A DNA stretch of 36,839 nucleotides from a virus. The position numbers and the translations under genes are program-made. Positions 1 to 36,839 of this stretch are shown here, in pieces; position 1 is the first letter of the stretch; every line of letters begins with the position of its first letter. The DNA lies in IMG/VR virus record IMGVR_UViG_3300044998_001419, positions 1 through 36,839 of that record; one strand, 5' to 3'. Under the pieces are notes generated by a model. That model was not told the DNA's origin. It saw only the letters and a program-made list of their open reading frames with translations, and searched no databases.

Positions 1-1296
1 CTAACCTTTCTTCTGCTCGCTGTCTCGACCAAGCATCTTCTGAAGCACCTCGGCGTCGCTCTGGACGTTGCCGGGGGCGTAGTGCTTGCGGGTCGTCTCC
101 CAGGACGAGTGCCGCATCACCCGGCAGATGACCAGCGGCGGCACCCCGGCATCTCGAAGTCGTTCCCCACATGAGCGGCGGAGGTCGTGGGCGGTGGCGT
201 ACTTGGTAGGGCGGCCCGTCCTGTCGTCGGCGGGTTCGACCTCGATTCCGGCCTCCTTGCCGATCCGGGCGATGACCTTCCCCACCCACTCAGCGTCCGG
301 CCGTTGGTGACGGACCTTCCGGCCCATCTTCAGTTGCAGGGAGGACGGGTTGAACACCCACCCCTTCCTCTGGTCCGTCGGGGTCTCTTTCAGGACGGCC
401 TCGAACCAGGGCAGGAGCGGGATGCTCTCCTCGGTGTCGTTTTTCTGCATCGCCGCCGGGATCTCCAGGATCGCGTGTTGACCGTCCTTCCAGACCGGGC
501 GGATGGTCCCCGGCTTGTCCCAGGAGACGTGCATCAACTCGTCGAGCCGCAGAGCGGAATCCCACAGTCCGCGGAGGACGTGTTTCCAAGAGCCGGCGGC
601 CTTATCCCCGACGACCTTCGCGGTGGCGTCGAGCATCTTCTGAAACTCGTCGGCGGTGATCGGCCGCCCCTTCATGACCTTTTGTTTCGGGGTCTTGATC
701 TTCCGCAGCTTCGGGGCGTTCGGGAGCCAGCCCTGGAGGTAGGCCCAGTTCAGGGCCGCCAGGACGCAGTTCATGTAGCCGCGAACGGTGTGGGCTGACC
801 GGGGTTTCTTGCGGCGGCTTTGGGCTCCCGCGAGGAGCTTCGCCTGGAGTTGCTGGAGAGCGTTTGGGTCGGCGACGTCCGCGAGCGTCTTGGGACGGAG
901 GATTCGCTCCGCGAGGTCGAGTCGGCTTTCCGCGTGGATCGAGGTGCTGTCCCGCACGGTCGCCAGGTGGAGAACCCGGTACTGCTCACGGAAGTCCTCC
1001 CAGGTCATGTCCGGGCCCGTGGCCTTCTCCTTGCCGGATCGGGTTTCGAGACCGAGGAGGAGCTTGGCTTCCAGTTCCGCCTTCATCCGGTTCGCTTCGT
1101 CCTCGTCGCGGCTGCCGACGGAGATGCGGATCTCTCGCTTCTCTGTCGGGCAGGTGTATCTCAACTGGAACGGCCGACCTTCGGGCCGGGCAATGCGGAC
1201 CTTGGGGATCTTCCGAGCAGGTTCCGGGCTGGTCTCCTTCTCGGGCATGACTTGGTGTGTTCCTCGTAGTGTTCCGAGCTGCGATCGACGGACCAC
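1..1296 (-). CDS. Tyrosine recombinase (phage-type integrase)
   Basis: Site-specific recombinase expected to integrate and excise the element by strand exchange through a covalent 3'-phosphotyrosine intermediate. The catalytic set is visible: Arg250 in ALRLDEL, His370 and Arg373 in HDLRR, His396 in MRHSS and nucleophile Tyr406 in KHYAPG. Residues 35-95 look like an N-terminal arm-binding domain and about 95-190 a SAM-like core-binding domain. At 431 aa it is normal for the family and complete, with its stop at the window edge. The first start is a GTG five bases from the stop of the upstream small HTH gene. An ATG at 1248, with GAGGAA upstream, is a credible alternative and would trim 16 residues. 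Tight coupling to the small HTH gene is the usual int/xis arrangement. Family assignment is firm; the attachment site is unknown. Confidence 0.95.
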   Translation of the reverse strand: MVRRSQLGTLRGTHQVMPEKETSPEPARKIPKVRIARPEGRPFQLRYTCPTEKREIRISVGSRDEDEANRMKAELEAKLLLGLETRSGKEKATGPDMTWEDFREQYRVLHLATVRDSTSIHAESRLDLAERILRPKTLADVADPNALQQLQAKLLAGAQSRRKKPRSAHTVRGYMNCVLAALNWAYLQGWLPNAPKLRKIKTPKQKVMKGRPITADEFQKMLDATAKVVGDKAAGSWKHVLRGLWDSALRLDELMHVSWDKPGTIRPVWKDGQHAILEIPAAMQKNDTEESIPLLPWFEAVLKETPTDQRKGWVFNPSSLQLKMGRKVRHQRPDAEWVGKVIARIGKEAGIEVEPADDRTGRPTKYATAHDLRRSCGERLRDAGVPPLVICRVMRHSSWETTRKHYAPGNVQSDAEVLQKMLGRDSEQKKG

Positions 1297-1298
1297 GT

Positions 1299-1532
1299 TC
1301 AGCGATCTGCGGAGACGGTTTCCCGGCTCCGGCTCTCGTGGGACCTGAGGACGTACTCGATCCAGTCGCGACCGTAGACGTAGCCGTGCTTGTGGACGTA
1401 GAGAACCCGAAGACCGGCCCGCCGTGCCGACCGAAGCGTGGCCGCCCGGATGCCCAGCCGCCGGGTGAACTCCTTCAGCGTGTAGAGCTGGTCCGGGTTG
1501 ATAACCCCGACCGCATCGTCTTGGGTCTGCAT
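1299..1532 (-). CDS. Small HTH protein, probable excisionase
   Basis: A 77-aa protein with a MerR/excisionase-like winged HTH: a YTLKEFTRRLGI helix pair at residues 17-28, RAATLRSARRAGL as the likely recognition helix, then a wing with VHKHGYVYGRDWIEYV. Its stop lies two bases before the integrase GTG, so the two are almost certainly co-transcribed and translationally coupled. Such proteins bind attachment-site arms and steer the recombinase towards excision, or repress int. The direct 10-bp repeats about 215 bp upstream (1748-1787) are a candidate target, but that link is inference. The ribosome site before the ATG is weak. The fold is fairly clear; the precise role rests on context. Confidence 0.72.
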   Translation of the reverse strand: MQTQDDAVGVINPDQLYTLKEFTRRLGIRAATLRSARRAGLRVLYVHKHGYVYGRDWIEYVLRSHESRSRETVSADR

Positions 1533-1747
1533 GGTCGTGACTCGGTCCGTTGCCTGGTCGCCTTCGTCTCGGCCTGAACCGACCTCAACAGCGTTACCCG
1601 GATGAGCCGGGCGTTGCTGTCGGGCTCAGTCCAGGTCGTTGACTGGAGCGGAGTGGAGTTCGGGTCGCTGAGGAATCTCGGCCTCGTTGGGGCCGTGGAT
1701 CGTCGCCGCTCGTGCAGAAGGGTATCTGGCGAAGGGGAGTCAGAACT

Positions 1748-1787
1748 ACGGGAGGATGCGGGGACTTGCGGGGAGTTACGGGGAATG
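1748..1787 (+). repeat. Four tandem 10-bp direct repeats (left array)
   Basis: Four contiguous units: ACGGGAGGAT, GCGGGGACTT, GCGGGGAGTT and ACGGGGAATG. The 10-bp period matches about one helical turn, as expected for sites bound cooperatively on one face of DNA. A related four-unit array in the same orientation lies at 36249-36288; aligned without gaps the two match at 30 of 40 positions, with the first unit 9 of 10. Position near xis/int suggests arm-type or excisionase sites. An operator or iteron role is also possible. Confidence 0.7.
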
Positions 1788-1895
1788 TAGGATTGGTTCA
1801 CTCCGGAAGGACGGACGACAACACAGAGAAGTCGCTCCCCGTGTAGCGTCGTGCGGTCAGAGTGCCCGCTCTTAATAGGAGCGTGATCCCCAGGT

Positions 1896-1911
1896 CATCG
1901 ACCGGTCGATG
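1896..1911. promoter_or_regulatory. 16-bp perfect palindrome, probable operator
   Basis: CATCGACCGGTCGATG is its own reverse complement and ends 16 bases before the ATG at 1928. A dimeric repressor bound here would block transcription or translation initiation of the rightward gene. The binding protein is unknown; the HTH proteins at 1299-1532 and 3376-3846 are local candidates. Confidence 0.5.
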
Positions 1912-1927
1912 TTCTAAAACTACTACC

Positions 1928-2347
1928 ATGAGCCAGCCTGACGATCATCCCCAGCACGTTGCCGGTCGCAAGACCGCCGTGAACCTCGTTGAGTTCGACC
2001 ACCGCACCCGCGAGGTGATCCGGGCCGTGACGAAGGTCGCGAAAGATGTCTTCGGCGAGGCTGCGGTGAAGGAGTTGGAGGGGAGCGTCAGCGTCTCTGT
2101 CGAGGCGAAGGTCATTGCGAAGGTGTTACCCCAAGAGCCGGGTGCGAAGGAGCACGTGCTGCTGGGGGTGTCTTCCGACTACTGCCCCCAAGATTGGCGG
2201 GGTATGCCTGCCGCGTTCGACGGTCCCTTCTTGGTGATCGAGAGCCTCTTTCACTTCCTCCCTCTGCCTCGTTCTTCGCCTGAGGCTGCCGCTGAGGTCG
2301 CGGAGCCTGTGCTTCGCGAGTTGAAGTCGAGGCTCCCCTCGACCTGA
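1928..2347 (+). CDS. Hypothetical protein
   Basis: A 139-aa soluble protein not recognised as a known family. It has a short polar N-terminus, a predicted helix at 23-48 (FDHRTREVIRAVTKVAKDVF), a Ser/Val-rich strand region, and an acidic Ala/Pro C-terminal helix. The start is the ATG at 1928, just after the palindrome; an upstream in-frame start at 1862 would place that palindrome inside the gene and is less likely. It converges on the zinc-knuckle gene 20 bp downstream. It stands alone on the plus strand, apparently under its own regulated promoter. An early regulatory or accessory role is only a guess. Confidence 0.6.
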   Translation: MSQPDDHPQHVAGRKTAVNLVEFDHRTREVIRAVTKVAKDVFGEAAVKELEGSVSVSVEAKVIAKVLPQEPGAKEHVLLGVSSDYCPQDWRGMPAAFDGPFLVIESLFHFLPLPRSSPEAAAEVAEPVLRELKSRLPST

Positions 2348-2367
2348 CCGTCGCGTCCGCTTGCCCT

Positions 2368-3297
2368 TCACATCCCCATCACCGTCCAGCGGCCTTCGCT
2401 GAGCATCCGGTCCTTGAAAACGTCGTAGCGAAGGATCTTCGTCTCTGGCTTGCCTTGGGCTTCGATGATCGCGGTGACGGTGAAACGGAAGCCGCCGGAG
2501 GGACCGGGGGCGGGCGTGACGTTGGTGATGTCGTAGCTGACCAATCGTTTTCCCGCGGCGGAGAGGGAGGCCCAGGTGATGTCCATCGTCATCTTCGCCG
2601 CCGCCTCGGGATGCTTCTTCTTGAACGTGGCCATGTCCTCGCCGGCGACCCAGCTGTCGAGCCAGGCCCGGAGGATCGAGCGGGCGTGGGACTCGGTGCC
2701 GCTGATGTCCTCGGACGCCTTCGTGGTGATGAAGTACGTGCCGGACTTTTCGTTGAGCCCCACGTTGTACAGCCGCGTCTCCGGGCCACCCGGAAAGGTC
2801 AGCGTGACGGACACATGGTACGTGCTGTAGCCACGGCGGCGTCCCTCTCGGGTAATGCCGGTGATCTGGTACCCGGTGGGCCGAGGGTCAGTTGACAGCC
2901 GAAGCCGGATCTCGTCGAAGTAGTCTTCCGAGTTGGTGACCCGGAGCTTGTCGAGTGGCTCGCTCGAACACCACTGGTCCAGGGCTGTGCGGATCGCTTC
3001 CTCTGCCTTCGCCTGCCGGCGGCTCTCCGCGACCGTGTTCCAGACCAGGAAGGAACCGCCGCCGAGGAGGATGAGAGCCAAGACGACGATGCCAGCGGTG
3101 ATGAGGAGTTTCTTTCGGCTGCGTCGCGGTGACGGGCCGGCCGGTGGGGTACGGTCGTCCTTCTCTTCCGGGAGGTCTTCGGGTACGGGGACGGGAACGG
3201 TGGACCCGCATTTCGGGCACTTGGCCTTGCGACCGGCCGCGGCGTCGGGGGCCTTCGTCCTGGCGTGACAGGTCGGGCAGGTGACGGCGATGGGCAC
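2368..3297 (-). CDS. Zinc-knuckle membrane protein (planctomycete type)
   Basis: A 309-aa protein. Residues 6-33 hold two CxxC pairs (CPTCHA and CPKCGS), the MJ0042-type zinc knuckle common at the N-termini of planctomycete proteins. A Pro/Lys-rich linker follows, then one membrane helix at about 66-89 (LLITAGIVVLALILLGGGSF), then about 215 extracytoplasmic residues. The outer part has two similar halves, each with a 'W' helix (IRTALDQWCSS and ILRAWLDSWVAG) followed by a Tyr/Thr-rich beta section, suggesting an internal duplication. The GTG start has GAGGAG upstream. Function unknown. The domain layout is host-like rather than phage-like, so this may be chromosomal cargo captured by the element. 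Confidence 0.75.
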   Translation of the reverse strand: MPIAVTCPTCHARTKAPDAAAGRKAKCPKCGSTVPVPVPEDLPEEKDDRTPPAGPSPRRSRKKLLITAGIVVLALILLGGGSFLVWNTVAESRRQAKAEEAIRTALDQWCSSEPLDKLRVTNSEDYFDEIRLRLSTDPRPTGYQITGITREGRRRGYSTYHVSVTLTFPGGPETRLYNVGLNEKSGTYFITTKASEDISGTESHARSILRAWLDSWVAGEDMATFKKKHPEAAAKMTMDITWASLSAAGKRLVSYDITNVTPAPGPSGGFRFTVTAIIEAQGKPETKILRYDVFKDRMLSEGRWTVMGM

Positions 3298-3347
3298 GAC
3301 GACTCCTCGGGCGGTGGACCCTGATGAGGTTGGCGGACGGCGGACTC

Positions 3348-3369
3348 CACTGACCCACTGTTGTCAGTG
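3348..3369. promoter_or_regulatory. 7-bp inverted repeat, possible operator or weak terminator
   Basis: CACTGAC (3348-3354) and GTCAGTG (3363-3369) form a perfect inverted repeat with an 8-base spacer. It lies between the 3' end of the HTH regulator gene (3376) and the GTG of the membrane-protein gene (3297), both leftward. It could be an operator for the downstream gene or a short hairpin; there is no U-tract. Confidence 0.35.
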
Positions 3370-3375
3370 AAGTCG

Positions 3376-3846
3376 CTACGACGATGACCGCCGGCGGTGT
3401 GGCCGGTGACCCGTCGATGGTCCTGTCTGTGACCCAAGGGTGTCGCGGAGCCGGGTGAGGAGATCGACCAGTTCCTGCGTGTCCGAGAGGAGCCGTTGGG
3501 CGGCGTTGAGGCTGGCGTCCGCGAGTTGCTCGGGGGTAGCCGCTGCGTCCTCTCGTCCCCGAGCGTGGGGTCGGTCGCCGTGGTCGTCGAGGCACGTCAG
3601 TCGGAAGCCTGGACGGACTCGGTAGCCCCCGGCCTGCTCGTCGTGGTAGACCGGGACGCCGGCCAGTTGCAGCGTCTGGATGTCCCGGTAGACCGTCCTC
3701 TCACTGACTTCCAGTTCCTTGGCTATCCCCTCGGCGTCCCACGGTTCTCCGCGGCTCAGGACGAACTGGAGAACGCGGAGGACCCGGCCGATGCGTTCGC
3801 ACTGGCGGGCTCGACGTTCCGCATCTGTTCGTTTCTGTTTGGCCAC
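3376..3846 (-). CDS. HTH transcriptional regulator (DeoR/WYL-type N-terminal domain)
   Basis: A 156-aa DNA-binding protein. Residues 18-75 give a clear winged HTH of the HTH_11/DeoR type: ERIGRVLRVLQFVLSRGEP, then GIAKELEVSERTVYRDIQTL as the HTH, then a GVPVYHDEQAGGYRV wing. This is the usual N-terminal part of WYL-domain regulators, but the WYL ligand domain is missing. Instead there is a short tail with a helix (AAQRLLSDTQELVDLLTRL) that could dimerise. It may be a stand-alone repressor or a WYL regulator shortened by deletion. It starts at a GTG with a rather distant GGAG. Lying upstream of the zinc-knuckle gene, it probably controls neighbours. Confidence 0.8.
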   Translation of the reverse strand: MAKQKRTDAERRARQCERIGRVLRVLQFVLSRGEPWDAEGIAKELEVSERTVYRDIQTLQLAGVPVYHDEQAGGYRVRPGFRLTCLDDHGDRPHARGREDAAATPEQLADASLNAAQRLLSDTQELVDLLTRLRDTLGSQTGPSTGHRPHRRRSSS

Positions 3847-3929
3847 GGGGTGATCGTCTCTCCGCTGGCATCGGCGGCCCTTGAGCCGTGTCGCGTGCTA
3901 CTATCGCGGATCGCGATGACACCTCTGGG

Positions 3930-4769
3930 TCAGTCCGCTGACACGAATTTCCGCGTTGGATTCGGACCGGTCGGAGTGGGGGCGGTCGGGGTGGCTGGGT
4001 CCGAGAACGGAGTCGTCCGGAGCGTCGCGGTCTTGTAGCTCAGGTACGCGACCAGTTGGTCGATGAGCCGACGTTCCGGGGTCGTGAGGAACCGCCTCTG
4101 ACACCGGAGAACTTCCGCGATGTCGGTGAAAGAGAGTTCCCCGACGAAGGGCGAGCGGGGGAGGCCACGGAGTTTGTCCGCGTGCGGGATCGAGGCGAGG
4201 AGTTTCGCCCGGTCCCGGTACTTGGCGACGAGCGGGTTGTTCCGGGTCGGGGCGACGAGGACCTGGACGAAGTCGCGGGGCCGGGTGTCGAAGAGTCGGA
4301 ATCGTTCGTACCAGCCGCATTCCAGCAGTCCGACCCGGACATTGCGGATGAGTTGGTCGCTGGGGTAGGTTCCGGTCGGGTCGCCGTTGGCCGTCTTCGG
4401 CGAGAGCGGCGACTCGTACTTGAACTCCCAGAAGGCGGTGGTGGGGGCCTGGCCTTCCCACCGCATCGTGACCTCGATCTGGGAACTACCCTCCCGCCAG
4501 CCGAGGAGTTCGACGGGGAACATGGGGCGGTTCTGCCAGAGGTCGATCCGGAACCTCGACAGGTGTCGCCGGTCGAAGCGGTTGACACCGAGGGCGGCGT
4601 TCAGCAGGTCGGGGATGACCCAGCGGGGTTGAAGAACCTTGAGGACGCTCATGACGGTCGCGGTCACGGCGTCCTCGGCGTTGCTCCGGAGGATGAGCGG
4701 GCAGCGGAGCTTCCCCTCGGCCGCGAGCTGGCAGAGCTTCCCCTGCTTGCCTCCGAGTTCAAGCAGCAT
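3930..4769 (-). CDS. Hypothetical protein, possibly PD-(D/E)XK nuclease-like
   Basis: A 279-aa protein of no firmly recognised family. The middle contains hydrophobic strands ending in the pattern W-E-F-K followed by YESPLS and SDQLIRNVRVGL. That resembles the E-x-K plus helix core of PD-(D/E)XK nucleases that handle DNA ends, but the assignment is by eye. The C-terminal third has helices and an RCQRRFLTTPERRLIDQL segment. The ATG at 4769 was preferred over an upstream start because it begins just inside the end of the Cas4-like gene (11-bp overlap), typical of translational coupling. Sharing an operon with a second nuclease suggests DNA recombination, repair or defence against competing DNA. 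Confidence 0.6.
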   Translation of the reverse strand: MLLELGGKQGKLCQLAAEGKLRCPLILRSNAEDAVTATVMSVLKVLQPRWVIPDLLNAALGVNRFDRRHLSRFRIDLWQNRPMFPVELLGWREGSSQIEVTMRWEGQAPTTAFWEFKYESPLSPKTANGDPTGTYPSDQLIRNVRVGLLECGWYERFRLFDTRPRDFVQVLVAPTRNNPLVAKYRDRAKLLASIPHADKLRGLPRSPFVGELSFTDIAEVLRCQRRFLTTPERRLIDQLVAYLSYKTATLRTTPFSDPATPTAPTPTGPNPTRKFVSAD

Positions 4770-5616
4770 GGGGCGGGTCCACGGTCGGGAGGTTGATCCG
4801 GTCGTCCGGGGGTGGCGGGAGGGATTGGTCCGATTGCCACTCACGACAGGGCCGCCGGTAACTGCATGTCGAGCAGTTGTGCGGGGACTCGATCGGGTAG
4901 AACACCCCGTGATCGACGGCGTGGTCGATCACCTGGACGAGATCCCCGAGCCGGGCGATGTCCGGGAGTGTGCGGGTGGCCGGGACCGACTGGATCTTGA
5001 CCTTCTTCGTCTTGACCAGGACGAGGAACCGGAAGGCGGCGTCCTCGGCGTACTGCTCCTGGGCGGCGTGGACGTAGGCGGTCGGCTGGATGGAGAGAGC
5101 GGCGTCCATGTCCGAGTACGAACGGCTGCTGGTCTTGATGTCGGTGACGACGAGCTTCCCAGCGTCGTCCCGAGTCAGGAGGTCGAGGACGGCGACCAGT
5201 TCCCGGGCCATGACCTCGCCACGGGTGTTGATAAGCGGGACGACGATCTCCTGCTCGACGCCGACGATATTCTCCGGCGGGGGCTGTTGGAGGTAGGCTT
5301 CGATCAGGGCGGTCCCCTGCTCGACGTGCCCGGGCTCGGTTCCCCGCGGGTAAGTGATCAGGTCCCACCGCTTTCGTTCCGTCCAGGCGGTGTGGAACGC
5401 GTTGAGGACGGACACTGGGACCATCGGCCGGCCCTGCTGGAGGCTGCGGTGGTAGTGGGCCAGGGCTTCGTGCAGGACGGCCCCCAGAGCGAGAGGTGCC
5501 GGAGTGGATCGCGGCGGGATGCCGAGAACTCGCTGGAACCAGTACTGGAGCGGGCACCGCAGGTACTGATTGATGGCCGTGTAGCTGGTCGGGGTGCTCA
5601 AGTTGAGTGTCTCCAC
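4759..5616 (-). CDS. Cas4/RecB-like PD-(D/E)XK nuclease with Fe-S cysteines
   Basis: A 285-aa nuclease of the RecB/Cas4/AddB superfamily, expected to cut or resect DNA ends. Visible motifs in order: SYTAINQYLRCPLQYW with Cys21; His49 in LGAVLHEAL; Asp145 in VLDLL; Asp159-Ile-Lys161 in VVTDIKTSS; and QPTAYVHAA with Gln177 and Tyr181 (the QxxxY motif). Three more cysteines follow near the end, C248, C251 and C257. Together with Cys21 these match the four-cysteine 4Fe-4S arrangement of Cas4 and AddB. There is no cas1/cas2 or CRISPR array here, so a phage recombination role is likelier than spacer acquisition. Its 5' end overlaps the zinc-ribbon gene and its 3' end overlaps the next gene, so it is mid-operon. 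Confidence 0.85.
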   Translation of the reverse strand: METLNLSTPTSYTAINQYLRCPLQYWFQRVLGIPPRSTPAPLALGAVLHEALAHYHRSLQQGRPMVPVSVLNAFHTAWTERKRWDLITYPRGTEPGHVEQGTALIEAYLQQPPPENIVGVEQEIVVPLINTRGEVMARELVAVLDLLTRDDAGKLVVTDIKTSSRSYSDMDAALSIQPTAYVHAAQEQYAEDAAFRFLVLVKTKKVKIQSVPATRTLPDIARLGDLVQVIDHAVDHGVFYPIESPHNCSTCSYRRPCREWQSDQSLPPPPDDRINLPTVDPPHAA

Positions 5617-5831
5617 CGGGGTGGGTGTGGGGGATGCGGTCGGCCGTTGCGGGACGGCTTGCGGGGCGAAGGTGGTGGCTTCCGACCGTCCGGAGTGATG
5701 TCCTCCGGGCGGTAATCAACGCTGGCCCCGCAGAAGTGGCAGTCGATCACATTCCAGGGCTCGACGGGCTCGTCCCCGAAGAGGGGGATGCGGGTGCCGC
5801 AGACCGGACAGCGGATGTAGAAGAGAGCCAC
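5598..5831 (-). CDS. Small zinc-ribbon protein
   Basis: A 77-aa protein with two cysteine pairs, CPVC (residues 8-11) and CHFC (31-34), spaced as a zinc ribbon. A basic Pro/Arg/His-rich tail could contact nucleic acid. The GTG start has a strong AAGGGAGG ribosome site. It begins two bases after the TAA of the preceding gene and overlaps the nuclease start by 19 bp, so it belongs to the same tightly packed operon. Function unknown; a nucleic-acid-binding accessory factor is plausible. Confidence 0.7.
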   Translation of the reverse strand: MALFYIRCPVCGTRIPLFGDEPVEPWNVIDCHFCGASVDYRPEDITPDGRKPPPSPRKPSRNGRPHPPHPPRWRHST

Positions 5832-5833
5832 GG

Positions 5834-6361
5834 TTACCTCCCTTCGCCCACGGTCTGGTTGAGGGCGTCGATGATCTGGCCTGCCTGCTTCTTGGTGAGT
5901 TGGTGGAGCGGGCAGGGATGACCGATGGTGTCGTTGACGACGGCGTCGAGCTGACCCGACGAGAGCCGCTGCTTCTTGGCCAACGCCTGGATGAACCGGA
6001 GTTGGTTCGGGGTGGCCGCGTCGTTCCCGGGGCCGGTCCGGGGTTGGTGGTTTGGGGTTGGTGGGGTGGTCCGTGGCGTGGGCGGCGGTGGAGGATCGGC
6101 CGGTCGGTCCTGCCTCGGGGCCGGATGTGGGAGTTGGGGCCGCGGCTCGGCCGAGGGGATATCGGTGGGCTGGCCCTGGTAGCGTTCGACCTGTTGGCGA
6201 AGGGCCTCGTCCGCGAGGTCGTAGTACTCCTTGATCCGCTCGATGACGGCGTCCGGATCGTCGAGCGGTGCGTTGACCTCGCCTTCGATGTTGAGCGTGA
6301 AGCCGGTCGAGTTGTAGTTGGCGGTCAGCTTCCGGCTCAGGCCGACGTTGACGCGAAGCAT
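5834..6361 (-). CDS. Hypothetical protein, two-domain
   Basis: A 175-aa protein. The N-terminal 60 residues (LRVNVGLSRKLTANYNSTGF onward) form strands and a helix that look like a small conserved domain of planctomycete elements. A Pro/Arg-rich linker follows (about 68-112), then a C-terminal helical domain starting ATPNQLRFIQALAKKQRL and ending LTKKQAGQIIDAL. That tail resembles the short helical module at the ends of phage single-strand-annealing and DNA-binding proteins. GGAGG precedes the ATG by five bases. Position upstream of the nuclease in the operon suggests a recombination or replication accessory role, not proven. Confidence 0.65.
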   Translation of the reverse strand: MLRVNVGLSRKLTANYNSTGFTLNIEGEVNAPLDDPDAVIERIKEYYDLADEALRQQVERYQGQPTDIPSAEPRPQLPHPAPRQDRPADPPPPPTPRTTPPTPNHQPRTGPGNDAATPNQLRFIQALAKKQRLSSGQLDAVVNDTIGHPCPLHQLTKKQAGQIIDALNQTVGEGR

Positions 6362-6445
6362 GAATCCTCCAGATACGGCCGATCGGACATCAGCAGTACC
6401 CGGAGGGAGGACGACGCATCGGTTGGGTGGGCTTGGCCGCCGCCC

Positions 6446-6691
6446 TCACGCTTCGGAATGGTCCGGTGAAGTGTGTGACTTCGCCTTCTCCCACGCATCG
6501 ACGAGGGCCATGAAAGCGGGATCGGTCTCGACGGGTTGGGTGAGCGTGAAATCACGGACCTTCGTCAGTGGCGTATTCCATCCCCGTTCATCCACCGTGT
6601 CCCAGAGGACGACACACTCGGAATCGAAGGCGACGGCCTGGAGAGTAACCGTCTGGAGGTTCGCGAGGATTCCGGGAGGCAATGGGGTCAT
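6446..6691 (-). CDS. Hypothetical small protein
   Basis: About 81 residues; unrecognised. The sequence alternates strands (LQTVTLQAVAFDSECVVLWD) with a C-terminal helix, suggesting a compact beta-alpha fold. Start is uncertain: the ATG at 6691 lacks a clear ribosome site, while a TTG at 6715 lies 12 bases after the stop of the upstream small gene and would add eight residues. It sits in the early-type leftward block. Confidence 0.5.
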   Translation of the reverse strand: MTPLPPGILANLQTVTLQAVAFDSECVVLWDTVDERGWNTPLTKVRDFTLTQPVETDPAFMALVDAWEKAKSHTSPDHSEA

Positions 6692-6727
6692 GGCAGGGGA
6701 AACGGGATAGAGCAAGCGGCGGGGACT

Positions 6728-6907
6728 TCACTTCCCCTTCTCCCGGATCAGCCTGAGCAGTTCCGCCAGTTGCTCCCGACTGAGTTTCTTGAGGGCGATG
6801 AACAGGCTGTCGCTCATCTCGCCGAGTTCGGCTTCGATGCGGTCGATGTCCTCTTCCTTCGCGGTCGGGGTCAGGCTGCTTCCGCTGTTGTAGCGTGGGT
6901 CGTTCAC
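6728..6907 (-). CDS. Very small helical protein
   Basis: A 59-aa gene beginning with a GTG at 6907 preceded by AAGGAGAA at good spacing. The product starts VNDPRYNSGSSL and continues into an acidic amphipathic helix (EEDIDRIEAELGEMSDSLF) and a second Leu/Lys-rich helix (LSREQLAELLRLI), a likely helical hairpin. It ends just before the next small gene. The strong ribosome site, coherent amphipathic pattern and close packing support it as real. Function unknown. Confidence 0.6.
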   Translation of the reverse strand: MNDPRYNSGSSLTPTAKEEDIDRIEAELGEMSDSLFIALKKLSREQLAELLRLIREKGK

Positions 6908-7037
6908 GTCGAGTTCTCCTTGCTGGCCTCTACCCTACTCGTGGGTAAAGGGGCCGGTTGGTTGCAAGAAAACTCGATTTCTGTTGTGGTTGGCGTGGTT
7001 GCAATCGGCCAGTCGGAGTTCGTGGCTGTCGGGTTGC

Positions 7038-8042
7038 TCAGACGGCGAGGGTGACGATGGGTTCACCGGCGGCGAGCCGGAGGGCCAGGTCGAAGGCCCG
7101 GACCTTGAGGGCAGCCCCGGCTCCGAAGAGAGAGCTTTCGATCCGCTTGGAGGTGCGGTCGGCGTCGTCCCGGCCGCGGGTGGTCTTGTGGTGGTCGATG
7201 TACTCGGTCACGGCGTTGAAGGCGGCGAAGGCGGTGTGCCGGGTCTGCGGGATGTCGGCCCCCATGCCCTCCTCGAAGAGGCGGTTCAGGGTAAGCCGGA
7301 CGTTCTGGGCTCGGGCTGGGTGGCGACCGTCTGGGTCGGGGAAGAGAACCCCGAAGTACTCGTTGAGCCGAGCCTGGGTCGGGGACTGAGCTGCGAGGAA
7401 ATCGACCTTCTCGGCGAGTTGATCGAAGTGTTGGCGTGCGATGCCGAGGACTTGGCGGGCCTCGTTGACGCGGCTGGTCAGGTTCCCGCGGTGACGGATG
7501 GCGATGCCTTCGCCCCGGTGCTGGCGGTGAGCAAGGTTCCAAGTATTAGCACAAACGACGCGAATACTCGTGAAGAAGCACCGCAACGCGGAGCTTCCGT
7601 CGTGGCTATTCGAGAGGAGCAGGAAGGGGTCGATCTGGTCGTCGGAGCCGCGGACCCGGATGGAGTTGGGGAGCTTGGCGAGGAGCCAGACCCGCTCGCC
7701 TTTGCCCAGTGCCCCGGCCGTGTGGTACGCGACCTCGTCGCCGGCAGCGAGCTGATCCATGAAGTTGAAGCACTCGCGGTTTTGGATCGGGGTGTAGCCC
7801 TTGCTGACGACGCCGAGTACCTGGTGGGTGTCGGAGCGGACGACGGCCTTGCGGCGGGGGACGTGGAGGTCGCTGACGGTGCGGAGGGGCTGGAGATCGA
7901 CGGTGTAGTCCAGGCCGGCGGCAATGATGGCCTCTGCGGCAGTCGCAGGGCGTTCGAGACGGGTTCCCAGCCGGTGCCAGGGAGTCGGCCCGGCGTACAT
8001 CATGGCGGGCCGGCTGTTCGTGGTGGCGATGTCTGCGGGCAC
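7038..8042 (-). CDS. DUF932 (phage/plasmid-like) protein
   Basis: A 334-aa protein of the DUF932 family, widespread on phages and plasmids and of unknown biochemical role. Recognisable features are the N-terminal TPWHRLGTRLERPATAAEAI, the central QLGVVSKGYTPIQN-like core (LGVVSKGYTPIQNRECF), the GERVWLLAKLP strand and the CANTWNLA segment, followed by the family's helical second half (NEARQVLGIARQHFDQL, TAFAAFNAVTEYIDHH). Length is typical. The GTG start has GAGGAA upstream. It is first in the leftward early block, so its promoter probably lies in 8043-8305, divergent from the surface-protein gene. Confidence 0.88.
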   Translation of the reverse strand: MPADIATTNSRPAMMYAGPTPWHRLGTRLERPATAAEAIIAAGLDYTVDLQPLRTVSDLHVPRRKAVVRSDTHQVLGVVSKGYTPIQNRECFNFMDQLAAGDEVAYHTAGALGKGERVWLLAKLPNSIRVRGSDDQIDPFLLLSNSHDGSSALRCFFTSIRVVCANTWNLAHRQHRGEGIAIRHRGNLTSRVNEARQVLGIARQHFDQLAEKVDFLAAQSPTQARLNEYFGVLFPDPDGRHPARAQNVRLTLNRLFEEGMGADIPQTRHTAFAAFNAVTEYIDHHKTTRGRDDADRTSKRIESSLFGAGAALKVRAFDLALRLAAGEPIVTLAV

Positions 8043-8305
8043 GATGGTTCCTCACTGGTGGGTGGGTCAGAATGCCGTCACGTGTGGTTACCCTGACCTC
8101 CCGCAGTTGACCGGTACGAGGGATTCCAGAAATGCTGGGGGATTCATCGCTTCTCGAAGTGTTGTGGGCCGGGATGAAATAACGCACATGGAGAAGGAGA
8201 GGAGAAGCTTAGAACCATGTTTTTCTCTTGACGAGCAAAGCACGAATCGCGACTCTATTCCCCACTTCCTTGAACCCACCGATGCCGTACTGAGAACCGA
8301 CACCC

Positions 8306-11203
8306 ATGATTGGCCTTCGTCGTTGGCTGCTCGGTAAGGTCTTTTCGCGTCGCCCAACCTGTAACAGTCAGCCACGCCGAGGGGTTCATCTCGGCCTGGA
8401 ATCACTCGAAGTGCGGGATGTGCCATCCGCAGTGGCGATCAAGCAGCACTTGCAGGGTACGGCTGTCCTGGAAGAAGTCGGCTCGACGGCGATCATCCAA
8501 CTTCCCCAGCCCGTCGTGGCGGCGAACACGATCCTCGTTGGGAGCGAAGTGGTCGATGGATTGCACTATACCGACCCGCCGGTCCTCTTCGAACTCATCG
8601 ACCAGGACGGTAATCCCGTGACGGCGGAGGCTGTGCTCGCCACCCGAATCGGACCAAGTGTCTCGCCTCCGACTCCAGATCCGACTCCAGATCCGGGGGC
8701 AACCCAAACGGCCGTTGCGGGGGCATCATCGACGATTACCGTCGCAGCGGACGTTTTGGAGTTCCTGAGCGGTGTCCACGTCGAGCGGTTGTCAGCGACG
8801 TTTGACGTGAACGATACACAGGTCGCAGTCGCGGTCCCGCCACAAGCTCCAGGCACCAGTTCCTTCGTCATCCTCTCCGGCTCGATCGGCCAGGAAGTGG
8901 AGGGTGCTCAAGGGCAGTGGTCTGCGATGGGCGAACTGACCAATGCTGGCTCAACGCTTCTGCTGACTCGTCTTGAAAGCGGAGTCGCACTGACTGTCGG
9001 GGCTCAGATCGTCACGTTCGACGCAGACAGCGGTGCGACCGTACAGAGTGGGACGTTGACGGTCGATGGCACCGCGACGGCTTCGTACCTGTCCCACCCT
9101 GGGCAAGAAACGTTCCTTGTCAAGAGTGCAACAAGTACTGCGACCGCTCCGGATCTCGCGGTTGCGTACGGCAATGGTGTGATCGGCTTCGCGACAGGCA
9201 ACCCGAACCCTGTCCAAGTGAAATATGCTGTCGTCGCCATCCCCGGCATTGAGTTGCCCCCCGAGATGCCTTTGCCGCCCGAAACGAGCCCAGTGACCAG
9301 TCTGACCCCGTGGGGTCCAATCACGGCGATGGAGGGGGTGAACACCAACACGATCGCTCTCGGGCTGTTCACCGATTCAAGTTTTGGGATGGTCGGCTCG
9401 CAGGCGACGGCCCAGGTCAACTGGGGCGATGGATCAATCTCTTTTGGCCAAGTGTTGGCATTGGCGGATGCACCTGGACAATATGTGGTCGCGTGGGATC
9501 ACACCTATTCGGAGAGCGGAACCTACCAAGTTACTGTGAATGTATGGGACGGCACGTCCATAGTGGCAACCACCACTCTCACAGCGACAGTGTCGCCCTA
9601 CGCGGCAACCGATGACACCTATTACCTCGCTCATGACCGCACGTTGACAACCGATGCCACGTCGGGTTACCGCACGCTGTTTGAGAACGATAAGGTTGAC
9701 CCGCTGAGCCTCACTCTCATCGGCTTCCAGCAAGCCCAGCACGGAAGTGTGACCGTCGCCTCGGACGGATCGTTTGCCTACACCCCTCAGGCGGGGTATG
9801 TTGGCCTCGACTCCTTTACTTACACGGTTCAGTTTGGAGCAACGGTCTCGACTGCCACCGCGACGATCTATGTCCAGAACACGGGGCCGTTGGCGTTCGA
9901 CGATACCTTCTACGGCTCGTTCTCCGAAGGCTTTTCCCAGTACGTCTCCGATGCGGAGAGCTTCACTGGCAGCGTTCTGGCGAACGACTTTGATCTGGAA
10001 GATGCGATCTCGGTCGTTTCCTATTCTCAGCCCCAGTACGGTACTGTAACCGTTACACCTGACGGCCGCTTTACGTACACGCCCGGTCCGAACTTCGCAG
10101 GAACGGACTCCTTCTTCTACACGATTAGCGACGGAATGGTCACGGCGACAGCCAGGGTACAACTTCAACCCCTCGCCGCCGGCGTGGCTCCCCTGGGTGA
10201 AAATGCCCTCGTTCGAGCCAGTCAGCCGCAAATCCCGCCTCTCATTCCCCCGGCGGATATGGACCTCGTTGATTTCCTCCGAGCCGGGGCTCAGATCAAA
10301 CACATCTTCGCCAAAATCGAGGCTGATGTTCGTGCCGGTCGTCTCACCGCGTTAGTCAACCAGGCCGTCGGTGACAAGCCTATCCAGATCAACGATGATG
10401 TTGCCCTCTGGGCGGACAAAGACGGCAAAGTTCACGGTTCAGTACTGTTCGGCCGGGCGGATGCGATTGACCCGAATGACCCGCGACCGTTCTGGGAGAA
10501 GAAGGATCAGCCGTTCGGAACGTTGACTTATACCGGCTCACAGTTCATCGGCGAGTTGTCGATTCCGAGGGTGGATGACACTGGGAGAATCATCAACGTC
10601 GATACTCTGATGCTCGATAAGAACGGCCTGACCGGCGTGTTGCCTCTGACGGGGAACACGAAGATTAACTTCGACAAGGGCTTCTCATCCATCGAGACCG
10701 GCGATAAGGATTTCGATCTGTTGGTTGATAAGAAGGGGAACTTCAAAGTCTGGGCGAAGAAGGCCGACGGTGAACGTGTCGAAGTCATCAGCCGCAACAA
10801 TGACTTGTTCAAAATCAAGACGATTCCCTTCTCTGCCGAGATGTCAAAAGACGGGTTCGCCCTCACCTCCAAGAAGTATGGATCGATTGCTGCGACTTGG
10901 CAGAACTGGAAGAACCCGACGAAAGTTGATGTCGTCATCAATCTCGGCCGGGATCGCACCATTACGCTGGGATATGACTACACGCAGGGTCCGCTGAAGA
11001 AGACGATCTCGGCGATCCTGAACACCCCGACTACGAAGTTTGGCTTCAATTACACCTCCGGCAAAGTGGAATTCACGGGCAGTTATAAGTGGACCGGAAA
11101 CACCGCACCGTATGGAGCAATTGGGTACGCCAACGTCAAGCTGACGCTTGACAACGTCCTGAAGCAATCCTCGATTTGGATTCAGCTATCCGTCGAGTGG
11201 TAG
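8306..11203 (+). CDS. Large secreted/surface protein with PKD and cadherin-like repeats
   Basis: A 965-aa protein with a basic N-terminus and a planctomycete-style leader ending LGLESLEVRDVPS near residue 43, which marks secreted or surface proteins in this phylum. About 340-430 is a PKD-like domain (VNWGDGS, then YSESGTYQVTVNVWDG). Two cadherin-like/Ig-like repeats follow: 435-525 with HGSVTVASDGSFAYTPQAGY and 530-620 with YGTVTVTPDGRFTYTPGPNF, both ending DSFxYT. The last 300 residues are Gly/Lys/Asp-rich beta sequence ending in alternating aromatics (SIWIQLSVEW), perhaps a barrel or adhesin domain. Nothing resembles a phage tail fibre. It is divergent from the DUF932 gene and followed 16 bp later by a TPR gene. 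Base composition looks less GC-rich than the head genes, consistent with cargo. Confidence 0.85.
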   Translation: MIGLRRWLLGKVFSRRPTCNSQPRRGVHLGLESLEVRDVPSAVAIKQHLQGTAVLEEVGSTAIIQLPQPVVAANTILVGSEVVDGLHYTDPPVLFELIDQDGNPVTAEAVLATRIGPSVSPPTPDPTPDPGATQTAVAGASSTITVAADVLEFLSGVHVERLSATFDVNDTQVAVAVPPQAPGTSSFVILSGSIGQEVEGAQGQWSAMGELTNAGSTLLLTRLESGVALTVGAQIVTFDADSGATVQSGTLTVDGTATASYLSHPGQETFLVKSATSTATAPDLAVAYGNGVIGFATGNPNPVQVKYAVVAIPGIELPPEMPLPPETSPVTSLTPWGPITAMEGVNTNTIALGLFTDSSFGMVGSQATAQVNWGDGSISFGQVLALADAPGQYVVAWDHTYSESGTYQVTVNVWDGTSIVATTTLTATVSPYAATDDTYYLAHDRTLTTDATSGYRTLFENDKVDPLSLTLIGFQQAQHGSVTVASDGSFAYTPQAGYVGLDSFTYTVQFGATVSTATATIYVQNTGPLAFDDTFYGSFSEGFSQYVSDAESFTGSVLANDFDLEDAISVVSYSQPQYGTVTVTPDGRFTYTPGPNFAGTDSFFYTISDGMVTATARVQLQPLAAGVAPLGENALVRASQPQIPPLIPPADMDLVDFLRAGAQIKHIFAKIEADVRAGRLTALVNQAVGDKPIQINDDVALWADKDGKVHGSVLFGRADAIDPNDPRPFWEKKDQPFGTLTYTGSQFIGELSIPRVDDTGRIINVDTLMLDKNGLTGVLPLTGNTKINFDKGFSSIETGDKDFDLLVDKKGNFKVWAKKADGERVEVISRNNDLFKIKTIPFSAEMSKDGFALTSKKYGSIAATWQNWKNPTKVDVVINLGRDRTITLGYDYTQGPLKKTISAILNTPTTKFGFNYTSGKVEFTGSYKWTGNTAPYGAIGYANVKLTLDNVLKQSSIWIQLSVEW

Positions 11204-11219
11204 TCCCACGGAGGGCCTC

Positions 11220-12269
11220 ATGATGGGTTGGATCCCCCTGACGGTCTGGTTTCTACTCCCCTCCGGTCACGGGTGGATGGAGCGGCTGGACACATGGGCG
11301 TTTCACGCGTATCTTCGCGGCCAGTACGCCGCGGCCGAGCAGATGTGGACCGTCGTGGCGGAGTACTACCGCGGCAAGTCCGGCAAGCGTAATGAGTACG
11401 CCGAGGCTCTGAACATGCTAGCTCAGTCACAAGCTGCTGGAGGTAAGCAGCGTGACGCTGAGCAGAATATGCGGCTTGCATGTCGGTTGCTGGAATCGAC
11501 ATGGGGTGACGGGAAAGGGAAGACACCCGCGGCCGTTATTAACCTCATCCGGTTCCTTACGAAGATCGGTCGGTTCCGCGAGGCCGAAGAATTAGCTACG
11601 GCTCACTTTCGCAACACGGTTCGACTTTGGCCGGACGACCCGGAACAACACGCCGATGTACTACTCCTCTTCGTCCAACTCTACCTTGACAGCGGACGTT
11701 TGCCTGATGCAGAGAAGTGTGGACGGCGAGCGATTGAGTTGTACGGGAATGAACGAGTCTTCGAGACCATGATCGCGGCTGTGGCTACTGAGATGGCTTC
11801 GGTCTACATCCAACTCGGCAAGAAGAAAGAGGCCGAGAAGATGTTGGAGTTGGCGAAGAGGTCACGTGTATATCGCGATTCGCTGACGTTTGCCTGGGCC
11901 GATTACTACCTCGCGTTCGATCAGCCCAAGATGGTCCTCTTCGTGCTCGAGGCCAGATACCAGGCACTGAAGAAGGACGACCGGAAGCCATCTGAGCACC
12001 ACGTCGCACTTCTGAACGAGCGGTTAGGTGAAGCCGCGGTTCGACTCGGCGACGCCGCGACCGGGAAGAAGCTGCTCCACGCCTCCCTCGACAATTACGC
12101 GAAGGAACTGGGCCCAACCCACCCGCGGCTGGTGCGGACGTTGGAGACTTACGCCCGCCTTTTCCCTGATGAGGCCGAACCGTATCTCGCCCGAGCTAAG
12201 AAGGTCCGTGACCGGATGAGGGAGAACGAGCCGAAGGGCCTTAACGCTGCCATCGGCAAACTCCCCTGA
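11220..12269 (+). CDS. TPR-repeat protein
   Basis: A 349-aa protein with a short hydrophobic N-terminus (MGWIPLTVWFLLPSGHGW) that may be a weak signal, followed by helical repeats of tetratricopeptide type: HAYLRGQYAAAEQMWTVVAE, EALNMLAQSQAAGGKQRDAE, GRFREAEELATAHF, LDSGRLPDAEKCGRRA and QLGKKKEAEKMLELAKR. Near the end GPTHPRLVRTLETYARLF matches the kinesin-light-chain-like TPR signature. Such proteins scaffold other proteins. A GGAGGG ribosome site precedes the ATG. Only 16 bp separate it from the surface-protein stop, so the two form one transcript and may act together at the cell envelope. The partner is inferred from position. Confidence 0.85.
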   Translation: MMGWIPLTVWFLLPSGHGWMERLDTWAFHAYLRGQYAAAEQMWTVVAEYYRGKSGKRNEYAEALNMLAQSQAAGGKQRDAEQNMRLACRLLESTWGDGKGKTPAAVINLIRFLTKIGRFREAEELATAHFRNTVRLWPDDPEQHADVLLLFVQLYLDSGRLPDAEKCGRRAIELYGNERVFETMIAAVATEMASVYIQLGKKKEAEKMLELAKRSRVYRDSLTFAWADYYLAFDQPKMVLFVLEARYQALKKDDRKPSEHHVALLNERLGEAAVRLGDAATGKKLLHASLDNYAKELGPTHPRLVRTLETYARLFPDEAEPYLARAKKVRDRMRENEPKGLNAAIGKLP

Positions 12270-12368
12270 CTGACGCAGATCACCAGTCGTTTTTCCGCTG
12301 TGCGTGAGACATGTGGTTGCCGGGCCGGACGTGCTCTTGGCGATGATCCTGGGGCGAGGCGAAGGGGT

Positions 12369-12656
12369 TTATCCTGGCACTTCCCACCAGACGTGAATCG
12401 CGGTCGTGTTGCCCTGTTCGACGATGGGCAGGGTTGCTCGGACCCGGATAGCGGGCGACAAACGGAGCCATCGGGCGAAGGCTTGGCTGAGGGCGATCGG
12501 AAGGTCCGCGGGTGCGGGCGGGTCGAATGGGTCGGCGGTGAAGATGGACCAGCCGTCGCCGAGGTCGGTCCGCTCTGCCTTTCCCGCGGTCCGCCGTAGG
12601 GGTGGTTGCTTCGTGACGGAGTGGCCGGGGGCTGGCGGGTGGATTTCCGAAACCAT
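12369..12656 (-). CDS. Hypothetical protein
   Basis: A 95-aa protein starting at an ATG with GGAG eight bases upstream. It has a Pro-rich N-terminus, then GDGWSIFTADPFDPPAPADL, a helix (PIALSQAFARWLRLSP) and two C-terminal strands ending TAIHVWWEVPG, which suggests a small alpha/beta fold. Not recognised. It lies 86 bp downstream of the sliding-clamp gene in the same direction, so it may share its transcript. It faces the TPR gene tail to tail. Confidence 0.6.
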   Translation of the reverse strand: MVSEIHPPAPGHSVTKQPPLRRTAGKAERTDLGDGWSIFTADPFDPPAPADLPIALSQAFARWLRLSPAIRVRATLPIVEQGNTTAIHVWWEVPG

Positions 12657-12742
12657 CGTCTGCTCCGTCGTGTGGCGGGCGGCGGTATTGACTTCCCTTG
12701 GCCTCGAATGCGGGGCCGGTTCCCGGAGGGGTTCCGTCGCCG

Positions 12743-13942
12743 TCAGCACAGCGGCATGACCAGGTAGGAGTAGCTCGGACCGTGGCGGAACAGGATGGGC
12801 CTTTTCGGGTCGGTCAGTTCCAGGGCGATAGTCTGGTCGGCGGGCAGGACTCGTAGGGCGTCGGTAACGAACTTCGGGTCCAGGGCGACGGTAACCGGCT
12901 CGCCGGAGTATTCGATGGCTAGCTGCACCTTCGAGCGGCCGGCGTCGGGGGAACGGGTTTCGAGGGTGAGGATGTTGTCCTTGAAGGTGAACTCGACCCC
13001 CTGGCTCTCTCGGTCGGCGAGAACGGCGGCCTGACGGATGACGGAGTGGAAGATTCCGACCGCCAGCGGAATCTCGACCTTCTTGGTCTTCGGGAGGATG
13101 TCGCGGTACGGCGGGTACTTCCCTTCGAGGAGCCGGGTGTGGATGACCGCGGCCCCGACTCGGATCAGGGCCTCGTTCTCGCGGAGGGCGACCTTCACCG
13201 TCTGCTCGCGGTCGTCGAGGAGCCGTTCCAGCAGCTGCATCGCCTTGGTCGGGACGATGTGGTACTTCCCCGGCGGTTCGTTCCCCCCGTGGGCCTGGGC
13301 TTGGCACCGGGCGACGGCGAGACGTTTGCCGTCGGTGGCGACCAGCCGGAGTTCCTTCTCGTCCAGTTCCCAGAGGGTGCCGGTGAGAGCGTAGCGGGCT
13401 GCGTTGTCCTTGGCTGCGGCGAAGGTGGTGCGGCGGATCGCGTCGCGGAGTTGCCCCGCGGTGACCGTGTGGTGTTGTTTCGAGCGGGGGGTCGGCACCT
13501 CCGGGAAGTTCGCCGGGTCTTCGGCGTTCAACTCGAACTCGGACTGCCCCGCCCGGATCAGCGTGGTGGGGTCGCCCGTCTCAACGGTGACGGTTTCTTC
13601 GGCCGTCTCCCGCAGGATGGCGATGAGCCGGTTGGCCGGGAGGAGGAACTGTACCGGAGCGTCGGCTTGAACGCCGGCCACGTCGAGGCGGACGCCGATC
13701 TCCAGGTCCGTTGCTTCGATGGTGCATCGGCTCGGCGTGGCGGCCAGTTTCAAGTTTTGCAGTGTCGGCCGGTGCGAGTTGGCTGGGACGGCGACGTTGG
13801 CGAGTTGACAGGCGGCGAGGAGGTCGGCCCTTTGGCAGACGAGTTTCGGTCCTGACCTGGTCGGCGGTGGGGGTTGCGGACGGTCCCGCCGGGAACGGGT
13901 ACGGGGCGGTTCCGGCGGGGCGGCGGTCGCGGACGGCGGCAC
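12743..13942 (-). CDS. dnaN: DNA polymerase III beta subunit (sliding clamp)
   Basis: A 399-aa ring-forming processivity clamp that tethers the replicative polymerase to DNA. The three-domain DnaN pattern is clear: domain 1 with LLAACQLANVAVP and TLQNLKL; the FLLPANRLIAILRE and FPEVP segments; domain 2 with LRDAIRRTTFAAAKD and LRLVATDGKRLAVAR; domain 3 with EGKYPPYRDILP and the C-terminal YSYLVMPLC, close to the usual YLVMPMR end. About 32 Pro/Arg-rich residues precede the normal N-terminus. The GTG start has GGAGG upstream. A clamp inside a phage-like element, together with the clamp-loader-like gene at 34016-34891, suggests a partly private replication machinery. The chromosomal dnaN would not normally sit in such a context. 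Confidence 0.93.
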   Translation of the reverse strand: MPPSATAAPPEPPRTRSRRDRPQPPPPTRSGPKLVCQRADLLAACQLANVAVPANSHRPTLQNLKLAATPSRCTIEATDLEIGVRLDVAGVQADAPVQFLLPANRLIAILRETAEETVTVETGDPTTLIRAGQSEFELNAEDPANFPEVPTPRSKQHHTVTAGQLRDAIRRTTFAAAKDNAARYALTGTLWELDEKELRLVATDGKRLAVARCQAQAHGGNEPPGKYHIVPTKAMQLLERLLDDREQTVKVALRENEALIRVGAAVIHTRLLEGKYPPYRDILPKTKKVEIPLAVGIFHSVIRQAAVLADRESQGVEFTFKDNILTLETRSPDAGRSKVQLAIEYSGEPVTVALDPKFVTDALRVLPADQTIALELTDPKRPILFRHGPSYSYLVMPLC

Positions 13943-14130
13943 GAGGGAATCCTCCGGGTCGGAAGTGGGTCTCCCCGCAGATACCCTCAGTGGACCGCGT
14001 GGATCGTGGGTGATGAAGTCCTCACCAAAGTAGCATTTCGTGACGTTGTGCAGCTTTGGTGGTGTGAGCGACGTAGCTTCTGGGCATGGCGTTCAAGGGA
14101 TAGGTGAGTTCGAGATGTTATTCGGAACGC

Positions 14131-15087
14131 TCAGTGCCGGGTGTCTTGGTCGAGAAGTCTCGCGAATGGCTCGTCCCCGAGACGGGCTAGGACTAATCGC
14201 ATCCCTGTGTCGTCGCCAAGCCGACGAAGTTTGTGAAAGAGCAACACCGTCAGGAGTCGAGCCCAGTAAGGATGCACTGGGAAAGTCATCGATGGATCTG
14301 CAGGCGGCGACTGTCTGATTAACCGCTCGAATTGAAGGAAGGCGAGAAGCTCTTCGGGAGCCGCCATCGGTTGCATCTGCGATGTCGTGTCGAAGCTCCG
14401 GTGGGCTCGGATACGGCTGGCTCGATCGTAATCGTCACGATAAAGGTGGATCGACCCGACCATGTGTTGATACCAACCGACGTCGAGGCCGAGTTGGCAA
14501 GCCATCAACTCCTGAAGCATGGTGAAGAAAAAGATGTCATAGCCGAACCCCATCATGATATCGTTACTTCGCATGAAGTTTGATAAACACAGGCGTCCTT
14601 CCCGCACCATGAAATGAAGTGTGACGGTGCAGGGTACATCAGGAGCTTCGGTAGAGACACTCAGGTCATCCATCGTGAAGAATGGGAGGATCGCTCGGCG
14701 GGTGTCTGGGTCCTTGGCCAGGAGTTGCCTGATCCGATCCCACGGACTCACTTCGGTACCCTGGCCGGAGAAAAGGCGGAACCCGTAGCAGCTACCTCGG
14801 ATGGTACGGCCGTCGCCCGACACCTGACGCCACCGCTGAGAGTAGTGGGCGATGAACTCGAGCTGATCGGAACCTGAAGCATGCCAACAGAACTCACCGA
14901 TCGCGTAGGCGATACTCCATCGCCTGACGGGATTGAAGATGAGCCGAGAACGAGGGTTCGCGATCCGGAACACGGAGTCGGTGCATTCGAGGCTGGGGAG
15001 TCCGCGAGGCGAAACCTCATACCCGTTGTCGAGTATGTGAGCCAGTTCCCCCAGAAACGCAGCATCGAGAGTTGGGTAGGTCTTCAT
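14131..15087 (-). CDS. Divergent thymidylate synthase-family protein, dCMP-type signature
   Basis: A 318-aa ThyA-superfamily protein. ThyA enzymes transfer a one-carbon unit from methylenetetrahydrofolate to C5 of a pyrimidine nucleotide. Visible landmarks: Glu65 in AIGEFCW, nucleophile Cys153 in VPCTVTLHF, phosphate-binding Arg173 in FMRSNDIMMG, and His214/Tyr216 in GSIHLYRDD. Spacing from Cys153 to Arg173 (20) and to Asp184 (31) equals E. coli ThyA Cys146-Arg166-Asn177. Position 184 (GFGYDI) is therefore Asp where ThyA has Asn. Asp is what dCMP hydroxymethylases use to read cytosine, and the same change redirects ThyA to dCMP. The usual His after the nucleophile is Thr. The last 100 residues are not ThyA-like by eye. 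It follows the deaminase-fold gene by 40 bp. Family firm, substrate inferred. Confidence 0.8.
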   Translation of the reverse strand: MKTYPTLDAAFLGELAHILDNGYEVSPRGLPSLECTDSVFRIANPRSRLIFNPVRRWSIAYAIGEFCWHASGSDQLEFIAHYSQRWRQVSGDGRTIRGSCYGFRLFSGQGTEVSPWDRIRQLLAKDPDTRRAILPFFTMDDLSVSTEAPDVPCTVTLHFMVREGRLCLSNFMRSNDIMMGFGYDIFFFTMLQELMACQLGLDVGWYQHMVGSIHLYRDDYDRASRIRAHRSFDTTSQMQPMAAPEELLAFLQFERLIRQSPPADPSMTFPVHPYWARLLTVLLFHKLRRLGDDTGMRLVLARLGDEPFARLLDQDTRH

Positions 15088-15127
15088 CGGAGTTCCGGAC
15101 CGTCGGAGCGAGCGAGCATGACCGTAG

Positions 15128-16432
15128 CTATTTCCCCTTCGTGCCGTTCGGGGGTTTGGCTTTCTCCAGTGCTTCGAGCCGGCGTTCCAGGCTCTCGATG
15201 AGAACCCTCTGCTCCTGAATCGCCTTCGTCTTCTCCTGCAACTGCTCCGTGTTCTTTTTGAGAGACTCGATCAATTCCATGTTCCGCCGCTGCGACCCCT
15301 CAAACTCTTCCTTTAACGCCTTCGTCTCCGGCCCGTGGTCTATGAGAATGGTGGTAGACTTCTTGTCGTCACCGGATCCTTTCACGAATAGGGGAACGAT
15401 TTGTACGACCCCGACGACAAGGGCCACGATCGCAACGACGGCCCCGACCTTCATGAGGAACCTGCTGAGAAACTCCCGCTCGTCTTTGAGCACCTGCTCC
15501 CCAACCAGCCGAACAGTTCGGGGCACGTTCAGAAACGTATAGGGGAAGTCGATGGCCTTCCTGATCTTCGCGTTGATGTAGGCCGTCTGCTCTTTCGGTC
15601 CATAACTGCCGACCGCTTGAGCGGCCGCGGCGGCAGTGACACTGGCCGCGTTGGCGGCCTTCGCCTCTCGTGAGACACTCTCGGCCTCTACCCGTTTCGC
15701 CGCGGCCTCATCTTCGGCTGCCTTCGCTTGGGCAGCCGCCGCATCGGCTTCCGGTTGCTTTCCTGTGTCCGCTTGGGCCGTGACCTGAAGACTTCCAGCG
15801 GCTGCTCTGGCCGCCTTCGCACGCTCCTCGGCCGCCGTCGCGTCTGATGCTTTCGCGTTGGCGGCAGCAGTTGCGTTTGCGGCCGCCGCAGCGGCTCTGG
15901 CGGCTTGTTGCTCTGCAGCCAGTTCGGCCGTCATCAGTTCACCCTGCTGAGGGGCGATCGGCTCGAACACCAACCGAAGGAACGGCATCCCTTTTTTCAA
16001 CGGGAACTTCGAATTCGCGAAGTTAATGGTGGTGCCGGAAAGGAAACCCTTGAAGTTGGGGTCAACGATGCCGGTATTCAGCACCAAAAGGCCGTCATCG
16101 CAGAGACCGGTCTTGGGCATGGCGTAGCCGCAGAGACCCGGCGGGCACACCACGACCTCACGCGAGAAGATCACGACGACGCCTTGCGAGGGGACCTGGT
16201 ATTCCTCGACCAACTGTGAATTGTCGATTGCATCCTGGCCTCGGGCAGAGTCGCCATCTTCCTTCACGGCAGACGTCGGTACCTTGGGGACGTAGATGCT
16301 CCCGATCGTCAGATCGAACCCCATCTCCCGGTATCGGGGGTCCGTCGCATCGATCACTCTCAGGGTTTCGTTGTCGTCACCGAGATCCCGAACGACGTTC
16401 AGTTCCCTGATCCGCTCCTTGCTGAGGACCAT
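15128..16432 (-). CDS. dCTP-deaminase/dUTPase-fold protein fused to coiled coil and membrane anchor
   Basis: A 434-aa protein. Residues 1-160 follow dCTP deaminase: MVLSKERIREL, then MGFDLTIGSIYVP, then VPSQGVVVIFS and VDPNFKGF, ending KKGMPFLRLVFEPI. The active site is not kept: the RSSLAR motif (E. coli Ser111 to Arg115) reads KTGLCD, and the catalytic Glu138 position is Thr or Asn depending on alignment. About 165-275 is Ala/Glu/Lys coiled coil, 328-350 a membrane helix (VGAVVAIVALVVGVVQIVPL), and 365-425 a second coiled coil on the other side. The ATG at 16432 has GGAG at good spacing; a longer start adds 17 basic residues outside the family. This looks like a membrane-tethered nucleotide-binding or sensing protein rather than a deaminase. 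It is first in a two-gene unit with the ThyA-like gene. Confidence 0.78.
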   Translation of the reverse strand: MVLSKERIRELNVVRDLGDDNETLRVIDATDPRYREMGFDLTIGSIYVPKVPTSAVKEDGDSARGQDAIDNSQLVEEYQVPSQGVVVIFSREVVVCPPGLCGYAMPKTGLCDDGLLVLNTGIVDPNFKGFLSGTTINFANSKFPLKKGMPFLRLVFEPIAPQQGELMTAELAAEQQAARAAAAAANATAAANAKASDATAAEERAKAARAAAGSLQVTAQADTGKQPEADAAAAQAKAAEDEAAAKRVEAESVSREAKAANAASVTAAAAAQAVGSYGPKEQTAYINAKIRKAIDFPYTFLNVPRTVRLVGEQVLKDEREFLSRFLMKVGAVVAIVALVVGVVQIVPLFVKGSGDDKKSTTILIDHGPETKALKEEFEGSQRRNMELIESLKKNTEQLQEKTKAIQEQRVLIESLERRLEALEKAKPPNGTKGK

Positions 16433-16519
16433 AGGTCGTCTCCGGGGAAACCAAAGCCTTCCTCGGACCCGCTGGCGAACCACCCGCCCCTAGCTTCACG
16501 GGCGGACGCAATTCGAGCG

Positions 16520-17059
16520 TCATAAGGGCTCTTCGGGCTGGACGAGCCCGGTCGCCCCGCGGGCATCGCGGGTGGGGATGAGCTGATCCAGTTCGTCGGG
16601 CGAAATCACGCCGACTTCGAGCAACCGCCGCAGGAGCTCGAGCAGCTTTGCCTTTCCGAGGACCGGCGGGCCGCCGGGGCCGTAGCCGAGCTTGAGGCGG
16701 CCAGCCGGCCTCAAGTCTTTGTAGTAGGAGAACCAGACGTCCGTGACCGGCCCGTCCGGCGAGTAGCTCACCAGGAACACGAACGGCTGGTAGGTGCCGT
16801 TCGGGTCGCCGAGCGGGATGATGCCGCGGAGGAATGGCTCCCAGGTCTGGCCGGGTTCTTGGAGGTCGAAGGCCTTCTCGATGTAGGCGGCCTTCCCGCA
16901 CGGGCAGGTGAGCCACCCGCCGCATCCGGTGTGGTTCCGGATGAGGTCGACGATGTTCGCGACCGGGGTGACCCGGCGGCAGAGGAGTTCGCCGCAGCGG
17001 AGGAGCCAGGCCATGTGGTGACCCGCGTCGGGGTGAGCTACGCCGGTGTAGTTTGGCAC
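16520..17059 (-). CDS. Hypothetical phage protein with cysteine cluster
   Basis: A 179-aa protein last in the head-gene block. The N-terminal half holds C-x-C motifs (GCGGWLTCPCGK) plus Cys22 and Cys28, suggesting a zinc site. The middle is beta-rich (TYQPFVFLVSYSPDGPVTDVWFSYYKDL), and the C-terminus is a helix with LLELLRRLLEVGVISPDELDQL. No family recognised. It starts at a GTG with a weak ribosome site and follows the connector gene by 33 bp. Its place after the connector is where phages encode head completion or tail-joining proteins, but nothing in the sequence proves that. Confidence 0.65.
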   Translation of the reverse strand: MPNYTGVAHPDAGHHMAWLLRCGELLCRRVTPVANIVDLIRNHTGCGGWLTCPCGKAAYIEKAFDLQEPGQTWEPFLRGIIPLGDPNGTYQPFVFLVSYSPDGPVTDVWFSYYKDLRPAGRLKLGYGPGGPPVLGKAKLLELLRRLLEVGVISPDELDQLIPTRDARGATGLVQPEEPL

Positions 17060-17092
17060 CCGGCGAGGCGGGGAGCAAGTGAGCCGCGGCCC

Positions 17093-17713
17093 TCACCCGG
17101 CCGGGTGGTTGCGGTAGCGGGCCAGGATGCGTTTGACGTGCGGGGGGAAGATGTCGTAGCCGGCGGGGATCGCCAGGGTGTAGCCGTACCCGACGTCGCC
17201 GTGGGACTCGGACTGGACCAGGGCTCCCTTCCGGTCGAGCTGCCGGATGTGGGGGATCATGAGCGAGACGGCGAGTTGCAGGTCCGGCGGCAGCGTGGCG
17301 TAGCCGGCGGTGTAGGTCACCTTGATGACCTCGGAGCCGTCCCCGAACTGCCGGGAGAGTTGGCCGGCTCGTTGCACGACGGGCCGGGGCCAGGAGCCGC
17401 CGATCCGGACGACGATGCCCGAGCGGGAACTGCCGTCGGGCTGGTCGAGCCGGAGCGAGTAGTCCTGTTCCGGGGTGAGGAGGGTTTCCGGGCCGAAGAC
17501 GCCCGCCTCGTCCAGGTAGAGGCTCGTGACGGCGGTGACGGGGCGTTGCCGGAGGGTGAGGAGCGGGGTGCCGGTGCCGGGGTAGTACTCGGTGTAGATG
17601 GCCCGCTTGATCTTCCGCCCGATGTACTCCTCGATCAGGGCGGAGATCTGCGGGACGAGGACCTCCTCGACCGTCCGGCGGTAGTCGGTGTAGTCGACCG
17701 GTTGCCCGTTCAT
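17093..17713 (-). CDS. Phage head-tail connector (gp6-like)
   Basis: A 206-aa adaptor expected to form a ring under the portal and close the filled head. The pattern is that of HK97 gp6-like connectors: an N-terminal helix (VEEVLVPQISALIEEYIGRK), a strand (PLLTLRQRPVTAVTSLYLD), a region listing DYSLRL, then VIKVTYTAGYATLPPDLQLAVSLMIPHI, where the 'Y-x-AGYxxxPxDL' motif is the family hallmark. It is longer than usual, with a Gly/Tyr-rich tail ending ILARYRNHPAG. ATG start with GGGGG upstream. It is separated from the decoration-like gene by a terminator-like hairpin. Confidence 0.85.
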   Translation of the reverse strand: MNGQPVDYTDYRRTVEEVLVPQISALIEEYIGRKIKRAIYTEYYPGTGTPLLTLRQRPVTAVTSLYLDEAGVFGPETLLTPEQDYSLRLDQPDGSSRSGIVVRIGGSWPRPVVQRAGQLSRQFGDGSEVIKVTYTAGYATLPPDLQLAVSLMIPHIRQLDRKGALVQSESHGDVGYGYTLAIPAGYDIFPPHVKRILARYRNHPAG

Positions 17714-17735
17714 GGCCGCCCCCGTGAAAGAGAAC

Positions 17736-17761
17736 GGGGCCGGCCCGTGAGAGCCGACCCC
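17736..17761 (-). terminator. Possible intra-operon terminator/attenuator hairpin
   Basis: In minus-strand RNA a 9-bp stem (GGGGUCGGC with GCCGGCCCC, one G-U pair) encloses an 8-base loop and is followed by GUUCUCUUU. It lies between the decoration-like gene and the connector gene. It may lower downstream expression relative to capsid genes; the U-tract is imperfect. Confidence 0.45.
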
Positions 17762-17809
17762 GCCCCACCAACCCCTCCAACCCCGAAAGGAGGGTCCCTC
17801 GCTGGTCGG

Positions 17810-18220
17810 TTACGTGGACGGCGAGCGGTCGTACCCGCCGCCGGCCCCGGTGTACTTCTTCTGGGCCAGGATCTCGACGCAGAGGGTGAACGACGGGGTG
17901 GTCCCGCCGACCGTCGCGTGGGCCCGGCAGTACTGCTTGGACCGCTGCACCCGGATCGCCTGACGCTGGTTGGCGGCGGTGACCTGGGTGAAGGCACCGT
18001 TCGGGATGTCGGTCCAGGTGGTGTTGTCGTCCGACTCCTGGAGCTTCACGTTGAGCGTCGGGGCGGTCCCGGTGACGGCACCGACTTCGAGGATGGCGTT
18101 GGTCGAGTTGACCCCGTTGCCGAGGTCGAGGCCGGTCCCGCCGCCGGTCGCGGTGACGGCCTGCGGGGCGAAGCTGGCCCCGCCGACGGCCCCGTTCACC
18201 AGATCGACGATGTTGTTCAT
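17810..18220 (-). CDS. Probable capsid decoration/head protein
   Basis: A 136-aa beta-rich protein immediately downstream of the major capsid gene (35 bp). It contains GGGTGLDLGNGVNSTNAILE, then VTGTAPTLNVKLQESDDNTTW and VGGTTPSFTLCVEILAQKKY. This 'TGTxPTLxVKLQESDDxxTW' jelly-roll-like pattern recurs in small phage proteins encoded next to capsid genes. It probably coats or stabilises the head. Starts at an ATG with a clean GGAG site. Specific function is inferred from pattern and position. Confidence 0.7.
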   Translation of the reverse strand: MNNIVDLVNGAVGGASFAPQAVTATGGGTGLDLGNGVNSTNAILEVGAVTGTAPTLNVKLQESDDNTTWTDIPNGAFTQVTAANQRQAIRVQRSKQYCRAHATVGGTTPSFTLCVEILAQKKYTGAGGGYDRSPST

Positions 18221-18255
18221 GGCTGACTCCGTTGGTCCGTGGTTCCGGTGTGGGG

Positions 18256-19653
18256 TTAGGCCCCGACGCTGACGGTGAGCTGGTCGGCGACCGCGAAGGC
18301 CCCGGCGTGTCGGGCTCCGCCGTCGTGCGAGAGGATGGCCCGGACCGCGACCTGGTCGCTCGGGAAGATCGTGTCGCCCTGGGTGGCCTGGGCGAACTCG
18401 ATGCTCCCGAACATGGCGATCAGGAAGTCGCTCCACATGCCGGCGGCGACGTAGGTCAGGTTGTTCCCGGCCCCCTTGGTGCGGTTGTTGGCGACCTGCG
18501 GCGTCGTGATGACCGGGTAGCCGGCCAGCGACTTGGTGAAGCCGGTGGCGGCGTCGCGGAACTGACTGAAGGCGAACGGGCCGAGTTGGTCGTTCGCGGT
18601 GATGGCCGAGACCCGGGCCTGGTGCAGGGCCCAGAACATCTCCGGCCGCATGACCCAGGCCTCCATCTCCCCGTTGTTCGCCTCGATCGCGGAGATGAAC
18701 TTGTAGATGTCCTGCGGCGACAGGGTGTTCCCGTTCGCGGCGACCGTGGTCGGGGTGACGGTGGCGACGTTCGGGGTGTTCAGGAGGCCCATCGGGACGA
18801 CGTCCGACCCCTGCCCCTCGAGGAGCTTCTTGTCCATCGTCAGCGACAGCGTCTTGGTCATGTCCGAGCGGAGGATGGCCTCGCTCGCGGGGCTGGCGAA
18901 GCGGATCAGCTCCGAGGGCATGGTGACGAGGCAGGCGACCTTCTTGGCCGAGAGCGTCAGGGTGCCGGTGCCGAAGTTGCTGCTCGTGACCGTCTGGTTC
19001 TCGCCGACGTAGTAGCCGGTCGTCGCGGAGGTCTGGCGGGGGAACTTGACCCGGCCCGAGGGCGGGAGCGGGATGACCCGTGCCCCGGCGTTGATCAGGG
19101 CGTCCTTGTTGCGGAGGAGCTGGATCAGCTCGCCGAACTCGGGCGGGCCGACGAGGGCCCCGCCGAGGGTCTCGTCGAGCCAGGACTGAGGACCGGCCTT
19201 CCGGCCCGGGGCGTAGTACTTGCGACGGAGCCAGGCGATCTCGTCGGGGTCGGCCCCGGCGGTGCCGGCGAGGACGAGGGACTTCATCTCCCGGCGGAAG
19301 GACTCGTCGATCGATGCGTCCGGGAAGAAGTCGGTGGCGAACGGGGCCATGACCGCCCCGGCCTCGGTGGCGTACTGGCCGCCGACGACGAAGGCCTTGA
19401 CGAGCCGGTCGTGGACCTCCATCTCCAGCTTCGCGTGCTCGGGCTGGAGGACCTTGGCCATGACGCCGGCCAGCCGCTGGAAGCTGAACCCGCGGCTGGA
19501 GAGCGGGTCCTCGCCCTTGCGGGCCCACGGCGAGCCGAGGACCTGGTCCCGGTCCGGGGTGTCGCCGGTGCCCTTCGGCTTGGTGGCGGTCTGGATCCGG
19601 GTGTCGAGCTGTTCGAGCCGCTGCTCGAGTTCCTTGACGATCGGAGACGGCAT
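18256..19653 (-). CDS. Major capsid protein, HK97 fold
   Basis: A 465-aa HK97-type shell protein. The N-terminal 90 residues are helical and charged (IVKELEQRLEQLDTRIQTAT), the delta-domain scaffold that the protease removes. The core then shows DASIDESFRREM, ALINAGARVIPLPPSG, GYYVGENQTVTSSNF (the E-loop/P-domain region), LSAKKVACLVTMPSELIR, the spine helix region LSPQDIYKFISAIEA, AWVMRPEMFWALHQ and AGYPVITTPQVANN, then SIEFAQATQGDTIFPSDQVAVRAI near the end. The ATG has AAGGAA upstream. It sits in standard order between protease and connector. Length and motifs fit a functional capsid protein. Confidence 0.93.
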   Translation of the reverse strand: MPSPIVKELEQRLEQLDTRIQTATKPKGTGDTPDRDQVLGSPWARKGEDPLSSRGFSFQRLAGVMAKVLQPEHAKLEMEVHDRLVKAFVVGGQYATEAGAVMAPFATDFFPDASIDESFRREMKSLVLAGTAGADPDEIAWLRRKYYAPGRKAGPQSWLDETLGGALVGPPEFGELIQLLRNKDALINAGARVIPLPPSGRVKFPRQTSATTGYYVGENQTVTSSNFGTGTLTLSAKKVACLVTMPSELIRFASPASEAILRSDMTKTLSLTMDKKLLEGQGSDVVPMGLLNTPNVATVTPTTVAANGNTLSPQDIYKFISAIEANNGEMEAWVMRPEMFWALHQARVSAITANDQLGPFAFSQFRDAATGFTKSLAGYPVITTPQVANNRTKGAGNNLTYVAAGMWSDFLIAMFGSIEFAQATQGDTIFPSDQVAVRAILSHDGGARHAGAFAVADQLTVSVGA

Positions 19654-19707
19654 CGGTGTTTCCTTCGTGTTCGGCGGGGCGGATGTCCCGGCGTCGTGGT
19701 GCGATCG

Positions 19708-21084
19708 TCAGCGGGCGTTGAGTCGGGCGAGGAGCCGTTCGCGGCGGGCGATCTGTCGCTCCAGGGTGGCCAGGGCCTTCCGGTCCTCGGCGGTGAGTTC
19801 GTCCTCGTCGGTGACCGAGTCGTTCGAGCGGGCGATCTCGTCGAGGGCCCGGGCGTGGTAGGCGACCGCCGCCTTCTCCTGGCGGGTGAGGCTCTCGGAC
19901 TCCTGGTGCTCGGCCAGGAAGTCCGCGGCGTCCTTGACCATCGAGTGCAGCGACTTGGTGAGCCGCTTCCGCTCGACGGCCGGGGCCTTCGGGGCGGGCT
20001 TGGCGGACTTGCCCGAGCGGGCTTTCTCGTCGGCGGGTTCTTCGTTGGCGTCGGTGTCGTCCGCGGCCTCGGCCGCGATCGGGTCGAGGTCCGGGTAGGC
20101 GTCGGCGAAGGCCTTCTCGACGGTTTCGACCGCGGCGTCGAGGTCGTCGGTGAGGTCCAGGATGCTGGACTTCACCTTGTCGTTGTCCACCCGCTTCAGG
20201 GCGGTGGTGCAGCGATCCACGGCGGCGGACAGGTCGGCGTGGAGGCACCGGAGGACTTCGGCCCCGAAGGGTTCTTCCGCGGGCGTGTCGGTCGGGGCTT
20301 CGGCCGGGGCCTGGGGTGGGACCGAGGCGGTCTGCGTGTCGAGGTCGTCGGTCTTGGTCGCGGTCTTCTTGCTCATGGCTGTCTCCCGGCCCGGGTTGTC
20401 CTTCCCCGCGGGGGATTGAGTCGTCGGCAGGGTCGCCCCGGGGGACCAGACCGGGGCCGGCGGGGCGTGGGGGAGGAGGAGACGCTTGACGGCCGGGGTG
20501 ATGCTCTTGCCGCAGATGCGGTCCCGGGAGAGGGCGGCCCGGACGGCATCGGGGTTACACGGGATGCCGCACCAGGTCGCCTCGATCAGCTCGCACTCCA
20601 GGATGTGGACGCCGGGCTTGGTGCCGGTGGCCGGGTCGGGCGGGAGCCGCTTCCCCTTGAGCGTCCGGTAGCCGATCGAGTTGGCCCGGAGGATGCCCTC
20701 GACGATCAGGTGGAACACCTGCTCGGCCTCCCGGAGGGACTGCGAGAAGTAGGTCGTCTGGACGCACTCCCCCAGGTCGGGGTCGATGGCGACGGCGTAG
20801 TTCCCGTCCGGGTCGGCGGTCTTGCCGATCGGGAGCGGGAAGTAGAGGCCGTGGTCGAGCAGGACGATCGGGTTGAGCTGGTGGTTGGCCGTGCGGATGC
20901 CGGCGACTTCGAGGATGTCGCCCTCGCGATCTCGCATCGTCGTGGCGAGCACTCCGGTCGCGGACATCTTCCCCGTGTCGAAGGCCGGGGCCTTGTCGGC
21001 GACGGCGTCGATGGCGTGGAGGCCGGGGGCGTACTTGTAGGCGTGGCCCGGGAGCCGTCGGACGTTGGTGCGGGTGCGTCGCAT
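19708..21084 (-). CDS. Prohead protease with C-terminal extension (possible scaffold)
   Basis: A 458-aa protein. Residues 1-215 form an HK97-type prohead protease, which cleaves scaffold and delta domains during head maturation: GVLATTMRDREGDILEVAGI, NPIVLLDHGLYFPLPIGK with the likely catalytic His, LREAEQVFHLIVEGILRANSIGYRTL, and ELIEATWCGIPCNPDAV where the family often has E-x-S-x-V-x-x-P. The rest is Ala/Pro/Glu-rich and helical (VETVEKAFADAYPDLDPIAA, EDRKALATLERQIARRERLL), resembling a scaffolding segment. A fused protease-scaffold is known in HK97-like phages. The ATG at 21084 with GAGGAA is preferred over a longer start running into the next gene. Confidence 0.85.
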   Translation of the reverse strand: MRRTRTNVRRLPGHAYKYAPGLHAIDAVADKAPAFDTGKMSATGVLATTMRDREGDILEVAGIRTANHQLNPIVLLDHGLYFPLPIGKTADPDGNYAVAIDPDLGECVQTTYFSQSLREAEQVFHLIVEGILRANSIGYRTLKGKRLPPDPATGTKPGVHILECELIEATWCGIPCNPDAVRAALSRDRICGKSITPAVKRLLLPHAPPAPVWSPGATLPTTQSPAGKDNPGRETAMSKKTATKTDDLDTQTASVPPQAPAEAPTDTPAEEPFGAEVLRCLHADLSAAVDRCTTALKRVDNDKVKSSILDLTDDLDAAVETVEKAFADAYPDLDPIAAEAADDTDANEEPADEKARSGKSAKPAPKAPAVERKRLTKSLHSMVKDAADFLAEHQESESLTRQEKAAVAYHARALDEIARSNDSVTDEDELTAEDRKALATLERQIARRERLLARLNAR

Positions 21085-21100
21085 GGTCGGGTTCCTCGGG

Positions 21101-21301
21101 TCAGCGTCGCGTGGCCTTGCCTTCGGCGAGCTTGAGGAACTCGGTGCCCTTGAAGAGGGCCGCGACGGCGAGGTCGTTGGCGGCGAGTTCGTCCAGCAGC
21201 CGGACGGTGTCGGCATCGACGCGGTCGGGGAAGAACCGGTCCAGGACGCGGAGGAGTTCGGCGGCGTCCTGGACACCGGCCTTGAGGTCTTCGGGCTTCA
21301 T
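21101..21301 (-). CDS. Small acidic head-cluster protein
   Basis: A 66-aa, mostly helical protein (DLKAGVQDAAELLRVLDRFF and DTVRLLDELAANDLAVAALF) with a basic tail. It starts at an ATG with GGAG upstream. It lies between portal and protease genes, 16 bp upstream of the protease start, and is clearly part of the head operon. No family recognised. Confidence 0.65.
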   Translation of the reverse strand: MKPEDLKAGVQDAAELLRVLDRFFPDRVDADTVRLLDELAANDLAVAALFKGTEFLKLAEGKATRR

Positions 21302-21335
21302 CAGTGGACTCCGGCGGGGTTGGGGTCAGTCCCCC

Positions 21336-22784
21336 TCACCGCCGGATCGGCATGACGGTCCCGTTCGTCTTGTGCTTCTCCAGGGCGTCGAGCAGGGACT
21401 TGCGGGGGCCGAGGGAGCCGGCCGCGAGCGGGTTCGCCGGGCGGGTGGAATCGACGGCTCGTTCGTCGGGGTCGGAGACGGGCTCGGTCGTCTTGGCGGG
21501 GAGGTCCTGCGGCTCGTTGGTGCCCCAGGCCCGCTCCTCGCCCCAGGGCTTCGGGTCGAGGCCGAGGTACTTGCGGCGTTCGTTGACGGTCCGGACGCCG
21601 GCCTTGAGGTCGTTGGCGAACCGGAGTTCCTCGATGTTCTCGTCGTCGATCTTCTGGCCCCGGAGCTGGAGGACGAGGTCGGGCCCGAAGTACGGGCGGA
21701 TCAGGTGCTTGTTGAACCGGCCGGCGATCTTGTTCAGGAGTGGGTTGAGGGAGAGCAGGTAGAACTGCCGGAGCGAGCTGTAGAGGGTGGCGTAGGAGAC
21801 GCTCTCCTGGAGCCCGGCGACGGACTTCGGGACGTCGTAGCTGGCCAGGACGAAGTCGACGAGCTGGGCCCAGCCCTCCTGCCAGGACATCTCCATCGGG
21901 GTGTTCGAGAGCTTGCTGACGGTGCTGCCGAACGGGTTGAACAGGATCTTGCCGGCGTTGTGGGGGCCGGCGTAGAGGGCTTCGAGCTGGGCCCGGAGCC
22001 GGGTGAGGTCGGCCTCGTCCGGGTCGAAGACGTTCGGGTCGAAGGTCATCGCGATGGTCGGGTCGATGCCCTTCTGCTGGGCGGACCAGCGGGCCCGGTC
22101 GATGGCCTCGACGGTGTCGATCTGGAGGCTGAGGGCGGTGAGGACGGCGTACCCGTCGTACCGGAGGAGCGGGTGGTGGTTCTTGATCCGGACGACCTGG
22201 TCGGCCGGGATGCGGGCCCCCGCCGCGGACTGGTAGCCGGGGAGGAGGGCGTAGCCGCCGTACGGGTAGTACGGCTGAACCAGGTACGAGCCCTCGGGGT
22301 AGTCGGGGCTGGGCGGCTGCGGGAGGGCCGTGGCGGTCGGGATGACGTACAGCTCGGACGGGACGTTGAGCGGGTTGTCCCGGGGTGCCCAGACGAGCGA
22401 CATGCCGGTGAGGGAGAGCTGCTGGGTGATCTGGTACCAGAGGTCGCCGGCGTTGTCTTCCGGGTTCGGGTCTTCCAGGAGCCGGCAGACGGGGTCCGAG
22501 TACGGGAGTTCCTCGAACCCGTTGTCCGGGTTGTCGTCGCGGACGAGGACCTTGACCTCGGCGTTCTCGGCCTGCTTCGCCAGGGTGTTGATCGCCAGGA
22601 AGACGGCCGAGGTGAAGTGCCGGGCCTGTTCGAGCGGGTTCTGGGACCACTGACCCGGGGCGTTCGACCGGAGGGCGGCGAGCAGGTGGCGGAAGGCGTA
22701 CGCGTCGTCGGCCCGGACGTGGGCCTTCGCTTCGGGTGCGGCCGAAGTCGGGTTGAGCCAGTCGCGGAGGCGGGGTCGTTTCAT
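21336..22784 (-). CDS. Phage portal protein (HK97 family)
   Basis: A 482-aa portal, the dodecameric ring through which DNA enters and leaves the head. Diagnostic segments: HFTSAVFLAINTLAKQAENA near the start, NAGDLWYQITQQLSLTGMSL, PADQVVRIKNHHPLLRYDGY with LTALSLQIDTVEAI, FNPFGSTVSKLSNTPMEMSW, the FVLASYDVPKSVAGLQESVS motif, SLNPLLNKIAGRFNKHLI, and the clip/crown end VRTVNERRKYLGLDPKPWGE. The ATG at 22784 is chosen; a GTG at 22826 would add 14 residues with no better ribosome site. It follows terminase after an intervening plus-strand gene. Confidence 0.92.
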   Translation of the reverse strand: MKRPRLRDWLNPTSAAPEAKAHVRADDAYAFRHLLAALRSNAPGQWSQNPLEQARHFTSAVFLAINTLAKQAENAEVKVLVRDDNPDNGFEELPYSDPVCRLLEDPNPEDNAGDLWYQITQQLSLTGMSLVWAPRDNPLNVPSELYVIPTATALPQPPSPDYPEGSYLVQPYYPYGGYALLPGYQSAAGARIPADQVVRIKNHHPLLRYDGYAVLTALSLQIDTVEAIDRARWSAQQKGIDPTIAMTFDPNVFDPDEADLTRLRAQLEALYAGPHNAGKILFNPFGSTVSKLSNTPMEMSWQEGWAQLVDFVLASYDVPKSVAGLQESVSYATLYSSLRQFYLLSLNPLLNKIAGRFNKHLIRPYFGPDLVLQLRGQKIDDENIEELRFANDLKAGVRTVNERRKYLGLDPKPWGEERAWGTNEPQDLPAKTTEPVSDPDERAVDSTRPANPLAAGSLGPRKSLLDALEKHKTNGTVMPIRR

Positions 22785-22926
22785 GGCGGCGTCCGGGGAA
22801 GATGGTGATCCTCCCCTGCGTCGCACCGGATCGGGCCGGAAGGGCCGTTTCCCGCGAACCTGAGCCCCGGCGAGTTGGTCCTTCCGTGTTCGGGCGAAGT
22901 GATCCCGGCTCGATGAGGGCGAAGTC

Positions 22927-23679
22927 GTGAGCGAGAAGCCGACGTCGTGGGTGGAGCAGATGTGCCGTCATCTCGCCGAGGTCGAGCGGGAGACGACGGA
23001 GCAGTTAGGCGAGAAGGAACGTGGGTTCTTCGTGAACGTGGCGAACGACTGCATGGACATCGGCTTCGCCATCAGCCAGGCATACCCCGGCCAGTTCAAC
23101 CTCGTGTCGCACACCGCCTGGGGCGTCTTCAAAGAGGCGGCGTGGTTCCAGTTCCTGTTCGTCTCGGGCAACTACCCCCTGCTCTTGAGCCGGCTGCGGT
23201 ACGTGTGGGAGGCGGTGTTCCGGGCATACTTCGCGGAGAACTATCCGCTTCGAGGCAACCCGTTTTCGTGGGCCAATCCGGGGCCGTCGCCGGACGACAA
23301 GCTCGCGTGGCTGGAGGAGCACGGCCGGGATCTGGATTGGAACCGTTGCATCGAGCCGGTGCTCCGGGCGGTCTTCCCGCTTGCGGATCGGGAGCAGGAG
23401 GTCCGGGATCATTACCGCCGCCGGTGGGGCGAACTCCACAAGTACGTGCATGCGTCGGCGTACTTGGCGGGCCGCATGGTCGGGGAGTCGGCCCTCCACG
23501 TGACCGACAACTTTGATCGAGAGTGGGCGGAGGCGTGCGTCGCCATCGCCCACGACGTATTCGACCTCGTCTGGCTGGCGGTCTTGGGGCATCACCCCAG
23601 GGCGGCGGAGCGGATGGACCGGCTGTGTGGTGAGTACCCGGTCCTGAAGATGGTGTTCGAGAAGATGAGCGACGCCTGA
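22927..23679 (+). CDS. Plus-strand inserted gene, possible HEPN-like protein
   Basis: A 250-aa, largely helical soluble protein encoded against the direction of the head operon, between portal and large terminase. It has a long N-terminal helical section (MCRHLAEVERETTEQLGEKE), an aromatic middle (EAAWFQFLFVSGNYPLLLSRL) and a segment HYRRRWGELHKYVHAS. The R-W-G-E-L-H spacing matches the R-x4-H motif of HEPN ribonucleases, and 'LxKYVHxS' recalls DUF5677-like HEPN proteins, but this is a short-motif match only. The start is a GTG (22927). An opposite-strand gene inside a late operon is typical of phage cargo (morons) such as exclusion or toxin genes. Confidence 0.65.
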   Translation: MSEKPTSWVEQMCRHLAEVERETTEQLGEKERGFFVNVANDCMDIGFAISQAYPGQFNLVSHTAWGVFKEAAWFQFLFVSGNYPLLLSRLRYVWEAVFRAYFAENYPLRGNPFSWANPGPSPDDKLAWLEEHGRDLDWNRCIEPVLRAVFPLADREQEVRDHYRRRWGELHKYVHASAYLAGRMVGESALHVTDNFDREWAEACVAIAHDVFDLVWLAVLGHHPRAAERMDRLCGEYPVLKMVFEKMSDA

Positions 23680-23708
23680 CTTTCGGTCGGCCGCTTCGGC
23701 TCGTGCCG

Positions 23709-25478
23709 TCACGCGGGCAGGAGTCGGCGGTCGCGGAGCTTCCGGGTGACGAGGTCGCGGTGCCGATCCTGGAGTTCGGCCGGCGGGAGCTTGTCCGGGT
23801 CGATCGTGTTCGGCGGTCGGGTGCCCAGGAGTTGGTGGGCGGCGTTGACCGCGAGGGCCGCCTCGTCCTTCGTCGCGTAGTCCCCGAGGTCGATGGCCTC
23901 CCCCTCCCGTTCCAGGACGGCTTGCCACGAGTCGAACGACGGGACGAAGCGGACGCCGGTATAGTCCCCGGGGCGGTGGTCCGGTGGTTCCACGGGTTGC
24001 TGCCCGCCGACGACGAAGACGGTCGGGCTCCGCTTGTCCGGGAGCTGGACGGCCAGGAGGGCGGCGAGGGCTAGGGCCGTGTACCGGTCGTCGTGATTCC
24101 CGGCGGTGTGGTTGACCCGGTACATCCCGTTCGCCCGTTGCTCCTCGGTGATGAGGAGGGCGAGCTCGGTGTTCAGGTCTTCGGTGGTGCCGTCCGGGTT
24201 CCGGAGTTGGCCGGCGTGCGGGTACCAGGCGATCCGGGCGGACTCGACGAGCCCCTTCAGGTTCTCCGCGAGCTGCGTGTGGCCCCAGCCCTGGAAGGAG
24301 TACCGCGTGACCTTCAGCCCCTTCTTCTCCAGGTGCTGGGTGAGGAACTCGGCCTGGTGGTTGTCGAAGATCGCGTGCCGGATGCGGAAGGCGGCGACGG
24401 TGGCATCGGTCCAGCTCTGAACCTCGTCGAAGTCGATCCGACCGTCGGATGGGGCGACCCAGACCTTGAGGTGGTCGAGGACGACCCGGTCCCGTTCCCG
24501 GTGGGCGACGGCGATGACCGCCCGGTCGTGCGAGATGGCGAGGTCGCCAGCCAGGACGTAGGTGTGCCTGCGGTCGCCGCGGTGCCCGATGGCGAGCGTC
24601 GGGTCGGTGCAGGCGTCGATCTGGTCGCGGGTCAGGTACTGGGCTTCGGTCTCGCTCGGGTCCACCCAGACGTTGTCGAAGACCCGGCGGGCCATCGAGG
24701 GGGTGAGGCCGCGGCGGATCTCGGCGACCTTCGCCTCGGACATCCAGGACGCGAGCCGGACCCCCTCGGGGGACTCGTAGAAGTGCCAGGCCGGGCTGGT
24801 CCGGGCGAGTTCCCGGAGGGTCCACTGCCACTGATCGGGACCCTTGAGGCCGGCGTTGGTGATAACGATGAAGACGCAGTGGGGTCGCTTGCCGGCCCCG
24901 CCGAAGAGGACGTCGTAGAGTTCGCGGGACCGCCAGAAGGTGATCTCGTCCACGACGACCACGTCGGGGAGCAGGCCGGACGCGGTGTCGGCGTCGGAGG
25001 AGCGGATCTCCAGCTTCCCACCGGGGCCGATGACCTCCCAGTTGTTGAACCGGAGCCGGGCGTCGAGCCAGAGGTTTCGCTTGGCCTCGGCCTTCATCGC
25101 GTCCCGGATGATCCGGGCCTGGGTCTTGTCCGCCGCGGCGGCGTAGGCCTTGATCGGGTTCCGGGCGAAGGCGACGGACCAGTTCAGCAGCCGGCCGATG
25201 AGGGAGGACTTGTCGTGCCCCTTCGGGAGGGTGAACCAGAAGAAGAGGGGACCGTCGTAGTCGGGGCGGAAGCCGCAGGCGTACTCGATCGCCGGGACGA
25301 GCGGGCGGACGAGGGCGGTCTGCCAGGGCTCGCGGATGAGTGACCACCGGCGGGGAGGAGTCGAGTCGATGACGACGTGGTCGAGGTAGGCGGCCAGGGA
25401 GCGGCCGGCCTCTCGGCGGGCGAGTTCGTGGGCCGCGACGAGGGTGCGTTCCAGGGCTTCGCGGTCGAGGACGGGCAT
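23709..25478 (-). CDS. Terminase large subunit
   Basis: A 589-aa DNA-packaging motor: ATPase plus headful nuclease. Walker A-like LPKGHDKSSL lies at 84-93; it has Asp where the usual GKS/T glycine stands. Walker B VVVVDE is at 173-178, followed by a VFIVITNAG motif III region. The RNase H-like nuclease half shows Asp312 in VLAGDLAISHD, Asp372 in AIFDNHQAE, and a late DDRYTALALAALL motif. The ATG at 25478 is preferred because the longer version would run through the operator and start of the divergent CsoR-family gene. It is divergent from that cassette, with the start codons only 120 bp apart. Confidence 0.9.
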   Translation of the reverse strand: MPVLDREALERTLVAAHELARREAGRSLAAYLDHVVIDSTPPRRWSLIREPWQTALVRPLVPAIEYACGFRPDYDGPLFFWFTLPKGHDKSSLIGRLLNWSVAFARNPIKAYAAAADKTQARIIRDAMKAEAKRNLWLDARLRFNNWEVIGPGGKLEIRSSDADTASGLLPDVVVVDEITFWRSRELYDVLFGGAGKRPHCVFIVITNAGLKGPDQWQWTLRELARTSPAWHFYESPEGVRLASWMSEAKVAEIRRGLTPSMARRVFDNVWVDPSETEAQYLTRDQIDACTDPTLAIGHRGDRRHTYVLAGDLAISHDRAVIAVAHRERDRVVLDHLKVWVAPSDGRIDFDEVQSWTDATVAAFRIRHAIFDNHQAEFLTQHLEKKGLKVTRYSFQGWGHTQLAENLKGLVESARIAWYPHAGQLRNPDGTTEDLNTELALLITEEQRANGMYRVNHTAGNHDDRYTALALAALLAVQLPDKRSPTVFVVGGQQPVEPPDHRPGDYTGVRFVPSFDSWQAVLEREGEAIDLGDYATKDEAALAVNAAHQLLGTRPPNTIDPDKLPPAELQDRHRDLVTRKLRDRRLLPA

Positions 25479-25540
25479 GGCGGTCCCGGGTCGGGGAGGA
25501 TGACCCCGGATGGAACCTGACCGTGTGTCGGGGAGTGGAC

Positions 25541-25568
25541 TTGACCGGCCGGCCGCGATGCATAACAT
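25541..25568 (+). promoter_or_regulatory. Promoter of the metal/sulfide-response cassette
   Basis: A -35-like TTGACC (25541-25546) and a -10-like TAACAT (25563-25568) are spaced by 16 bases. The operator palindrome begins four bases further on, so bound repressor would overlap the start of transcription. Assignment is by eye. Confidence 0.5.
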
Positions 25569-25571
25569 AGG

Positions 25572-25590
25572 GGTAGGGAGTATCCCTACC
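25572..25590. promoter_or_regulatory. CsoR-type operator palindrome
   Basis: GGTAGGGA, spacer GTA, TCCCTACC is a perfect 8+8 inverted repeat ten bases before the start of the CsoR-family gene. Operators of CsoR/RcnR/CstR proteins are G/C-tract palindromes of this look, so autoregulation is the natural reading. Metal or persulfide binding to the repressor would release it. Confidence 0.75.
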
Positions 25591-25599
25591 GAGGTGGTC

Positions 25600-25890
25600 A
25601 TGGCAGAGAAGAAAGCGTTGCCGATCTTCACCGACGAGTTGAACCGGGACCTCCTGGATCGGCTGGCCCGGGTCGAGGGTCAGGTCCGAGGCGTCGCCAA
25701 GATGGTCGAGGGACAGCGGCCGTGCCTGGAGGTGCTCCAGCAGCTCGCGAGCGTCCAGGCGGCCCTGAAGGGCGTTACGAAGTCGGTCTTGAGGAACTAC
25801 CTGGAGCGGTGTGCGACCGACGCCATCCGGTCCGGGGACAACGCCGTTTACGACGAACTCATGGACGCCATCTACAAGTTCGTGAAGTGA
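25600..25890 (+). CDS. CsoR/RcnR/CstR-superfamily repressor
   Basis: A 96-aa all-helical repressor. The family signature is clear: LLDRLARVEGQVRGVAKMVE followed by CLEVLQQLASVQAALKGVTKSVLRNYLERC. Cys42 and Cys71 occupy the CsoR Cys36 and Cys65 positions (29 apart), but the copper-binding His61 position is Tyr67. A Cys-Cys pair without that His is the pattern of CstR persulfide sensors and would also suit a thiophilic metal such as mercury, rather than classical copper. It starts at the ATG at 25600, just after the operator, and is first of three plus-strand genes. Family firm; inducer inferred. Confidence 0.93.
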   Translation: MAEKKALPIFTDELNRDLLDRLARVEGQVRGVAKMVEGQRPCLEVLQQLASVQAALKGVTKSVLRNYLERCATDAIRSGDNAVYDELMDAIYKFVK

Positions 25891-25902
25891 GCGGGGTACG
25901 CT

Positions 25903-26349
25903 GTGGGCGATCCAAAACGATCGGGCTGGCGAGCGTGGCTGGCGACGGTCCCCGCGATGAGCGTGGCCCTGCTGCCCCGGTTCACCTGACTCTGCACGCT
26001 CCCCGCCTACGCGGGCCTCATCAGTTCGGTGGGGCTGGGCTTCCTGATGCAGACGGCATTCCTGTTGCCTCTGACGGTTCTCACCCTCGTCCTCGCCGTG
26101 GCCGCTCTCGGCTTCCGGGCGGGGAGGCGGCGAGGGATCGGTCCTTTCGCCTTGGGCGTCGTCGCGGCTGTCCTGCTCGTCGTCGGGAAGTTCGTCGTGG
26201 ACTCGAACCTCCTGATTTACGGTGGCATCGCAGCTCTGCTCGGTGCGTCCCTTTGGAACTCATGGCCGACTCGGAAGGAGCCGCCTTCCGAGGAGCTTTA
26301 CGAACTTGGAACGAGCATCGAGCGGGTTCATGACGGCTACGAAGCATAA
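25903..26349 (+). pseudogene. MerT-like membrane protein interrupted by in-frame TGA (or recoded)
   Basis: One reading frame runs from the GTG at 25903 to the stop at 26347-26349 with a single TGA at 25987-25989 (codon 29). Family-like sequence exists on both sides: WLATVPAMSVALLPRFT before, and LCTLPAYAGLISSVGLGFLM after, continuing LLPLTVLTLVLAVAALGF and ASLWNSWP. Small Hg/thiol transport-like proteins of this layout carry a cysteine motif just here (LPKLTCPxCWPAYAGL, from memory), and the TGA falls at the first cysteine position. Three membrane helices are predicted. An ATG at 26029 could make a shorter product without the motif. A 5-bp hairpin (CCCGC-CTAC-GCGGG) begins about 12 bases after the TGA. 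Nonsense pseudogene is the simplest reading; selenocysteine recoding is the alternative. Confidence 0.65.
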
Positions 26350-26440
26350 GGTCGAGGTTTTCAGTGCCGGATGACCGGTCTGACTCTACCGGGTTCAGGG
26401 TCGGTGGTTGTTTCCAGTGTCAACTTTGGAGGAACGCGTG

Positions 26441-26806
26441 ATGAACCGGAGGACGTGGCTGTGGGTGGCCCTGCTGGGCCTGCCCGTGGCGGTGGCCGGC
26501 GGCCTGGCGTATGCGAATAACTCGCAGGCCCGGACCTATACCTGCCCGCTAACGGGCGAGGTGCTCCCGTGTGAGAAGTGTTGTCCCCTGAACGGGGCGA
26601 CCGAGCCGACGAAAAAGGCCGAGGGGTTCACCTGCCCGGTCACCGGGGAGGAACTGCCCTGCGAGAAGTGCTGCCCTCTGAACGGGGCGAAGGCCGAGGT
26701 GAAGACCGAGGCGAAGAAGGACGAGGCCCAGCCGTACATCTGCCCGATCACCGGGGAAGAGCTGGGGTGCCCGAACTGCTGCCCGCTCAACAAGGCGAAG
26801 AAGTAA
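26441..26806 (+). CDS. Exported protein with three repeated four-cysteine motifs
   Basis: A 121-aa protein with a signal or anchor segment (WLWVALLGLPVAVAGGLAYA, residues 6-25) and then three copies of CPxTGExLxCxxCCPLN, at about 35-51, 65-81 and 101-117. That is twelve cysteines, each repeat offering four thiols, joined by Lys/Glu-rich linkers. Such density strongly suggests binding of a soft metal outside the cytoplasm. Third in the cassette after the CsoR-type repressor and MerT-like gene, with GGAGG before the ATG. Not a recognised named family; function inferred from cysteines and context. Confidence 0.8.
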   Translation: MNRRTWLWVALLGLPVAVAGGLAYANNSQARTYTCPLTGEVLPCEKCCPLNGATEPTKKAEGFTCPVTGEELPCEKCCPLNGAKAEVKTEAKKDEAQPYICPITGEELGCPNCCPLNKAKK

Positions 26807-26829
26807 ACGGTACTGATCGATCGGCCGGA

Positions 26830-26866
26830 GACGCCCGGGGATTTCTCCGGGCGTCGTTTCGTTTTT
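26830..26866 (+). terminator. Rho-independent terminator of the stress cassette
   Basis: A perfect 9-bp stem GACGCCCGG/CCGGGCGTC (26830-26838 and 26847-26855) with an 8-base loop, followed by GTTTCGTTTTT. It lies 23 bp after the cysteine-repeat gene and before the convergent phage genes, which insulates the cassette. Confidence 0.85.
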
Positions 26867-26909
26867 CCCGTCCAGCTTCTCAAGCGTCGTCGGGGTGGCT
26901 GAGACGTCC

Positions 26910-27548
26910 TCATAGGGCCTCGATGACCTCGACCCGGATTTCCTCCCGGCGTTCTTCCGACAGGGTGAGTTCGGCGTCGGGGATGATCCGGTGGTTCAGC
27001 GTGCAGTGGATGAGTTCCAGGTAGACGCGGGCGGCGTAGGCGGCCTCCTCCTCGCTGGCACCCCAGAAGAACACCCTGCCGGAGAGGGTACGGGACTCCC
27101 AGAGGTCGCCGTCGGCGTCGTAGGTGACCCGGGAGAACTGGCTGGTTCGGGGTTCGGGGGCCGAGTCTGGTTCACTCACCTCACTCGCCACTGAGGGAAT
27201 GAGGGGTTGGTCCGGTCTCCTCACCTCACTCGCAACTGAGGAGGTGAGGGATGGGGATGGGGACGGCATCGCTGTCGGGGTCGGTCGGGGGAGGAGATCG
27301 GGGTTGATCGCGGCGATGACCTGCTCCAGCCGCCGGACCCGTTCTTCCAGGTGAGTGTCGGCGGTGGGGGCCGGGGCGAGGCACTTTCCGCAGGAGTGGT
27401 CGCCGGGTCGTTTCAGGTTGTCCAGCCGCTTCTCGACGGGGTTCCCGCACGAGCACGTTCCCTTCCAGTAGCCCGACTTGCCGGGGACCGGGGCGGCGAG
27501 GGTGATCCGGCCGAAGGTCCGGCCGGCGTGGTTCTGCGTCGCAGGCAT
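26910..27548 (-). CDS. Zinc-ribbon phage protein with repeat-bearing linker
   Basis: A 212-aa protein. Residues 8-55 match the small zinc-ribbon domain common in phage proteins: AGRTFGRITLAAPVPGKSGY, CSCGN, a DNLKRPG segment and HSCGKC, giving four cysteines. A helix (LEERVRRLEQVIAAINPDL) and a Pro/Ser-rich linker follow; in the linker SVASEV appears twice, each encoded by a copy of a 30-bp DNA repeat also found outside genes. The C-terminus is an alpha/beta domain (SRTLSGRVFFWGASEEEAAY, then YLELIHCTLNHRIIPDAEL). Strong GGAGG site. Likely DNA-binding; exact role unknown. Confidence 0.7.
   Translation of the reverse strand: MPATQNHAGRTFGRITLAAPVPGKSGYWKGTCSCGNPVEKRLDNLKRPGDHSCGKCLAPAPTADTHLEERVRRLEQVIAAINPDLLPRPTPTAMPSPSPSLTSSVASEVRRPDQPLIPSVASEVSEPDSAPEPRTSQFSRVTYDADGDLWESRTLSGRVFFWGASEEEAAYAARVYLELIHCTLNHRIIPDAELTLSEERREEIRVEVIEAL
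27175..27204 (+). repeat. 30-bp palindromic repeat, copy 1
   Basis: CTCACCTCACTCGCCACTGA followed by GGGAATGAGG. Contains the CCTCA...TGAGG inverted arms. Lies inside the linker of the zinc-ribbon gene, encoding SVASEV on the minus strand; starts 45 bp (15 codons) before copy 2. Confidence 0.7.
27220..27249 (+). repeat. 30-bp palindromic repeat, copy 2
   Basis: CTCACCTCACTCGCAACTGA followed by GGAGGTGAGG. The most complete hairpin of the three: CTCACCTCA pairs with TGAGGAGGTGAG apart from a short bulge. Also encodes SVASEV within the zinc-ribbon gene. Confidence 0.7.
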
Positions 27549-27567
27549 GACGGTCCTCCGGTTGAGA

Positions 27568-28002
27568 TCACCGGTCGGCGAATTGTTCGAAGATCGTGTT
27601 GACCACGTTCCGCCACAGCCCCTTGATCAGTTCCTTCCGACCGTGAAGCGACGGCGGGGAGAGGCGTTCGACGACGGCCAGTTCGTCGCTCGCCGAAGTC
27701 AGCACGCATTGCAGGATCTGCGTCGCTAGGTCGGTGACTTCATGCCACAGGCTGGTAGGGTTGACCAACGACCGGCCGTCGGCGGTGTCCGCGAGAGCCT
27801 CTTCGAAGGCGGCCGCGGTGGTGGTCGCCAAGTACGCCCGCCGGATCGACCGGCCCATCTCCCGGTCGTTGCCGCGGAGGTAGTCGTACAGTCGGCCGCA
27901 GCCGTCGAGGTCGGCCTCTGCGACGGCGTTCCAGATGGCGTTGTTGAGAGCGTCCTGGGCCTCACTGAGTGGGGTCGGCGTGGGGAGTAGGTTGATCGGC
28001 AC
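27568..28002 (-). CDS. Hypothetical helical phage protein
   Basis: A 144-aa all-helical protein (LSEAQDALNNAIWNAVAEAD, RLYDYLRGNDREMGRSIRRA, DLATQILQCVLTSASDELAV, LIKGLWRNVVNTIFEQF). GTG start with AGGAG upstream. It sits between the probable small terminase and the zinc-ribbon gene, in the same direction. Not recognised. Confidence 0.65.
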   Translation of the reverse strand: MPINLLPTPTPLSEAQDALNNAIWNAVAEADLDGCGRLYDYLRGNDREMGRSIRRAYLATTTAAAFEEALADTADGRSLVNPTSLWHEVTDLATQILQCVLTSASDELAVVERLSPPSLHGRKELIKGLWRNVVNTIFEQFADR

Positions 28003-28049
28003 TGGCCGGCTCCTGAAGGGGTAGTTGGTGGGGGAACGGAGTCGGACCC

Positions 28050-28079
28050 CTCACCTCACTCGTCACTGAGGGGTTGAGG
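28050..28079 (+). repeat. 30-bp palindromic repeat, copy 3 (intergenic)
   Basis: CTCACCTCACTCGTCACTGA followed by GGGGTTGAGG, same orientation as the two copies at 27175 and 27220. This one lies between two minus-strand genes, so the repeat is conserved as DNA and is not just a protein repeat. Confidence 0.7.
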
Positions 28080-28111
28080 GCCGACTCCGAGCACTACCCG
28101 GGGGATTCGAA

Positions 28112-28588
28112 TCAGGCTGTGGCGGGAGCGGGCGAGGGGCCTTGCTGGGCCGGGTCGGAGGCGGGGATGATCCCGAGTTGTTCGACCATCGCCTTCAGGT
28201 CGTCGTCGGCCAGGTCCTTGAGCGGGGTGCTGACCTCGATCTTCTGCGGGCGGTACAACCCCTTCAGCTTGGCGATCATGTCCAGGGCCCGGAGCTTCGC
28301 CCCGGCCTTCACCCCCGAGCTGTGGAAGATGTCGAGCAGGCCGTCGAGCAGGAGTCGGGCCGCCTCGCGGTCGCTCATGTCGATGTCGGCGTGGAGTTCC
28401 TTCTCGGCCTCGGCCTTGTACCGGTACGCCGTTCGGAGGGAGACGTTGAAGGTCTTCGCGATCTCGGGGACGGCGGACATGGCGAAGCCGTGGTTGACCA
28501 GGATCTCCTTCGACTTGGAGATCCGTTCCCGGAGTTCGAGGTCGGTTGTGACTGTCCCGGTCCTCGGGGTTGGGTGTGGTACGGGCAT
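28112..28588 (-). CDS. Probable terminase small subunit
   Basis: A 158-aa DNA-recognition protein. It has an HTH (VPEIAKTFNVSLRTAYRYKA, about 39-58), a central helical stretch (DREAARLLLDGLLDIFHSSG), then AKLRALDMIAKLKGLYRPQK, a phrase typical of small terminases, and an acidic/Pro-rich tail that would contact the large subunit. It would bind the packaging initiation site. It is separated from the large terminase by the stress cassette and two small genes, whereas the pair is normally adjacent; this fits insertion of those genes. ATG start. Confidence 0.75.
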   Translation of the reverse strand: MPVPHPTPRTGTVTTDLELRERISKSKEILVNHGFAMSAVPEIAKTFNVSLRTAYRYKAEAEKELHADIDMSDREAARLLLDGLLDIFHSSGVKAGAKLRALDMIAKLKGLYRPQKIEVSTPLKDLADDDLKAMVEQLGIIPASDPAQQGPSPAPATA

Positions 28589-28615
28589 CGGGTCGCCTAC
28601 TGACAGGGCTCGTGG

Positions 28616-28966
28616 TCAGGCGGTGATCGCCGGGAGTACCCGGAACCGCCCGGCTTCGATCCGCTTCCGGTTCCCCGCGTCGAGCCGGGTCACCTCGTAG
28701 AAGTAGTCCCCGGCCAGGTTCTTGGTGTCGGCGGGGGCGAACCGGAACTCCAGTTTCCCGGCGGTCGCGTCGGTCTTCACGATCCCCCCGTTTGTGTCGG
28801 TGGTCTTGAGCAGGAGTGCGGGGCCGCGGTCGTACTCGTGCGGCTTCACCGTCAGGTGGATCGTCTGGTCGGTGATGTCCTCGGGTTCGCCGGTCAGGAG
28901 ATCGACGACCTGGCCGGGGACGACCTCGTCGGTGTTCTGCACGACTTCGATCAGGCCGGGGATCAT
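28616..28966 (-). CDS. Hypothetical beta-rich phage protein
   Basis: A 116-aa protein of repeated strands: DEVVPGQVVDLLTGEPEDIT, QTIHLTVKPHEYDRG, LEFRFAPADTKNLAGDYFYE and RIEAGRFRVLP. The 'DLTG...G.Y.YEV...' layout resembles Ig-like structural accessory domains in phages, for example small virion proteins. It starts at the ATG at 28966 and precedes the small-terminase gene. Function unproven. Confidence 0.6.
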   Translation of the reverse strand: MIPGLIEVVQNTDEVVPGQVVDLLTGEPEDITDQTIHLTVKPHEYDRGPALLLKTTDTNGGIVKTDATAGKLEFRFAPADTKNLAGDYFYEVTRLDAGNRKRIEAGRFRVLPAITA

Positions 28967-29031
28967 CGGGTTCGCTCACGCGGGCTCGGGGTGGTCCGAG
29001 CCCTACGGGGACCGATTGCTGAGGTAAGGGA

Positions 29032-30003
29032 TCAGGACCGGGCGGGTTTCTCGCCGGCGAGGGCGAGGTTCTTCTTGAGGAGGATGGCCCGGACGTCGGC
29101 CCTGATTCGCTCCGCGGTGTGGTCGTCGGGCAGGTTCTCGTGGGCGATCGGGTTCTCGGGGGCGGTGCCGGGGCCGAGCAGGAGTTCCTGGGCGAAGTTG
29201 ATGGCCAGGGCCCCCTGGTGTCGGTCCGGGTAGATGCCGACATAGATCCGCCGGCCCTGGTGGTAGTAGTGGGCCTTGTACTGGCCGGAGGTGGTGTCGC
29301 GGGAGACGCCGACGTACCCGAAGTTGCCCCGGCGTCGGAGGGTGCCCGGCGTCCGCCGCTTCTTGGGCGGCCGGGCCGGTGCGTCGGGCTTCGGCCGGTT
29401 CCGCTTCCAGGCGAAGCGGGGCTGGGGTTCGAGTTCGGTGAGGCGGTTCCAGGACTGCGACACGAGGTCCATCGTCTTGAGGAGTCGCTCGTGCTCGTCC
29501 CGGCGGGCCGGGCCGGTCGGATTGTGGGCGGCGACGATCCGCCGGGTCCGCTCGAAGGTCTGCCGGGCTACGGGGCCGTCGGGGCCGAAGACCTTGGGGA
29601 TGAACTTCTGCGTGCAGGTCTTGAGCATCATCAGGGTGATGGTCGTGTCCTGCGGGCAGACGCCGGCGTCGATCATGGCCCGCCGGAGGGCGGTCTCGGA
29701 GCCGAGCTCGCGGAGCCGGTGGAAGAGCTGGATGCGGTCGATCGCCCGGGCCAAGCGGTAGGAGATGTTGCTCTGGCGGACCATGAAGAGGTGGGCCAGG
29801 TCGTCCTGCTCGTGGCTGAGGGCCTTGACCTGGAACACCATCTGGAGTTCCCGCGGCGGGAGGGCCTGGAGCGAGCGGGTGAAGAGGTCGAGGCGGCGAA
29901 CCAGTTCGAGGGGCCGGCTCCGGCGGCGGTGCCGGCGGGCGTTCCGGACCGTGTACCGGTCCAGGAGGACGGGATCGACGCAGTGGAAGAACTGGTTGGG
30001 CAC
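29032..30003 (-). CDS. Sigma-like HTH protein fused to AP2-like domain
   Basis: A 323-aa protein. Residues 35-95 resemble sigma factor region 4 or ArpU-type phage late regulators: LPPRELQMVFQVKALSHEQD, then DLAHLFMVRQSNISYRLARA as the HTH. The middle is helical with VCPQDTTITLMMLKTC. A basic linker (KPDAPARPPKKRRTPG) leads to residues 227-272, NFGYVGVSRDTTSGQYKAHY then GRRIYVGIYPDRHQGALAIN, which is an AP2/ERF-like three-strand plus helix DNA-binding module. GTG start with GGAGG. It probably switches on late genes or marks specific DNA sites. The fusion is unusual. Confidence 0.68.
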   Translation of the reverse strand: MPNQFFHCVDPVLLDRYTVRNARRHRRRSRPLELVRRLDLFTRSLQALPPRELQMVFQVKALSHEQDDLAHLFMVRQSNISYRLARAIDRIQLFHRLRELGSETALRRAMIDAGVCPQDTTITLMMLKTCTQKFIPKVFGPDGPVARQTFERTRRIVAAHNPTGPARRDEHERLLKTMDLVSQSWNRLTELEPQPRFAWKRNRPKPDAPARPPKKRRTPGTLRRRGNFGYVGVSRDTTSGQYKAHYYHQGRRIYVGIYPDRHQGALAINFAQELLLGPGTAPENPIAHENLPDDHTAERIRADVRAILLKKNLALAGEKPARS

Positions 30004-30017
30004 ATTGGCCTCCGGGA

Positions 30018-30386
30018 TCAGTCGGGGTCTTCGGCCCGGGCCCGTCGGAGCATCCGGAGGAGTTTCCCGAGGGTGGGCCAGGCGGCGATCAATTCCTGTT
30101 CCGACTGTGATCGGAACCGGCGGCGGGCCTCCTCGGGCGGGACGGCCGGGACGAAAAGGGAGCAGGTGATGGCCTTCCGGTCGTAGCAGCAGCCGGACTC
30201 GACCTCGGTGGTGCCGCAGGCCCGGATGGTGCAGGCCCGGATGCCGTCCCCGATGGGTTGGCCCGCGTGCCTGCAGTTGTTGGTGGCCTTGGCGGTGTGA
30301 GCCCGGACGAAGGCGTCCTCGGCCCGCTGGGTTTCGTGATCGACCGCGTCCGTGAGGACGTCGAGGGCCCGGAGCCGGCTGGGCAT
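30018..30386 (-). CDS. Cysteine-rich phage protein, paralogue A
   Basis: A 122-aa protein paralogous to the one at 31192-31626. Shared pattern: NCRHA, a Gly-Ile turn, a C-T-x-R segment, GTTE, a YDRKAITCS / DTKALACP strand, then a C-terminal Arg-rich helix pair (EEARRRFRSQSEQELIAAWP). Six or seven cysteines could hold zinc. The ATG at 30386 aligns with the paralogue's start; a GTG at 30476 adds 30 residues without homology. Function unknown; probably nucleic-acid or protein binding. Confidence 0.65.
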   Translation of the reverse strand: MPSRLRALDVLTDAVDHETQRAEDAFVRAHTAKATNNCRHAGQPIGDGIRACTIRACGTTEVESGCCYDRKAITCSLFVPAVPPEEARRRFRSQSEQELIAAWPTLGKLLRMLRRARAEDPD

Positions 30387-30489
30387 GGCGATCTCGGCGA
30401 AGGGGGAGGTGTCGGGGAGGACCACCGCGGTCCTCCCCGACCCCCGTGCTAGGAGCGTCCCGCTGGCTTGATGCACCCTGGCGGAGGCA

Positions 30490-30735
30490 TCAGACCCCCG
30501 GGACGCCCCCGGCGGGGACCGACTCGGCCTTCGGGTTCGGGGGCGTGGTGATGCGGACGGCGGCGGTGTGGGCCGGGTCCAGGAGGACGAGCGGGCGACC
30601 GCGACGGCGGGCGTCGTCGATGGCGTCCTGGGCGTAGTCGCTGTGGGCGACGATGACCTCGGTGTCGTCGGTGAGGTCGGCGTGGAACACGGAGCCGCTA
30701 CGGAGGACGGCGGTGAGCCGCTGGCGGGGACGCAT
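30490..30735 (-). CDS. Small hypothetical protein
   Basis: An 81-aa protein: a basic N-terminus (MRPRQRLTAVLRSG), then DDTEVIVAHSDYAQDAIDDA and RGRPLVLLDPAHTAAVRITT, a strand-helix-strand layout like a small Rossmann-type fragment. The ATG at 30735 has GAGG at good spacing and is preferred to an upstream GTG at 30771. The gene at 30867-31076 has a comparable length and a similar mix of strands and Val/Leu/Asp-rich phrases, so the two may be distant paralogues. Unrecognised. Confidence 0.55.
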   Translation of the reverse strand: MRPRQRLTAVLRSGSVFHADLTDDTEVIVAHSDYAQDAIDDARRRGRPLVLLDPAHTAAVRITTPPNPKAESVPAGGVPGV

Positions 30736-30866
30736 GACGACCTCGGACGGGATGCGGAGTGGGAGACGCACCCGCCGGGGATTGACTGAGTCGGGCGGAT
30801 CGGGAGGGAGGGTGGCAGGACGGGAGCGGGACGGGTGGTGTGCCCGTCCCGCGTGCGTGGAAGGGA

Positions 30867-31076
30867 TCAGGCTGTAGCGGTCAGGGCGGGTTCGTCGGCG
30901 AGGACCGACGCGGGCAGGTCGCCGGACTCGACCAGGGCTTCCGCCGTGTTGCGGTTGATGCAGACCGGGATCGTGTCGGGTGAGTGGGGCGGGATTGGGA
31001 GCGGTGGGCGATTCCCGCGGAGGAGGACCAGGTGGCGGTTGTTCGCCGACAATACGGCCAGGAGCGAGCGGGACAT
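30867..31076 (-). CDS. Small hypothetical protein
   Basis: A 69-aa protein starting at the ATG at 31076 behind an excellent AAGGAGG site. The sequence has a hydrophobic strand (SLLAVLSANNRHLVLLRGNR), a Pro-rich turn and a helix (NRNTAEALVESGDLPASVL). It lies downstream of the second cysteine-rich paralogue, mirroring the small gene upstream of the first. Unrecognised. Confidence 0.58.
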   Translation of the reverse strand: MSRSLLAVLSANNRHLVLLRGNRPPLPIPPHSPDTIPVCINRNTAEALVESGDLPASVLADEPALTATA

Positions 31077-31191
31077 GTTGCCTCCTTCGGCAAGGTGGCC
31101 GACCAACCGGGGCCGGGCTTGCCGTCCCGAGGCACCCGGCGGTCGGCCATAAGGAGTAGGGTTTGGAACCTTCCCGATACCCCGGTAAGAG

Positions 31192-31626
31192 TCAGGTCGC
31201 TGTCGCGAGCTGTGGGGCAGGAGTCGGGGTGGGGGTTGATGAGTCGGTGGGGGTCGGGGCGGGATCGGGGGAGTCGAGCAGGTTCAGGATCTGTCGGCGG
31301 GCCCAGAGGAGTTCATTCACCGAGTTCCACCTCAAGCAGAGTTCGGCTTCTGGCATTGAGCGGAATTGGGACCGGAGTTCCTCCTCGGTGTGGGGCGGGG
31401 AGAAGCCGGGGCACGCCAAAGCCTTGGTGTCATTGCAGGTGAGGGCTTCCTGTTCGGTGGTGCCCCAGCGGCGGGCCGTGCAGCCGATGGAGCCGTTGGA
31501 GAGGGGGCGGGCGTGGCGACAGTTCTTGGTGCAGCGGGTCGTGTGTTCGGTGACGTGGGCCGTTTCGGCTTGGTCGATGCGGGTGCGGAGACGATCTTCG
31601 ACCTGGGCGAGGAGGAGCGGAATCAT
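31192..31626 (-). CDS. Cysteine-rich phage protein, paralogue B
   Basis: A 144-aa protein sharing the layout of the protein at 30018-30386: helical N-terminus (QVEDRLRTRIDQAETAHVTE), NCRHARPLSNGSIGCTARRW, GTTEQEALTCNDTKALACPG, then an EEELRSQFRSMPEAELCLRW helix pair. Extra Pro/Thr repeats (DPAPTPTDSSTPTPTPAP) form a disordered tail. GGAGG precedes the ATG. Tandem copies with diverged sequence suggest duplication within the element followed by specialisation. Function unknown. Confidence 0.65.
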   Translation of the reverse strand: MIPLLLAQVEDRLRTRIDQAETAHVTEHTTRCTKNCRHARPLSNGSIGCTARRWGTTEQEALTCNDTKALACPGFSPPHTEEELRSQFRSMPEAELCLRWNSVNELLWARRQILNLLDSPDPAPTPTDSSTPTPTPAPQLATAT

Positions 31627-31636
31627 GGGGCCTCCG

Positions 31637-32158
31637 TCAGCCCACGAGGGCGGGGGTGGGCACGGTGAGCGGGACGAGCCGCTTGGCGACCTCGTGACGG
31701 ATCTGCTCGGCTCGTTCCGGGGTTGGTTGGTGCTCGGTCGGGATACTGTTGAGGATTGCGTCGGGGCCGTGGATCAGGAGGGCGGCCTCGTTGTAGGCGA
31801 GGGCGGCCTCGTACTGGGTGTGGAAGCTGCCGAGCCAGAACTTTCGGCCGCCCACCGCGATCTCGGACTTCCAGGGCTTCGTGGTCGAGAAGACCCCCCG
31901 GAGGCCGCGGGTGTTGTCGCTGCGGAGCCGGGTGGCCTGACGGCGGTGGGGTCGGGTGTAGGCGGCCAGGCGAGTGCGAACCTGACCGGTGAGGAGTGCG
32001 ACCTGTTCGGCGGGGATCGTGGCGGGGAGGTCGGGGGTGGTGTGCCGCAGCTCGGCCAGGGCGATGAGCTTGGCCGTGGTTGCCTCGACCTGGGATTGGA
32101 AGGTGCCCAGGTAGAGTCGCTGACCTTCGTACTTCACTGCGGCGGGGAATCCGGGCAT
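31637..32158 (-). CDS. AP2-like domain protein (two copies)
   Basis: A 173-aa protein with two AP2-like segments. The first is partial (residues 3-37: AAVKYEGQRLYLGTFQSQVE, ATTAKLIALAE). The second is complete (about 85-130: TRGLRGVFSTTKPWKSEIAV, GGRKFWLGSFHTQYEAALAY). The pattern strand-strand-'LGxF'-helix is the AP2/ERF fold that binds DNA. No HNH nuclease residues are present, so this is a binding protein, perhaps a remnant of an HNH-AP2 enzyme like the neighbour upstream. Ribosome site GAGGAG, ten bases before the ATG. Confidence 0.72.
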   Translation of the reverse strand: MPGFPAAVKYEGQRLYLGTFQSQVEATTAKLIALAELRHTTPDLPATIPAEQVALLTGQVRTRLAAYTRPHRRQATRLRSDNTRGLRGVFSTTKPWKSEIAVGGRKFWLGSFHTQYEAALAYNEAALLIHGPDAILNSIPTEHQPTPERAEQIRHEVAKRLVPLTVPTPALVG

Positions 32159-32282
32159 CGTTAGTTCTCTCCTCGGCGTCGGCGGTGACTGATCGTTTCT
32201 TCGGTACCCGGGGAGCGGTCGGGGATCTGGACTTGGGACGACGGGAGGAACCCAGGGATGGGCGAATCCCCAGGTTCGGTGG

Positions 32283-32867
32283 TCAGGCGGGTGGGGCCGG
32301 AATGTGGGGAGCGAGGAGGCGGTGAACCTGTTGCTCGATCTCGACCTGACGATCCGGTGCGGGGAGATAGTCGGGGTCGATGGTGTTGAGCCGAGCGAAC
32401 CGTCCGTAGAGGGCGAGGGCTCCCAGGTTGTATGCGAAGCCCGCCTCGTGGCGACTGGCGTAGCTGCCCAGGGTGATCTTGCCCTCGGCCCCGGTGCGGG
32501 CTCGCCAGAGGCCGGTTCTGCTGCTGTAAGAAACCCCCTTGTAAAGACTGGTGCTGTCCCTTCGCAAAGGAAAATTCATCATGTTCTGTTGATGCGTGGC
32601 GAACCGGAGGTTCTCCCGGGTGTTGTTTAGCCCGTTGCCGTCCCGGTGGTCGATGATCCGCGGGTCATCGTCCCCGAGCCTCATGACCAGGCGGTGCATG
32701 TGGACAGTGCGGGTGCCACCGCCGGCTGCTCTCACGGACGTGGCGGCGTAGGTGGTGTGGGACCGGGGTTTCCGGTTCTCGTGCCAGTCCAGGCCGGCGA
32801 CGAGGTGATAGTCCTCGTCATCGACGAGGGCGACCTTGGTTGAGTTACGGAGCGGGATCTCCTTCAT
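32283..32867 (-). CDS. HNH endonuclease with AP2 DNA-binding domain
   Basis: A 194-aa homing-type nuclease. The HNH core shows VHMHRLVM (His56, His58) and IIDHRDGNGLNNTRENLRFA (Asp73, His74 and the Asn pair), a beta-beta-alpha metal site that cuts DNA. Residues 104-150 are an AP2 module: TSLYKGVSYSSRTGLWRART, GKITLGSYASRHEAGFAYN. A helical tail ends HIPAPPA. In capsid-forming elements and phages, HNH enzymes next to terminases can help DNA packaging; otherwise they act as selfish homing enzymes. AGAGGAAAG precedes the ATG. Confidence 0.9.
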   Translation of the reverse strand: MKEIPLRNSTKVALVDDEDYHLVAGLDWHENRKPRSHTTYAATSVRAAGGGTRTVHMHRLVMRLGDDDPRIIDHRDGNGLNNTRENLRFATHQQNMMNFPLRRDSTSLYKGVSYSSRTGLWRARTGAEGKITLGSYASRHEAGFAYNLGALALYGRFARLNTIDPDYLPAPDRQVEIEQQVHRLLAPHIPAPPA

Positions 32868-33288
32868 TGGACTTTCCTCTCTTTGGGTGGTGGTTGGTCT
32901 TGGTCCGAAAGGACCTTCGTTCCTTCACTGTTGGTGGTCTTGCTTCGGTGGTGGTGTTGATCTCGTCTTCGGAAAAAGAAACTTCTTCTACTGCATTCGC
33001 TCAGTGGTCCGGCACGATGGCCGGGAGTTACCCCTATTTCGAGCGGAGGTCACGCCGGGGGCGAGGCCGAGTCCGTTCGGCGTGGGTGTTCGTCCTTGTC
33101 GATTCCCACATGAGTCGAGTCGCAATTGGAGTTACCGGAGCGAAGAAGGAAGAACTGCGTGAGGGGATTGGTGGCGTCCTGGGGGACTCGGGACCGGTGC
33201 GGCGAGGTGATCGTTGACCAGGAGCGTGGCGGAAAGAAGAAAGGCCCCCGGATGATCCGGGGGCCGAGGCGGGCGAGGAAAGCGTGAG
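32868..33288. other. Non-coding stretch upstream of HNH gene
   Basis: About 420 bases with no convincing gene on either strand. It includes an AT-richer patch (about 32970-33000), a GGTCC-GAAA-GGACC tetraloop hairpin at 32902-32915 in the HNH leader, and the terminator at 33243-33265 of the gene to the right. The HNH promoter presumably lies here, but no confident -35/-10 pair was seen. Confidence 0.5.
33243..33265 (-). terminator. Rho-independent terminator
   Basis: A perfect 9-bp stem GGCCCCCGG/CCGGGGGCC with loop ATCAT on the minus strand, followed by TTTCTTCTTTC. It lies 24 bp after the stop of the minus-strand gene at 33289-33822. Confidence 0.85.
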
Positions 33289-33822
33289 TCAGGAACTGGT
33301 GGCCATCAACGAAGTGGTGGCCTTGTGCAGGGCGTCTTCGACGATGGCGGTGAGGAGTCGGGAGTAGGGAGTCCTGACCCGGATGAAATCCACCGCGGGG
33401 AAACGCTCGCCTTGGACGTTCCCCGGGAGGGTCCTTCCCCAGAACGTGTCCTCCCAGGTGAGCAAGTCCCACGACGGGTGCTCGCTTCGAGCGTCGCTCA
33501 GGGCTCCGAGGTAGAGAGCCCGGAACGCGGTGAAGAACGCCTTCAGGGTGTCGGTCTGCTCCTCGTCGGAGAGGTACGACCTGGGGATGAGGTCGCCGTA
33601 CGGAGTTCGGACTTCGCGGATGCACCGCTGGACGTAGCCTCGCATCGTGTGCCGGTGACGGCAGCCGATCCGAAGGAGCGTCGCGGTGCAGTCCTCGAAG
33701 TTCGAGAGGAGGTCGATCACCTCGTGGAACGCCGGGATCTGCTCCACGATGTCGCGGAGTCTCTCTTCGTCGCTCAGCTTGAGCGGCGAGTCTGCGTCGT
33801 GATCGTTGCGGGACCGGACCAT
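33289..33822 (-). CDS. Hypothetical protein
   Basis: A 177-aa mostly helical soluble protein: LSDEERLRDIVEQIPAFHEV, DLLSNFEDCTATLLRIGCRH, EEQTDTLKAFFTAFRALYLG, RTPYSRLLTAIVEDALHKAT. Acidic/basic patches alternate. Not recognised. It starts at an ATG with AAGGAG and is bounded by a terminator on each side, so it forms its own transcription unit and needs a promoter in 33823-33853 or read-through of the upstream hairpin. Confidence 0.65.
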   Translation of the reverse strand: MVRSRNDHDADSPLKLSDEERLRDIVEQIPAFHEVIDLLSNFEDCTATLLRIGCRHRHTMRGYVQRCIREVRTPYGDLIPRSYLSDEEQTDTLKAFFTAFRALYLGALSDARSEHPSWDLLTWEDTFWGRTLPGNVQGERFPAVDFIRVRTPYSRLLTAIVEDALHKATTSLMATSS

Positions 33823-33853
33823 GGGAGTCTCCTTATGAGAGTGGGTGTAAAGG

Positions 33854-33880
33854 AAGCCGGCCCCAACCAGGGGCCGGCTT
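33854..33880 (-). terminator. Rho-independent terminator after the clamp-loader gene
   Basis: A perfect 11-bp stem AAGCCGGCCCC/GGGGCCGGCTT with a 5-base loop, followed on the minus strand by CCTTTAC. It lies downstream of the minus-strand gene ending at 34016; the weak U-tract suggests partial read-through into the next gene. Confidence 0.7.
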
Positions 33881-34015
33881 TGATCGTTCTTCGGGCTGTC
33901 ATCAAGCGTCGTGAGGCTGGTCGAAGTACTCGACGAGTTGACTGTTCGCCGAGGATGGTCGGATCCGCTCGCAGCGGGGAGGCGTGGCGGCCCGCTGCGA
34001 CTCCGGACGTCTGCG

Positions 34016-34891
34016 TTACTCCGCGTCCCAGCGGAACCCTTTCACGAACTCCAGGGTCAGCGGGACTTCTAGGAAGCTCGCCCGTTTCAGGGGGCGTTGG
34101 GCCTGACCGGGGATCAGCTTTGCCTGGGTGGCAATCTCGTTCAGAGTCTCGTCGTCCGGGTGAAGCGACCTCAACTCGCACTCCTTGCGGAGCCAGGCGA
34201 GGAACTGCGGGCGTGAGGTCGGCGACGTCTTCACGATGTTGGGGAACCTGTACCGGAAGTCGGCGAGCACCCCCGGCTTGGTTTTCCCCGTCTTCGGATC
34301 CTTCTCGGGTTTGATCCGCACCCCGCTGGCGAGGACGGTCAGGATACCCTCCTGCATCGGCTTGAGGAGTTGCGGCAAGTATGAGGTGATCTTTGCCGAC
34401 GCCACCTCGTCGATGTACAGGATCATCGGGCACTCGGAATCCGTGTACCCTGTGATCAGTTTCTCGTCGAACGTCGTCGGGTTCTGGCCGTCCACGCCGT
34501 AGTAGTAGAAGCTCCGCTTCCCGTTGTAGTACCGTCCGTCCCTGCGGTTGAACCCAGAGTTCCAGCGTCGGCAGCTGTCGCACGTCTGGCAGGGGTTCAG
34601 GTTTTCTCCGAGTGCCCGGCAGAAGGTCGCCTGGAGTGCCAGGTGGATCGACCACGTCTTCCCGGAGCGGTTCGCCCCGTAAGCCAGGATGTGGTTTCGC
34701 CCCCCGGGTTTCCGGACGGCGGCCCGCAGCGTGGCCTTCACCTCGTCGTTGCCGATGATCTCGTCCCAAGACTGGAAGGTGTCCCGGTCGTCTGGTGATC
34801 TCGGCGGATAGATCGTCTGGGCACCGGCCTGGATCTCTTCGACCCAGCCGTCCTCGTTCGCGTCGGCGGAATCTGGTCCGTTCTCGGGCAT
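34016..34891 (-). CDS. AAA+ ATPase, DnaX-like clamp loader
   Basis: A 291-aa P-loop ATPase resembling the gamma/tau clamp-loader subunit, which opens and loads the sliding clamp onto DNA. Visible: SWDEIIGNDEVKATLRAAVR (the 'DEVIGQE' box), Walker A GANRSGKT (72-79), four zinc cysteines (C91, C101, C104, C107) placed as in DnaX, Walker B ILYIDEV (157-163) and a C-terminal lid with FLAWLRKECELRSLHPDDET. The usual sensor residues after Walker B are hard to place, and the oligomerisation domain is missing. Paired with the clamp gene at 12743-13942. Starts at an ATG with AAAGGA. RuvB-like or Holliday ATPase is a less likely alternative. Confidence 0.78.
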   Translation of the reverse strand: MPENGPDSADANEDGWVEEIQAGAQTIYPPRSPDDRDTFQSWDEIIGNDEVKATLRAAVRKPGGRNHILAYGANRSGKTWSIHLALQATFCRALGENLNPCQTCDSCRRWNSGFNRRDGRYYNGKRSFYYYGVDGQNPTTFDEKLITGYTDSECPMILYIDEVASAKITSYLPQLLKPMQEGILTVLASGVRIKPEKDPKTGKTKPGVLADFRYRFPNIVKTSPTSRPQFLAWLRKECELRSLHPDDETLNEIATQAKLIPGQAQRPLKRASFLEVPLTLEFVKGFRWDAE

Positions 34892-34905
34892 GATGGTGTC
34901 CTTTC

Positions 34906-35817
34906 TCAGTTGGCGGTGTTGGGTTCGAAGCGGGTGCCGTCATGATCGTCAAGCTTGTTGGGGTTGGCCGAGTTGCCGCCTGACGAACCGGCTGACGATG
35001 ACGATCCCTTATCGTCTGGGGTGACGACGACATCCTCGTGGGGCTGGAACACGGCGTCGTGCCGCACGATCCTGACCCAAGAGCCGTCCGCCCGGTGGTC
35101 CACGGTCAACTCCAAGCCCTCCTTCCGGAATTGCTCCCTCAGTTCCGTCAGCCGGCGGGAGAAGAAGTTGAGGGCCTTGTAGAGGGTGGCCTTGTCGGCG
35201 GTGGTGACCTGGACTTCGGTCTGCTTGTGATCGATCGCCCGCCAGAGGTCCGCCGTTCGGATCTCGACGGTGAGCGTCTTGGTCTTGGCGTCGTAGGCGA
35301 TCTTCGGCTTGGAGCCGGCATCCCGATCACGGACGAGTTCGTCGAGGAGTTTGTTCCCGGGCCGCTTCGAGTTCGCGTCCGGGTCACCGAGCGAGTTGGC
35401 CAGAACCAGCACGGCTTCGAAGTTGTAGTCCCCGTCCTTCGAAACCTGGGTGCGGGTGCGAGTCCGGGCCTCCTTGTAGGCGTCCTCGGCGATGTAGTCG
35501 AGGGCGTACTTCAGGTCGGCGTCGCGGAGGTGCTCCTGTTGCTGGGTGAGGTAGCGGTACTGCGAGCGGAGCCAGGATCGGATCCGGTCCGTCGGTTCCC
35601 CGTCCTCCTCCCAGAGGCGGTACTCCTGCTGGAGGGGGTCGTCCTTGATCCGCAGGCACGGGGCGTCGTCGCCGTCCACGAAATACTCGGTGCCGATCTT
35701 CTGGAGGTGGGCGATGAGCTTGTTGACCGGATCCTGGTCGGGTTGCTCGGTCTGGTCTTCTTGGTGGTTGGGCCGGTTTTGGGTCTTGGCCCGCTTTCGA
35801 GATCGGGTCGTGGCCAT
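34906..35817 (-). CDS. Hypothetical protein upstream of clamp loader
   Basis: A 303-aa protein. A basic, Gln/Asp-rich disordered head (about 1-28) is followed by an alpha/beta body: LIAHLQKIGTEYFVDGDDAP, SWLRSQYRYLTQQQEHLRDA, then ALDYIAEDAYKEARTRTRTQ and FEAVLVLANSLG. A Lys/Asp-rich strand region includes KTLTVEIRTADLWRAIDHKQ, and a Ser/Gly/Asn-rich tail ends the protein. It starts at an ATG with AAAGGA and precedes the clamp-loader gene by 14 bp, so they are one operon and probably act together in replication. Family not recognised. Confidence 0.65.
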   Translation of the reverse strand: MATTRSRKRAKTQNRPNHQEDQTEQPDQDPVNKLIAHLQKIGTEYFVDGDDAPCLRIKDDPLQQEYRLWEEDGEPTDRIRSWLRSQYRYLTQQQEHLRDADLKYALDYIAEDAYKEARTRTRTQVSKDGDYNFEAVLVLANSLGDPDANSKRPGNKLLDELVRDRDAGSKPKIAYDAKTKTLTVEIRTADLWRAIDHKQTEVQVTTADKATLYKALNFFSRRLTELREQFRKEGLELTVDHRADGSWVRIVRHDAVFQPHEDVVVTPDDKGSSSSAGSSGGNSANPNKLDDHDGTRFEPNTAN

Positions 35818-36293
35818 GATTGTTCCTTTGGGTTCGAGGTTTCGATTGCGGTCATCGGTCTGGTGGTTGGTGAGGCTCGGAACGGGACATCGGGGTGACA
35901 GTGCCGCGAGGGCACGTCGCTGCGATTGTGTCGGTTGGTCTCCTTTTGTGTGGAGGATGGGTCGGGATTCGCTCCGACGTAGAGCAAGGTGCTCCCGACC
36001 GTGGGTGATGAGTGCAGCGAGTTGTCAAAGACCGAGGCCGCTCGGTTCGACGCCGAGGGCGGCGAGTTCCTTCTCGACCTGCTCCTGCCGCTGGTGGTGC
36101 GAGGAGCGAGGGTAGGTCTGCTCAACACCCGACGGGGTGGTGGAGACCAGGTCCGGCGAAGTGGTGCGACGATACCAACCTTCTTCCCGGAGCCACGTGA
36201 CCCGTGGTTGTCGTGAAGAAGGGTATCCGAGGTCGGTAGACCCGATCCACGGGACGATGCGGGTAGTTAGGGGAACTTAAGGGGAAGTCGAGT
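35818..36293. other. Non-coding stretch with right repeat array
   Basis: About 475 bases between the clamp-loader operon and the rightmost gene. No gene was convincing. It carries the right 10-bp repeat array (36249-36288) and should hold the promoter of the replication operon. No tRNA or obvious attachment core was seen. Confidence 0.5.
36249..36288 (+). repeat. Four tandem 10-bp direct repeats (right array)
   Basis: Units ACGGGACGAT, GCGGGTAGTT, AGGGGAACTT and AAGGGGAAGT, same orientation and period as the left array at 1748-1787. It begins about 430 bp upstream of the 34906-35817 gene and ends five bases after the stop of the rightmost gene. Matching arrays at both ends of the window suggest a shared binding protein. 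Confidence 0.65.
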
Positions 36294-36839
36294 TCAGATG
36301 GGACGTATCGGTAGCTCAAGCCAGCGGCCGCTCCCCGGCTTGCCCTTGATACATTGCCGGATGATGGGTTCTTCGATCTGATCCAAGAGATCTCGGACCC
36401 GATACTGACCCTTGATGCCCGGAATCTTGGTCTGGAGTTCCTCGGTGGAGAACTTCTGCCCGGGGTGGTCCTGCAAGAACTTCAGGATCGCCAAGACTTC
36501 GGGCGGAATTCCAGAATAGGCCTCTCCGTCGAGGACAACGGTGCCCGAGGTGAGGTTGATGATCAGCCGCTTCTCGGTGAGATAGTTGGCCACCAGCCAG
36601 TCCGCGAACTCGCCAGCGTGATCGCGGGCGTCTTCCGCACCTTCCTTTGAACTCCCGAGGAGGGTGTGCCAGAGTTTCCGGGCGGCGGTCGGCAGCCGTT
36701 CTCCGGGAAGGCATTTCCGAAAGTCTTCCACGTAGATGTACAGGGTATGGTTCTGATCGATGGGCTCGATCTTGTCGGTGCTCTCGTAGGCGGAAAGCTC
36801 ATCGACGAGAAGTCGGACCTTCTGCTGGAGGGCGTACAC
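36294..36839 (-). CDS. Hypothetical protein with C-terminal winged-helix-like domain (partial at window edge)
   Basis: At least 181 residues; the frame is open to the right edge, so the true start may lie outside even though a GTG sits at the last bases. The sequence has helical and strand sections (QQKVRLLVDELSAYESTDKI, NHTLYIYVEDFRKCLPGERL) and a C-terminal region (PPEVLAILKFLQDHPGQKFS, TEELQTKIPGIKGQYRVRDL) that reads like a winged helix. It could be a regulator of the element. The family is not recognised. Its 3' end lies next to the right repeat array. Confidence 0.6.
   Translation of the reverse strand: MYALQQKVRLLVDELSAYESTDKIEPIDQNHTLYIYVEDFRKCLPGERLPTAARKLWHTLLGSSKEGAEDARDHAGEFADWLVANYLTEKRLIINLTSGTVVLDGEAYSGIPPEVLAILKFLQDHPGQKFSTEELQTKIPGIKGQYRVRDLLDQIEEPIIRQCIKGKPGSGRWLELPIRPI

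Follow-up and report, generated by a model that had tools for sequence, protein, structure and literature searches.

A membrane-anchored Dcd-fold protein family and its adjacent nucleotide enzymes: candidate nucleotide-linked phage-defence modules

What is the role, in a viral element, of a gene pair that encodes a membrane protein of the dCTP deaminase (Dcd) fold and a thymidylate synthase (TS)-family enzyme? The window, i.e. the whole stretch of DNA analyzed here (36,839 nt), was taken from an IMG/VR virus record. The two genes of the pair are separated by 40 bp, as the first-pass annotation had reported, and both lie on the minus strand, which that annotation had left out. The features of the pair are as follows.

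15128-16432, minus strand: DCD-TM-CC protein, 434 aa, ATG at 16432 (ORF, Pfam, AF2 and Foldseek, family alignment)
15947-16432, minus strand: DCD/dUTPase-fold domain, residues 1-162 (AF2, motif comparison)
15593-15946, minus strand: Ala-rich helical linker, residues 163-280 (family alignment A3, AF2 helices)
15518-15580, minus strand: family-conserved juxtamembrane stretch, residues 285-305 (invariant columns of A3 and A7)
15383-15439, minus strand: predicted transmembrane helix, residues 332-350, VVAIVALVVGVVQIVPLFV (hydropathy)
15158-15331, minus strand: C-terminal coiled coil, residues 368-425 (AF2 model)
14131-15087, minus strand: TS-family enzyme, predicted dCMP 5-hydroxymethylase, 318 aa (Pfam, MilA homology, signature residues)

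The gene pair in its viral setting

An integrase gene is located at the left edge of the window, which also encodes a terminase, a portal, an HK97-type capsid protein and a head-tail adaptor. No tail gene was recognized among the window ORFs scanned, and the window may be a fragment or a tail-less element. For the same reason the start of the tail genes, where the pair had been placed in the first reading, is unconfirmed, while its position after the capsid and head-tail-adaptor genes is clear. No related viral contigs were found with the capsid protein as query. The pair was also said to be less GC-rich than the head genes, and this held: GC3 was 0.64 and 0.72 in its two genes vs 0.88-0.96 in most of the terminase-to-connector genes, which fits recently gained cargo. 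The phage may well be temperate and the two-gene cassette a moron-type cargo; we regard this, jointly with the defence function proposed below, as an evenly balanced judgement. None of the known defence genes tested was present in the window region, and no promoter was detected when the sigma-70 consensus was scanned for.

Several other genes of the window were recorded. A DNA polymerase III beta-clamp homologue with three Pfam domains (12743-13942, minus strand) directly follows the pair. On the opposite strand are two genes of low GC3, encoding a 965-aa protein with PKD/cadherin/Ig-like domains (8306-11203, plus strand) and a TPR protein (11220-12269, plus strand), which are likely more cargo. 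HNH endonuclease matches were located on the minus strand at 23709-25631, 26910-27548, 31637-32158 and 32283-32867, one of them at the C terminus of the ORF for the large terminase subunit.

A Dcd fold without its catalytic motifs, and the enzyme encoded next to it

The dCTP-deaminase/dUTPase fold assigned to the first protein was borne out by three lines of evidence. Both the Pfam DCD (1.6e-6) and dUTPase (4.9e-6) families matched above their curated cut-offs, AlphaFold2 (AF2) predicted an N-terminal beta barrel with a pLDDT of ~90 over the core (lower, ~50, in residues 54-70), and the top PDB matches of the model were dCTP deaminase-dUTPases (Foldseek, 4a6a, E = 1.2e-10). The Ala-rich linker is an insertion found only in the window protein in family alignment A3, and forms helices at residues 161-212 and 232-272 in the AF2 model. 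It is followed by the juxtamembrane motif Y...FPYTFLNV, in which Y285, F300 and L301 were invariant or nearly so in A3 and A7. The membrane helix and coiled coil of the first reading were likewise found, as one strongly hydrophobic stretch (mean KD 2.91) and a single long C-terminal helix of ~58 residues with a pLDDT of 74-95 over most of its length.

The motif positions of the window protein read AMPKTGLCDDG...NTGIVDPNFKGFLSGTTINF vs GRSSLARLG...IDPGWxGxIVLEF in canonical Dcd. The GRSS triphosphate-binding motif is replaced by PKTG and the catalytic Glu (E138 in E. coli Dcd) by Thr, while dUTPase motif II (RSG) reads KTG. The Gly-rich C-terminal arm of dUTPases (motif V) is absent, the barrel leading straight into the Ala-rich helix. 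The base-pocket hairpin LNxGIVDPxxxG is kept. GRSS and the catalytic Glu were lost in 20/20 sequences (the window protein and 19 relatives) and kept in 21/21 canonical Dcd, and the (I/V)(D/E)xxxxG hairpin was recognizable in the window protein and the 19 relatives. An active Dcd or dUTPase of the known kind was therefore rejected on residues, since GRSS, the Glu and motif V are all missing, and for the same reason the DCD domain is most likely a non-catalytic binding domain. Nucleotide depletion by this protein, which had been raised at first, is thus unlikely.

The second protein matched Pfam Thymidylat_synt (5.8e-23) as a full-length family protein. Its original ThyA-like label was right as to the TS family, but by its sequence the type is dCMP hydroxymethylase rather than ThyA. 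The closest solved relative was MilA, a CMP 5-hydroxymethylase (7.5e-50). In MilA, Asp186 marks the use of cytosine, and preference for CMP comes with Lys133 and Ala176, that for dCMP with Arg and Ser (PMC5175136). The window enzyme carries the cytosine-selecting Asp (D184) and the deoxyribose-selecting Arg and Ser (R130, S174) together with the intact catalytic Cys and Glu (C153, E65) and the ribose His and Tyr (H214, Y216), and from these residues the predicted activity is that of a dCMP 5-hydroxymethylase.

Conservation of the pair elsewhere had been named as a test, and this did not refute the first reading: a pair of the same two genes, in unchanged order, was found at L031, in a proteobacterial chromosome. 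There the two genes overlap by 1 nt, the hydroxymethylase is 38% identical to the window enzyme, and a divergent dCMP deaminase gene is also present. GC3 of the L031 pair was 0.47-0.50 vs ~0.7-0.8 for most neighbouring chromosomal genes, and no phage genes were evident around it. The window and L031 sequences were sisters both in the hydroxymethylase tree (support 92/94), from which three long or divergent rows had been left out on rebuilding, and in the tree of the DCD-TM proteins (85/90); the support is moderate, below the strict threshold in both. That two independent trees agree speaks for joint inheritance of the pair in the two loci, the only ones from which a DCD-TM and hydroxymethylase pair is known. 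In a first hydroxymethylase tree, which included T4 gp42, the window and L031 sequences were not grouped; this tree was set aside as unreliable because the gp42 row had a branch length of 7.

The enzyme could instead belong to a DNA-modification cassette, in which it would supply 5-hydroxymethyl-dCTP for the DNA of the phage itself (T4-like hmC) and the Dcd-fold protein would help to remove dCTP or would tether the enzyme to the membrane. Its T4 gp42-type signature agrees with this, and phages with such enzymes often have deaminase, NTP-pyrophosphatase-like or glucosyltransferase genes nearby. However, we consider this explanation unlikely because the partner is without the known catalytic and phosphate motifs, because no other genes of the hmC pathway were detected in the window (no glucosyltransferase, deaminase or 5-hmdU-kinase homologue at E<=0.01 and, in the ORFs scanned, no hmdCMP kinase), and because the L031 pair lies in a chromosome, away from evident phage genes. 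The low-GC3 cargo character of the pair, and the pairing of the Dcd-fold family with enzymes that have no part in DNA base modification, also speak against it.

The DCD-TM-CC family, its partner enzymes and their context

The DCD-TM-CC family was defined by a DCD domain without GRSS and the catalytic Glu, one TM segment after the DCD domain and the Y...FL juxtamembrane motif, all of which are found in the window protein. One hydrophobic segment followed the DCD domain in 19/19 family members and in none of 3 canonical Dcd. The family search began from two weak plasmid matches and was continued with alignment-based scans and profile searches; profile A3 matched its seed loci at E < 1e-60 and canonical Dcd at ~1e-16 or weaker. 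Exact-peptide scans with the two proteins of the pair (P0001 and P0002) found no relatives in viral contigs, and none for P0002 in genome contigs; because only close copies are detectable in this way, the search called for alignment-based scans (A2, A5) as well as profiles. Members were found in Pseudomonadota, Acidobacteriota, Verrucomicrobiota, Actinomycetota, prophages and satellites, and they are rare, at ~1-2% or less of the sampled genomes per group with seed genomes counted. A tblastn search of 50,697 phage records found no DCD-TM relative, and PADLOC 2.0 gave no match for either protein of the pair. The anatomy described above and the existence of the family are nearly certain.

A nucleotide enzyme is adjacent in the window, in L031 and in most other family loci; none was recognized beside L017 or L085. 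The partner was a SAM methyltransferase in 7 loci (with a 4-nt overlap in 6), a divergent dCMP-deaminase-like gene in L009, L013 and L059, a convergent HAD phosphatase in five viral contigs (L061-L065) as well as in P4-type satellites of E. coli, and the hydroxymethylase in the window and L031. ThyX (2.5e-47), HMUDK_hel (1.1e-95) and a dNK-like kinase identified by eye each occurred once. Each partner class formed one group in the DCD-TM tree, with 4 partner changes vs 10.9 in shuffles, and 0/200 shuffles were as low. L033 and L060 sit near canonical Dcd in this tree, so their membership of the family is weaker.

Further genes were noted around the family loci and in plasmids. Two methyltransferase-partnered loci are extended by a fusion of a P-loop domain and adenylosuccinate synthetase (L010, 5894-8204; L016, 8070-9671), followed in L010 by a DUF7002 gene. 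A RES-domain protein is encoded directly downstream of the DCD-TM gene in L059 (504-1340, minus strand). In the plasmids L002, L003, L006 and L008, a dCMP-hydroxymethylase-type TS gene recurs with an aGPT-Pplase3-type gene nearby downstream of it, the latter being a Pfam match in L002 and look-alikes by eye in the other three, and a convergent gene annotated as ImmA/IrrE is present in L002, L003 and L006.

The gene arrangement bears on another possibility, that a constitutively toxic membrane protein is restrained by the product of the enzyme or by physical contact with it. The genes overlap or nearly so in many loci, the pairing is tight, and a TM and coiled-coil architecture would suit a toxin. 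However, the genes are convergent in one lineage and divergent in another, which is unusual for antidote-first operons, and the partner enzymes have unrelated folds, so that a protein-protein contact common to them is difficult to envisage. Given the context and the diversity of partners, we regard a toxin-antidote pair as very improbable.

Defence genes were frequent around the family, according to a descriptive tally of neighbours that is not a test. The deaminase pairs adjoin 5mC methyltransferase, Vsr-like and type II restriction genes. AriA/AriB-like PARIS genes (1.5e-23 / 5.5e-16) and type I RM genes (4e-178) flank the ThyX pair, and GajB (2.2e-175) adjoins one methyltransferase pair. 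The HAD pairs are near type II methyltransferase/restriction genes, in P4-type satellites or in the P2-like Q-A hotspot, an established reservoir of anti-phage systems (PMC9122126). No defence island was evident around L017, L019 or L031. The L085 locus (1004-9019) has its DCD-TM gene convergent with an operon whose genes resemble, by eye, those for HATPase, Z1, PD-(D/E)XK-like and AIPR-like proteins, and no nucleotide enzyme was seen there up to the contig end. According to PMC13092281, TS-family and 5-hmdU-kinase domains are part of systems whose anti-phage activity was validated in E. coli, and a dUTPase-containing defence system is predicted only and unvalidated. The link of the pair to pyrimidines and defence, suggested from the window alone, stands for the wider family, which is tied to pyrimidine enzymes and defence loci; the pair itself is one member of this larger modular family.

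Canonical Dcd is regulated by dTTP. The family protein could serve pool homeostasis, sensing dTTP/dCTP/dUTP-type nucleotides, controlling the dCMP-dUMP-dTMP enzymes at the membrane and supporting replication instead of defence. Partners on the route to dTMP (dCMP deaminase, ThyX, TS-family enzyme and dNK-like kinase) and the presence of solved Dcd-dTTP complexes among the nearest folds (Foldseek) are in line with such a role. However, the sporadic distribution at ~1-2% of genomes or less, the frequent placement in defence loci and prophage hotspots, the low-GC3 insertion at L031, and the HAD and SAM-methyltransferase partners do not fit it. Because of this context and partner diversity, homeostasis is quite unlikely in our judgement.

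Proposed function and comparison with known systems

The reading we prefer, though evenly balanced as noted above, is a two-part defence module with a nucleotide-responsive DCD domain, an enzyme-controlled ligand and a membrane output. Since a constant membrane Dcd domain is combined with a variable nucleotide enzyme, the simplest view is one in which the amount of the Dcd-bound nucleotide depends on the enzyme and the membrane part acts as the output. We infer that the product of the first gene is probably trimeric and anchored in the inner membrane, with a Dcd fold lacking deaminase chemistry and the triphosphate-binding motif; its Dcd domain, which retains the base-pocket hairpin, would most likely bind a pyrimidine (deoxy)nucleotide. 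The predicted dCMP 5-hydroxymethylase would make or remove this ligand. Infection by a competing phage would shift the ligand and switch the membrane/coiled-coil part, which would probably damage the membrane or arrest growth and could thereby give protection from phage. Across the family, one receptor would be served by interchangeable pyrimidine enzymes. Against this reading, some partners (deaminase, ThyX) should make ordinary nucleotides, so that no special signal molecule is needed. A further-reaching proposal, which we put forward only tentatively, is a form of nucleotide-signalling immunity not recognized before, in which the dead Dcd domain acts as a membrane pyrimidine-nucleotide receptor/effector for ligands set by diverse enzymes (hydroxymethylase, dCMP deaminase, ThyX, phosphatase, kinase, methyltransferase), and in which the trigger would be the very disturbance or modification of the dNTP pool by a phage.

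The family looks like a set of nucleotide-linked phage-defence modules not described before: a literature search of limited coverage found no description of this DCD-fold membrane family and no experiment on it, and an earlier bioinformatic mention is possible. If the proposal is true, the Dcd/dUTPase fold would be added to the receptor folds of nucleotide-based bacterial immunity, and scattered pyrimidine enzymes of defence loci would be linked to one membrane partner. The family allows a direct test of whether bacteria sense changes that phages make in pyrimidine nucleotides, and profile A3 lets others find it, PADLOC 2.0 having no match for the Dcd-fold protein.

Among known systems, Pycsar includes types with TM effectors. 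The system consists of a pyrimidine cyclase and a receptor for cyclic pyrimidines (PMC11224242). The pair resembles Pycsar by a works-like analogy, with a small pyrimidine nucleotide, a membrane receptor/effector and two genes. The Pycsar receptor is a cyclic-nucleotide-binding domain, whereas that of DCD-TM-CC has the Dcd fold, and no pyrimidine cyclase was found among the neighbouring ORFs (by family scans in the window, by eye in L031 and L075). In P4 satellites, an HAD-like hydrolase with a transmembrane protein is active against T7 (PMC9122126). Compared by description, this system and the HAD sub-clade both combine an HAD phosphatase and a membrane protein in P2/P4 elements; PADLOC gave no HAD/TM-system match for the HAD or DCD-TM proteins of the family, and the window partner is a hydroxymethylase instead of an HAD hydrolase. 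The DefensePredictor systems (PMC13092281), also compared by description, share TS-family and 5-hmdU-kinase domains with the family partners, and no Dcd-fold membrane partner was found in the descriptions compared.

The deaminase partners in L009, L013 and L031 match the PADLOC 'dCTPase' model locally in its deaminase motif region, but they are short and free-standing, without the long remainder of the model, and the Dcd-fold protein does not match it. The SAM-methyltransferase partner matched the MADS 'mad2' model (1.4e-13); MADS membership was rejected, and the match is read as generic methyltransferase similarity because the same model also matches a type I MTase. The window enzyme is homologous to MilA over its whole length and shares the catalytic Cys, Glu, His and Tyr and the cytosine-specific Asp, whereas its ribose-selecting Arg and Ser match T4 gp42 and differ from MilA. 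MilA lies with antibiotic genes and T4 gp42 with T4 replication genes, while the partner of the window enzyme is DCD-TM-CC. Finally, the DCD-TM-CC proteins have the fold, the start motif (MxLS..I) and the GIVDPxxxG hairpin in common with Dcd and bifunctional Dcd-Dut, and differ from both in having lost GRSS and the catalytic Glu and in carrying a TM helix and a coiled coil.
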